Shown in pieces: positions 1 to 64,000 of a stretch of DNA of 64,000 nt (position 1 is the stretch's first letter; each line of letters begins with the position of its first letter). Location of the stretch: positions 6,168,488-6,232,487 of the forward strand of contig JAJEKV010000053.1 in the NCBI GenBank assembly GCA_021234155.1. The letters are read 5' to 3'. The position numbers and the translations under genes are program-made. Origin of the DNA: Isoetes taiwanensis (Eukaryota; Streptophyta; Lycopodiopsida; Isoetales; Isoetaceae). The notes beneath the pieces were generated by a model. That model was not told the DNA's origin, searched no databases, and saw only the letters and a program-made list of their open reading frames with translations.

Positions 1-752
1 TGTTTTCTGGTGCATTTAGCATCGCTAAAATCTCCTCCTTTGAAGCAATGCTCCTTACAATTTTACCAACATTATCTCGTACACCATCATTGCTTTTCTT
101 TGTCTCTAATACTTGCTTGATGGCATATATTCTCCTATGATAAGCCCCACATCGAATATTTAACTCATTGATTGGCTTCACCTTCCTCTTCCTTTCTCTA
201 AGCCCAAAAGATGTTTTTTTTTTTACTCTCTAACCTCTTTTGTAGCATGCATACCTGTGCTTTATTTTGCTTAGCATTATTTGCTGCTGAATTCTTGTCA
301 TTCTCTGCTTGTTTGACAACAGTCTCCATCATTCCAACATCGTGTTCCAATTGTAAAGCTCTCTTTTTCAATTGATGAATTAACTTTTCCTTTTCTTCAA
401 TTTTCTTTTTCAAATTACAAGACTCCACTTCTTTCTGCTGCAAAGAATATGAAAGTCTATTAATGTGAATGGTCAATTCCATGTTATAGCATGCCATGCT
501 CTCGCAATAGCCAAGTAGCCATGCCCGCCCTTCACACACGAATTTGACAAGCCCTGTTAAACAAGTGAAATCAGGATGCTTTCCTGTCAAAGGATTTCGT
601 GGGTACAGTTCTCCTACAGCCCAAATGTCATAATTTTTAGCTCCACTCATTCGCAAAGCATTCAAATCGATCTTCTTTCCTTGCTGCCCAGCTGTAGAAG
701 TGCTTGCTTTTCCATATTCTTCTGAAGGAAGGGTAATTCTAAGTTGAACCAT
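1..752 (-). CDS. Coiled-coil protein of unknown function, 3' end beyond the window
   Basis: I do not recognise this gene. The minus-strand frame starts at an ATG at 752 and reads 184 codons. Residues 1-90 look globular (a PSEEYGKAST segment, then the GELYPRNPLTGKHPDF region), and residues about 100-175 are rich in K, E, Q and L with heptad spacing, which suggests a coiled coil. The frame stops at 198, just after a run of eleven T at 214-224. With one base fewer in that run the frame would continue to position 1 through a basic stretch (RERKRKVKPINEL) and an acidic-basic helix ending in ILAMLNAPEN. The real protein is therefore probably longer and continues past the left edge. Either the run holds an assembly error or the copy is frameshifted. 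It could be a transposon-borne accessory gene, but nothing proves that. Confidence 0.45.
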
Positions 753-779
753 GGTAAGAACAGGCCAAAAATCTTACAA

Positions 780-1830
780 TTGGGATCCATCACTGTTATA
801 TATCTGATGATGTGTGGGAAATTTGAATTCAAATCTTAGAGCTCAAAACATATTCAAAAATTCAAATTCTTGTGTGTGGGAAATGAAATTCAAATTTAGA
901 GATCGATCCTCAAACTAGAACCGGAGGGCAAATCTGACTTACCTAAAGAATGATACCTGGAGAGAAATAAGTGCATTCCTTGGATCACGAACATTTGTAT
1001 CTTGGTAGCAATAAATTCGAAGGCAAAGGGGAGCCTGAATCTGCAACACGAATGCACAATCTAAGCACACAAGCTCGAAGGGTTTCGGTCTTCGTGAGAA
1101 TTTTTGGAAGGATTTTGCTAAGGATTTTATGTGGCAACGTGGCAAAAAGATATTGGACATATAGATATCTCCAAATTCGAATTTATTTTGGTTGCCCCTC
1201 GAAACACCAACTAAAAAATAAGTAATATGAGGTAAAAATAAAAGAAAAAAGGGCTTATGGGGACATCACGAGACCCCACTTTTTTTCTAATGTTTAAAAG
1301 TAGAAAACCATTTTTTTCTTATTTGCTTATGTGGCCCAATAGAAATGACTAAAATATAAGACACCACTCTAGTGGAAAATCATCCTCAAGCTCTTCTACG
1401 TATTAAAAGGGCAGTGGAAATGCATATACCATGCCTGAACAAAAGCCACTTATCAACTAAAATCCGTCATTCAAAATAGAGGCCATCATGCGGTTGTCAT
1501 TCCCTACTGCAATAGCCATAATGCAGTGCCCCAATTTAGGCTGGAGTTTAGAAGCCAACCCCTCAGAGCTGAACCATGGCCACTCCCTCAGAGTTGAAAT
1601 GATAAATTGTGGCATTTCCTTTTCATAATAACTTTGAGACCTAATTGCAGAACCGAGAAGAGCTTCTAGACTGAAAATGTTTGTGCATAGCCAGCTATGG
1701 CGACCTTCCCATTTGTGCGATTTTGGAGACAGTAGGGTTAGTCGAGACTTACAACAAAATCGATCCGTCGGATCAGCTCGTCCAATCTCGGCCGTCCGAT
1801 TTAGGTCTCCATTGAAGACACACACGCCAT
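780..1830. other. AT-rich region without a recognisable gene
   Basis: The only open frames are short, on both strands, and have no family resemblance. A short AT-rich motif (AAATTTGAATTCAAAT and variants, with TGTGTGGGAAAT) occurs twice between 815 and 905. Confidence 0.5.
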
Positions 1831-1834
1831 ATTT

Positions 1835-2158
1835 TTATAATAGAGGACTAGAAAAAGTGCCCAGTGTTGTTGGGCTTTTCATCGGGCATAAGTTAACAAG
1901 GTGCTGCGCACGGAGGGTTGCCCTTCGGTGGCCCGAGAGTGTGTTTTCATGTTTCTGGGATGTGGACCTACATTCTTGTGTATAAACCCTAAGGAGCTCT
2001 TGATTTTCCTTCAACACGCCAGTAAAATAATCGTAAGCCACATTTTCTCGACTCCTTTGATCCTCTTTCATATCTTCCGAGTTGCCTGATTCTTCATCTA
2101 AAGACATATATTCAATATCCAACATATCGTCTTCATCATCCTCTTCCTGGCAATGCAA
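1835..2158 (-). CDS. Small acidic open frame, doubtful
   Basis: This 107-codon minus-strand frame begins with a strongly acidic stretch (EEDDEDDMLDIEYMSLDEES) and has no recognisable domain in its second half. It lies directly downstream of the subtilase remnant on the same strand, so it may be part of the same fragmented locus or chance. Acidic composition is the only support. Confidence 0.2.
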   Translation of the reverse strand: MHCQEEDDEDDMLDIEYMSLDEESGNSEDMKEDQRSRENVAYDYFTGVLKENQELLRVYTQECRSTSQKHENTLSGHRRATLRAQHLVNLCPMKSPTTLGTFSSPLL

Positions 2159-2164
2159 ACTCCT

Positions 2165-2600
2165 CAGAAACTCAAAAAAGCTCTTGGCACTCGGCTGTTT
2201 TTTTGGTCTTTATGTACTTCTTGATTATGCTGCCAGATGCATAACCTACAACACTCGCCATCTCAGCCCCTCCCCTTCTGTCGCCGAATTAGCAAGAATC
2301 ATTCCTCTGCCTCCTCCAGACAACACAACCCCACCTCGGTTCCATTCTTAGCCAAGGAAGCATCTCCAGCAAACCTTATAAGCAGCCACTCTGGCCTTGG
2401 GAGCCATCCCTTCCGCAGTCCCCTCGGCAAATCCCAGCATGCTGGCATGGTATACATAACGCCCAACAATAGTGGAAGCAGTGTGAGTGCCATGCCCATC
2501 GGAATCCCGAGCGGATTTGAACTCCGAGGTCTCATTTATGGGTCTGCTCCTGTAAAAATAACGAGCCCCCACAAGCTTGTTATTACAATGTGAGGCATTG
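2165..2600 (-). pseudogene. Subtilase (S8 serine protease) fragment
   Basis: Plant subtilases are secreted serine proteases with a propeptide, an S8 catalytic domain (Asp, His, Ser) and an inserted PA domain. Here 2348-2595 (minus) reads CNNKLVGARYFY and then DSDGHGTHTAST, which carries the catalytic His, and ends in APKARVAAYKVCW. Further downstream on the same strand, about 2165-2340, it reads GGRGMILANSA and VVGYASGSIIKKYIK, the pattern of the PA domain, in another frame. The Asp region, the oxyanion Asn and the Ser region are absent, and the gap between the His and PA parts is far shorter than normal. It is therefore an internally deleted, non-functional fragment. A hydrophobic stretch (AMLLAVLLFFLLVVLGA) about 2605-2660 precedes it and could be a remnant signal peptide or chance. 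A repeat module lies immediately upstream at about 2690-2836. Confidence 0.75.
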
Positions 2601-2689
2601 CACCCAGGACAACAAGCAAAAAGAAGAGCAACACGGCGAGCAGCATAGCCATAGCCAAAGCCGGAGTCCTTAAGGGGGTTCGGGCGGCA

Positions 2690-2836
2690 ACAGGGCTGAC
2701 CGCCAGTTTACTGGCAACAGCCAGTTTGGAGCAGTCACTAGCATATGCTAGGCATATGCTGGCATATACTTAAATTATGCTACAAACCCACATAAACGAG
2801 GGTTTGCCCCCTAGGGGCAACCCAAAAATGTGGCGG
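2690..2836 (-). repeat. Hairpin-bearing terminal module, copy 1
   Basis: On the plus strand the module runs from GCTGACCGCCAGTTTAC through GCAGTCACTAGCATATGC, several GCATAT repeats and AACCCACATAAACGAGG to a hairpin, GGTTTGCCCC-CTA-GGGGCAACC. Related copies occur at 3030-3160 and about 6430-6575 in the same orientation. On the minus strand each copy is followed at once by different captured-looking sequence, here the subtilase fragment. Confidence 0.6.
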
Positions 2837-2912
2837 CGTGACATGCTCTTGGATTTTGTAGCAATGGTTCATAGAGCATTTGCTGGTGATCTCGCATCGT
2901 TCGATAAGTTCC

Positions 2913-3002
2913 AGTGGTGGGTGCTGCAGTGAGATGCATGTCGGCTTGCCCGGTCTGAGTGGTGGGTGCTGCGGTGAGATGCATGTCGGTTTGCCCGGTC
3001 TG
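2913..3002. repeat. Two tandem copies of a 45-bp unit
   Basis: The unit begins AGTGGTGGGTGCTGC and ends TTGCCCGGTCTG. It starts at 2913 and again at 2958 with two or three mismatches. It lies between copies 1 and 2 of the hairpin module. Confidence 0.85.
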
Positions 3003-3029
3003 AACAAGGGCAACTAGTTCAATCAACAA

Positions 3030-3160
3030 CACAGGGGCAGGCAAAATGACTGGCCACACCAGGTTTAGGGCATTCATCAAATATATTCGGGTATATTCCA
3101 GCATATACCCAGAATATCCCACATCACCACATGAACGAAGGCTTGCCCTTAGGGGCAACC
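3030..3160 (-). repeat. Hairpin-bearing terminal module, copy 2 (divergent)
   Basis: It shares ACTGGCCACACC-like, TATTC/GCATATAC-repeat and ATGAACGAAGGCTTGCCC sequence with copies 1 and 3 and ends in GCTTGCCCTTAGGGGCAACC, a weaker version of the same hairpin. Orientation matches the other two copies. Confidence 0.5.
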
Positions 3161-3169
3161 TAATAATGA

Positions 3170-4300
3170 AAAAGACATGTTTGAAACTTGTGACAACATA
3201 TTGTCTTGGCGTAATTTTCTAATTGAAGAGGGAAATATCGCATAGCCGGGCCATAAATTTCACAATTTAGGACTATTCAAATAAAGCCACACACTACCCT
3301 TTAACTGCTTTTCCTAAAATCTAAATCTGCATGGAGAGCTTCCACGCCTCATTTTTCTTTGGTGGGAAGACATGGGCACTCATAAGGCGGTTGCCATTTG
3401 CAAGGAGAAAAATGAAATTGATGTTAAAGAAGAGCATCTGCTAGCACAAAAAGGGTGCTTTTTATTGCCTCATATTCGTATCCTCGTTGTGAAGTTGAAG
3501 ATTCAGGTGCCATAAAGTCAAAAGTCGTCTTCTTGTTATCTTTCCTATTGCATTGTCTGATTGATTTTGGGTTTAAAATCCCTGGAACATGTTCTCTAAG
3601 TCCTCTGCATCTGAAGAAAAGAAATGGCATGTATTAGAAGAAAAAAACAAGATACAATATACAATTCTGCTCAAAAATGAACAGAGGGTCATCCATGCAA
3701 CATCATTTAACAATAGGATTAAGAAAAATAATGAAATTCAAACTCCGTATCCTGCTAAAGACTTAGCCTGTTTAAACAATCTTCAAATGGTGAACTTCAT
3801 GATTAACAGTACCTTCTCAGTCACAATACAGCAAAATGTGTCAACGAGGAGAATAAGAACTTGGTTGTCGTGTCATCAATGACAAGCTCCCAGCCTGTAG
3901 GTAGCGTCATGATTATGCAATTTTCATATTTTGTTTGCGAATCCTTCAGGTTTGCCTTACTCTCGCATAGTGTGACTGTGTTCATTGTGAGGCAGTTTGT
4001 CTTCCAAACTGACATAGCACAAACAAAGGTGCCATCCAAATATGACTGAGCCTTTAACATGCAAGTGCCACCTCCTTATTTTTTAAGAATTTGCCATCCA
4101 TTGTGCAGAAGCCCATGTCACCAAACATATGGCATCCACCAATGGGAAAAGAAATGGTTATGAAGAGTGGCTACAAAATCAATATATTTCCCAAGCACAT
4201 GAAAATCTAACTCCTGCTTATGGTTCGCTTAAACAGTCTTTCATATAGTGCAACAGCATAAACAATTATCTCTTTTACGATGTTTGAAATAATCAGACCA
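3170..4300. other. Region with possible exon of an unrecognised gene
   Basis: No gene could be assigned. The minus-strand frame 3821-4060 (79 codons) reads like protein (YLDGTFVCAMSVWKTNC, then LPTGWELVIDDTTTKF) and seems to continue upstream in another frame with MGFCTMDGKFLKNKEVAL at about 4075-4130, so it may be a broken exon. A second minus frame at 3424-3630 ends in YEYEAIKSTLFVLADALL. I recognise neither. Confidence 0.25.
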
Positions 4301-4306
4301 GAGTCC

Positions 4307-5640
4307 TCAGTAATAAGTACCTATTTCTAAGTCGTAATGACCACCCCGGCTATCACTTTGGTATAATTCAAGCTTTTCTATTGCCGTTGAAACTAAGTTC
4401 TCCATATCAGGTATCTGCATCAGGTGACTTGATCTTGTAGCTTGTTTTAAAGCGCTCAAAGCATCTGCTTTTTTCAGGGAATCATCATCCCCCGCATTCA
4501 CAACAATATTACATAACAAGATCAAAGAAGGAACTTGTGCAGGACCTTCGAACAAAACAAGTTGAACCAAATAAGATGCTCCATTGGCGTCTAATATTGC
4601 TTTAGAGTGCTGTTGACAAAGGAAATTATCCTTTTCTGTGAATTTTCCTAGGGCTATTGCAGCCTCTTTTTCAACTTCATAATTGTTAGATGCTAGCCGA
4701 AAGCAAAGAATTGTATGTACCACCTTGACCTCCTTTGCGGGGAAATATTCTTGCAATGCATCCAATTGCCTTTAAACAACATACTTGCACTCTGGTTCTC
4801 TGTTTCAATGACTCTTAGTAAGCTTGTTCTACAATGGCCCTCACGGATGGCGAGTTCATCTTAAATGCTGCCCTCTTTAACTCACGGTCGTCTTCACCGC
4901 AAATTTTGCAATTTCCATGATTTGCCATGATTGAGTTTTTACGCACTTGTCTTGTTTCCTTCTCAATTAATTGTGCAAAACAAAGTAATGCTCTTGTGTC
5001 AGTAATAAATTTGCAATTCCTTACATTCTTAACTGCTAGTTTCCATAGTGCATGTGCCCATACGCCTTCATCTTGGATACAGTTTGTGCATCAACCTGCT
5101 CTCTTTCCTTTCTATTATAGTCCCTTTGAGAAACCCCAAACATTGATCCGCCATTTTCCCACTGTTGCTTCTTGAATGGTGGTGGTTAGGAGATGCCAAA
5201 TAACTTGATGGAGCAGCATCAAATGGACCTTTTGGCTTCCCTTGAGGCCAATTACGTAAGCTTTTGAAGGATCAGCCACTTTTTTCTCTAACCATCTTTG
5301 GTTTTGTCGACCCAAACTTTCCATCATTTGTCTCAGCCTTATTTTGATTTTCTTTCCAATTGTTTCCTACATTTGGTTGAGCTCCAGCCTTGCTTTGGGC
5401 CACGCTCTTAACTATAGTGTGCATTGTTGGTGGATTCTGTGGTTTTGTTGGTTCTTCAATGGTATCATATGAAAGAAGTGTAACCAAATACCTTATGGCA
5501 CCCCCAGCACCAAAAGCATTCTTGGCTTCTTGAGCTTCTGTATCGTGGTCAGCCATATGAGCTATTGCAGTTGCAACTTGTGTTTGCACCTTCATAGTCC
5601 CGTCTGTAAGTATTGCTATAGGAACTATTGCTTGCACCAA
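4307..5640 (-). pseudogene. Armadillo-repeat-only (ARO-type) protein, C-terminal half, frameshifted
   Basis: ARO proteins are plant armadillo-repeat proteins; Arabidopsis ARO1 acts in polarised tip growth. The minus strand gives, in order: 5640-5272 with VQTQVATAIAHMADHD and GGAIRYLVTLLSYDT; about 5330-5200 with a KAYVIGLKG segment; about 5075-4817 with ALWKLAVKNVRNCKFI, TDTRALLCFAQLIEKE and ELKRAAFKMNSPSVRAIVEQ; and 4765-4307 with YEVEKEAAIALGKFTEKDN and a C-terminus ending AIEKLELYQSDSRGG. These match the order of the armadillo and C-terminal part of the family. The N-terminal part is missing. The parts are in different frames, with an in-frame stop near 4817. The join between AIGCIARIF and PAKEVKVVHTIL needs one base removed from GGGG at 4739-4742. 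It is a decayed copy, or a copy damaged by indel errors. Confidence 0.65.
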
Positions 5641-5992
5641 TTACAATGCACTCTACTCACTTGAAACATATATACTTATTTGCCAAGCATGATATCACAA
5701 TCTATTTCTGCTATCGATGCCACACAACATCTACTCCGGTTCCAGTTTCAAAAATTTCAAAGTGCTTTTGACATTGCACAACTTACAGGCTAGCTTTGCT
5801 GGGTTGCAGAAGCTATGTCAGAAATAGCTATGTCAGCAAGTTTCTTAGCCTTTAAAGTGGTCTTGGCATGTTGTGCCAGACTAGTTAGGTGTTTGAACTT
5901 CTTCCATCTGCAAGGAATCCTCTCATCATAATTTATACATAATTTTCATATTTTACAAATGCATTCATTAAAAAAAATAATAGCCCACTTAC
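5640..5992. other. Spacer between the ARO-like and CDC20-like fragments
   Basis: About 5790-5912 on the minus strand has a short open stretch (SLAQHAKTTLKAKKLADIAI) after a TGCAG that could be a splice acceptor. It is not recognised and ends at a stop. The rest is AT-rich. Confidence 0.3.
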
Positions 5993-6454
5993 CCCATTCC
6001 ACATGCAATACATTGTTAAATATCATATTATCTCGCCCACCAGTGCTGAGAATTGGACCATTCCATGCAAGGCTACCTACTCTAGCAGAATGGGCTTTAA
6101 GGGATCGAACCTGCATTGACCATTAAACAAATCAGGTTAAGAAACCATGGAGAAATAACACTACAGACTAAACCAAAGAGTACTGACCTGCCGAAGAGAG
6201 AAAGAATCCCATAGCTGAACAACAGAGTTATTTAAACCGACTGCAATATGTTTTCCATCAGGGCCCCAGGCCACACTAGTCACAGGACCAACCTCATCAG
6301 ACACCTGCATGAGCTCTTCGATGGAACTGGTTGTAGCATTCCAGAGGTAAACAGTGTTTCCCAGTGCAACAGCCACAACATTGTTACTGCTTCGGTATGT
6401 CTTCCCCGTTAGCCGGTTCAAGCATCCCCGACCCACAACGCAGGTGACCGCCAA
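5993..6454 (-). pseudogene. CDC20/Fizzy WD40 fragment, two exons
   Basis: CDC20 activates the anaphase-promoting complex through a seven-bladed WD40 propeller. Exon 6188-6454 (minus) carries [19 protein letters not shown] and [19 protein letters not shown], then [12 protein letters not shown] at a CAG|GTCAGT donor. After an intron with a TGCAG acceptor, exon 5993-6110 carries VRSLKAHSARVGSLAWNG and ILSTGGRDNMIFNN and ends at a GTAAGT donor. This is blade 1-2 of the CDC20 propeller, with the intron kept. The N-terminal degron-binding part and blades 3-7 are missing, so it cannot be a functional APC activator. The 5' limit coincides with hairpin module copy 3, which suggests the fragment was carried there inside an element. 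The retained intron excludes a processed pseudogene. Confidence 0.75.
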
Positions 6455-6575
6455 TTTACAGGGAAGAATAGGTTTTTAGCAGTCACCAGCATATCCTAGG
6501 GATATTCTAGCATATACCTAGGATATGCCAAAAACCCATATAAACAAGGGTTTGCCCCCCTAGGGGCAACCCAAA
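6430..6575 (-). repeat. Hairpin-bearing terminal module, copy 3
   Basis: The plus strand reads GGTGACCGCCAATTTAC, GCAGTCACCAGCATATCC, repeated CTAGGATAT/CATATACC, then AACCCATATAAACAAGGG and a hairpin GGTTTGCCCCC-CTA-GGGGCAACC. It closely matches copy 1. On the minus strand it is followed within a few bases by the CDC20-like exon. Confidence 0.6.
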
Positions 6576-6579
6576 AAGT

Positions 6580-7590
6580 AATAAAAATGGTGAATTTAAC
6601 TTTACAACATATAAATGGCAAAAAAATGTATAAGTTGGGAAACCTAGCGCCACAAATTTCTTGGAGCAATTGCAATGGTTCTAACGAACTAATGTAATTG
6701 TGAGTGAATATCTGTCTTGTTGTTGGTAACATGCGTAATTTCTATTTTGTGATGTTCTAGCCATGCAAAAGTTTTTTCTAATGTATTCTAGCAAATGTGT
6801 GCATTGCTCTTAGGCTAGATTTGTAAGGGAAATAGAAAATATGCTTTGTTACTATTGACTGCTTGCACTATAGGCATTTGTGATAGTGTTTACAAAGTAG
6901 GTAGTGCCAATCCTATGTGAGGAATTGTGATATGTCAAGTGAAAGGAATTTTCCATCTAACAAATATGCGCCAAGTAAGTATTAATCCTTGAAAGTGATT
7001 ACATCAAAGAATAAGCAGTGTAAGGTCTTATATGCTTTTCATAGTCATGAGTGTGAGAGATTTGGACCAGGGATTGGAATGAATACTCCACCTTGACACC
7101 AAACTTAAACTTTCCAATTGTTAATAAATTTGATATGCATCGTCTCTTGATATGGCTAAATTCATTGTCAGATTTTGCAAATTTTACTACATTACCTAGT
7201 GATTGCTACTAATTGCACCTTCTGTAACATGCCAATATTATCACATCCTGTGAGACAATTCTGTTCAAGACTATCACGTGAGAAAATGTGTGTTCATGAT
7301 GCCTCATCATAGGGTTGATCATTATGCTCAATATAGTTTGCTAGAAGAAGGGCATATTTCTTCCTTTGTTGCAATGTTCTAGAAGAATGTGAATTCAGTT
7401 TTGTAGTGTGTTAGGTGAGGCATAATATGAAAGACCTGCAAAAACTGCTAAGCTCTTCATTCAATTTTGAGGTGCTCATAAAATTTAAATTAAAAAACAA
7501 AAAAATGATGCTCATACAATCCATACTAAAAACCTATCTTGTAGTGTGCAAGACCATTGTTAAATAGAAGTTATATACATTCTTTTCATT
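6580..7590. other. AT-rich intergenic DNA
   Basis: I see no gene, repeat or structure that I can support in this interval. Confidence 0.5.
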
Positions 7591-7631
7591 TAAAGTTCCA
7601 TAGACCACTTGGTTGTCTATAGCCTTTCATC

Positions 7632-8202
7632 ATGGACAGGGGAGAGTCATCCTCCATGAAGAAGGAGGCTCGGGCTAAGGCTAAGGCCCCCTTAGCGCGG
7701 CCAGCCCGGCCGGAAGGGATTGGTTGCTCAGACCACACAGGAACTCCTGCCTCGGCAGAGAATTGGAGCCACGTCAAAGCGGGCGTGGAGGCTAACAGTG
7801 CCCGTATTGAGGCTAACAGTGCCCGCCTGGCTGGCATGGCAGTGGAGATGGAGTCCTCGGCACCCCATGTGCTCAGAAGGCAACTGGTGGTCGAGAAGAA
7901 CCGCATCACAGGTCTGGAGACCCGCACACAGCACGTAGAAGATGGCCTTGGCCTGGCACACTTCGAACGGCAACACCATGACACAGGAGAGGGAGCGGGC
8001 AATGCATGAGACGATGGTCACGGTGTCTCGGCTTCAGTCAGAGGTTGAGGAAGCCACCACCATGGCACGGGGAGCGCAGGCCGCTCTTGCAGACAGCCAG
8101 ACACAGCTTCGGGTTCTTCAGAGTACGATCGGGCAGCAAGCCCAGCTCTGGACGCCCGTGTCTTTGGGGCTCGGCACGCCCTCGCTACTTTCCCGAGCCT
8201 AG
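7632..8202 (+). pseudogene. ORF1-like coiled-coil protein of LINE copy A
   Basis: The frame opens with ATG at 7632 (MDRGESSSMKKEARAKAKAP) and runs 125 codons to 8006. The protein goes on in a second frame, about 7990-8202, with MHETMVTVSRLQSEVEEATT and an A/Q/L-rich helix. The composition (a basic start followed by helical segments with VEANSARIEANSARL repeats) fits a LINE ORF1 RNA-binding/coiled-coil protein. No zinc knuckle or RRM is visible. The frame change near 7990 makes it non-functional as written. The assignment rests mostly on position upstream of the endonuclease and RT. Confidence 0.5.
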
Positions 8203-9130
8203 AGCTCCAGGGGTTGCGGACAACCATCCATAGACAGGGCCAGGGTCTCCCTACCGAGGTTCATAGTCAGCTGCAGTAGTGCGAGCCGGGGGAGATGGCC
8301 AAGCGGCGGCAGGAGCCTGCAGAGGCGTGCTCCCGGAGCTTCCAGGGCGAGGGGGCGGCTCAGGGCCGCTACCCGCCTTGGCGGCACGCCGCGGCGGCGG
8401 GGACCATGCTGCCGCTGCCCCGCACTCAAGCCACCCCGCCATCCTAACCACCACCACCACCACCCCGGCCAAAGGCCCGGCTCTCGCCCACCTTTGACCC
8501 CACAGCCGCGGAGAACTCCAAGAGCTGACGGCGGAGGCCACAACACGGTAGTCCGAGGCATGCGGAAGAGGAGGGGAGAGTCTCGCCCACAACATCGAAC
8601 ATACATTCTCGGTCGGATGACATTCCGGGGCGATTCACATTTCCCGAAAGCAGCCCGCCATGGGGCTCGGCCCCGGTCATGACCGCGATTGTCATATTGG
8701 CGGTTAGCGGATGCTTGTAGTCGCGTGATGCCATATTGCGCCCCGAGGGCAAGATCTTTGAAGGGCACATTTACATGCGTGGACTGTGACCTCACACCCG
8801 CTGCAACAGGAGGCACGCAGAGATAGGAGCTTGTCGGTTGAGGCATCCGCCACCAAGGGGTGCTGCGAGGATTGGTTCGAGGCGGGATGCACATTTTACG
8901 CCACCTGCCATCGCTGCGGAACCCGCGAGCCCCAACCGCCCGGTGAGCGTGGCCCGCCTCTGCTTCTCCTCCTACCCCCCCCCTTCTCCTGCTCCTACTC
9001 ACGCTCCCTCACGACCCCGCCCTCTCGACCACATCTTTGCCTCGGCTCCATCTACTTCTCACTCGGCCCTCTGCTTCCCGTCCTCCCCGCGATTCGATTT
9101 TGCGCATACCCGCCCAACGACAAATAGGAA
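8203..9130. other. GC-rich, proline/arginine-rich stretch inside LINE copy A
   Basis: Both strands are open in several frames because of high GC content. None of these frames shows a family motif. It is best read as the region between ORF1 and the endonuclease. Confidence 0.4.
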
Positions 9131-11100
9131 TTGTGCCTCGGGTGGTCTCATGGAATTGTCGAGGCTTCCCTTGGCGAAGAGGGGGGCAGTCTCAACTTCA
9201 GGTGGCGGCCGATATGGATCTCATCTTTCTCATGGAGACATGGGAGCATCTTTGAGCACGAGGGCTACGATCTGCTGGAGTTACCAATATTTCTCGGTCT
9301 TCAATGCATGCGGGGCCGGAGGGACATGGTGGGGTTGCTTGCTACCACTTGGACAACCTTGGCACATTCGGTTTACCCTCGGAGAAAACTGACGGACACA
9401 ACCGGTACTTGTGGGTTCGTGTGCATAATACCAGTGGCAACCCTCTTTTTCTGGCCGCCTGTTATTTCCCTCATGCAGAGAGCACCTTCTATCGCAGCCA
9501 CTCCGATGCGGATAGGATGGACCCTTATGTCGATCTATATGATGACAATACAGCAGCACAAGCAGCAGGCTTTAGACCCCGCCACTCAACGATTGACCAT
9601 ATCTTTACACTGCGGGCACTGATTGAAGACAGTCGGAACCATCGGCAGGACTTGTATTGCTGCTTTGTGGACTTCGCGAAGGCTTTTGATACGGTCCCCC
9701 GGGAAAAGCTATGGGCTAGACTGCGTCAACTGGGGCTGCCGCTGCCTGTGCAGAATGCCATATACAGGCTGTATGAGAGTTGTTTTGGCAGGATGCAGCC
9801 GACGGGCCAAGCATTCACCAGTAGTATCGGGGTCCGGCAGGGCTGCCCCCTCTCACCAACACTTTTTGGCCTCTACATTGATCAGTTAGAGCCCTGGCTT
9901 ACTGAGCATGGGGGGGATGGCATACAGCTTTTGCACCAGGTCATCCGCCAGCTCATCTATGCGGACGATGTTGACCTTCTGGCCCACACCCCAGAAGCTA
10001 TGCAGTCTCATCTGGATGCCCTAGACACATTTCGTCGGCCGTTCTGAGACATGCGGCGTAAATCTGGCCAAGACGGGGTGATTCTCATATCCTCTTCACG
10101 CCACCCCACGCCCCGCGACTCACATATCGGGGGGACAACTTGTGGAGGTCATGCCCACCTACAAGTACCTAGGGGTGGAGTTCCCCTCCTCGCCTGTTGG
10201 GAGGCGCCCATCCGCTGGGGGTGACAAAGAGGCTGGAAAGCGCTTTTATGCCATGCTCGAGAACAACAAATCACCAAAGTGAGCTCTATGATTGAGGCCA
10301 TCGGTCACATCTGTTTGCACCGGTCGAGCTGTCGCCCTTCAGACGGGTCGAGGTTTGGGGTCCGATCGTCTCTTTGGCGACCTAGAATGACTTGGAGCAG
10401 GTGCAGAAGGCATTTTTGGCACGGGCACTTGGGGTAAAACCTTCAGTCCCCTATCATATTCTGCTGCAGGAAACTGGATTCTTGCCGCTTCAGCGGGCAG
10501 CCCTTGATAGACGCATCGTCTATTTTCAGAAAGTGGTTAATATGGGTGATGCTCGACTCCCGGACCTGGCTTACGCTGTGGCAATGGGCCTGCAGCGGCT
10601 CAGGGCCTGTTGGAGGGGTAAGAGAGATCAGTGGTTCGCCAGATGGAACGTGCGGGGAGAGTGCGTGCGGTGGACCACAGAGGCCGATCGTGACAGCAGG
10701 GAGTACCGGACACTTGCTTCCTTGGCAAGCTCTGGGACCCCGGCGCTCTAGAGCAGGTCAAAACGGCCCATTACAAGGAGCACATCAACCCCGTGTTAGC
10801 CCGGGGCCCGCAGCTCTACCTGCATTCCTAGCTGCCTCTGAAAAAGCGCAGACTCATTGCCTCCATTCGCCGCGCGGTGCCCACCATCTTCGCGATCGAG
10901 GCGGGCGGGTGGATTGGGAGCCCCGCCGGGACAAGCTCTGTCGGTGCGTCCAAGCGGGTGCCATTGAGGATGAGTCTCACACTTTCCGAGTTGCCCAAAG
11001 ATTGATCCGATCCGGGCGGACACGCTCCCTTAGTACGGCCGGACTTGCCCCTACATTTGCTTATGAACACACCGTCAGTACGTGCTCTGGGGTCATACAT
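9131..11100 (+). pseudogene. Endonuclease/reverse transcriptase of LINE copy A, internally deleted
   Basis: The AP-type endonuclease starts with VVSWNCRG and LIFLMETW (about 9140-9250), then changes frame. The longest frame, 9304-10045, carries an endonuclease piece (NPLFLAACYFPHAES) joined directly to the RT: AGFRPRHSTIDHIFTLRALI, CCFVDFAKAFDTVPREKLW with the first catalytic Asp, GVRQGCPLSPTLFGLYID, and LIYADDVDLLAH with the catalytic Asp pair. The endonuclease catalytic DY/SDH region present in copy B is missing. Downstream frames 10392-10751 (EQVQKAFLARALGVKPS, LLQETGFLPLQRAALDRRI) correspond to copy B 50089-50577. The element could not retrotranspose on its own, although its RT catalytic residues are preserved. 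Confidence 0.75.
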
Positions 11101-11357
11101 TCAGGAGGTACTGGATCTGCGAGCACCTTTGCCCCCGCCTGGCTACCCGCTGATCAGGCACTACGGGTGCGGTGCATGAGTGTATATATTTATGCATTTT
11201 GTATATTAGAACAATTTATCAGCAGACTGATTGCTGCCACGGTTTTTCCCTCGAGAACCCTTCGGGACGGGGGTTTTTTAATCCAGGTAGTAATCCGCTT
11301 GCTGCGCTTTTGTATTGGGTCCCATAGACCGATTGGTCTCCGTGGACGATAAAAATA

Positions 11358-11377
11358 CCTTCCTTCCTTCCTTCCTT
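11358..11377 (+). repeat. (CTTC)n microsatellite tail of LINE copy A
   Basis: Five CTTC repeats directly follow the conserved 3' end GGACGATAAAAATAC. Confidence 0.85.
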
Positions 11378-11661
11378 TTTCTTGAAACTGCTTTTAGCTA
11401 ACCTTAGACGATGCAAGAGATAAATTTCTACGTACCCGCTTCTTCCAAAAAAAAAAAAAAAAAAAAAAATATCTATAATAGATTGAAAAATTGTATTTAT
11501 AAAAGTTGCATTTGGCACACCTCCCTTCGTGATTGTCCACTACCATCTATAAAAGATTCAAAAATTGTCTTTGTAAAAGTTGCTCTTGGCACATCTCCTT
11601 AATGATTGTTCACTTAACTACCACATGCCGGCTCCAAAAAAAAAAGGGGATGCTTCATGCT
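11378..11661. other. Spacer with A-rich tracts
   Basis: It holds a 21-base A run near 11449-11469 and two copies of a short motif (TTGTAAAAGTTGC, with TTTATAAAAGTTGC). No gene is seen. Confidence 0.5.
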
Positions 11662-12569
11662 CGAAAACCACCTTTGAAATCACTCCTATAATCAAATGCC
11701 TTTGGCAAGTTTTGATTGTCTACCACCTTGCTAGAATAGAATTCAATATCTATTTTGAATGTTCTCTAAGAAGGTAGAGTAGAATGGAATCTAATAGACA
11801 TTTTGAATGTTCTCAAAGACGGATGCTGGCTATGAAAACAACCATGACGAATCGCAAAATAACATCATTAGAAGAATCGAGTAGAGTTTTTTTCAAATTC
11901 AAAAAGATATAAGGTGGTCACGAGACAATATAAGATGCACATTGAATGAATCACAACTCCACACTTATCGAAGGACATTTGATAATCATAAATCAAGATA
12001 CTTTCTAGAGATAAAAAAAAAAAAAGAAAAAGAAAAAAACTATCAGAGCCAAGTTTTGATCTTAGAACCTATGGGTTATGGGTCCACCACGCTTCTGCTG
12101 CGCCATTCTGATCTTGATAAAAATCAATGTATTGAACATCTTTTAGTAAGTTCAATAGCAACAGAATACTGAGTTCTTGCCTCGCGCAAGCAAATGGTGC
12201 CATAATGTCTACTAACTCCATTGCCCCTCTCAACTTCATTTAGAGAATGCACATAGATGTAGAAAAATTTTCTTGCATTATGCTTCATATGTAAAATGAA
12301 TAAAAGCAATATTGCCACGAAAACTACCTCTAAAATCACTCCTATAATCAAATGCCTTTGGCAAGTTTTGATTGTCTACCATCTTGCTAGAATAGAATTC
12401 AATAGACATTTTGAATGTTCTATAAGAAGGTAGAGAAGAATGGAATCTAATGGACATTTTGAATGTTCTCAAAGGTGGATGATGGCTATGAAATCAACCA
12501 CGACGAATCGCAAAATAACATTATTAGAAGAATCCAATAGAGTTTTTTTCAAATTCAAAAAGATATAAG
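11662..12569 (+). repeat. 656-bp tandem duplication, first unit and left part of the second
   Basis: CGAAAACCACCTTTGAAATC at 11662 recurs as CGAAAACTACCTCTAAAATC at 12318, and the following ~250 bp match closely. Unit 1 is 11662-12317. Unit 2 begins at 12318 and is interrupted at TAAG (12566-12569) by the DNA transposon, resuming at 19885. Unit 1 has the same point uninterrupted at 11910-11913 (GATATAAGGTGG), so it serves as an internal empty site. Confidence 0.9.
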
Positions 12570-12598
12570 GGGTCTAAGTTAGATATTGGGGTACAAAA
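12570..12598 (+). repeat. Left terminal inverted repeat of the DNA transposon
   Basis: All 29 bases are complementary to 19856-19884. It is followed by a GC-rich stretch (AAGCGCGAGAAGCGG) that only loosely resembles the inner right end. Confidence 0.97.
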
Positions 12599-12866
12599 AA
12601 GCGCGAGAAGCGGAAGCGGAGAAAGCACGCTAAGCAGCGCCCGACGCACCTTTTCGATTTCCGCGCGCCTTTTCGGCGAACAATGATTTTGATTGTCAGA
12701 GGTGTAATTATTCGCGCCCATTTTTACTAATTGAATTGTACATGCCAATTTGCTCCCCGATTGCACTTCGATTCCTGCATTTTACAAATTGAAGCATCCT
12801 CTTCAAGGCGCTTGCTCCGACTTCTTTGTTTCTTGCTGCTTTTCTTTTTAAGTATCTTCTTTTCTC

Positions 12867-14776
12867 ATGGCTGGTGAAGGAATCATCCCACAGCAAAAGC
12901 TGAAATGGCTGGCGGAAAATGTCACTGCAGATGACTGGAACAGTGTTTGGTCTGAGCCAATGGTTTCAGGCAAAATCAAAATCTACTATGTTCGCCCTCA
13001 TTTGAAAGCGTAAATTAAATTGACGCTTTTGATCGATTTCTTGTATGGAGATGGAGGTATCCCGAATAATGAATTGAGGAAGCTAGTAGCATTATCATTT
13101 GCATGGGAAAACTGTAGTCGGGCAGAGCATAACCCTGAGGCTCATCGGGTTGATTGGGATGCTTACAAGAAACAGGTCAATGTTTGGTCCAGGAGAAAAA
13201 GGGATGACATTGATGTTAAAAAAAGAAGATGTTAAAATGATCAAAACTATAGTTCCTTCATGCCAAAGTACACCTCTAGCTTCCGGCAGATCAACACCTC
13301 AACTTGAATTTAAGGGGAAAGCAGGTCAGTCTTCTAAGTTTTCTGTTTCCAATTTAAGTTTCAACATTTCTTTGATTGAAGAGGAGGTTAGTAAGTTGGA
13401 AACAGATTTAGACAACTGTACAACTGATCTGGTAAAAATAATTAGTACCATTGAGGTAGATAAGAACTCTTTAGCAAGGGAAGAGAGGATGATTGAGCAT
13501 GGAAGGAACGAGATAGCAAGAATGGAGAATGAGTTGTCTGCTTTGAATGCCAAAGCAGACAAGAATGATGGAGACCTGAAGCAGATTGAAGAGTTAAAGC
13601 AAAAAATAAGTGGTGAAATATATTTTTGCTCTAAATTGGAGGCTTGCCTTCCAAAGGTTAGTGTTGAAGCATTACAGGAGAAGGAAAAGAAGGAAAGATC
13701 AAAAACTTCACTGGAATTCAGATTACAGGAAAGCAGGAAATACTTAGAAGCTGGTAGACAATTGATGGACTCAGATATATCAAAAATGTCTATCATAACT
13801 ATGAAAAGCAGGTTGCCTGGTTTCATGGAAGATGCATGTGCTGCATGTGGATTGGTCTTCAATCCAAAATATAAATTGAGTATGGCATTACCATGTGAAC
13901 ATGTCTATCACTTGGCATGCTGCATGCTTTTGTATGAAAAGAAGTCATGCTTCAGGTGTTTGAAGGAAGTTCCCAGGGAAGTTTTTGTGGAACTTGGTCT
14001 AGAGGTTGCAGGTGAAGAAGACTTGCAGATTCAGGCAAGTAGTGCATTTGAGGTAGGCACTAGTAGTGCATTTGCTTCACCTGATAAGTTTTCCAATCTT
14101 GTCACACTTGTGGCTTCACCTGTGGCTTCACCTGCTTTATTATTTAATAAAGCACCTGTGGCACCTGTGGCTTCACCTGCTTCTGAGTCACCAAAAAATG
14201 TTGTATCTACTGCATCAGCTCAAGTGTCACCAAGTCCAGTAAGGAAAGTTGTAGAAGCTTTGCAGAAGGTAAGACTTTGATATTTCTTATTTGTGTTTTA
14301 ACTAACTTAATCTCATTTAAATTGATTTGTGTTCTAAGCAGCACAGTTCTGTAATTCAGCTTAGTAAGGGGCCAGCAAAAAAAAGGATAAAACGTTCACG
14401 TGTTGTTGAGAGCAGTTCAGAAGAATATTATGAACAACCTGTACAAAAGGTTCCTGCAATTGGCATAAAGACCAGGCTGAGGAGTGCAACTGCAGGAGAA
14501 AGTTCTACTGCTGCACATGTAGATGTTCACGTAAGCAGTGATGAAGAACAAGCAAATGAAGATGCTGAAGATGCTGTTGAGAAAGGTAAGGGTAAGGGTG
14601 AAACAGCAGTTGAAATGGAGGTAGCAACAACAAAAGTCAAAAAGAAGATTGGGAGACCCTCAAAGAAGCTGCCACCTCCAGCACCAAAGCAAATAGGTGA
14701 TCAAGTTGATATTATTGTGAAAATGTTAAATGGTAGTTCAGGTTCTGTTTCTCAGTATATCAAGTCATTGAGTTAG
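12867..14776 (+). CDS. Transposon-borne coiled-coil / RING-H2 / AT-hook protein
   Basis: A RING-H2 finger usually marks an E3 ubiquitin ligase; here that role is inferred. The first ATG (12867, MAGEGIIPQQKLKWLAENV) is followed by one in-frame TAA at 13011, then the same frame goes on with LLIDFLYGDGGIPNNEL and VDWDAYKKQVNVWSRRKRDD. One base fewer in the A7 run at 13218-13224 would join it to the long frame ending at 14268. That frame carries a coiled coil (about 13360-13790) and a RING-H2 pattern: CAACG, LPCEHVYHLACC, CFRC. A V/A/S/P repeat region follows. A GAAG|GTAAG donor at 14269 and an acceptor ending 14341 remove 73 bp in phase. Exon 2 (14342-14776) is acidic and basic and holds an AT-hook-like core KKKIGRPSKKL. 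The likely role is nuclear, acting with the transposase. Without the stop and indel it would be about 610 residues. Confidence 0.7.
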
Positions 14777-14933
14777 TTTCAGAACATAACATATTGTGGT
14801 GTATGTGAAATACTGTTTTAATTGTTTTATGTTGTTTGAGAACATTGTTTGAATATTGTAATTCTGTTTTCTTTAATTAATGACTTCTTTTAATTCATGT
14901 TTAAGTCATGTTGATGTTTAAGTTTCTTTTTTT

Positions 14934-15848
14934 ATGAATGTTGCAGAGGATTTAGAAAAGAAAAAACTTGTCATCTTAGACATTAATGGAGTTTTGGTCA
15001 ACACCTTCCAAAAAAGAGCAAGAGTAAAGATTCCACCAGGGCTCAAGAAGTATTACACAGCAGGGAAAGTGGTTATTTGCAGACCTTTTTTACAAGAGTG
15101 GAGTTTTGAAAGATTTGAAGTTGGGATTTGGTCTAGCATGATGAAGCACAACATCATACAAATCCTTAACAGTATTCTGCCAGCACACTACATTGCTAAA
15201 TTCAAATTCATTTGGGGCCAGAATGAATGTGAGGTGCTGCCTTTCATGTTTCCAGGCAGTGCAACCAAACCAGTATTTATGAAGCCAATTGTCAAAGTTT
15301 ACACAGCTTTTAATGATGTACAGGATGTTGTGCTTGTGGATGACTCTTTGTACAAGACTTTCTTGTCCCCACCAGACACATGCTTAATAGTTGAGAGCTT
15401 TGACAATGAGGAAAATGATAAGGTATTCAACTATATAAAAGCATGTTTGCACACTTGGCTTCATTCAAAGAATCCTCAAAAGTGGTTGCACCAGCAGCTT
15501 CATGTTGATGTGGTCAAGGAAGTAGACATCAACATACTCAAGCTTACTGTTGACCACTTGAAAGAACTTGCAAGATGGAAAGTAGCAATTGAGGGAAGCA
15601 TGCAATTGGTGAAAGATATTGTTGGTGTTGCAGCTGATATTGTTGTAAATGAACAGGATGAACATGCAAGAGAAGAAACAACACAGATTCTCCATACTGA
15701 TCAGACCAACATTGAAGAGCCTGATCAGACCAACATTGAAGATATTGATCAGACCAACATTGAAGATACCGATAAACAGGAGGAAACTGCAAGAGAAGAA
15801 ATAACACAAGATCAGACCCGCATTGAAGATACTGACTTTGAGATGTAA
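14934..15848 (+). CDS. FCP1/NIF-like HAD-family protein carried by the transposon
   Basis: FCP1-type HAD phosphatases use a DxDx(T/V) motif, a Ser/Thr motif, a Lys and a DD pair; they dephosphorylate for example RNA polymerase II CTD. In this 304-residue frame, motif I is LDINGVLV (D16 kept, second acid replaced by N18), motif II IWSS (65-68), a conserved-looking Lys at 117 (FMKPI), and motif IV VLVDDSLYK (D136-D137). The loss of the second Asp, the usual acid/base, suggests reduced or no phosphatase activity, so a binding role is possible. Residues about 240-300 are acidic repeats of DQTNIE(D/E). A good splice acceptor (TTTTTTTATGAATGTTGCAG) ends at 14946, so the first codons may instead be an exon joined to sequence upstream. 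It lies convergent with the transposase gene and clearly inside the element. Confidence 0.7.
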   Translation: MNVAEDLEKKKLVILDINGVLVNTFQKRARVKIPPGLKKYYTAGKVVICRPFLQEWSFERFEVGIWSSMMKHNIIQILNSILPAHYIAKFKFIWGQNECEVLPFMFPGSATKPVFMKPIVKVYTAFNDVQDVVLVDDSLYKTFLSPPDTCLIVESFDNEENDKVFNYIKACLHTWLHSKNPQKWLHQQLHVDVVKEVDINILKLTVDHLKELARWKVAIEGSMQLVKDIVGVAADIVVNEQDEHAREETTQILHTDQTNIEEPDQTNIEDIDQTNIEDTDKQEETAREEITQDQTRIEDTDFEM

Positions 15849-16334
15849 ATTAAGAACTTCATGTAACTTAAGATGAAACTTAAGATATAACAGATGTTTC
15901 TTTTTGAAGACTGGATATGAGTACATAGTTGTACACTTTTGTAACAGAACGGATATTAATGTAAATTCAAGGTTTCAGGCATTTACCTACACTTGTGTAG
16001 ATCATCATTTGTAAACTTTGTTCATTTGTAAACTTGCAATCTGTTTTCCATGTCCATCAAGTCTGTTTTCCAGAAGTTCATCAAGTCTGTAATAGTTAAC
16101 TGATAACAGAAAGCATGTAAGCAGACAAAGCATAAGTATGAAAAGCAGACCTAGCAGCTTTTCTTTTAAAGCTGTGAGGACAAGGAACATTTGTGCAGCA
16201 AAGAATTTGTTAGTTTTCATTGATAACGAATTATAAAGAGTATAAGAAAGAATATGGCAGGAAAGAGCCAGTGTACATCTAAAAACTCAATTGCTGCTTC
16301 TTCGAAGCAAAAGCAGAAAAAATGGGCAGCAAAA
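15849..16334. other. Convergent intergenic region of the DNA transposon
   Basis: This lies between the plus-strand HAD gene and the minus-strand transposase stop. It is AT-rich with several short TCAAGTCTG/TTTGTAAACTT repeats near 16005-16090. It probably holds both 3' UTRs. No gene is seen. Confidence 0.45.
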
Positions 16335-19300
16335 TTAGCACTCTACTGGAAGGGATGCCATAACTTTTTGGCATGTCTCTTCATTCATCTTGAAACTATT
16401 GTTATCAAGATTCTCCATATCAAACTTCACCTGTCTGACAAGGTGGCTATACAAACTAGCAACTGGCTTGTCCAATAGCAACTCAAATTGGAGTGCATCT
16501 GTTTGCTTGTAATAATGGCCAGAAACTATAACTTCTCCTACACCAAATGCAGTACCCCAAGCATCTTCATATGTATCTAACAATGTGTGTTTAGTCTCTG
16601 TACACCTAAGAACGTAAAAGTCAACTCCCTCATCATCTTCTGGATGTGCATTTACAACAAAGTTATCTCCAACTTCTAGAAGAGAACTAAGGTAATTTAC
16701 TTCTTCATCTTCTTCTTCTTCCCCCTGACTAATTGCTGTGGATGTTTCTCCAGCAACAGAATTCATCTTTGGTTTCAGTTCTGCTGTGAGCCATGCTCCC
16801 AAATGTGCTTTGTTCGTGCAATCATCCCTTTTACCATGAAAGCAATAGGAACAATAGCAAGAGAGGCACCTATAAGCAACTTTTGCAGGGTTCTTTTTGT
16901 CACATGGTCTGATGCAATGAAGTTTAGAGCTCCCACATAGTGTTTTCCACTCCTTCCTTTCAGATTTGTCTACACTTTGGGGATCAATATGCCAAAAGAA
17001 CCTGCAATATAAAACAGATTCATGCAACTTCAAATCTAAGAAAAATCTAAGAAAAAACAAGAATTTACCTTCTTATATGAGGGTCTGGTGGATTGTTCAT
17101 CATGTACCAGTTCATGAAATCGACAATGTCTTTGGCACTTCCAATTTCGGGACTCATACTTCAATTGCTCTCTTGCCAAAACCCTTTTCAATATTGCACC
17201 TTGTCCATCATGTTCTCCTTTGCCATGAGAATTGGCAAAGAAATTCCACTCATACTCAATTCCTTCACTACACACATAGTTCCTTCCTAAATACCAGAAA
17301 GGCCTTGCTCCTTTAAACTGGGATGTGCAACCATCACTCCAAAAAATATGTTTCTTGTACTCAATGTTCTGTGCTCTAAGCCAGTCAGCATGTACTTTCA
17401 AGCAATGATGTACAAACTTCGGGTGCTATGCTCCTGTCATCTGAAATATAAAATTGCACTTCCTTTATAATTCTCCTCCTCGATTAGTCTTTGATGGTCT
17501 CGACTTGTCTTCTTCTTTCTTTTCAGCTTATCCCGCCTCTGCTTCTCTTTGCTCGCCTCTTTAACTTCCATCTCCTCTATCTCGGCTTTGGGTTGCATGT
17601 CTATATGTGATATGAACCGGGGCCTGGTCCGTGCCCGATTGGCAAGATTGTGCCTCCCTCTGAATTTTAAAACTGTAATTTTCAGCAAAGTCAATTACAG
17701 AGACAATTGCATCTTCAGGAAAGGTATCCAAACACGTCCTGAATTGCTTTGCCTGCCAGTGTGCCACATAATTGTGTGTGACAAATTGTACCATTGTCTT
17801 GGAGGCATGCTTCATGAACTGGGGCAGACTCTCGTTCTTGTATGCAAGTCTTGTTACTTTTGCTGGTTTCCTCCCTCCCATTTTTTTCTTGGTAGTCTCC
17901 TTCATGCATCCAACTTCTTGCTGATTTCAGACCATGAACATTTCTGTCAGTTTGCAATTTGTTTAAAAAGCTTGTCACACGAGCACAATTTAATTAAGTC
18001 AAACAGAATACCTTTTCAAACTGTTTCCACTCCACCTTGTAATCAGTTTCCATCTTCTCCTTAGGACAAAAAGCAAACCTGTTTATAACATCACAATTAA
18101 AGTTACTGAGCAGTAATATCTTTAAACATCATAACATTGAAGAGACAAACTTAAGAGTACCTTTTCAGCCCACAATCTTTGCATGCCAACTGCAGACATT
18201 GATGTTTGTGCCATTCTTCATCTTCTTCTTTAGAGCATACCATTTGCCTCCAAAAATCACTAGTGGATTTATAAACATGGTTCTTGGCACTACAAAAGTT
18301 ACCATCACCACAAACAGCACAATTACAATTGCATTCTTTGTGCACCCCATTTGGATCTGTTCTGATTTTGTTGAGTGCTTGCATCACATACTCAAAGTGC
18401 ATGTGATATTGGCAGCAACAGGTCTCTCTTTCTTTTAAACGCCTCACAAAAGATGGCTTCAGCAATTCAAATGTGCGCTGTGAAATCTTCATTTCATTGA
18501 ATTCCTTTTTGAAGGCCATGTAAAATTGCAACTATAAACAAAGCAGAAATACAGAGTTCCAAAAAAAATTAAAAGCAGCAATATAGTAAAGCATAACAAG
18601 CGGTAAAACATATAAAGCATAATAATTACCTGAGAAATTTCAAACAGTTGTATTGGATGATCAATTTTTTCACCATCTTTTGTAACAAACTTTCTCACAT
18701 GCTTCCTGTATGGTGAGACTCTTGTGTTTTCTGTCCATAACTTGTAAACAGAATTCTTAACCTCGTCAGTTATTGCATCTGATCTCTTTTTCCTTGAAAA
18801 CATTGTAGATACCATTTGCAATGTGGACTTTCTTGCTTGCATTATATATGTCTTCCTTAGTTTCTTTTGCTGATTGAGTGTCTCTTGAACATTTCTAATT
18901 ACATTCTTCATGATCTTGCTTTGATCATGATCAACAAAATCCACCTCCAGTGGCAATTTCTTCTTCACTCTCTTCACAAATCTGTGCACCACCAGTGCCT
19001 TATCCCCTTCTTTCAAAGTCTTTGTGATATTATTGAAATAATCGTCCAAACTCTTGGACAATTCTTGAAGCCTTCTCGCACTCAAGCCGCTGTCAACTTG
19101 AGGCTGGATATTTTCTTTCTCCCTCTCCCTAGGGTAAAAGCATGTTAGGGTGTCCCTTAAAAAGTATTATTTAGTGACCAAAAAGGTACCTAAAAAGGTA
19201 GCCAGGACTAGGTACTGGGTACCTGTATAATATCTCAATATAAGGTATGTTTTAGAACTTTTTATATATATATTGATCTTCGATAGCATTATCTTTATCC

Positions 19301-19558
19301 TAACTTTGAATATTACCATGTCCTTGACTTTTATTTTGGATTTTTGTATTAGTTTTAATGAAAAGAAAAATGAGAAAGTACCCAGTTCTGAAGTACCTAG
19401 TGTATGTACTTTTGCAGGTTCCAAAAGTGGTACACCCTAACATGCTTTCACCCCCTATCTCTTTTCCTCTGTCTAGATTGCCTTCTTCTCTCGGCTTGAA
19501 TTTCCCGGAAAATTTGAAGTTGCTTTTCTTCATCTAAATCTGATGCTGATTGATCCAT
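16335..19558 (-). CDS. DDE-like transposase, five exons, interrupted by a MITE
   Basis: The start ATG is at 19558 (MDQSASDLDEEKQLQIFRE). Exons read 5' to 3' on the minus strand: 19558-18630 (with the MITE), 18531-18161, 18078-18012, 17920-17069, 17001-16335, with GT-AG borders in phase. Exon 2 is Cys-rich (ECNCNCAVCGDGNFCSAKNH), a likely zinc-binding DNA-recognition part. Exon 4 carries VSVIDFAENYSF, FYISDD, HIFWSDGCTSQFK and NFFANSHGKGEHDGQGA, which I read as the conserved acidic blocks of an RNase-H-fold transposase; DFAENY...SDGC..QF...SHGKG..DG also occurs in uncharacterised animal proteins. Exon 5 has a second Cys/His cluster (CLSCYCSYCFHGKRDDC). Within exon 4 the frame changes at GGGG 17619-17622, near 17462-17466, at GGG 17422-17424 and at GGG 17149-17151; each is repaired by removing one base. 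Length would be about 850 residues. Confidence 0.75.
19132..19453. mobile_element. 322-bp MITE inserted in transposase exon 1
   Basis: The 22-bp inverted ends, 19132-19153 and 19432-19453, differ at one base (minus strand GGGTGAAAGCATGTTAGGG). They are flanked by a 4-bp direct repeat, CCTA, at 19128-19131 and 19454-19457 (TAGG on the minus strand). Removing the MITE and one duplication joins RQSRQRKRDR to EREKENIQPQVDSG in the same frame. It has no coding capacity. The GGGT ends and TARG target resemble those of the surrounding element, so it may be mobilised by the same or a related transposase. Confidence 0.9.
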
Positions 19559-19855
19559 TTAGAATCGTGTTGTACAGAGAATTGTGTTGTACAGAGAAAC
19601 CGTGCTGCACAAAGAAAATTTTGTTCAGGGGTACAACACCAGATCATGCTTCCCGCCATAGTCAAATCCTATTCACTCTCCACGCCATCTCACAACAACC
19701 CCGCCAAATTGATTCTGTACCGAATTTGATTTTGCGGGTAGCCATGTCATCGATCCGGAAGCAATTTGCTAAAAACGGATTATCGCGTTCCCGCTCTCCA
19801 AGCACCTCCAAGCACAGCAGACCAAGCACGAAAAGCAGCGCGTCCGGACGGGTGC

Positions 19856-19884
19856 TTTTGTACCCCAATATCTAACTTAGACCC
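19856..19884 (-). repeat. Right terminal inverted repeat of the DNA transposon
   Basis: It ends CAATATCTAACTTAGACCC, then TAAG (19885-19888), the target duplication. Confidence 0.97.
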
Positions 19885-20340
19885 TAAGGTGGTCACGAGA
19901 CAATATAGGATGCACATTGAATGAATCACAACCCCGCACTCATCGGAGAGCATTTGATAACCATAAATCAAGACATTTTTCTAGAATTAAAAAAAAAAAA
20001 AAGGAAAAGAAAAAAACTATCAGAGCCAAGTTTCAACCTTGGGACCTGTGGATTATGAGCCCACCACGTTCTGCTTCGCCATTTTGATCTGATAACAATC
20101 AATGTATGGAACATCTTTTAGTATGTTTAATAGCAACAGAATACTAAGTTCTTGCCTCGCGCAAGCCAATGGTGCCCTAATGTCTACCAACTCCATTGCC
20201 GCTCTCAACTTCATTTAGAGAATGCACATAGATGTAGAAAAACTTTCTTGCATTATGCTTCATATGTAAAACGAATAAAAACAATATTGCCATGAAAACT
20301 ACCTTTAAAATCATTCCTATAATCAACAATAGTTCATAAT
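19885..20340 (+). repeat. 656-bp tandem duplication, right part of second unit
   Basis: From TAAGGTGGTCACGAGAC to CCTATAATCA this copies 11910-12350 with scattered substitutions. With 12318-12569 it makes up the second unit, separated only by the inserted transposon. Confidence 0.9.
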
Positions 20341-21176
20341 GCACTTGCAGAAGCTATGAAGAAACGAAGACAAAGAGCTTGGAGAAATTCTGAAGCTAAC
20401 AACAGTATGATAGAATGGATGGTAAGCACTTGTTAGTTTGAATTTGAATTTACTTTAGTTGCATGTGTAAAGTGTAATGACATAGCAGAAAATATTTGCA
20501 AAGAGTAAAGTATATTTGCAAAAATATAGAAGAGTTAACACGTTGGTACATTTTTGCAGAGATAGTAAAGAAGCAAGGATGTGCAGGTTCAGTGCATGTC
20601 ACATTGATTAACGGGGCAAAATTGTTGATTAGAGGTATAAAGTTCTTGTAATATATGAGCAGAGGTCTGTAAAACACATTAATAACATCCTTTTTCCTTC
20701 CAGTGAGGTTCTATATAAGCAGTTGGTTCGCCCAAAGTATTGTCGAAATGAATTTTCTACTGGAACTTTTAAAAATTGGGCTTGAACTGCTTTCTAGCAT
20801 GGTTTGGTAAGCTTACCATGAGCTGCATCTATCATGGAAAAGTCAAATCCATTATATACATTGATGATGACCTCCCATATCCAGAGGCAGCAGCCTGTGA
20901 AGGATATTGATTTGCTAAAGAAGAGGGGAAATGCACCATGCAAGCATTGACAGTCTCTTCCAACTATCTGCAGAAAATCACATTCTCATAAATGTGAAGA
21001 AAACCTAACTATTTTGTGAAAAGATCCAAAAAACAGCAATACTTTTCTTTCCTGACCTTGCCATCCTCAATTAAAATAAATATATGACCTATTGTTGTTA
21101 ATATTGTTTAAGTATAAGAAAGCAATTCTTATAGTTGATAGTTGATAAGAAAGCAATTCTTATACGTGCAAAACCA
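20341..21176. other. AT-rich region, no assignable gene
   Basis: A short open stretch ALAEAMKKRRQRAW...NSMIEWM at about 20342-20425 ends at a GTAAGC that could be a donor, so it may be a stray exon. Nothing else is recognised. Confidence 0.35.
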
Positions 21177-21322
21177 TATTATATTATGTTGAAGACTTTT
21201 TTTACAAAAAAACTCGTGCATGCAGAAGCCTTGCACGTTTACAGAAAGATACCATAGCCTATTATATTATATTGAAGACTTTTTTACAAAAAAACTCGTG
21301 CATGCAGAAGCCTTGCACGTTT
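21177..21322. repeat. Two direct copies of a ~64-bp unit
   Basis: TATTATATTATGTTGAAGAC to GCCTTGCACGTTT at 21177-21240 recurs at 21260-21322 with one or two changes (period 83). Confidence 0.85.
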
Positions 21323-21370
21323 TTACCCCTGGTTTTTTAAGAAAGATCAAAACAGAATACATAGAGCCGA

Positions 21371-21646
21371 TTATCTTTGCATGATATAGCCTGGAGGGGG
21401 CATCTGAAGCAGCACTCGAAGGAGGATGCCATCTGCCTCCATGCTCATCTGTAGAAGACGTTCATCATTAGGATTAACCCGATCAAGCCAGTTTTGCACC
21501 TTTTCAGTAACATTTGCTCCTTGCTCTTTCAATCGATTCACCTCCAAACAGGTAAACGTCGCCACGAATGTCATCTCCATGCCTGGATGGCTGGAAGCTG
21601 ATGATTCTGCCATAGACTTTCGGGCAGTGACCTTGGTCCTGGCCAT
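21371..21646 (-). CDS. Short protein with a histone H3-like N-terminal tail
   Basis: The ATG at 21646 gives MARTKVTARKSMAESSAS, which matches the first ten residues of histone H3 (ARTKQTARKS) except Q5 to V, so the equivalents of K4, K9 and S10 are kept. The rest (about 75 residues) is not histone: TFVATFTCLEVNRLKEQG, VQNWLDRVNPNDERLLQM, and MPPPGYIMQR at the end. A longer frame starts at 21727, but the H3-like Met is the more sensible start. I do not recognise the body. It could be a plant transposon gag-like fragment, since such openings occur in plant element proteins, or a small host gene. A TATA-like signal upstream is not clear. Confidence 0.45.
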   Translation of the reverse strand: MARTKVTARKSMAESSASSHPGMEMTFVATFTCLEVNRLKEQGANVTEKVQNWLDRVNPNDERLLQMSMEADGILLRVLLQMPPPGYIMQR

Positions 21647-21727
21647 TCCAAAGCAGGGAGGAAAAGAAGCCGAGGGGAAGGAAGGAATAGGAAGTCGGAA
21701 TAGGAAGCAACGCCCAATATAAAGCAA

Positions 21728-21865
21728 GGCCCATGATCAATTTCGTAGTCCCATGATCAATTTCGTCATCCCACGATAATTTTCGTCATCCCATGATCAC
21801 GAGGTATGGAAATATATGTCATCCCATGATCATTTTGTATCCCATGATCAATTTCGTCATCCAAT
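21728..21865. repeat. Cluster of short CCCATGATCAATTTCGTCAT repeats
   Basis: About six degenerate copies of a 20-27-bp unit (CCCATGATCA with TTTCGTCAT). Confidence 0.75.
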
Positions 21866-23100
21866 GATTGAATGACAAAAATATAGGCCAATTAGAGTAT
21901 AAACTTGCTTAATAGCTGGGTCTTTAACTTTCATTAAGGCTTTAATATGGATTCAATTACCAGTTTCCACTTGTGGGCGCAGGGAAAGTATGACCCTTTT
22001 GTCACTTAGATAATTCCCGAATTTTCACGTAGAAGAATAACATGTAAACTTTACAAATTTTTTATTAATCAACTTGACTTATGATCTTTCTCAACAAATA
22101 GGAAGCTCGTGGTTATCTTTGCTTCATGGTGCTTGCCCCATCGTTATCTTTATCTTTACCCCATTGTAACAACCAAATGCCTCAACGGTTAGCATAGTAA
22201 GTCTTTCCATGATGTTGTCCTAAGAAATGTCTCTTTAGGGACGCTTATAGGATGTGATAACTATGAATAAATACATTATAATGGAAACAATGAGAACTTG
22301 CCTAGTTTGTCTCAGTTACATTAGAATACACATTAGTTGTCTACAATGAGAACTTGCCTACATCTTAGTTGAATACCATTTGGCCATGATGTTGCAATTT
22401 AAAATTGTGTCTTTTCCATAATGAAATACAGACATAAACGTGACGTGATGCACAACAATAGAACTATCGAAAACAACATATATCAACAAGGGACTCCAAG
22501 AGCTTACAACCAGGCATATAAAATTGTGCAGTATTCATGATGATGGTACTGTCTACAAATGTTAAGTGTCATTCTAGAAAAGAGCCTGAAATTTGAACAA
22601 GTTTACACACTTGAAATTTGAACAAGAGCCTGAAATTTGAATGACAAGAACTTTACATTTGTCTTAGAAGAAGTTTGAATCTGCTTAAAACATAAAGATG
22701 AAACTGACCAGCTTCTGCTTAGCTTTGAACAACTCCACTCAAACTTTTTAAAAAACCTTGACTTCCATAACAGATTCCTTTTGCAGTAGAACTGGTTATG
22801 CAGATAACTCAGAAATTTTACTTTATTAGCAATCAGCTATATCTACAAAATGCTACAATTTGTAGCTTAATCCAGGAAAAAATTAGAAACATCAGATCAT
22901 CTATATCCAGTCAGGTTTATGCGAGCAATTAGCTTTCCTTCCAGTTAGAAATGCTTACTTTGTAGGTTGTAAGCACATCAAAAATCAGAAAGCCTAGCTT
23001 TCACACTTGCAGCATTGGCCTTAACCATTAAGTTTTCTTATGTCTTCTTGCTTTCATGGTCAATGTTTGGGAGGAAGCATTTGAACAATATCTGCTCTTT
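21866..23100. other. AT-rich intergenic DNA
   Basis: I see no supported gene. A TGAAATTTGAACAAG motif is repeated near 22590-22640. Confidence 0.5.
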
Positions 23101-23111
23101 GCTTCCCAACT

Positions 23112-23530
23112 TTAAGGTGGAGGTGCCATTCCATTAATAGCATCTCGTCCCAAAAACAGCTCCCTTAGCGCCTGTTCTACAGTCTCAGCAGGCAGCCTGG
23201 AGTAACCACTTCCATCAATCAAGCTTCCAAAATGCTGGAAATAACTCCGATATGCTGGAACTACAGTTTGTAAAATACTCAACCTTGTTCCATCTCTGAG
23301 GTCTGGATCTTGTATGGTCCAAGTTCTCTGTTTCTGACAAGCTTCCTCAAATTCTGCTAAGAAAGCCCTTATTCTCTGTCTTACCAATTCTTTTGAAGCA
23401 GAACCTTTTCCATTGCTGCCTGAAGAAAACAAACCTTCCCTGTTCAAGTGCTTCAGAACTTTTCCCCAGCCTTCCTTCTGGTAACCCTAAGACATGCTGC
23501 TGCACTCTGCTTTTTTTGTCTTTGAGCATG
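23112..23530 (-). pseudogene. EXO70 exocyst subunit, C-terminal fragment
   Basis: EXO70 is a plasma-membrane-binding subunit of the exocyst, which tethers secretory vesicles. The minus strand from 23447 reads ELVRQRIRAFLAEFEEACQK, QRTWTIQDPDLRDGTRLSIL, PAYRSYFQHFGSLIDG and AETVEQALRELF, the last helical bundle of plant EXO70s including the C-terminal PAYRSF-like helix. Upstream on the same strand the segment YQKEGWGKVLKHLNREG matches the family but leads into another frame (about 23480-23490; one base too many). The part is only about 20 percent of a full EXO70 (usually 600-700 residues). No earlier exons are visible between here and the next gene upstream, so it is a fragment or the last exon of a gene broken by rearrangement. 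Confidence 0.75.
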
Positions 23531-23831
23531 GCATGACTCTAAGAAACACAATTAGCCATAATACAGGAACATTAACTTATTCGCACAACGCAGTCATAAC
23601 CAATAAAATAAGCAGCAAAATACCAATAGCAGTGACCACTTATAATCTCTGATCTGCATGCATAATTTGGTCTGCTCCAGATTCAATCTGCCTGAAAAAC
23701 ACACACTGAGCTCTTAAGTGTGAAAAGTTAAAGGCACAACACTTCAAATATGGAAATAAAGGACATTTTGAAAAGTTGAATGAGGCACCAGGGATTGAAC
23801 CTGACAAAACCAAAAGTCTCCTTTTATTTTT

Positions 23832-25100
23832 CTAAAATTCTACCATTCTTATGCTTAACTTTCGTGGAGGTTTACACTCCTTACATAAAACAGAGCATTC
23901 TCTACGATATCCAACCTTTCTGTCATCCAAAAAATATTGGAACTCACCATACATTTTGAAAGTGTTGAGATATTCTCTACATTTGTGTAGAGACCAATCC
24001 TCTTCCACATTTAGCACCCTGTTAGGAGCATTGCCACAGCCAATAGTCAGCTCCATAAGTGGCGAGCTATTACCATGGTCTTCTACCGCTCTCCACTGCC
24101 AATGGCCTTTCTCCTTTACGAGTTTTCTCCTCTCAATAAAAAAGTTACAATATAGAAGCTGCTTAGGCAATCTGTACCTGCAAAACAGTACCTGCAATAT
24201 TATATTCCATCTATAAATTTTAAAGGAAGAAATAAAACGCTACCTGAACACAAATGTATTTGTCGATGGCGCACATTCAGTGAATTGCTCTCCTGTTTCA
24301 TGCTCCCTTCGCTTCCAGTTGCCAGAAAATATTTGTTCTAATCTGGAAAATGAAACATCACGGACTGTATACGTTTGTGGAGCAAGCTTAATAGATTGTT
24401 CAAATCGAAACAAACAGGAAAACACATTGAGTGGCAAAAATAATTTAAATGCACATCTAACTCCTCCAGGTTCTCTGAGATTTCTATAAACTTCACATCC
24501 TAACTGTTGTTGATAGGCAGTGAGCAATTTCTGATCAGAAAACTCAGCTCCCAATGTTGCCAGATCTGGTAAATCAATTTCTATTAGCTTTCCTACACCT
24601 TTTAAGGATAAACTATAATGGAAAGTATGAAACCATATGCCCCTGTCTCTCAAGCTCCTCTTGGAAGAGTCTCCAAATAACAATTGACCTATTTTAAAAT
24701 GGTAGACTTCAAGCACACTTGTGATACTCTTCGCGGAAACAACATCTGTAAAATCTGAAGAACAAAGGCAATTACATGCAAGTGAAGGAAAAGAGCATTT
24801 CTTTGCAATGTCCTCCTTTGCCATAGCATGTGAATCGTATGCATGCTCCACAAGAATTTCCATTACTGTCTTACAACCAGGATCAAATATAAATTCTTTC
24901 ACTCGCCCCTTCCAATGCGCAGAACAGTCATTTAGTTTATGCTTTGGAACACCATGATAATCTGTAGTTTTAGGCATCATAGTTACCCAAGATCCAATTG
25001 AAACATGAAGCTCAACCCATTCATCAGCATCATTCTTTTTATTGCACAAAAATACTGTCTTTGCTCCAGACCGAGGTAGGAAGAAATCAATTTCAGATCA
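23832..25100 (-). CDS. Two-exon gene of unknown function
   Basis: I do not recognise this family. Exon A, about 25100-24244 (minus), is open for over 280 codons: SGAKTVFLCNKKNDADEWVE, SVTMMPK-like and YHGVPKHKLNDCSAHWKGRV segments, FIFDPGCKTVMEILVEHAYD, then WFHTFHYSLSLKGVGKLIEI. It ends at an AG|GTAGCG donor. After a 66-bp intron with a TTTGCAG-type acceptor, exon B (24177-23832) adds YRLPKQLLYCNFFIERRKLV and ends in a Cys-rich tail (CSVLCKECKPPRKL). The AG|G junction is in phase. Long open reading, clean splicing and amino-acid-like composition support a real coding region, with no frame break seen. The 5' end is uncertain: a stop lies upstream of 25100 and no clear start or acceptor was found. 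The Cys and His content could bind metal. Confidence 0.5.
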
Positions 25101-25109
25101 AATAAGGTA

Positions 25110-25985
25110 GGAAGCAAACCGATTTTACAAGCTCACCTCTGTTGCAAACCAAGCTGCTCTCTTCAAATCGATTCCGAAGTCACCGACGTACCCTAACCCA
25201 GGCAATTATGTTCGGTTGGAACTAAGATCGAGATAGGTTTTCGCATTACTTTCAATAGATTAGGTTTTAAATTTTCGATATTGGGGTTACATACGAAACA
25301 AATGATAATAATGAAAGGGCTCATGTGTGAAATCTCAAAATAATAAATGAAAGGGGGAATTTCAAAATTTGAGACTAAAACGTATCTTGAGAAAATTTTA
25401 GAGGGATATCTTTGCCTAGATATGGTGCCACGTTGACATGCCTTTCTAACACACAGCTCGCTTCTTATTGGAGCAAAGGAAAAGCTGATGTGGAATTTTC
25501 AAATTTACAAGTGGGATGCAAGGTGACCCCAATTTTTCTCTAATGAATAAGACATGTCCTATTTAGGTTTGGATAGGTTTAGTTCCTCCTTTTAAGGGGA
25601 ATGGAGCCTTATACTATACCAGCGGATTTTCCCTGGTATAAAATAAGACAGTGTCACATATGTTAAGAATATCATTAAAATAAGACATGTCTTATTTTTT
25701 TACGGCTTTCCACTAGCATTTTGATGATGTCTTATTTTAAGACACCTTATAGTGAAAAAACAATTTCAATTCTATGTGTAGTATTTTTTGATTTGGAGTC
25801 ATAAACATTGTCATATCTCAATGTGACAGTCGTATTTTATGACTATAGTAGAAAATCACCCTGGAAAGAGCAGAAGAAAAGGCAAACCTATGGCTATGGT
25901 AGAGACAGAGGCATTTTATTTTCAATCTTCATCTCTTTGAGCAAGAAGAGTAAGCTAATATTTTACAGCAATTTTCTTTATATTT
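25110..25985. other. AT-rich intergenic DNA next to the LTR element
   Basis: It has short repeated AATAAGACATGTC motifs (25540-25760). No gene is seen. The last five bases (25986-25990) are the GGAGC target site. Confidence 0.5.
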
Positions 25986-25990
25986 GGAGC

Positions 25991-26554
25991 TGTTAGTCCT
26001 GTGCCTCCTGGTACAGGACTATTCATGCATACGACGGACCAGGTCAAGCTCAAGGATCCGCAGTCAACTACGGGTCAGTCATCCAAGGCCCCGCAGAAGA
26101 CCAAGCGGCAGCCCTATCAAAGCCCGCGCCAGACAAGTGATGGGCCATCACCGTCGTCGGGCGTCCGTGATTCTAGGCACTTCAAGAGGCACCGCCAACA
26201 TTTCAGAATCAGGCCTCCTTCCGTGAGTCGGCACCGAGATCGGTCAGAGTGTCTATATTGGGCCAAAGGCCATTGTACTATATATATGAGTAGAGCTAGC
26301 ATATGAGGGCTAGATGAGTTTTGAGTCTTGTCTCTCTTCAGTCTTCTCTCGATTGCGAGAGCTCATGTATGTTCATCATTGATATCAAAGAAGCATATCA
26401 TTTTCCTCTCATTGTTCTTTTCTGTTCCGTTTTCTTCTTCTTGTTCTTTTCTTGCAAATCCCGCGTGACATAGTCCCCCCGGATTCTCCTGTTAGATCCA
26501 AGGGTCCTCACAGAGGGCTGTCTTGCAGGAGTTCCCGAACCCAGACCCCAAACA
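25991..26554 (+). repeat. 5' LTR
   Basis: It is 564 bp, TG...CA. A TATA box (TATATATAT) lies at 26279-26287, upstream of the expected transcription start. Just downstream of the LTR, CGCGCCGGGTGCGGGATTCGA (positions 26561-26581) resembles the complement of a tRNA T-arm and acceptor end and may be the primer-binding site, though the expected TGG is missing. Confidence 0.93.
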
Positions 26555-26603
26555 CGCATGCGCGCCGGGTGCGGGATTCGATTTTTTCCCTTCTTCTGTC
26601 GCC

Positions 26604-28350
26604 ATGTCTGTCTGAAACTTCACGCCAGAAGAACTTCTTTCCCAGACGGCGTCTCGATTGGAGCGCCATCATCGCCGGGAAGTTGTTCGTGACATGTATG
26701 GATCTGCTTATGACATTGAGGGAGGCCACATTCGGTCTAGGGCTCAGTCGGCGCCACCCACCCCTCGTGTCATGTCTCGTCCAAATTCTCCACCTCAAGC
26801 GTGCAAACATTGCTCACAGCCTCAGTCTCCTCATCACTATCAGGAGCCCTATCCGGCTCCACCTGCTCAACCTTACTTTCATACCCCAGAACATGCCTTC
26901 ATCCATCACTCTTCTGGCCATACGCCTCTGCCTTCACAACCATCATCTCCTAGGGGTACACAGGGATATCCACATGTCTCTTTTGCTCCTCCCCAGGATT
27001 TTTCCTTCCCTACCTTTCCCACCGCTCTTCCTGTTTACAATCTTACAGACCTCAAACCCAATGATCAGGCACCTCCAAGTACCCCCACCTCACCCACCCC
27101 TTCAGAGAGGTCTTTCCAAAGACCATACCCCTCCAACTCCACCTCAATATCCTCACTATCATGTTCCGGTCCAGCCCAGCACTTTTACTTCTACCTTTCA
27201 GACCCTTAAGCTGACTTATCCCACCTTTGGCAACACGAAAGGCAAACCTTTAGACCAAAGTGCTCAGGCCCACATGGAAGAATTTGAGGCTCTGGCTGTC
27301 CTGAATGGTCATGCGCAACCTCAACTGAAATTCCACATCTTTTCCACCACATTGCGTGGCTCCCCTCATCAATGGCTCATGTCCAACAAAAGCCATCGGA
27401 AACAAGATTGGTCCAAAATGAAAACTTTTCTTTCTCACTATGGGACCACGGATGATGATCAACTTCATCTCAAGCAACTCAATGACCTTTCAACAAGAGT
27501 CCACTGAGTCGCCGGGGATTTTGCGGACCGTCTTCACATTCCTTTCGGCAAACTCAAGGAGTACCCCACACGAGCCGGATCTTGGTCCGGTTTCTCCAAG
27601 GACTTCCTCCAGCCTATCGGACTCATGATCAATACTGCATACCAAGACTTTGGAGCAGGCTATCGATCTTGTCAATCACTCAATCAATGTTTCCTCTCGC
27701 GGGCGTGGCTCTTCAGAGCTCCCTTTCATTCCACCCGTCATGGTTCCCCGTGATCTTTGTTCAACCTCAACACGCCAATCCGCAGCGCAGTCAGATCTGG
27801 TGCCATATTTGCAAATATCAAGGCCACTTGGCGAATGAGTGCAACTCCACCAATGGCCCGCCTCATTGTAAACGCTGCAACATGTGTAATCATGCCACGG
27901 AAGAATGCACTCGCACTCATCCTACACCTTTCCGCAACAAGATGGTTTATCAAGTGCAAACAACACCTCAAAGACCAATCGCCATATCGCCAGACCACCA
28001 CTACAGCGCAACCCAATCAACTCTATCAGCCCTTGCGGGAGCAACAACGGGGACCCAACACACGTTCTCCTTTTGATCCTTGGCTTCGGTGTTATCACTG
28101 TCAAGAATGGGGTCATACCACCACGGCGTGTCCTCAACTTCCCCAAGTTCAGGTGCAGCTTCCTGGCACTAATCAGACCACATCAGCCCGCCTCACGGCT
28201 TACCAACTCTGGATTGCTAATGGCAAACAAGGCCCGCGTCCAGTTCTTCGGAAGCCACCTCGCGGCGCCAAGCAATCACGCTATCAACCCGCTCCCGCCA
28301 ATCAACCTCGGATGGATCAAAAAGCACGGGGAAGAAATTTTTCGGGCTCT
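26604..28350 (+). pseudogene. gag with three CCHC zinc knuckles
   Basis: Gag forms the particle and binds RNA. ATG 26604 is followed by an in-frame TGA at 26613, then the same frame goes on with RLERHHRREVVRDMYGSAYD and a P/S/Q-rich region. The frame moves near 27110 into the capsid-like part: PTFGNTKGKPLDQSAQAHME, HIFSTTLRGSPHQWLMSNK and KTFLSHYGTTDDDQ, with a stop at 27505-27507. The same frame then continues (VAGDFADRLHIPFGKLKEYP). Farther on are three CX2CX4HX4C knuckles: CHICKYQGHLANEC and CKRCNMCNHATEEC (about 27800-27910), and CYHCQEWGHTTTAC (about 28095-28135). Three knuckles are unusual. Two stops and several frame changes break it. Confidence 0.8.
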
Positions 28351-28374
28351 TAATCCTCCGGTCCGGCCATCAAA

Positions 28375-29560
28375 TTGGGTTGGTTTGGTTTCACGCCGCA
28401 CTGTATGCCACGTCCCTTAACCATTATTCCTAATGGCACGCAACCTGCCTTTGCAGTCGACGCCATTCCTCATGCAGAAGACAAAAAGGTCCATTTTGCA
28501 CCGGACTTGGAGAAACTCATGCCGAATGTCATGCCTAAAGTTCGCCAAAGCATTTTGAACCTCATGCACGCCGGGCTTGAAGGCGCGACGTTGGCTAATG
28601 TCCATGCCACCACGAGCTCAACAACGACAAGACGCACCTTCCACGTCTCAACCTCCACGCTCTCGGATATATCCCAATATCGCCTGCGGAAGTTGACCTA
28701 CTCAAAGAATTCTTTGCTTCCTTACCACGCACTCCTGCACTGTGGATCCAAAGCCGATCCTTTTTCTCATGTGCCTCTCTGGAATTCCAAGAGGAGCTAG
28801 CCAAAATCAAAATTCCTTTTAAGCTTGGCTACAATTTTGAAACTCGTCTCATCTCGCTCTCAAGGACCCGGTTACCACTCCCGGACCGTTTTGGTTGGGG
28901 CTGTTGCTACCTCTACTCCCACGGTCCATGCCACGGTGGGCAATCAACAAGTCAATCATGTTCAAATTGACGGAGGTAGCGCTGTCAATCTCATCACGGA
29001 TAAACTCCGCAAACAAATGGGCATCAAACAACTCTATTGCCCCATATGACATCAAATTGGCCAATGGCCATATCACGAGACCTCAAGGCGTTACGCCTCT
29101 TCTTCACATCAACATAAGTGATCTCAGATTCCCCTTGGAATTTGGTGTTTGGAAAGCTGGAGAAGATCCAGGTGATTATGAAATGTTGGTCGGCAGACCT
29201 TTTCTCCGCCGGGCCAAGAGCATTCATTCTTTGGGCTACACGGATGGGTTAGTCATCAGCGATGGTCACCTCAATGCCACCATGGACTTGGAAACCGGCA
29301 AAATCATTTCCGCCGACACTGCTGAACCCCTCTCTCTCCGAATAGGCACTCGAGGGCGCGAATATTTATCAAGTTCAGGCTCCACCTACGAGTCTGCCTC
29401 TGTCATCCTACCCCGAGTATGCTGATCCTTGGGGAGAAATGACTCTTGATCAAGACCAGGCTGTGGCTGCTTTGCTTGACCCTTACCTGGCTCCTTGCAA
29501 TCGAATCCAACGTGTTGATCACTTTTCGTGACGCCGAACCTCCCCGGCTTTTGTTGTTGA
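28375..29560 (+). pseudogene. Aspartic protease region of the LTR element
   Basis: The frame 28825-29049 has HVQIDGGSAVNLITDKLR, aligned with the D-S/T-G active site of retropepsins, but the motif is DGGS rather than DTGA or DSGS. It is followed in another frame (28895-29425) by LANGHITRPQGVTPLLHIN and EMLVGRPFLRRAKSI, the usual C-terminal part of plant Ty3 proteases (G-R-x-F/W-L). The upstream frame 28375-28800 is the spacer between gag and protease. It is broken by frame changes. Confidence 0.65.
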
Positions 29561-29645
29561 TGTGCACGCCGTCATGAAGCAACCTCTCGCTTGAGGAAAC
29601 TCAAGAACCTCTCTTTTTACCACGCAGAGCGCCACGCATCCTGTT

Positions 29646-32566
29646 ATGCTTCAACCTCCTGCTCATATTGTCCAGGACATGGAAGTTATCCCCCATATTC
29701 AGACTCCTGACGTAGAGATTGTGGACGTAGGCAACAATCAGCCTGTCCGGATTGCTGCCAATCTTCCCACACCCTATCGTAACAGGGCCGTCGGCGCTTT
29801 TCAAAAGTTCAAACACATTTTCGCCGGAGCTACGAGAGATCTTTGGGGATCAACAAAACCTTGGGGAACTCACCATTCCTACCAAGTCCGATGCACGCCC
29901 GGTCTAGCAAGCAACGATGCACGGCTCAACCCTAATTACCGTGATCGCGTCAAGGCGGAAATAGACAAACTCCTTGCTGCAGGTTTGATCTATGAGGTCA
30001 AACATTCTGAATGGGTGAGCCCCATCGTCATTGCACTCAAACACAATGGTAAGATCCGCGTTTGCGTGGACTACCAAAACTCAATCAAAGCCCACGGGCG
30101 TGATCATTTTCCACTTCCCTTCACGGACTGAGGGTTCGGAAGAGGTTCTTTGGACATGAGATGTACTCCTTCATGGATGGTTTTTCTGGCTACAATCAGA
30201 TCTCAATCAAAGAATCGGATCAACTCAAGACTATCTTCACCACCCCCGGGGCACTTTTTGCCTACAAGGTGGTTCCTTTTGGATTATCAAACTCTCCATC
30301 CACGTTTCAACGTATCATGCTCTCAGTTTTTCATGATTTTATGAAGGAAAATCCCTTCTTGCAAATTTTTCAAGATGACTTTCTTGCCTACAGTTCCATG
30401 GCTGACCATTTGGATAAATTGGAACTCGTCTTTCAGAAATGTGATGAGTCCGGCATTAGTCTCAATCCTGAGAAATGCACCTTTTGCGTCACTTCAGGTG
30501 TTCTGTTGGGACATGTGGTCAGCAAAGCAGGTATCACCACGGATCCTGCCAAAATCAGCTGTGTGCTCAAGGCTCAAGCACCAGCCAATATCAAGGAAAC
30601 ACGCTCTTTCTTGGGTAAGGTCAATTATTACTCCACCTTCATTCCTGAACTCGCAGCCATTGCAGATCCCATTCATAAACTCACGGGTGATGAATCCACC
30701 AGGCTTGGAATTCCCAGCGGATCTCGCCCAACAGATTGAAGCTTTTTGCTTACTCAGGCCCCGGTTCTTGTTCCTCCTCAATGGGACAAGCCCTTTCATG
30801 TCCATGTCGATGTCTCGACCTTTGCTATTGAAGCTGTTCTTTCTCAAGCATATGATGCGCACACTGACAAACCAAACCGCTACGCCAGCCGAAAACTCAA
30901 TTCTGCTGAACGCAACTACTCTGCCACAGAGCGAGAAGCCTTGGGTTTAATTTTCTGCGTCCAACGCTTCCGTCACTATCTTTTGGGCAGTCAAATCAAA
31001 TTCTTTGTTGACCACCAGGCACTTCTTTACTTGATCAACAAATCCACGCCCACGGGCCGCATTGCTCGTTGGGTCCTACTTCTGCAAGAATTTGCACCTT
31101 TTGAAATTGTTCACAAGGCCGGCAAATCTCATGTTGTCCCGGATTATCTTTCACGCATCCACACAGATGATCCCTCTACTGGAATCTTAGACGCCTTTCC
31201 TGATGCTCAACTCTTTCTGGTCACGGCAACACCACATTGGTTTCATGACTTTCAGCAGTATCTCCTCACAGGCGCTCTTCCACCAGAGGACGCCACGCTC
31301 TCTCCAGCCAAGCGACAATCCCGTCGACATCAATTTCTCCGCGAGGTCCGTGACTACACCATGGTTGCAGGCCATCTTTACAAAAAGGGTAAGGATACCA
31401 TTCTTCGACGCTGTGTTCTCCCTCATGAGGTCCCAGATATTGTCCGAGAAGCCCATGAAGGGCTCGGTGGTGGTCATTTTCATGGTGACACTACGGCACG
31501 CAAAATCCTTCTTGCTGGTTATTTTTGGCCCACGCTCTTCAAAGACGCTCACGCCCACGCCCGCACGTGTGATGCTTGCCAGCGTGTGGGACGGCCCACG
31601 GCCCGTGACGCTCTTCCCTTGACGCCGGTCGCCACGCCACTTCCCTTCAGCAAATGGGGAATGGATTTTGTGGGACCCATCGATCCTCCTGCGCGGCACA
31701 CCCGTGCCCGCTACATTCTGGTTCTCACTGACTACGCTACCAAATGGGCGGAAGCTTGCGCACTTCCAGACAACACTGCGGCCAGCACAGCCAAGGTCCT
31801 CTATCAACAAATCATCACGCGATTCGGCTGCCCCACGGAGCTGGTCAGTGATCGTGGTGTCCATTTTATCAATCATACCATCAAGGAGCTGACGGATTAT
31901 CTCCTGATACATCATCACAAGAGCACACCTTACTATCCTCAAGGGAATGGTTTGGCAGAAAGCACAAACAAAACTCTGGTCACAATTCTCAAGAAAATTT
32001 GTGATGCTTTCGTGACCGATTGGCAAAACAAACTTCCTATCGTTCTTTGGGCTTACAATACTTGTTTCAAAATAGCTCTGTGTCACACCCTTTCAAATTG
32101 GTTTATGGTCAAGAAGCTCTCATGCCGTTTGAATACATACTTCCAACACTGTTTTTCAATCAAGCACGCCCATAATCCGCCTGCTGCACTCAAAGAAAGG
32201 GTTTATCAATTGGAACAGTTGGATGAACTTAGAAGAGATGCTTATATTCGTGTTCTTCATGGACAACAGTTGCAAAAATCCTTACATGACAAACGGCTGA
32301 AGACAAAAACATTCAACGAAGGAGATTTGGTTCTTCTTTATGATTCTCGGTACAAAACTTTTCCGGGTAAACTTAAGTTTCGTTGGCTTGGCCCTTATCA
32401 AATTGTTCAAGTGGTTCGACCCAGCGTTTTTCAACTGGCTGAGTTAGATGGCACTCCATTACCTACACTGGTTAATGGCTTTCGCCTCAAAACATTTCAT
32501 ACAACAGAAAGTGCACATCCACAAACAGATGCTGTTCCAGACACGCACACAACAAATAGTGACTAA
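29646..32566 (+). pseudogene. pol: reverse transcriptase, RNase H, integrase
   Basis: RT begins in 29646-30131 (PGLASNDARLNPNYRDRVKA, KAEIDKLLAAGLIYEVKHSE, KIRVCVDYQNSI). It goes on in 30161-30739 with FMDGFSGYNQI (first catalytic Asp), VVPFGLSNSPSTFQRIM and FQDDFLAYS, where the usual YVDD or YIDD is FQDD with both Asp kept. RNase H and integrase are one intact 606-codon frame (30746-32566): HVDVSTFAIEAVLS, SATEREALGLIF and FFVDHQALLY (RNase H D-E-D), then an H2C2 zinc region ending CDACQR, and the integrase DDE residues in WGMDFVGP, LVSDRGVHF and GLAESTNK. The C-terminus has FRWLGPYQIVQV and no chromodomain. Breaks lie near 30131 and at 30739 (TGA). Confidence 0.9.
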
Positions 32567-32673
32567 ACCAGCGGCATATTTCTATTATAGGTGGAATTTT
32601 TTACAAAATGTGGGCGCAGCCCAGCTATTTCCGCTATGGGCACTGCCCTATATACAAAAACGGGCTCAGAGCC

Positions 32674-33180
32674 CTATCTACTAAGTCCTAAGAAGAAAAA
32701 CCCTCTACTCCGGGTTTGGAGCAGAGGTGATGCGCAGGATGTGGTAGAGGTTCTCGCCAGATCCCAGCCAAGCAGAACCACCTCCATCCCGTTGGTCTTC
32801 GGGTCGGGATGTTCAGCCATCCCGGCACACCAGCCGTCCATTCTCACGCCACGATTGTGGCAGCGCCAGAGGTCCAGACAATTCATCTTGCAGGTAATCC
32901 ACTCCTGACAGTTCGTGGGCATAGTGCAGTCCTCGTTCAAACCAGCAGCAGCCATGCTGAGCGCCATCGGATGCCTTCGTTTACTCCCGGTTCGTCTTAT
33001 ATAGCCAACTGAGGAACTCCTTGTCGACATGGACCAATCACATAAATTGCCAACGTGTTTGCAATGCAAGGCTGTTTCTAAACTGAGAATCTTTTCTCCC
33101 GCCGCATATCTAGCCATGGTACCTTCTGACACATTCCTTTTAATGATATCCCACTTCGAGTTGACAGCATTAAATGCCAT
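32674..33180 (-). CDS. Antisense Cys-rich ORF between pol and the third ORF
   Basis: This 168-codon frame on the strand opposite to pol has nine Cys and several Trp, clustered as EDCTMPTNCQEWITCKMNC, LWRCHNRG and DGWCAGMAEHP. It has no stop and no frame break, unlike most sense frames here. Antisense genes at this position are known in some plant Ty3 elements (for example Grande). Sequence similarity to those was not tested. It may also be chance. Confidence 0.35.
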   Translation of the reverse strand: MAFNAVNSKWDIIKRNVSEGTMARYAAGEKILSLETALHCKHVGNLCDWSMSTRSSSVGYIRRTGSKRRHPMALSMAAAGLNEDCTMPTNCQEWITCKMNCLDLWRCHNRGVRMDGWCAGMAEHPDPKTNGMEVVLLGWDLARTSTTSCASPLLQTRSRGFFFLGLSR

Positions 33181-33500
33181 TCCTTCTTTTCACGCCCGTC
33201 GAACATTAATGTGTGTCCTTTGGCCACCTGTCACATCCCATCATTCTCTCACGCCTCATCTCCACCGTTCATTCCTTCTCCCTTTGTCGTTTGGGGACTT
33301 AGCCAAATTTTTGCCTCTCAATCACCTCCTTGGCATCTTTCGACACCTGGCACCATCAACGGTTGCAGCTTCGCCCTTATCATGACCCTTCGCCCACCTT
33401 TGCGCGACCTAAACCTTTTCGTCTCTCTGCGCTTTCGTCCTCCGTTCTTTGCTTTCGTCCTCCGCCTTGGAATCACTGTTCTTTTCTGCCAATCTTTGCC

Positions 33501-36433
33501 ATGGCTGCACCAAAATTTTCTACACTTCAAGCTACTGCTCCCAGGGAACTGGCTCTTTTAGAGTCTGCCTCTTTCTTGACGCCCACTTTCCGTGAAGCCC
33601 TTGTTGGCCCGAATCGTGCAGTCGCAAAACGCGAGAAACTCTACGAATTCTCTCACATGGAACTTCCGGCTCCAAATCCTGACCAGTTGAAGCAGTTCAT
33701 CGCTAACATCGTCAACAGCCCGCATGGATACACCACAATGGTCGATGGCACCACCATTTCGCTGACTCAACACCTAATTTCCGAGGTATTCCATATTCCT
33801 TTGCAAACCCCTTGTTTATCTTGGTCTGCCATACAGGATCTTGATGTCACTAAGTTTGGTGCACCTGCTTATCATGCAAACGTGCATCGCCTCACAAATA
33901 TTGACAAGCCCCATGAAATTTTTGTTAAGTTTCTGTGGCGCAAGTACCTTGGGTATTCTATCAAGAACACCCATATCAATAAACCTTTCTATAATCTCGT
34001 AGTCACTGCTACTCGCTCAACCCACCACATTGATTGGCCCCAATTGCTGTTCTACCATCTTCTCCAAGAAGTAGACCGTCTTTGGGCTGCCACTTCTCCC
34101 TCTGAAACTTCTGTGGGAGGCCATCTTCAAGCCCTCATCTGTCATTACTTTCCTCCCACAAACTCTCATTCTCAAAAATCCACTCAGCAGTCCCTTCCTA
34201 AGACTCATCAAGTTGGCACTTCACGCCCTTCTTCTTCTGGTCATGTCAACCTTCAACACACGCATGTTACTGTCTCCTCCTCCTCTACAGAAACCAAGCA
34301 CTCTAGTCCTCATCATGTGTCCCAAACGTCACAAACAAGGCAACAGCCGGCTCCACCACCACAGCACCCTCGTCATTTTTGTTGTATCGAAGATCGCCAG
34401 GATGCTCAAAGCCTTTGTTCTAAAGTTACAAGAATCCCAAGAAGCTCTTATGAATGGGGTTCACACGGCCCTGACGGCCTCAGATGTGGTTGACCGTAAC
34501 CTTCAAGCTGCAACTGCACAAGTTCAAACTTTGGAAGCCCAACTTCAAGAAAAGCATGGGGCTCTCTTACAGGCCCGCATAGATCTCAAAAGTGCACAGG
34601 ATCAGACCAGCCTACTTGCAGATCAACAGGCTCAGCTTCAATCCGAACTTCAGGCCTTATTGGAGCAACACAAGTCCAAAGACACCCTCCTTAGTGACAA
34701 GGAGAAAGATATTGCTAAACTCAACGCTTTGTACTCCGAGCTTTGTGAAAATTACAGTACTCAAGTTCAACACCTTACAGAGCGTGACGCTCAGATTGCC
34801 TCTTTGACGGCTCAGCTCTCCACGCAGACTTCTCAGCTAACATCCCTCCAAGATCAGCTTACGGAGGTTCAGAAACAGAAACTTCTTGATGACGCGGAGA
34901 TTGCCGTGCTTCGACTCAATGCCCCTGGGCAAGCCTCCTCACCGGGTTAACACTTTCGTAAACGGGTCCGTGACCGGAACACGCCTTCGTTAGAAAAGGA
35001 CCACAGGATCCGTGACCTCGAACAACAGCTAGTGCAAACTATTCAGTCTGCTGATGAGGCTCAGACAAGACTTGAAGGCTACATTACCATTGCTCTCAAC
35101 CTGCTTGTTGACTACCCTATTCCTTCCAGTTACCTGGATTATGTGGTTGCCCGCCGCCACCTCTTTCTTCTCGAAGTGGCATACTACCGATGGTCCCGTT
35201 GATGTTCCCCCAAGACGCAGGATTTTTTTCGGATCTGGCTCCGAACTCTCCGTTGAAGACAAAGGTTTATTTTGTGCCCTTTTAGTCTTTGATCTCATTC
35301 ACTGTGACGATCCGGATATGATCACCTTCAGAGTTGTTCAGCCAATGGCATACATTTTTCATGATTTCTATCTGGCAGATACACAGGACAAATTTCGAGA
35401 TGGGCCACATCAGAACTTTCAGGGTGACCCCATTTGGATAACAACCCCTATCTGTCTAATCATGACCAGACACATGCTCTTCATCAAGAGTACATGCCGA
35501 ACTTGCTCATCATTTGCCCTCTCGCAAGCTGAAGCGCTGCAACAAATAAGGAAGTATCTGGGACATCCCGAGGATCTTCCCTTTGCACAAGTTTACATGT
35601 AGCACCTGGCCGGTTACAATCAACTACGTGCTCTTCTGGATAGCAAGACAGTTCCCACGGGTTGGGATAGCCCTCCTGTTTACTCTCATTTCGCCGCTTC
35701 GAAAGTGGGATCGTTGGTGCAAGGCTCTAGATCCCCGCCCTTGTCGGTGAATTGGGGGGGCGGGCTCAAGCAGCCCACGCCCACGGCCTGGCTCCTCTCG
35801 GTATGCTTCTTCTCGGGTGCCCCTCCACGCCCCAGGTTTCTTACTTCTGATTGGCGTCTTCCCTTCTGGACCAAGGTCATGGATGGCCACGCGGGATCCA
35901 CTCCGCCTCAAATCTCGACGGATCTCCGGTGGGATCCCCGCTTCGTCAGACGATCCGCTTGGGAGGATAATGCCACCTTAGACACTACTGAAACCTGGAT
36001 CTATATTGCCAATGCGCGTGGTTGGCAACGACCCGAGGATGCCATTTATGGCCTCGACACCTTCTTGCGACATCTCGCCACCTCTCGACCCCGGTCCACC
36101 GTCGGCGGGTTTACGTCTTTGCTCTCAAAGAGCCTCCTGGTCAGCTCCTCAAATTGGCAGCGTCCCATCTTTTACTGCAATCCGAATGCCAGCGTCAGTG
36201 CTTTCGGTCTCCAGACTTGCCTCCTCATGGAGTGCCAGTTTGTTTCTTCTGAAGCCCATGCGGCCCTTGAAGACATGGTGCGCTCTCATTTTCTCATTGA
36301 CGCCGATCCTGCCCTTGGGCTCAACACTCCTCCTGCTCTTCAAAAGCGCCGGGATCTCATACTTGATTACCATAATGGTGCCCGTCCTCACTCCCGTGAG
36401 GATCACTTTCAGACTGAGGGCTTCCGCCCTTAA
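33501..36433 (+). pseudogene. Third ORF between pol and the 3' LTR (envelope position), coiled-coil
   Basis: ATG 33501 opens a frame MAAPKFSTLQATAPRELALL with an N-terminal region (VDGTTISLTQHLISEVFHIP) of the type seen in plant transposon proteins. The frame moves near the T5 run at 34376-34380 into a long Gln/Leu/Ala coiled coil (34400-34940: LQAATAQVQTLEAQLQEKH and DAQIASLTAQLSTQTSQL). An in-frame TAA at 34948 is followed by more of the same frame to about 35200. The C-terminal part spans 35170-35602 and 35603-36433 (RKYLGHPEDLPF, WIYIANARGWQRPEDAIYG, FRP at the end) with one TAG between. Total about 970 residues. It has no signal peptide or transmembrane segment, so it does not look like a membrane envelope protein. 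Function is unknown. Confidence 0.6.
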
Positions 36434-36471
36434 GAGACACTTCCTCCTTTTCTTCACCCGGAGTGTTGTTT

Positions 36472-36483
36472 GGTGGGGGGGAG
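36472..36483 (+). promoter_or_regulatory. Polypurine tract of the LTR element
   Basis: GGTGGGGGGGAG directly abuts the 3' LTR, as expected for the plus-strand primer. Confidence 0.9.
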
Positions 36484-37054
36484 TGTTAGTCCTGTGCCTC
36501 CTGGTACAGGACTATTCATGCATATGACGGACCAGGTCAAGCTCAAGGATCCGCAGTCAACCACGGGTCAGTCATCCAAGGCCCCGCAGAAGACCAAGCA
36601 GCAGCCTATCAAGAGGCGCCGCTCAGACAAGTGATGGGCCGTCACCGCCCGGCCGGCGTCAAGCGTGATTCTAGGCACTTCAAGAGGCACCGCCAACATT
36701 CTGCAGAATCAGGCCTCCTTCCGTGAGTCGGCACGAGAGATCGGTCGAGTGTCTATATTGGGCCAAAGGCCATTGTACTATATATATTTGTAGAGCTAGC
36801 ATATGAGGGCTAGATGAGTTTTGAGTCTTGTCTCTCTTCAGTCTTCTCTCGATTGCGAGAGCTCATGTATGTTCATCATTGATATCAAAGAAGCATATCA
36901 TTTTCCTCTCATTGTTCTTTTCTGTTCCGTTTTCTTCTTCTTGTTCTTTTCTTGCAAATCCCGCGTGACATAGTCCCCCCGGATTCTCCTGTTAAATCCA
37001 AGGGTCCTCACAGAGGGCTGTCTTGCAGGAGTTCCCGAACCCAGACCCCAAACA
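36484..37054 (+). repeat. 3' LTR
   Basis: It is 571 bp and nearly colinear with the 5' LTR. It is preceded by the polypurine tract. Confidence 0.95.
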
Positions 37055-37059
37055 GGAGC

Positions 37060-37959
37060 TATTGTATGCATCAGCCTCTATTTGTCATATAAAATACTAT
37101 ATTGGAGACAATTTTGGAGACAAAAGGTTGCATGAATTTGTCAAGCTGGCTGCCCGCTTCAAAATTGGATCTTCTTGAATCATGTGAGACTTATGTGATG
37201 CTATTTTTGTGTTGTAATTGCATCCTTCTTTAACAAGGCTTCAACATAAGCCACCAAGGCTCTAAAACCATTATACAGCCACCAAAGCTTCAAAATCATA
37301 AGCAAGCCACCAAGGCTCCAATAGTTCCATATCAATATAAGCCACCAAGGCTCTATAACCATAAACTAACAAATATAGCGTTAACCAAAATAGGTCATAC
37401 TTCCAAGGTCAAATAGGAAATTTGGAATGATCTTTGCTTATTCTAGTAATTTCATGGCTATTTTTGTATATCTATATATACTCTATTTTTGTAATATAAA
37501 CCATTACATCCAACACTTTAAAATTTAATCCCCCCTGAAACCCCTTTTGGTTGGGTGATATTCACACGGGGTTGACATAGGGCAGTGAGAGCCCCTAAAA
37601 TCATATAATACTTATAAAATCAACACCGTTTAGTACATTGCCTCAAACCTTATAGTATTTTGCAAACTTCATTATACAGTATATCAAAATTTGTACAAAA
37701 ATACCCCACAAACAAGGATCGCTATCTAGAGTCTAGATCAAGGAATATTGAATAAATATACCCATCTGACAGCTCTCGATGCCCGAAGTCACCTCCCGTG
37801 TGAATATGTATGTCTATCACAAAGCATGCACAATATATTCAAGAAGTGGCAATGAGCAATAGAGCATATATAGACCCTAGCTCTAAGCATGCACTTATGT
37901 GAGCACTCATAGGGCCTATTCTATGCCTGTACCAAATGAAAAACCTATGCTGCTAATAC
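37060..37959. other. AT-rich interval with short repeats and an inverted-repeat pair
   Basis: AGCCACCAAGGCTC-like 14-15-bp units occur four or five times between 37250 and 37350. ATATTCACACGGG at 37558-37570 is inverted at 37795-37807, enclosing 250 bp that could be a MITE, but no target duplication was found. No gene is seen. Confidence 0.5.
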
Positions 37960-37971
37960 CTAGCTGCAACT

Positions 37972-39866
37972 TTGTGGCCGAGGCACTGTCTCAGTTGTTT
38001 TTTGCTGCAGTGGAGGAGGGGGTGGTGGATGGGCTTCGGATGCAGGATGGTAGCCAACAGATTATTAACCAGTTCGCCGATGACACTTTCCTCTTCTTGG
38101 TGGCAGAAGAGAGGAATTTGCGGAATGTGAAGGGTTTGCTGGATACTTTCTCCTTGGCCTCGGGCATTCTTCTGAATTGGGGTAAATGTCTGACAGGGCC
38201 CAAATTGACTGGCCTCCCCTTGTTTGCCCTATTCCTTGAAGGTGCTTCCGTGTAATGTGTACTAAGTTGTTGGGTATTCCCTTTGGAGGATACGTTTCCA
38301 TGGGAGGGTGTGGGATGAGATTTTGCGTGGGCTGCGTAAAACACCTCAATTGGTGGAAGGGTATAAGCTGTCCATGGCGTAGGATCACTATTGCTGTCGG
38401 CACTTTGTAGCACCTTATGTGTATACAAGATTCCGCTGGTTAGCTCCATGGTAAGATACGTGCTTTAGATAAGATTGTTCAAATTTTGTGTGGGATGATG
38501 AAGGGGCGGTTGTTAAATGGCTTTTGCGGAGGTTCCTACCGAGACAGTTTGGCTGCTCCGGATTTGGTAATCGCGATAGTAAGGTGTTGGTCTCCAAGTT
38601 TGTTTGGAGGCTGGCCTCGCAGATGATCTTCTCCCCGTGCAACGGCCGTTGTTGCGCCCTTTGCCATCAGGTAGGTGCATTTGGGAAGCCGTCTGCATGT
38701 GGAGTTGCCCCTGGGCACCGCTTTTTTGTATGGTCTCCGCCTTTCCTACATGCATCCCCTTTTCTCACAAAGGTACTGATCATGCATGTGCTTCAAATTT
38801 TATTTATCACCACTCTTCTCCTTTCTTGTGGGTTCCTACCCCCGTGCACTTGCCCTTGGTCGCCCCTTGTGTGCATGCTCGGACCTTGAGGCCCGTTGGA
38901 GGCGACTTCTTGTGCTCACCTTGGAGGATTGGTATTGGGGTGGTCAGCTAGCTTCGTGGGAGTTCTTTTCGAAGCTCGCTTTACCGCTCAAGGGCAGTGG
39001 AGGGCTATCCGGGAACAAGTGGGGAGTATTCCGCTACACATACCTATAGTCTCGGGGATGATGTGGTGGTGTAGGTTTGGAAGGTTCATCCGGATGTTGT
39101 GTCTTCTTGTTTTGTGCGGTCTTATTACCGGTCTGGCTATTCATGACACTCGCCCCTTGCCGGGCAAGTGGTCTCTGCAAACTTCGGGTTCTCGATGGCA
39201 CTTTCGGTTTGGGCGTGGACATGGAGCTCACTTCCCCACGAAGGTTAGGGTGCTTGGTGGCGGTGGTGCACCGTTGTATCGGTGAATGCACTTGTGAGTC
39301 GGGGTTTAGGCGGGTGTGAGCCCTCTTTGCCCTTGTTGTGGCCTTCATCGTGAGACCGTGGAGCATTGTGCGGTTTTATGCCCTCACTTGCTTGTGCTGC
39401 CCGGGATTGGGTCGGGGCTCTGTTTCGTGTGAGATTGACTAGCCGCCAGATTCTTTCGCTTCATGTGTATCCTGGTGCTTGGCCGCTCTTGCGGCAGCAA
39501 GCCTTGCATTTGTGCGTGGCTTGGTTGGTGTGGCTAATTTGGAAGCGGCGGTGGTTGTGGATATTTCAGGGGATTCAGCAGCCTGCAGCCTCTCTGATTC
39601 CTCGACTCAGGTACAAGCTATTTCAAAGCTTTCTGGTGTTCCCGGGATTAGTAGAGCGGAAGTTTGCCATTTGGCGGGACTTCTTGGGTGTTGTAGATGG
39701 TGATGGTCGGTTTGTACAGCAGTAGAGTTGTAGTTTTTTGTGAGTTTGTTGTGGAGTGTCGAGGTATCGCTATCTCTTTGGGGCAGTTCTCCTTCCTCCT
39801 CACTTGCTTTGTAACATTATCATTCTTTTAATATATTGATGTCATAGTTCTTCAAAAAAAAAAAAT
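37972..39866 (+). mobile_element. 5'-truncated LINE with poly(A) tail and 12-bp target duplication
   Basis: CTAGCTGCAACT occurs directly before (37960-37971) and after (39867-39878) the element. The 3' end is TTCTTC followed by about 12 A. The sequence starts inside the RT: EALSQLFFAAVEEGVVDGLR and INQFADDTFLFLV (FADD box, about 38085-38105), followed by the C-terminal region. An RNase-H-less end carries an RT-type zinc-binding motif, CPCC...EHC...CPHL, around 39320-39400, and LVWLIWKRRW near 39530. Frames are broken in many places. It is a different family from copies A and B. Confidence 0.88.
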
Positions 39867-39879
39867 CTAGCTGCAACTA

Positions 39880-40983
39880 AGCAAAGAAACCTAAACTAAG
39901 GCAGCTAACTGAATGACAGACGTGCAAAGAGCAGAGATAAGCAAACACGTAAAACTTAGTGTAGATAATATTTCTAGCATTCAAATGTATAAGCAAGACC
40001 TCAAGGCATTTGACTGAGCTCCAATAATATTCTGAAGTATCATTATCAGAACAAAGACAAATCCTACTGCATCAACAGGAACTTAGCTCTGTAATATAAG
40101 TTGGAGCAGAAGGAATCCAGTCTTTGGAGTGTTGAATTTGTTGGCCATGTCTTGGGTCTATCCAACCATTGCATCAAATGACATGCAACCACATTTCTCT
40201 TCATTTAATTGGTCCTAGACGCAGCAAGAGCAAAGACAAAATTATTCAGAGCAATATGTAGCATACAAAATACTTTGGAAAAGAAACAATACATGGCTAG
40301 GCAAAATTCATTGTTGTCACAGGGCTTGGCAAACTAGAACATCACTTTTCATGCTCAAGCTCTTATGTATAATGCAAACAGCTTGGCCAAGGACATTTGG
40401 ACAATGAAATTACTACATCCAATGCCCTAGAAAAACTCAAGAATGTTAGAGCACAATAATGATCAACTTAAAAGAATAATTGTAGAATGCATATTTATTA
40501 CCAAAATTGAATGTGCGAAGTCCTTTGGGTCCTCTGCAGTTGCTAAGGACATCCTCTAAATACATCTAATAAATGTTTACATCTATTATCTGCTACAAAC
40601 CGTCCAGCTATTCTTGCACAAGTTCCTGCACACAACCAAAGGGGTTTTAGAGCATTTTAAGCCATGGCAGACTCAGAAATTCTGACATTCATTACACATC
40701 TAAATGCATCCATAAATTTAACAATTATATGCCTCTATATCCTGCATCTGCATGTATAAACAATATGCAAGTGGTTATGTTCTCAACTTTGTCCTCTCAG
40801 ATGCAACTCGGCACATCCAACATTAGATTTCACCAAGAACAAAACAATTTAGTTGCATTAAAAACTTGTTGTAGAAAGGCTCAAAGCTTGCATTTAGATA
40901 CCACCGACACTTTCCATGAGCTGTCTGTGCATGTCAAAATAGCTTGAAAATCTCGATCCATAAGTTCATCCTCATTAGCTTCT
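39880..40983. other. AT-rich intergenic DNA
   Basis: No gene or structured repeat could be supported. Confidence 0.5.
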
Positions 40984-41189
40984 GTGGCAAGCAGGGATAG
41001 GTTCTGTACGTACAAAATTCAAATTCCTGACGTATAAAGTCAAAAATACGTATTTTTTAATAAAATATGTATTTAACGTATTTAAACCTCGCCGGCCGGA
41101 AAAAAAAAAAATTTCGCGTACGCGAAAGCTTTGTGAAAACATACGCGAAAGTTTTTTTCGCGTCGTAAAAAATGGAAAACCGTGGAAAA

Positions 41190-42205
41190 AAAAAAACCGC
41201 CCAAACTAGCTTCAGACAAAAGCCATACTAGCATGACTATCTACCTCAGTCAATCCCTTGGTAGACTTATCCAGCCATACATGGACTAGGCTAATCCAAG
41301 ATGGTACTCCATATCCATGGTCCATGATACTTATCAAGACATACAAAACTAGCCTAATCTTATAAGTCTTGAACAACAAAAATGACTTTTATGAATCAAA
41401 AGACCAAAATACTAAATTTAATAAAGACCTTTGGCATTTTTTTTTACGTAATGCGTACTGCTCATACAGGTCAATACATGTTTTAAACGATTTCAAGAAA
41501 AAAAGTACATCATTAGCCCACAAACCATGCAGGCTTATCATTCCAGCATCAACCTACAAACTTATGCAAGCTAATCTGTTCACACACATCTCTAAGTTTT
41601 ACTTCAATCGAATGCTTTGTATATATGGATAATCCAAAAAGGAAGGATCTCACCAATATGTAGATCTTCCTCAAAGTATAAGAGTGATTGTCTATAATCA
41701 TATCTTCAAGTCACCAATTCTGAAATAATACTTCTAAGAGATGAAGTCTTGGTTACCTGAGAAGTGTTCTTGATGTGGGCTTTGTCCAGAAAAAAGCTGG
41801 TTTATATCGATCCATAGCGCCTCATCATGCTAAAGCTGCAGCGTTTGCTATGCATCGGCAAGGTTTGTGCCATCCTGATCATAGTGCTCCTGATATGAAG
41901 CGACAAGAAGGCGCTCTCCTTGTTTGCCGTTGAAGAGAAGAAAGGATGCCACAATGGTGATAACTACATCCATTATCAGCCATAAAATAGACATGTCTTT
42001 TTTAATATACATATAAAATTTCAAACCTACATGGTCCATTTTTGCCAAACGTGCACAACAAGTTTTGAAAATGTGCACAACAAGTTTTGTGAATATGGCA
42101 CATGCTCCACCACGTACGTGCTTGCACATGCATGTAGCCATCTTGGAATATCATTTAATCACAATAAAAAAAATCCTACCTCCAACCGTAGGATAGGACA
42201 GACCA
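41190..42205 (-). repeat. Inverted partial copy of the 1.7-kb unit
   Basis: The sequence from GCCCAAACTAGCTTCAGAC to GGATAGGACAGACC is the reverse complement of the unit's end plus start (for example 43943-44396 joined with 44397-44950). This gives the element a fold-back arrangement. The following spacer 42206-42762 is unique. Confidence 0.9.
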
Positions 42206-42762
42206 AATGGTAGAGCATATGTTGCCGTTTCCGAAACATATAATTAATAGAAAAACAGAGCTTCCTACAGAGAGTTATGCCATTTTTTCTAAGAGCTGTA
42301 ATTTTATGGCAGCAAGTACTTTCTTTGTATTTTTGGCATACCTAGATTTGGTTTTTTGTAAAGATTGATGAGTTCATATGCATATGAACTTATAAGCTTT
42401 AAGAAATGTATGTAATTAGCTTTTCTAAACAGGTTTTGAGTATTTGCATTGTAATTTGAGTACTAACGCATGCTCAAAGTCTATGGCTTGTTTAATGATG
42501 CTCATGTAAAAATCATGATCCACTAGTAGATATGGGGCTGATGCATATGTATGTAATGCAGCATCTTGCTAAAAGTCTATTGTTGATATAAATTTAACAT
42601 TCTTTAACATGCTAGGCCTCTTACTATAATTGTAAACTGGCCTTGTTTATTGATGGAATAATATGATTTAAGTGAAGGGCGAAAAGCCATGGAGTCTTAT
42701 AGCTTACCTGTCATCCCTTGTCTAATTACCGAGTATATTGCTAATTTTGACATGTTTGGGTG

Positions 42763-44394
42763 CAGGTAACCAAGACTTCATCTCTTAGAAGTATTATTTC
42801 AGAATTGGTGACTTGAAGATATGATTATAGACAATCACTCTTATACTTTGAGGAAGATCTACATATTGGTGAGATCCTTCCTTTTTAGATTATCCATATA
42901 TACAAAGCATTCGATTGAAGTAAAACTTGGAGATGTGTGTGAACATATTAGCTTGCATAAGTTTGTAGGTTGATGCTGGAATGATAAGCCTGCATGGTTT
43001 GTGGGCTAATGATGTACTTGCGAAGAAATCGTTTAAAACATGTATTGACCTGTATGAAAAGGCACAGTTCTGTAAAAACATGCCAAAGGTCTTTATTAAA
43101 TTTAGTATTTTGGTCTTTTGGTTCATAAAAGTCATTTTTTAGCCTAGTCCATGTATGGCTGGATAAGTCTACCAAGGGATTGACCGAGGTAGATAGTCAT
43201 GCTAGTATGGCTTTTGTCTGAAGCTAGTTTGGGCGGGTTTTTTTTAGATACTTCCATTCATTGGTTTTACCAATGTTGCTCTTATCCATTGGTCAATGGT
43301 ACAACAAGCAGACTCTTATTCTTTCTCTATATTATGATCTACAAAGTTGAGATGTTGAGTATTTTATATCTCATACATGTTTGCACGTTATGGATTTACA
43401 TTTGTACAGGTAAATCAAATACTTGAGATGATATTTCATAATGAGGTGCCATTCGACCTCATTTCGAGTAAATCAAATGTTCCAAAATGGCGTTGGTAAT
43501 GATGTACTCTTGACCTCCTTTCTTGAACATCTTTTGAATTATGATGAACAAGAGCATAGTGCTCATATATATATGGGATACTTTTCCTTATATGGGATAA
43601 TTTCCCTTTAAGGCCATGTGGCAAAAAATCTCAAGAGCATAGTGCTCAAACATACAAGGGATAATTTCCATTTAAGGCCATTTGGCCTAAAACTCTCAAT
43701 TGCCATTTATGGATCGAGTTACAAGAAATTTCAGCATGCTCTAAATAGCAGGAACTGAGTACAAACAAATATTCTTCAAAGCTTAAATGAGCATATGAAG
43801 TGTTACAAGAAATTGAAGCACATGTACAGAGGTATTTTTGTGCATTTTTCAATTATTCATATTTAAGTTAATTGTAATTATAGGGTAAGACATGACCCCT
43901 GCTGTAATAGTAGGGTCATGTCCGCCCTATGATTACTATGACAAGCAGTGGTCTGTCCTATCCTACGGTTGGAGGTAGGATTTTTTTTATTGTGATTAAA
44001 TGATATTCCAAGATGGCTACATGCATGTGCAAGCACGTACGTGGTGGAGCATGTGCCATATTCACAAAACTTGTTGTGCACATTTTCAAAACTTGTTGTG
44101 CACGTTTGGCAAAAATGGACCATGTAGGTTTGAAATTTTATATGTATATTAAAAAAGACATGTCTACTTTATGGCTGATAATGGATGTAGTTATCACCAT
44201 TGTGGCATCCTTTCTTCTCTTCAACGGCAAACAAGGAGAGCGCCTTCTTGTCGCTTCATTTCAGGAGCACTATGATCAGGATGGCACAAACCTTGCCGAT
44301 GCATAGCAAACGCTGCAGCTTTAGCATGATGAGGCGCTATGGATCGATATAAACTAGCTTTTTTCTGGACAAAGCCCACATCAAGAACACTTCT
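42763..44394 (+). repeat. 1.7-kb tandem unit 1
   Basis: It starts CAGGTAACCAAGACTTCATC and ends AAGAACACTTCT. It lacks the ~84-bp segment TGCTGTTCAAGAC...ATCTTGGATT that the other copies have (at 43138-43140). It contains a hairpin GACATGACCC/GGGTCATGTC at 43889-43922. Confidence 0.93.
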
Positions 44395-46733
44395 CAGGTA
44401 ACCAAGACTTCATCTCTTAGAAGTATTATTTCAGAATTGGTGACTTGAAGATATGATTATAGACAATCACTCTTATACTTTGAGGAAGATCTACATATTG
44501 GTGAGATCCTTCCTTTTTGGATTATCCATATATACAAAGCATTCGATTGAAGTAAAACTTGGAGATGTGTGTGAACAGATTAGCTTGCATAAGTTTGTAG
44601 GTTGATGCTGGAATGATAAGCATGCATGGTTTGTGGGCTAATGATGTACTTGCGAAGAAATCGTTTAAAACATGTATTGACCTGTATGAACAGGCACAGT
44701 TCTGTAAAAACATGCCAAAGGTCTTTATTAAATTTAGTATTTTGGTCTTTTGATTCATAAAAGTCATTTTTGCTGTTCAAGACTTATAAGATTAGGCTAG
44801 TTTTGTATGTCTTGATAAGTATCATGGACCATGGATATGGAGTACCATCTTGGATTAGCCTAGTCCATGTATGGCTGGATAAGTCTACCAAGGGATTGAC
44901 CGAGGTAGATAGTCATGCTAGTATGGCTTTTGTCTGAAGCTAGTTTGGGCGGGTTTTTTTTAGATACTTCCATTCATTGGTTTTACCAATGTTGCTCTTA
45001 TCCATTGGTCAATGGTACAACAAGCAGACTCTTATTCTTTCTCTATATTATGATCTACAAAGTTGAGATGTTGAGTATTTTATATCTCATACATGTTTGC
45101 ATGTTGTGGATTTACATTTGTACAGGTAAATCAAATACTTGAGATGATATTTCATAATGAGGTGCCATTCGACCTCATTTCGAGTAAATCAAATGTTCCA
45201 AAATGGCGTTGGTAATGATGTACTCTTGACCTCCTTTCTTGAACATCTTTTGAATTATGATGAACAAGAGCATAGTGCTCATATATATATGGGATAATTT
45301 TCCTTATATGGGATAATTTCCCTTTAAGGCCATGTGGCAAAAAATCTCAAGAGCATAGTGCTCAAACATACAAGGGATAATTTCCCTTTAAGGCCATTTG
45401 GCCTAAAACTCTCAATTGCCATTTATGGACCGAGTTACAGGAAATTTCAGCATGCTCTAAATAGCAGGAACTGAGTACAAACAAATATTCTTCAAAGCTT
45501 AAATGAGCATATGAAGTGTTACAAGAAATTGAAGCACATGTACAGAGGTATTTTTGTGCATTTTTCAATTATTCATATTTAAGTTAATTGTAATTATAGG
45601 GTAAGACATGACCCCTGCTGTAATAGTAGGGTCATGTCCGCCCTATGATTACTATGACAAGCAGTGGTCTGTCCTATCCTACGGTTGGAGGTAGGATTTT
45701 TTTTTATTGTGATTAAATGATATTCCAAGATGGCTACATGCATGTGCAAGCACGTACGTGGTGGAGCATGTGCCATATTCACAAAACTTGTTGTGCACAT
45801 TTTCAATGCAAACCGCTGCAGTCTTAGGTTCGTGTTGTATCAAAGGCTAAAAAACTATAAGTGAATACAGTCATGGAGCAAGCTGGCCCATAGGAATTAT
45901 CTAAATTGTGCAAGGTAACTGTATTCTTGAAAAAACATCTAGCTTGGCAGTATTTTTGGATCTGGTTGTGTTGTAAGTATTTGTGCACTAAAGTATTTTT
46001 TTTCCATAGAAAACTAGTACACATATAGAGGATGGACAATGCATCTAAGTCACATTCATGGCAACAATGTTTGAGTACATAAATGGAGAAAAGCTTCTTT
46101 CCTTTTGAAGAATATAAGAATATATTAAACCACTAGAATGCAATCAAGTACAATGATAAGTGTGGTGCTAAGAAATGAAGCGCCCATCATGATCCACAAT
46201 CTGTAGGAATGTCGACCAAATTTCCCTCTTAACTGTGCCAGACAAGCTTGAGACTTGGTACGCCTGCCACAACTTATGCCTCAAGATCGGAACCAACCGA
46301 AAAGGGCTAAGCACTGCATTCTGAAAGACCTTCGCTCTCCGTCTTTTCCAAATCAGCCACAAGCAAGACACTTCACTTTCTGATACAAGGTTATATTAGA
46401 TGTGATATGGTTCCAGGTTTCTTGATCCCGGGTTGTTGTGCACGTTTGGCAAAAATGGACCATGTAGGTTTGAAATTTTATATGTATATTAAAAAAGACA
46501 TGTCTATTTTATGGCTGATAATGGATGTAGTTATCACCATTGTGGCATCCTTTCTTCTCTTCAACGGCAAACAAGGAGAGCGCCTTTTGTCGCTTCATTT
46601 CAGGAGCACTATGATCAGGATGGCACAAACCTTGCCGATGCATAGCAAACGCTGCAGCTTTAGCATGATGAGGCGCTATGGATCGATATAAACCAGCTTT
46701 TTTCTGGACAAAGCCCACATCAAGAACACTTCT
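44395..46733 (+). repeat. 1.7-kb tandem unit 2, with a ~627-bp insertion
   Basis: It matches unit 1 and carries the 84-bp segment. At 45806 the repeat breaks off (CACATTTTCA) and resumes at 46433 (TTGTTGTGCACG). The inserted segment includes a LINE remnant. Confidence 0.93.
45806..46432 (-). mobile_element. Insertion with a truncated LINE copy (same family as 37972-39866)
   Basis: The minus-strand frame 46168-46371 (LWLIWKRRRAKVF, then IWSTFLQIVDHDGRFIS) corresponds to LVWLIWKRRW and VVDGDGRFV of the LINE ending at 39866, and the 3' end TTAATATATT...TTCTTCAAAA matches too. Only about 340 bp of LINE is present (about 46091-46432). The rest, 45806-46090, is unassigned. Confidence 0.75.
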
Positions 46734-48036
46734 CAGGTAACCAAGACCATCTCTTAGAAGTATTATTTCAGAATTGGTGACTTGAAGATATGATTACAGA
46801 CAATCACTCTTATACTTTGAGGAAGATCTACATATTGGTGAGATCCTTCCTTTTTGGATTATCCATATATACAAAGCATTCGATTGAAGTAAAACTTCGA
46901 GATGTGTGTGAACAGATTAGCTTGCATAAGTTTGTAGGTTGATGCTGGAATGATAAGCCTGCATGGTTTGTGGGCTAATGATGTACTTGCGAAGAAATCG
47001 TTTAAAACATGTATTGACCTGTATGAACAGGCACAGTTCTGTAAAAACATGCCAAAGGTCTTTATTAAATTTAGTATTTTGGTCTTTTGATTCATAAAAG
47101 TCATTTTTGCTGTTCAAGACTTATAAGATTAGGCTAGTTTTGTATGTCTTGATAAGTATCATGGACCATGGATATGGAATACCATCTTGGATTAGCCTAG
47201 TCCATGTATGGCTGGATAAGTCTACCAAGGGATTGACCGAGGTAGATAGTCATGCTAGTATGGCTTTTGTCTGAAGCTAGTTTGGGCGTCCATTCATTGG
47301 TTTTACCAATGTTGCTCTTATCCATTGGTCAATGGTACAACAAGCAGACTCTTATTCTTTCTCTATATTATGATCTACAAAGTTGAGATGTTGAGTATTT
47401 TATATCTCATACATGTTTGCATGTTGTGGATTTACATTTGTACAGGTAAATCAAATACTTGAGATGATATTTCATAATGAGGTGCCATTCGACCTCATTT
47501 CGAGTAAATCAAATGTTCCAAAATGGCGTTGGTAATGATGTACTCTTGACCTCCTTTCTTGAACATCTTTTGAATTATGATGAACAAGAGCATAGTGCTC
47601 ATATATATATGGGATAATTTTCCTTATATGGGATAATTTCCCTTTAAGGCCATGTGGCAAAAAATCTCAAGAGCATAGTGCTCAAACATACAAGGGATAA
47701 TTTCCCTTTAAGGCCATTTGGCCTAAAACTCTCAATTGCCATTTATGGACCGAGTTACAGGAAATTTCAGCATGCTCTAAATAGCAGGAACTGAGTACAA
47801 ACAAATATTCTTCAAAGCTTAAATGAGCATATGAAGTGTTACAAGAAATTGAAGCACATGTACAGAGGTATTTTTGTGCATTTTTCAATTATTCATATTT
47901 AAGTTAATTGTAATTATAGGGTAAGACATGACCCCTCTTTGTAATAGTAGGGTCATGTCCCCTCTATGATTACTATGACAAGCCATATTCACAAAAATGG
48001 TCCAATGGTCCTATCCTACGGTTAGAGGTAGGATCT

Positions 48037-48068
<32 letters not shown>

Positions 48069-48460
48069 TTGTGATTAAATGATATTCCAAGATGGCTACA
48101 TGCATGTGCAAGCACGTACGTGGTGGAGCATGTGCCATATTCACAAAACTTGTTGTGCACATTTTCAAAACTTGTTGTGCACATTTGGCAAAAATGGACC
48201 ATGTAGGTTTGAAATTTTATATGTATATTAAAAAAGACATGTCTATTTTATGGCTAATAATGGATGTAGTTATCACCATTGTGGCATCCTTTCTTCTCTT
48301 CAACAGCAAACAAGGAGAGCGCCTTCTTGTCGCTTCATTTCAGGAGCACTATGATCAGGATGGCACAAACCTTGCCGATGCATAGCAAACGCTGATGAGG
48401 CGCTATGGATCGATATAAACCAGTTTTTTTCTGGACAAAGCCCACATCAAGAACACTTCT
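46734..48460 (+). repeat. 1.7-kb tandem unit 3
   Basis: It matches unit 2 without the insertion. It has a T(~29) run at 48039-48067 and lacks the GGTTTTTTTTAGATACTT segment near 47288. Confidence 0.93.
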
Positions 48461-49015
48461 CAGGTAACCAAGACTTCATCTCTTAGAAGTATTATTTCAG
48501 AATTGGTGACTTGAAGATATGATTATAGACAATCACTCTTATACTTTGAGGACGATCTACATATTGGTGAGATCCTTCCTTTTTGGATTATCCATATATA
48601 CAAAGCATTCGATTGAAGTAAAACTTGGAGATGTGTGTGAACAGATTAGCTTGCATAAGTTTGTAGGTTGATGCTGGAATGATAAGCCTGCATGGTTTGT
48701 GGGCTAATGATGTACTTGCGAAGAAATCGTTTAAAACATGTATTGACCTGTATGAACAGGCACAGTTCTGTAAAAACATGCCAAATGTCTTTATTAAATT
48801 TAGTATTTTGGTCTTTTGATTCATAAAAGTCATTTTTGCTGTTCAAGACTTATAAGATTAGGCTAGTTTTGTATGTCTTGATAAGTATCATGGACCATGG
48901 ATATGGAGTACCATCTTGGATTAGCCTAGTCCATGTATGGTCGGATAAGTCTACAAAGGGATTGACCGAGGTAGATAGTCATGCTAGTATGGCTTTTAAT
49001 AGAAGCTAGTTTGGG

Positions 49016-49016
<1 letters not shown>
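48461..49016 (+). repeat. 1.7-kb tandem unit 4, partial
   Basis: It covers the first ~555 bp of the unit and ends at AAGCTAGTTTGGG, after which poly-T runs and the right subterminal part of the element begin. Confidence 0.92.
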
Positions 49017-49046
<30 letters not shown>

Positions 49047-49360
49047 CGTATTTTCTTTCTTTTTTTTTTTTTTTTTTCAGACGCGCGAATTCTTCAGATC
49101 GGCGTCGCCGAAAAATACTTTCGCGCACGCTAGCGATCTGAGGTTTCGGCGTCTTGCGATTTTTTTTTTTTTTGGCGACGCGCGGTTTTCTTGTTTGGCG
49201 TCGCCGGAAAAATTCGCGATACACTTTCGCGTTGTTTCGGCACAGACGCTGAAATCTTCCGAAACCTTTTTTTTTTTGCCGTATTTTTTACGTTTTATAC
49301 GGCAAATATGTGCCGTATCATACAATTCATACGTATTCCGTATAAAAAGTACAGCGTATT
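49017..49360. repeat. Poly-T and GC-rich subterminal region of the hAT-like element
   Basis: It has T runs of 10-25 bases and repeated GGCGTCGCCGGAAAA/GCGTCGCCGAAAAA and TTTCGCG motifs, then ATACGGCAAATA/TGCCGTATC repeats. No gene is seen. Confidence 0.7.
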
Positions 49361-49381
49361 GAACCTATCCCTGGTGGCAAG

Positions 49382-49642
49382 CATGCCGAGAATAAGCCAT
49401 CCGAAGGTAAATCTAGGAAACTGGTGGATAACCCATCGGCCCTAAAACATCCACCCATTTTAAAAGTTCTATACCCCGGAAAAACGCAATCCTAAAATCA
49501 TACCAAAAGTTTTTTTGAGTTTTGGAATATTTGAAATGTTTTTCGGTAGCTAAAATCCCTGGAACCTTAGAAAAACCAACTTGCAAAAAAATTCATTTTT
49601 TTTTTCCTCCAGATGGAAAATCCAAATTTAAACAATAGATTT
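49382..49642. other. Short interval between elements
   Basis: I see no gene or repeat that I can support. Confidence 0.5.
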
Positions 49643-52600
49643 CAGAATAGAATAGAATAGAGTAGATTTTTATCGTCCACGGCGACTCAATTGGCCTATG
49701 GGACCCAAACAAAAAGAGAGCAGCAAGCGTATTATTGTTAGGATTAAAAAACCCATGCCCAAAGGGTTTTCGAGGGAAAAACCTTAGCAGTAATAAGTAT
49801 ACTGATACACTGTACAATCGTATAAGACAATTCAATATTGTCCCCGAGAACACAACTTAGTCCGTGTATCTATAACCTCTTGGAGTTATGACCCCAACAA
49901 GCTCACGGACGTCGTATTCAATAACTCATGCAACGGCTGATCAGGCACAACTAACCGAACATTACCGTGCTCGAATATGGGCAAACGCTGGGCAGATCTG
50001 GAGGGCATGACATTCATCTTCAATGGTGCCCTAGTGGCAACATTGACAAAGCCTATCTTCCCGTGCTTCCCGAGTCCAACGCCCTATCTCAATACAGAGA
50101 TGATGTGCACCCGTGCGAATAGAAGCTATAAGTCTGCGTTTCTTCATGGGCAAATTGGTGCAAGCCTCTCGTCAGCATAGGGTTGACTTGTTGCAGATAG
50201 TGTGCCATCTTAATGTGTTTCAGAGCATCTGCATCCCAAAGCTTGCGAAGGAAACTAGCATCTAGGTACAGCTTTAGTGCATTGTGATCCTTCTTTGTCC
50301 GCACTTGCATGCATCTGTTTGCCTGTACATCCCAACGTGAGAACCACTGAGCTTGCTTGTCCTTCCAGCAGACTTTGAGGCGTTGGGGACCTATTGCTAT
50401 GACCAAAACAAGGTTAGGCAAACGTGTATCACCCATAGCGACCAACTTCTGGAAATAAATAATATGGCGTTCCAATGCAGCCCGTTGAAGTGGTAGAAAA
50501 CCTGTCTCCTGGAGTAGGATCGGGTATGGAACTATGGACATTACCCCAAGGGCTCGTGCCGAGAAGGCTTTCTGCACCTAATCGAGATCATTCCAGGTGG
50601 TGAGGGATATCATCGGACCCCACACCTCTGCCCCATACAGGAGAACCGGCTCGACCAAGGCCCTAAACAGGTGTGACTGGTGGCCCCCAGCCATACAGCT
50701 CTGCCTTGTGGCTGTTGCTTTGCATGGCATATAGTGCTTTTCAACCCGTTGTGACACGCAACCTGATGGCAGCATCCCAGTGGACGGTAGTAGAGAACTC
50801 GATCCCCAAATACTTGTACGTCAGAGCCACCTCTACATCTTGTCCCTGGTAAGTGAATGAGGGAAGCCTTAGTTGACAGGATGACGAAACTAGTAGCACC
50901 CTAGTTTTGGCCAAGTTAACTCGCATGCCAGTGAATTGGTAAAAAGTGTCAAGAGCTTCCAGGTGTCCTCTGGAGCCAGAAAGTCGACATTGTCAGCATA
51001 TATGAGTTGCCGGATTATGTGATGCATGAGATGGGCACTCGCACCCCGTGCTCAGAGAGTGAGTCTTCCAGCTGATTAATGTATAGGCCAAAGAGTGTGG
51101 GGGAGAGGGGGCAACTCTGACATACTCTAATACTACTGACTACCGGTTGTCCTGATGATGTGAAACATCTTGAGCATGCCTCTTATAGCCTGTATATTGC
51201 GTTCTGCGAGTCAACAGGGGTCCCTAGCTGCCGCAATCTGCCCCATAACTTGTCCCGGGGCACTGTGTCAAAAGCTTGTGAAATCCACAAAACAACAATA
51301 CATGTTTTGCCGGCGATTCCTGCTATCCTCAATCAGTGTGTGCAGAGTGAAGATATGATCAATGGTGGAATGCCTGGGCCGGAAGCCTGCCTGTGTCAGA
51401 GCTCGCATCTGCCTCTTGTAACAGGCCCATGGTAGACCGCTCGAGTATTCGAACCTTGAATGTGTCTGTGGGGCGTTCCCGAGACACCGACATAAATGGG
51501 TAGAAGCGACTACTCATAAACGTCTAGACGGTTTTGCCCAGTTGGTTAAGGGCATGTCGGTTAGGAACGTTTCCCCTCTTCTGCCCATATCGTCAGCCGC
51601 CGCTCAAGGATGCCAGCCAACAGTTTTGCAAAGATAAAAGAGAGCTGACCATAATAGTGCGATAGTTGGCTAGGCATTGAGGGTCACCTGCCTTGTATAT
51701 GGGCACAACCCTACTAAAGGTCCACTGCGGAGGGAAGCCTTCTTGCAATGCTTTATTGAATAGTGCCGTGAGGATAGGCACCATTGGAGGCCCAGCCCAC
51801 TTTAGAAGTTCTGCCTGCATGCCATCTAAATATACTGCCTTCCCATTATCTAGGCGTTGACATCCCCCTCTGTGATGACCAGAGCCAGGCCCATCTGTGG
51901 AGGCATTGTTGCCCGGCCCCCGAGCGAATCGTAAAGCTGTTGCAAGTACTGTACCCATTGCTCCGAGGTGATGTTCCCGGTGGGATGTACAGCCTTTCTC
52001 AATACCTTTCTCCAGAATGTCCTGGGATGCCAATCCAGGAGACCGAACATCTGTTGCTGGTGCTCTACGATGTATCTGGCTTTCTTGTTCTTGAGGAAGG
52101 AGCAGTATTGACTGATGGCCTGTGGGCAGATTGCTGCTGAAGTGTGGGGAGTTGCAGTAGTCCCTCTAGATCATGCTCAATCATCCGGGCATAGGTCTCT
52201 GCACTGTCATAATCCAGGCGCATCCGGGGCACCTGGGGTGTTGAGGCAATGGATGCACGGGGAGCCTGCCAATGTAAATGCAAGAAAAGGGGCTAGTGGT
52301 CTGAGTCCACTTCCTCGTCCCGAGTGTTTGTTCCAATGCAAAAATGGGTAACCATGTGCAGATCCTGTTCCTCTACCAGCACGTAATCCACCACACTGGA
52401 CCCGCCCCCTTGGTTCTCCTGTCTACAAATGCAGCGACTGGAAGACAACCATTGTGTCAACCTATTATAAATAACCAGGTCAAAGATACTACCCAGCAAC
52501 AACAACTGCCTGCCGTAGCGTGGAATATGATTGTCATCTGATATCCTTGACGAAGCCACCTCTGCGGGGTTCAACTGCAGGACGTCCTCTGCCAGGGGCT

Positions 52601-52670
52601 CAAATTTCGGGACCTGATCGGCTCCTCTTGTGCGTGCATAGACAAAGTAATCAAAAGTGTTTTGGGCTAG
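49643..52670 (-). mobile_element. Non-LTR retrotransposon (LINE) copy B, same family as copy A
   Basis: The 3' end (minus) is GTGGACGATAAAAAT followed by an AGAAT/CTATT pentamer repeat (49643-49666), and the preceding TTTTTCCCTCGAAAACCC region matches 11250-11280 of copy A. The element begins (5') inside the endonuclease at about 52670, so it is 5' truncated. It ends about 150 bp before the RRF 5' exon. Its internal region contains the endonuclease-RT link that is deleted in copy A. Confidence 0.85.
50089..52650 (-). pseudogene. Endonuclease/RT of LINE copy B
   Basis: Reading the minus strand: endonuclease C-terminal part 52574-52293 (SRISDDNHIPRYG, SVVDYVLVEEQD and then SDH, the catalytic DY...SDH region); linker 52283-51850 (LDYDSAETYARMIEHDLEGL, EGDVNA); RT start 51780-51593 (GFPPQWTFSRVVPIYKAGDP, NYRTIMVSS); RT core about 51440-50990 (HSTIDHIFTL, CCFVD, then LIYADNVDFLAPE, where the second catalytic Asp of YADD is Asn); 50926-50741 (VNLAKTRVLLVSSS); and 50577-50089 (QKAFSARALGVMS, LLQETGFLPLQRAALERHI). 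Frame changes separate the parts. The Asp to Asn change alone should abolish polymerisation. Confidence 0.8.
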
Positions 52671-52779
52671 TTATATTTCAGGATTAAAAATTAGAGGCCT
52701 GGATTCAGCACCTAAAAATATTCCAGAAATGATTCCTGGAATTAATGTTCCAAAGCATAGGGAAGCAAATGTCTGAATC

Positions 52780-52827
52780 GTTAACGGGTGGCTTGTAGCC
52801 GACGTGCGCTCTGCTGACCTGAGAGTG
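52780..52827 (+). promoter_or_regulatory. 5' untranslated exon of the RRF gene (end)
   Basis: GAGAGTG|GTAAGT at 52827/52828 is a strong donor, and TTATGCAG ending at 52945 is the acceptor just before the start ATG. The 5' limit of the exon is unknown. The intron would be 118 bp. Confidence 0.5.
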
Positions 52828-52949
52828 GTAAGTAGAACCTCTTCTTAAGCAAATATAAAATGTGCGTTTTATCATTCGTGACCGTAAAGCAATGTTCCAC
52901 CTATCAGGCTATCCACTGTTTTAATTTAATCGTTTCGTTATGCAGAAAG

Positions 52950-55077
52950 ATGGCGTTATGTTGTAGTTTGACCTTGTTCAAAACAAACAATGGAATATCT
53001 GTAGAGAATCACCAGCATTTGCTTCATCATGGTAAGAGTGGATTCCTATTATCGGTGGTTGGCATCTTGAATTCATGAAATGCTTATTGTGATTGCATGT
53101 TCAGGTGTAGCTCGAGCTTGTCTGCGGCCTGTCTGCCAATCTCTTAGCCACGGATTATTTCAAAGATTGACTAAACACGAAGTGAATTTAAGCACCTTCA
53201 ATGGTGAATATAAGAAAAAAAGGTGCACACAAATGAAAACCTTGGCATAAAATATATTTCCCTTCTCATTTTTCTTGCATATCTAATATTCCTGAATTCC
53301 TTCTCAGGTCATTATTTATACGGTTTGCCACAATTGAAGAGATTGAGGCTGAGAAGGAGCAGATAGAAGAAGCTGCAGTAAGTTCTTTCTGCATTTTTGG
53401 AGAAAGATTTCTTTCATTTTACGCATTTGGCATGCAGATGGAAAAGATGGAAAAGACCCTTGAGTCTGTGAAAGGGAACTTCAATACAATACGCACAGGA
53501 AGAGCAGCTCCGGCATTGCTTGACCGTCTGGAGGTGTGACGTCTTATTCTACATTATTGATGGGATGGCATCATTCACCAGCTAACAGTTTGAAGTTGCT
53601 AGTCATGAGATATAATTACGAGGACACTGGAAGTTAAAGGTTTTTTTATGGGAAGTTTGATATAGTTCTTTTAGTAACAAAAACCATTTATATGCCAGGT
53701 AGAATATTATGGAACCCCTGTGCTTTTAAAGAGCATTGCCCAGATAAGTGCACCGGATGGAAGTACATTGCTGGTTCAACCATTTGATAGATCTAGGTAA
53801 TGATGTGGGAAAGGATTGCTCTTTTTCCCATGCTTATTAGTCATTAATTGTAAAATTATTTATTTGCAGCCTGACGTCAATTGAGAAGGCCCTTTCCAAA
53901 TCTACACTTGGGGTCACGCCAAGCAATGATGGTACTGTGATACGGTTGAATATTCCTCAGCCTACCTCTGAACGAAGGAAGGTACTGCTTTTCTTTCTTA
54001 ATGGGAAGCTGATTGTATACCAGCAAAGCTTTACTTTCCCTAAACTTGTGCCTTTTATTTACACTAGTTTAATAAGCAGAAAGAGAAGTTCTTTGTATCT
54101 GATAACTTATCGCAATGCACTAATCCAGTGTAACCAAGCTCTTTATGCCTCAACCGACACTTTCCTCCTACTTTTCCTGTGGCAGAATTGGATGAGTCAT
54201 ATGCTAAAGTAGGATTTGATGGTAAATAAGATACATTGATTGGAACCATGTAGCTTATTATGCTCAATGGTTGTTTTGTTTAGTTTCCTCCTGGAATTGC
54301 CTGCGGCTTGGTCTTACACCACACCTGATTCAGTTCTAACTCTGTTGAATCTGGATGAAAAACGGGAGAGTGAGAGAAATCTAGACCAAACTTTTATTGA
54401 CAACCTGCAAATGGCCTGCCAAATATTTATAGACTGGATTTAACCAGAATGTACCAGAAATTAAGTTACTCGCATTAAAGTCGCATTAAAGCATACCAGT
54501 AGTCAATAACCTCGTTCATGTATGTAGTAGACTATGAGTTTTGACCATGATATTTTACTGATGGCAGGAGTTATTGAAGGAAGTAGCAAAGATCACAGAG
54601 GAGGGAAAGGTATAAGGTGATATGGATCCAAACCAATAAGACTTGAAAACAGTCTACATAGTATGCCATTCGATATTTCTTATTTGCAAGCTTTTCAGGT
54701 GGCAATTCGGAATGTAAGACGAGATGCAATAAAATCTTATGAGAAACTTGCAAAGGTATAATCTGCTTCCTCTGTAGTAAGAATTATTAGGGCAAATCCA
54801 CTCAAAATATGCTTTCAGGATAAGAAAATATCAGAAGACAACGCCAAGGACCTTTCAGCAGATATCCAGGTAATGCATCTTATGATAAGGAGCTCAATGG
54901 TCTTACCTGAATTTCAAATATTATTTGCAGAAATTGACAGATGAATATGTCAAGAAAGTTGATTCTATGTACACGCAAAAGGAAAAGGTCGGTGGATTTA
55001 ATGCTTTGGATGTAGTGAATGTTTTGTATGTACTGATATTGACATTATTGTCATTGCAGGAGTTGTTGAGTGTATAA
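52950..55077 (+). CDS. RRF: Organellar (plastid-type) ribosome recycling factor, 11 exons
   Basis: RRF splits post-termination ribosomes together with EF-G in plastids and mitochondria. Coding exons: 52950-53031, 53105-53222, 53308-53377, 53438-53533, 53699-53796, 53870-53981, 54568-54609, 54699-54755, 54819-54869, 54931-54987, 55060-55077. All introns are GT-AG and all junctions are in phase, giving 266 residues and stop TAA. Residues 1 to about 70 ([20 protein letters not shown]) are a Ser/Leu/basic presequence without family similarity, fitting an organelle transit peptide. The core (~185 residues, the usual RRF length) has [54 protein letters not shown] and [20 protein letters not shown], then [20 protein letters not shown]. 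No frame break is present. A 5' UTR intron is likely. The plastid-type sequence suggests a chloroplast role, but mitochondrial import cannot be excluded. Confidence 0.95.
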
Positions 55078-55690
55078 TCAAGTACTTCTCAGTTTGCTAA
55101 TGGAGCATCCCAGTAAAGCTAGATTTCGGTTAGCGTTCGGAAACCACTTTAGGTGGTAAGCTGCAACAATGAGGTATTATGAAACGCAAAGAATTTATGA
55201 GCTTGCAGATGCTATAGGACGTGGACGTGTTTATCAGTGAACCTTGGACACTCTTTGTACAGATTTTATGGCCAACGTTCATGTGGGCATGATTTTATTG
55301 CCATACTTAGTAATAGAAGAGGCATTACAATTTGTTCATTGAGGGATCATATTTTGTCCGTGAGAAACAACGATAACTCTTTGTCCATAAAGGCCGTCAT
55401 CTTAAATCCAAAACAAAGTAGCTAAGTTTAAAACCAATCAATATTGTTCAAAAGGATCACTATTACTGGCTTCAATCTCACCTGTCCTCCTGTTGCAATG
55501 GCAGGTTTTTTATGTCTTTTTGACAGGTTTCATCTTAACCCACGGAGGGTAGGCTTGTAGTTGTTTTGTGCCGTGTCGGCTTTTCAACTACTGATTGGCT
55601 TGGTTCTAAAGTAAGGTGCATCTAACATGGTTGAATGCTGGCTTGGCGTTTCTGTTGATTGTTTTCTCAATGTTGTGGAAGCAAATATTG
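55078..55690. other. RRF 3' UTR and intergenic DNA
   Basis: It follows the RRF stop. No other gene is seen. Confidence 0.5.
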
Positions 55691-55695
55691 ACTGA

Positions 55696-56001
55696 GTGGC
55701 AGATTCAATGGGATTTGGCTCCATGGGCAAGATTGAGAGTGTGCATGGATGGCTTATAATCCATGTGGCTTTGTGTCTTGATGCCCATGTTTCTAAGGAT
55801 GTTGATTGTGAAATGAAGTTCTCAAATGGAGAGATGGATCAACAGGAGTTGTCATCTTGTGTTAAACTTTTAGCAGAGAAACAGACTGAAGTACTTTGCT
55901 GCTTGACGGAAAAGCAAACATTAGAAACTAGTATTAATTTATATTTTGATGAGATTCAATATCTGAAGGAACAACTAGACCGAGCTAGAGGCAATACATA
56001 A
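55696..56001 (+). CDS. Small coiled-coil ORF, unrecognised
   Basis: This 101-codon frame has a helical, heptad-like C-terminal half (SCVKLLAEKQTEVLCCLTEK, YFDEIQYLKEQLDRARGN) of the kind seen in golgin-type coiled-coil proteins. It has no intron signals or neighbours that identify it. It could be a stray exon of a larger gene or chance. Confidence 0.3.
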   Translation: MADSMGFGSMGKIESVHGWLIIHVALCLDAHVSKDVDCEMKFSNGEMDQQELSSCVKLLAEKQTEVLCCLTEKQTLETSINLYFDEIQYLKEQLDRARGNT

Positions 56002-57102
56002 AGAGCTTAAAAGACAAAGCATTACGTGGTGCTGATTAAGGAAAACTTTGCCAAAAAAGCATTTAATTGACTCGTTGCTTATAAGTTTGACTTTTTGAAA
56101 ATTGATAACTAGGACAAGGATGTAGCACGGATGATGAGATGACATATGAAGTCTAATATGATGATTGATGGTGATGCGGTTGATGCGGTGACATGAACCA
56201 CTTGGTTGACTGACCACATTTGATTGGCCATAACTTTCTCCAAACTTAATTATTTTTCTTGATCTTTGGCTTGTTTGGCTTGTTAAAAGCCTTTTTCATG
56301 TTATGCAAGAGGATTATTTTTAATCCAGAGTCGAAATCAGCGTGCGGTCCTAAGTCCCCCATGAAAGTCGTGCTGTGGTAGCTCTTCCACAACCTTGGTA
56401 TGCTCACATACAGGCAATGCAGAACACTGGTCGCTTTTAATCAAAAAAAGCAAACGTGGTGAATGTGAAGTCATTGTCCAGCCCTCCCAACAAGAAGTCG
56501 TTGTCCAAGAGATCAACAACAAGTTTACGGTATTGTTGGAGGCATGAGCACATGCTTCTTGTGTAACTGCTTTGTTCTCAACACTGGCCCCACTGTGACT
56601 TCTCGTTTGGAGGGCTGGTTGATGTTGGAATAAAACTGGGAATCAATTACGAAGTCAAGGATATCAATCTTGCCCTCTAACATTTGGACAATCGAATGTC
56701 ATGTAAGACCTAAGTTCGGGATCGTGGTTGAGGCAAAGGGCAGCTCCTCCAAATTGAAGAATTTTCCTAGTCTCCTATGATGATTTCTAACAGAACCACA
56801 CAAGAATTGTAAACACTGCTCTATACAAACAAAAACAAATAGCATGGGATGGACATCTTTGCTTAGTTTCTTTTAACATTATGTCATCCAGCATGTCAAT
56901 GGTCATAACTTGCCAATACCAATGACCTTGCACTAAGAATAGAATAGAAAAATTTAACCCAAAGAAGATTTACTTATTCCTGGAATCCTTTCTATCAAAT
57001 GCAAATAGTAAACATTTCTTACAGTGCAGATTTTCTGTTGGAAAGTAAATACAATAGAAACATAATTTTGAGAAGAGCACACAGTAGAAACTTTGCTCAA
57101 TT
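56002..57102. other. AT-rich intergenic DNA
   Basis: No supported gene. Short minus-strand frames show no family resemblance. Confidence 0.4.
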
Positions 57103-57260
57103 CAGAAAATAGATACACCTTCCAAATGAACAGTCTAAATAAACCACGACAATTTGCTTGATATGGAACAAGAAAAAATGCTTGATCCAGAAAATAGACA
57201 CACCTTCCAAATGGACAGTTTGGAAAAACCATTGCTTGATATGGAACAAGAAGAAATGGT
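57103..57260. repeat. Tandem duplication, period 85 bp
   Basis: CAGAAAATAGATACACCTTC at 57103 recurs as CAGAAAATAGACACACCTTC at 57188, with the following GCTTGATATGGAACAAGAA shared. Confidence 0.8.
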
Positions 57261-57660
57261 AATCATAGAGCTTTCGTTATAGAAAATAGGACCTGCTTAC
57301 AATCAGAATAATTCTTGATCTTGAAATGGCGAATGCACTTCTGTTGATCTTGAAATTGACGAGTGGACATATGTCGGTACCCGCAGAAGGCAAATTCGGC
57401 ACCTTGACCGTTGTAAACATTTCTGAATCCCGCCAAAAAAATGGTTAGATCCATACCTTTGCATCATGTCCAGCTGATTTGGAACAAGTTTGTCCAAAAG
57501 TAAACCATAGTTTAGGTTACCTTGAGCTAGGCCATGTCACAAAAAAATATCCTTATAAGTTTTAGAGTGCATCAAAAAACCATTTTTGAGCTAGTGTTCA
57601 ACCTGATCCCTCATCGATGTAACATACCAAGTTCCCCACATGTGCTCATACAATTCCTTC
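57261..57660. other. AT-rich intergenic DNA
   Basis: I see only short open frames without family resemblance here. Confidence 0.4.
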
Positions 57661-57663
57661 TTG

Positions 57664-57752
57664 CAACTGATACGATATATTTTCACAATTCCTTCCTGCA
57701 ATCTAGATGGTATATTTTCACAATTCATTCCTGTAACTTAGATGGTATATTT
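57664..57752. repeat. 36-bp tandem repeat
   Basis: GATGGTATATTTTCACAATT-type units occur about 2.5 times. Confidence 0.75.
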
Positions 57753-57782
57753 CTCAGCTTTACTATGTCCTTCAACAGTGAC

Positions 57783-59505
57783 TGTGACGCTCCCCGAATC
57801 CATACGATGCTTCTATCGTTCGAATATGGGAAATTCCCCTTGGACCACTTGGAATGGCCAAGTGTCTGGGTGACGGACATGGAGGTGTCATTCGTCCCAC
57901 GCCTTCTATGGGAATCCTATACAGCGGAAGCGTATATACATGTTTGTACCTAGCAAGCATAATATACCACCATGAAGGGTATCCATCCCTCTTCTATATA
58001 AGCAATAATACAATGTCAATATAATATAATAAATGCACCATAAATAAGGGCTCTACCCCGGCTCAGACTCAAAGGGGTCGACTGATGGTCAAGGCCCCTC
58101 CTGTGCATACTTTGCAGATAGACTGAAACATGCTATGACGTGATTGTAGCCTTCCAGAGACGTAATCTCATGGAGTACTCCAGGTTACAAGCCTTCCAGA
58201 GACGTAATCTCATGGAGTACTCCAGGTTACATCTTACCGGCCCGTTGAGGCAAGAAAGGAATGAATCTCCTCCAGAGCATGATGGTTACATGGGCGTACC
58301 ATAGGATCGTGGCACCACTGGCACACACGCATCCGTATCCGACTTACCTCCTCAAATCAAAAGGCCGACTCACCGTATCCTTTCGAGTTAAGGACGCCCC
58401 AATGGTCATATCCTATAACCCAGGGGGTGTCAGACCTATACCCGGCCCCTTCAGTGATCGACTATGAGCCTAGCACACTATAGGAAGCTTGTAGCCACGG
58501 TAGGCAAGATCCCACCTCCGTTTCACCATCATACCCATTATCTGGTGCTGAATCACAACATAGCATCTACAGAGTGACAAATCATCCCCACAACAAGAGA
58601 AACAAGAAGGCGGGGAAGGGGGCCTAGTTGTGGGTTTAGGGTTCAGGACCAGGGAATTAGGGTTTAGGACCAGGGAATTAGGGTTCGATTCTGGAGAGGG
58701 AGCCTGAGAGACGGTTACCACATCCAAGGAAGGCAGCAAGCGCGCAAATTGCCCAATCCCGATACGGGAGGTAGTGACAATAAATAACAATACTGGGCTT
58801 CTACAAGTCTGGTAAATGAAATGAGTACAATCTATATCCCTTAACGAGGATCCATTGGAGGGCAAGTCTAGGTGTGCTCTTGTGTGCAGGCCGCATCTAC
58901 TGGGTCTTAAGGGTTCTAGCTAGAAACATATCTACTACTAGTACTGAGCTTTTCAGGTCTCTACCCACCCTTAATCCCCAACACCCAGGAGGAACAGGGA
59001 GAGAACATCATCATAAACAAAACATCCATCATCGTCTTAATAGCACATAAAAGAGAATAACCATCCATCTAGTCATACAAGGGTTAGCTGAAACACAAAC
59101 TATCTAAAGACTAACCGGTCTCTTGGCTAGAGCTATTATCTCGAAAGGCTTCCATCCGACAGGTCAGGATACAGTGGCGAGTAGCTCCTCCCTTATCCAA
59201 TTTTTCCCAAATCGATTTGGGGCAGAATTGGGAGTAGGGACCCAACTTGCCCCCTAAACTTAGTAAGTCTCCCCTGGTCAATCGAAGTGGGCCAGGTGGC
59301 TCTCCCTAATTAGCTTATGTATACTAATTAATAACATTAATTAGTCTAATTAGCTTAATAAAGTTAGTAACAAATTAGCATAGCTAACAAAAGCCCTTTT
59401 AGATTAGCCAAAGTTATCCCCTAATGACCCATAAGGGTCTAATTATACTCTTGTGACGTGTCATAGTATTTATACATATACCATATAATTACATGGAACG
59501 TCACA
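57783..59505 (-). repeat. LTR (3' LTR, minus orientation) of a Ty3/gypsy-type element
   Basis: It starts TGTGACGCTCCCC and ends AACGTCACA, the inverted TGTGACG...CGTCACA ends common in plant Ty3 LTRs. On the minus strand the sequence just before it, 59506-59560, is a purine-rich tract (GGGGGGGAGTTGAA) and ATCATTATTCCAGGGGG, as before a 3' LTR. The rest of the internal region is missing or unrecognisable. Inside the LTR are a 44-bp tandem duplication (about 58149-58232, GCCTTCCAGAGACGTAATC) and a 23-bp one near 58645-58680 (ACCAGGGAATTAGGGTT). Confidence 0.7.
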
Positions 59506-61676
59506 TTCAACTCCCCCCCAGTCCCCCTGGAATAATGATGTCCTCAGCATTGGGGTTAGCTAGATAAGTAAGAACAATTTAGTTACGGAAGGTAAAATTA
59601 CTTTATGAGATAATAAAAAGTTACAGAAAGGGATCACTGATCAAAGTTCTTAGGATCGTTGTCCATTCACAACATGTAACACCCATCATATCACAAAATT
59701 ATACATAATAGCACACATGCAAAGAAACACTGGAAACAACAAGAGATGGCCTCAGACAGACGTTTGTGCAGATACCACAGTACGCGATACTGGCTTGCAG
59801 AATTATAGTACATCAGTACTTATAAAACAATTTAAATAATGCGGTTGAAGGGACCACCCATGTAAGGAAAAAGAAATAGGAATGTATCGTGCCTAAGGCT
59901 TGCGTTTCGCCCCGACGTAAGGAATGGCAATGTTCCCATTATAGTCATAGACGAAAGCGTCCTATCATCTATACATAATACTAAAGCCGTTTTAGGATAG
60001 TCTGTGCAGCATCTTGTCCCTTCATTTTTCTAAATTATTTTCATCCCTTGGATTTACCATTTTCCATGCCCCTTGTACTGCTTGGGCACGGCAGTAATAG
60101 CCTCTTGAGACCTCCAGGAGAGAGATGATCCCTTCGAGAACTTTGTCAGATCATTTTTAGCTGTAGCACGAGCTCTCTATGGCTTGCTTCTCCTATTTCT
60201 AACCTCCATTTTGATATCAAATCTAACCCATTTCACGTTACTAATGTTGCCTCCCGAATTTAAGAAGCTCCTTTGTGATCCAAACGTGGGTCAAATTGAT
60301 CTACTTTTTGGCTTGAGATGTCTTGGCAATGGTATTACTGCTTTTGACGATGCAGGCCCATTTGCAAAAGAGCAGTGTTCTCTTCAACTGGTGTTGCAAA
60401 TAGTGTTGCAGGCAATTTTTAACTGTAAATTCTTGACTCTTCTTGTCGTGTTGGGGTCTTAGCGGAATCCTTGCGATGCGTCTTCAAGGTAAATCGGAAT
60501 TCATTTTCAGGTGTCACATGGAAATGAATGTTAATCAAATATCATAGGGATATCTTGCAGGGCAGCCTATATTTATGAAGTCACTTGTGGAATATTTTCA
60601 TAGAGTTTCTCATGGGCTTCACACTGGAGAGGTGACCTTTTGTTGGTTGAGGCTGTAGGTAAGACATGCATGCATGCCTACCTAATTTCTTTTCTTTAAG
60701 GACAAATTTAATGTACCCAATTGGATGCATTTGGCGCTCCACAGGTAATTTTGCACTTTAGTGAGGAACTTGTGTGTTATTGGTATTTACATATTGCAAA
60801 CTAGCTTGGCAACCAAATTTGAGCAAATTAATAAAGGTTTCTGCTAGCTCATGCAAGTATTCTCTGTTAATAGTACATCCATTGCTCATCTATTTTGTCT
60901 CAGGTTGGTTGATGAACAAAATTAAATTAATGTTTGAAAGGGTAATCTACAATTAAAATGCTCTGCATAGGTGATCTCTGGGGTCCTATATAAACTATCT
61001 TTGTTTCAGTGGACTGTACATTGAATTTCTCGTGATAGGAATTGCGTTGGCTGAGTATGGATAACTTCTTCTCTTTGAGCTGTTTGCCATGGCAAATGAA
61101 GAGAATCACTGTTTTTTAGATCACATGCCTTAACTAGCATGCTCACAAATTGTTGATGTCCCACTAATTGTTGATGTTGCTGTCATTTGCCATTCTTGTT
61201 GTCTTTCTAATGTAGCTAGAATATAAGTATGGATTTTGGCAGAGTATGCCTTGCAAGTTTGTTGCTATAGCCAATAGTTTTGCTGCTTCATGAATGACGT
61301 GTTGGTTTACTAACGCAGATATCAAACTAGCGCATTAACCTCTTTTTTATGATGGGTCTCGCTAAGTGCACAGTGTGCAATGATACCTTCTCATCAGCAT
61401 ATCTAGCAACCTATACAGCGGCTAATAACGTCCCAACAAATCCTTGTTAGTCATCTTGATACAAGGGAGGAAGATGGCTTCCTTGTGTTCTGTTTAAACC
61501 CATGTTCCAGTGGTACATGTTTGCTGCGGCTTTTATATTCATGATATTTTATTCATAAGCTGTTTCACAGGTGGAAATGAAACTCTAAATGTGCAAGCTG
61601 CGGGACCAAATTCCCATGCATCAACTAAAGATCAAGCATCAGGAGCGGCTCAGGATCAGAATCGCAATCCTGTGAA
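59506..61676. other. AT-rich region, no assignable gene
   Basis: The frame 60184-60462 (92 codons, Leu-rich start, PPEFKKLLCDPNVGQIDLLF) is not recognised. The first ~50 bp belong to the LTR element's internal 3' end. Confidence 0.4.
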
Positions 61677-62483
61677 TTGCATAAAAAGTGTATTGGCAAT
61701 CTTGTCTCTTCCGCTGTGGTGGCACATTATACTGGTGGTTATCTGGATTCTAGGAGGTTGACATGCCATCTTTGCAGAATTGGGCTACATGCTTACCGCA
61801 CATTGAAGATGTTGGATAAGAAGTTCTTTTTAATTGTTTTTGATGATGCGGATGCTGTGGATAAGCTTGTGGCTCGTGGTGTGGACTCGATGTGGAGCGA
61901 CTATATCTTATATCAACCATACTCTCCTGGTTTTATTCCTGGTATGTTGACTGCTGTAAAAATGCCTTGTTGGTTTTCAATTCCCAACTTGCCTCCTGAT
62001 CTTCTCTTCTCTGAGTTTCTCATTAATATTGCTAATGCTTTGGGCACACATCTGTCCCATTCTATAGTTGATGGTGCCAAGATATATGTGTCTCTCCCAT
62101 GTGGTCGTGCCTTACCTGACTGTGTTGTTGTTAAAAGTGTCCCTTTGTTTTTCAAATTTGGATTGCAGCTACTTAATGGTCCTCAACTTGCCTTGCTCTT
62201 TTTCCATCTTGCCATGTTTGACAACTTTCGAATCCAAAGAGATCGGTCTATGCCAAGCCCCGTCACACCTCCAGCTCCATCTGCTAATGTTCCTCCTTCG
62301 CCCCCTCCACATTTAGGTTCTTCCCTTCGGGCTGAAGGGAGGGAGAACATTGCTGCCCATGTAGCTGTGTCTCAACCTAGCTCTGTTACTGATGTTCTAA
62401 GTGATGCCTCGCAGTGTTTTGTCGTTCGGGCACTGGGGAGGCTCCGGAATGGCAAATCGACCTCGTCAAGTCGTCCAGAATAG
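61677..62483 (+). pseudogene. LINE ORF1-like protein (DUF4283-type), truncated
   Basis: Residues about 30-180 of this 268-codon frame (KMLDKKFFLIVFDDADAVDK, YILYQPYSPGFIPGML, VKMPCWFSIPNLPPDLLFSE, LINIANALGTHLSHSIVDG) follow the pattern of the DUF4283 domain in plant LINE ORF1 and zinc-knuckle proteins: a 'W...PF.P', 'V.LP.LP' and 'IA..LG' order. A Pro-rich stretch follows. No zinc knuckle or RT is downstream. The last ~20 codons lie inside the direct repeat that starts at 62416, so the ORF was probably cut by that repeat. No ATG-proximal context was established; the first Met lies after a Cys-rich in-frame start. Confidence 0.5.
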
Positions 62484-62870
62484 TGAAATTACCCTAGGGA
62501 GCAAGTTACAAGGTCGGTTTTGCAAAAGAAAGAAATACTCACGCCCTCTACGACAGTATCCCGCATCCACATCCTAGGCCAATTGACTACGAGTGTGCTA
62601 AACATGAGCTACTTTGGCGCTTCTTGGAGGTCGGGTGGTCTTCTGGCCACGGAACTTGGTCCCCAGGGCAATGTCGATGTTTTGAGTCTATTGGCAGAGC
62701 CAAATCATGGTTCCGGAGAGGGGAGGTCGCCCGTCCGTCCCCAGGGCCTTGGGGAGAGGACTTTCGGGGCAAGCAGCTTCCGGGGGGATTTTAGGGTCCG
62801 TGCTCTGGCGTCAACACCCCCACTCCACGCCAAGACACGGCCGCAAGGTCCCCGAATCGACAAGGAGAGG
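62416..62870. repeat. Direct repeat, left copy (period 1,136 bp)
   Basis: GTTTTGTCGTTCGGGCACTGG through ACTCCACGCCAAGACAC recurs from 63552 to the right edge with a few percent differences. Confidence 0.92.
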
Positions 62871-63551
62871 ACCTCTAAAACGTAAACCCCGTGGGTTGCC
62901 GTGGTTCTACAAGGGGTTGGCGTTTTTTGGAGGCCGAAGTTTGGTACATTGCGCTTGGGACATGGTCGAAAAGCTGCAGCCGAAAACACGGAGCAAGGGG
63001 AACTGACGGAACGGAGTTTGGGCCTGTCCTCCTCCCGATGTGGCAATTAGAAGTCGGGGGCGCTTTTGCAGTGGCAAGACATTCATAAATTCGTAGTCAA
63101 TGCATTGTACGAAAATAAATTCTGATTTTTTGCCAGCTGGATTCCTAATTCATCTACAACACATAGCCCAATTTTTGGAATTTTCGGAGAAGGTCTAGAT
63201 CAAAGGGTTAGCATTAGAACAGTCGGGGCAGCCCGTTGCGGGACAACCGAGCTGGCACCCTTCCCCAAGTCAAACGAGGCCAGGACCTTGCAGGGCTCCC
63301 TCACAAGAGGGGAGAGTCCGGACCCCAGTAGGCGGGATCCAAAAAAGTTCCCGAGACAGCCCTTCCTGGCAGCGCTCCCACGGTGGGTGGTACGTTAATG
63401 ACCACCCTCCCGGAGCCCGGTTCCCCTATCCGACCGTTGGATCCTCCGTTCAGGGACCCTTCTTCAGGAAGGCCCAAAAGAACTTAGATCGGTCCGGGAG
63501 AACTTGTCAAACCGCGGAGCGTCCTGAGGTCGGCCTTGTAGAAACCGCAGC
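62871..63551. other. Spacer between the two direct repeats
   Basis: It is GC-rich with no recognisable coding region. It includes a CCCACGGTGGGTGG segment. Confidence 0.5.
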
Positions 63552-64000
63552 GTTTTGTCGTTCGGCCACTGGGGAGGCTCCGGAATGGCAAATCACCTCG
63601 TCAAGTCGTCCGGAATGGTGAAATTACCCTAGGGAGCAAGTTACAAGGTTGGTTTTGCAAAAGAAAGAAACACTCACGCCCTCCATGACAGTATCCGACA
63701 TCCACATCCTAGGCCAATTGACCACGAGTGTGTTGGACATGAGCTACTTTGGCGCTTCTTGGAGGTCGGGTGGTCTTCTGGCCACGGAACTTGGTCCTCA
63801 GGGCAATGTCGACGTTCTGAGTCCATTGGCAGAGCCAAATCACGGTTCCAGAGAGGGGAGGTCGCTCGTCCGTCGCCAGGGCCTTGGGGAGAGGACTTTC
63901 GGGGAAAGCAGCTTATGGAGGGATTTTAGGGTCCGTGCTCTGGTGTCAACATCCCCACTCCACGTCAAGACACAGCACAAGGTCCTGGCCGAATCTGACA
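63552..64000. repeat. Direct repeat, right copy, runs off the window
   Basis: It matches 62416-62870. The pair may be LTRs of a short element or two units of a longer tandem array; the window ends before this can be told. Confidence 0.9.

Follow-up and report, generated by a model that had tools for sequence, protein, structure and literature searches.

A probable Sola-like DNA transposon of Isoetes taiwanensis that carries RING-H2 and NIF-like genes beside its transposase

A multicopy transposon with two accessory genes

We analyzed a 64,000-nt stretch of Isoetes taiwanensis DNA (the window) and found in it a 7315-bp element that, with good confidence, we read as one copy of a real, multicopy, Sola-like cut-and-paste DNA transposon, in which a RING-H2 gene and a NIF-like (NLI-interacting-factor) gene are long-standing residents and the NIF-like gene most likely serves the element. 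If this reading is right, it would add a well-delimited, multicopy plant family to a transposase group that has received little study, a family in which full-size copies occur alongside internally deleted derivatives and miniature elements (MITEs). It would also be a clear example of a transposase that has retained two host-type regulators next to it over large divergence. The role of accessory genes in DNA transposons would then become testable outside Mutator and CACTA, and the DFAENY/SDG/HGKGxxDG signature would help in annotating these transposases, to which our searches could assign no Pfam family.

Element boundaries and empty site

The following features delimit the element:

12570..19884, no strand: whole transposon copy, 7315 bp, recognized by its terminal inverted repeats (TIRs), target site duplication (TSD), and empty site, with ends matched in other copies
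12570..12598, plus strand: left TIR, 29 bp, 29/29
19856..19884, minus strand: right TIR, 29 bp, 29/29
12566..12569, no strand: left TSD, TAAG
19885..19888, no strand: right TSD, TAAG
11910..11913, no strand: unoccupied target, carrying TAAG once, in the tandem repeat of the flank that lies upstream

A sequence-only reading of the window had described perfect 29-bp inverted ends, a TAAG direct duplication, and an internal empty site, and all three were confirmed. The two arms are complementary at 29 of 29 positions and give the element termini of the form GGG...CCC; a 25-base piece of the end, allowed up to 3 mismatches, matched the window only at the two TIRs and was found in none of 100 shuffles. 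The flanks are part of a tandemly repeated stretch, and the neighboring tandem copy holds the empty site: the left flank matches 11662-11913 at 92.9% and the right flank matches 11910-12351 at 90.3%. Joined without the element, the flanks align to 11662-12313 with 91% identity over 654 columns, and the single TAAG at 11910-11913 is an unoccupied target.

Genome copies and target site duplications

We searched the host assembly (1,658,258,908 bases in 1110 records), and the copy counts given here are lower bounds. The exact 29-bp end matched 417 places, while its reversed control matched none. With the left 131 bp as the query, the best 40 of 278 first-look candidates were 95-100% identical, and with the right 131 bp, the best 40 of 300 were 98-100% identical; the genome holds more than 100 copies of the transposon. 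These copies share the ends, which upholds the boundaries originally proposed. Paired ends gave copy sizes of ~7.1-7.6, 3.3-4.3, 2.2, and 0.26-0.27 kb, plus others, so that the size classes span from ~7.5 kb down to ~0.27 kb. Where other copies could be aligned with the window copy, identity is 88-98.5%.

Flanks were compared for 36 copies, comprising the window copy, 13 copies found earlier, and 22 facing-end pairs drawn from 100 places listed among the 417 (two pairs with spacings of 12.8 and 22.7 kb were excluded). With an exact end demanded, 26 of the 36 have a perfect 4-bp duplication, and 2 further copies are perfect at 4 bp once an end mismatch is tolerated. Three copies with a degenerate end that lie outside the 36 (L019, L020, and L025) have no perfect duplication, which brings the total to 28 perfect duplications among the 39 copies with both ends mapped and leaves 11 of 39 without one. 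Among the 36 pairs there was no match at 3 bp or at 5 to 8 bp, and a 2-bp match in 3; as a control, mispaired flanks agreed at 4 bp in 12 of 1260 comparisons.

The 26 perfect duplications comprise 22 different tetramers and have an AT content of 76%, versus 61% in the flanks. TAAG is no target motif, because the duplications vary in sequence from copy to copy, with a lean toward AT. The earlier point that the duplication is not TTAA thus stands against TTAA-specific families but fails as a TAAG diagnostic, given the varied sequences of the 28 duplications.

Two MITE-size copies on a single record (G000:C156, positions 76389-76660 and 198470-198742) have nearly reverse-complementary flanks. This pair is an inverted duplication that may be an assembly artefact, and the second copy (C156b) is not independent of the first (C156a) in the TSD count. 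Near the far end of a lineage of ~56-57% identity, we observed a TIR-like stretch (L055:4285-4309) that starts with GGGG and has mismatches at 7 of 25 positions; it may be the end of that lineage's element.

Transposase gene

The minus strand encodes a spliced transposase with the three acidic blocks reported in the sequence-only reading:

16335..19558, minus strand: transposase gene, broken in the window copy, supported by frames and GT-AG junctions and by an open catalytic exon in copy L028
19558-18630, 18531-18161, 18078-18012, 17920-17069, and 17001-16335, minus strand: predicted transposase exons
17675..17692, minus strand: DFAENY block with the first conserved Asp
17327..17338, minus strand: SDGC block with the second conserved Asp
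17204..17227, minus strand: HGKGEHDG block with the third conserved Asp

The alignment of these blocks that had been proposed as a check was borne out: D75, D195, and D237 are invariant across 27 aligned sequences. In the 69-row alignment A3, many rows of which are fragments, the third Asp is absent from the columns at ≥90%. Structure models of the transposase core predict an RNase-H topology. The 284-aa catalytic exon is open in L028, and it has at least 147 matches in the host assembly at E <= 1e-5, with 137 of 8891 first-look candidates scored.

Relatives of the transposase occur in streptophytes, with homologues in Ceratodon, Calypogeia, Klebsormidium, and Taxus, and in one snail and one moth. 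No Pfam family matched two or more of 40 relatives (lowest E, 0.0073), and a PDB sequence search returned no match up to E 1. Foldseek gave no match at E <= 0.001 in the PDB or the viral library; its best PDB rows were PIWI/Argonaute proteins, not transposases, and in a fold comparison the domain model matched Argonaute and Mos1 as well as it matched integrases. Searches for prokaryotic and viral-contig relatives yielded 81 and 31 pattern stretches, respectively, of which none was confirmed, so that no bacterial link was found at that sensitivity. One relative, P0091 from Klebsormidium nitens, is annotated with N-terminal leucine-rich repeats in the same protein and is either a fusion or a gene-model error.

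Coding defects of the window copy and a nested MITE

The window copy is a coding-defective, end-intact member of the family. Its transposase exon 1 is interrupted by a 322-bp insertion and lacks, at 18803-18805, ~117 bp that other copies have (97-120 bp by alignment), a stretch that we read as helix-turn-helix-like. The exon with the catalytic blocks has frame changes and reads through 4 stops. A stop together with a frame change also disrupts the RING gene, which leaves the NIF-like gene as the only open frame among the three. The description of the element as a complete transposon therefore holds for its structure but not for its coding capacity, since the transposase and RING genes are broken. 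The suggestion that it is recent is similarly divided: the perfect ends agree with it, whereas the 88-98.5% identity of other copies and the coding defects do not.

The insertion is itself a MITE:

19132..19453, no strand: 322-bp MITE in transposase exon 1, with CCTA duplicated at 19128-19131 and 19454-19457

It is missing from all 10 of the other retrieved copies in which both flanks of the site align. Among the 40 matches listed for it in the host assembly (from 1973 candidates), 39 are further copies at 98-99% identity, 38 of them end to end, and 9 of 10 copies checked have a perfect 4-bp TSD; the MITE family looks like a very young burst. Its termini are GGGT...ACCC, and because this end type and the duplication length are common to the MITE and the surrounding transposon, a related transposase may move it.

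Accessory RING-H2 and NIF-like genes

The two extra genes previously noted are both present on the plus strand, convergent to the transposase:

12867..14776, plus strand: accessory gene 1, coiled-coil plus RING-H2, broken here; supported by open reading frames, a continuous frame in copies such as L025, and homologues in divergent lineages
14269-14341, plus strand: predicted intron of accessory gene 1
13837..13960, plus strand: RING-H2-like C3H2C3 pattern (CxxC..CxHxxHxxC..CxxC), from sequence
14934..15848, plus strand: accessory gene 2, NIF-like, a 304-aa open reading frame (PF03031, E 2.9e-12)

Pfam matches to RING in gene 1 are weak and below the cutoff (best E, 0.017 and 0.048), and the C3H2C3 pattern is also present in L038; the coiled-coil-like part is our own reading of the predicted protein. 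The NIF-like protein contains the motif LDINGVLV. Active phosphatases of the NIF fold have a second Asp where a D-x-N motif has Asn, and phosphatase activity is doubtful here because the motif is D-x-N. The homologue in L037 has LDLNGVLV (PF03031, 3.5e-17). In a search that needed shared 5-residue words, the single database match was the Oxalis protein P0084, with LDINGLLA, and the host assembly contains 140 NIF matches, many with stops. By our reading, a putative splice joining the RING and NIF genes, with a donor after 14696 and an acceptor before 14947, would be in frame and could yield a single product, but there is an ATG at 14934.

When the 8 kb downstream of the 50 best transposase exons were inspected, 33 showed an NIF match on the opposite strand and 17 did not, and no exon showed any other arrangement; direct reading showed NIF to be present in 5 of those 17 (L036, L037, L048, L051, and L052). 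Eight divergent regions (L048-L055), with transposase identities to the query of 51-82%, all contain a RING-gene match, and NIF was found in 7 of them (not in L054). NIF is also present in L036 and L037, whereas L038 has the RING gene only, with no NIF found; no RING gene was seen in L036, and the sequence of L037 stops short of the expected RING position. All RING and NIF matches in L036-L038 and L048-L055 are convergent to the transposase.

We compared six NIF reading frames in 15 pairs, 8 of which are saturated at synonymous sites. The dN/dS ratio is 0.21 between the window and L049 (223 codons), 0.19 between L037 and L055 (251 codons), and 0.08-0.34 in the 5 other unsaturated pairs (25-94 codons). 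These ratios indicate purifying selection on NIF between lineages, and therefore NIF most likely serves the element.

Classification

The analysis supports the earlier view of a plant DDE/D transposon from a poorly described group, and the superfamily, which had been called unclear, can be narrowed to Sola-like. Sola elements are described as having a DDD transposase, a 4-bp TSD, a size of mostly 2-9 kb, and TIRs of 11-1124 bp (PMC10741241); their known hosts include the moss Physcomitrella (PMC10741241, PMC9033089) and are uncommon in flowering plants (PMC10741241), and Sola2 elements of social amoebae have AT-rich 4-bp TSDs (PMC3627910). The three conserved Asp in 27 aligned sequences and the modeled RNase-H topology would fit a DDD enzyme, and the nonspecific 4-bp TSD, the 29-bp TIR, and the 7.3-kb length all lie within the published account, as does moss occurrence (PMC10741241). 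RING-H2 and NIF-like genes go unmentioned in the passages on Sola in these sources (PMC10741241, PMC9033089, PMC3627910). We file the element provisionally as Sola-like, having compared it with the published description of Sola, and consider it reasonably likely to be a true Sola. Dictyostelid Sola2 proteins were not named among 104 profile matches, most of which have no organism label.

Other named groups were rejected. Ginger1 and Ginger2 are similar in having an integrase-type transposase and a TSD of 4-6 bp, but Ginger has 5'-TG...CA-3' termini and TIRs of 40-270 bp (PMC10741241), in place of the GGG...CCC ends and 29-bp TIR seen here. Kolobok and piggyBac share the 4-bp TSD, and the 5'-RR termini of Kolobok resemble GG here, but both are TTAA-specific (PMC9587614), and the duplications in our copies are varied. 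The 2-bp TA duplication of Tc1/mariner differs from the varied 4-bp TSDs, and for Mutator (MULE), with its 7-12-bp TSD, there was no match at 5 to 8 bp in the 36 pairs.

The superfamily is probably already known. What is new is the three-gene architecture of transposase, RING, and NIF, for which we found no description among the papers listed from an open-access library; the point of interest is that it has been conserved. The titles and abstract openings of the papers listed, which in two of the listings were 15 of 21 and 15 of 58, mention no transposon with a NIF-like gene and no Isoetes member of the family, and the terms "Sola" and "DNA transposon" are absent from the main text of the two Isoetes genome papers. 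The Oxalis protein P0084 is a plant D-x-N NIF-like protein that shares PF03031 and the LDINGL motif with ours (30% identity, covering 60% of the query); unlike it, the NIF gene here lies inside a multicopy transposon.

Proposed mechanism and alternative explanations

In the mechanism that we favor, the transposase would bind the ends through an N-terminal part that we read as helix-turn-helix-like and through Cys/His-rich parts, and it would cut both ends and join them to the target strands with a 4-bp stagger. The convergent RING-H2/coiled-coil and NIF-like genes would have belonged to the group for a long time in this genome, and NIF would most likely serve the element, for example, by influencing how the host transcribes, silences, or repairs DNA via pathways of the ubiquitin and Pol II-CTD type. 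A bolder version, which we put forward tentatively and think more apt to be wrong than right, is that a clade of DDD transposons with 4-bp targets, deeply rooted in the streptophytes, depends on a conserved pair of helper proteins that it carries. One would resemble a ubiquitin ligase of the RING-H2 type and the other would be a NIF-like pseudo-phosphatase with the D-x-N motif, perhaps made as one spliced product, and the transposons would need them to counteract silencing by the host or to direct repair or transcription at their own copies.

That the 7.3-kb unit is a chance inverted pair around ordinary host genes is refuted by the 417 exact ends, the 4-bp TSDs, and the empty site; we found nothing for it and give it virtually no weight. 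An unnamed superfamily, separate from Sola and with the DFAENY-SDG-HGKGxxDG transposase as its defining feature, is unlikely but deserves more consideration. Its broad and deeply diverged distribution would suit such a group, as would the 40 relatives without a common Pfam family and the lack of a PDB sequence match. The agreement of DDD, TSD, TIR length, size, and moss occurrence with published Sola elements (PMC10741241) argues against it, and so widespread a group would be unlikely to be absent from Repbase.

Plant transposons often carry pieces of host genes, and RING and NIF could accordingly be passively captured passengers with no function for the element. The related D-x-N NIF protein in Oxalis is consistent with capture, as is the finding that neither gene was detected at every divergent locus. 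We nevertheless consider passengers improbable, somewhat more so than a separate superfamily, given that NIF dN/dS is low in all 7 unsaturated pairs of the 15, including the two long ones, that a single convergent arrangement recurs at 33 of 50 loci with no other within 8 kb, and that RING-gene matches persist in 8 of 8 regions where the transposase has diverged to 51-82% identity.

Other features of the window

An LTR retrotransposon occupies 25986-37054, with LTRs at 25986-26554 and 36480-37054 that are 95.3% identical and a pol reading frame at 30746-32566; we read it as Gypsy-type. Between 41186 and 49029, ~1-kb units are clustered in direct and inverted orientation and are mostly 94-99% identical. 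A direct repeat of ~455 bp pairs 62410-62862 with 63546-64000 at 91.9% identity, and a diverged inverted pair links 9565-10637 with 50341-51390 at 66.8% identity.
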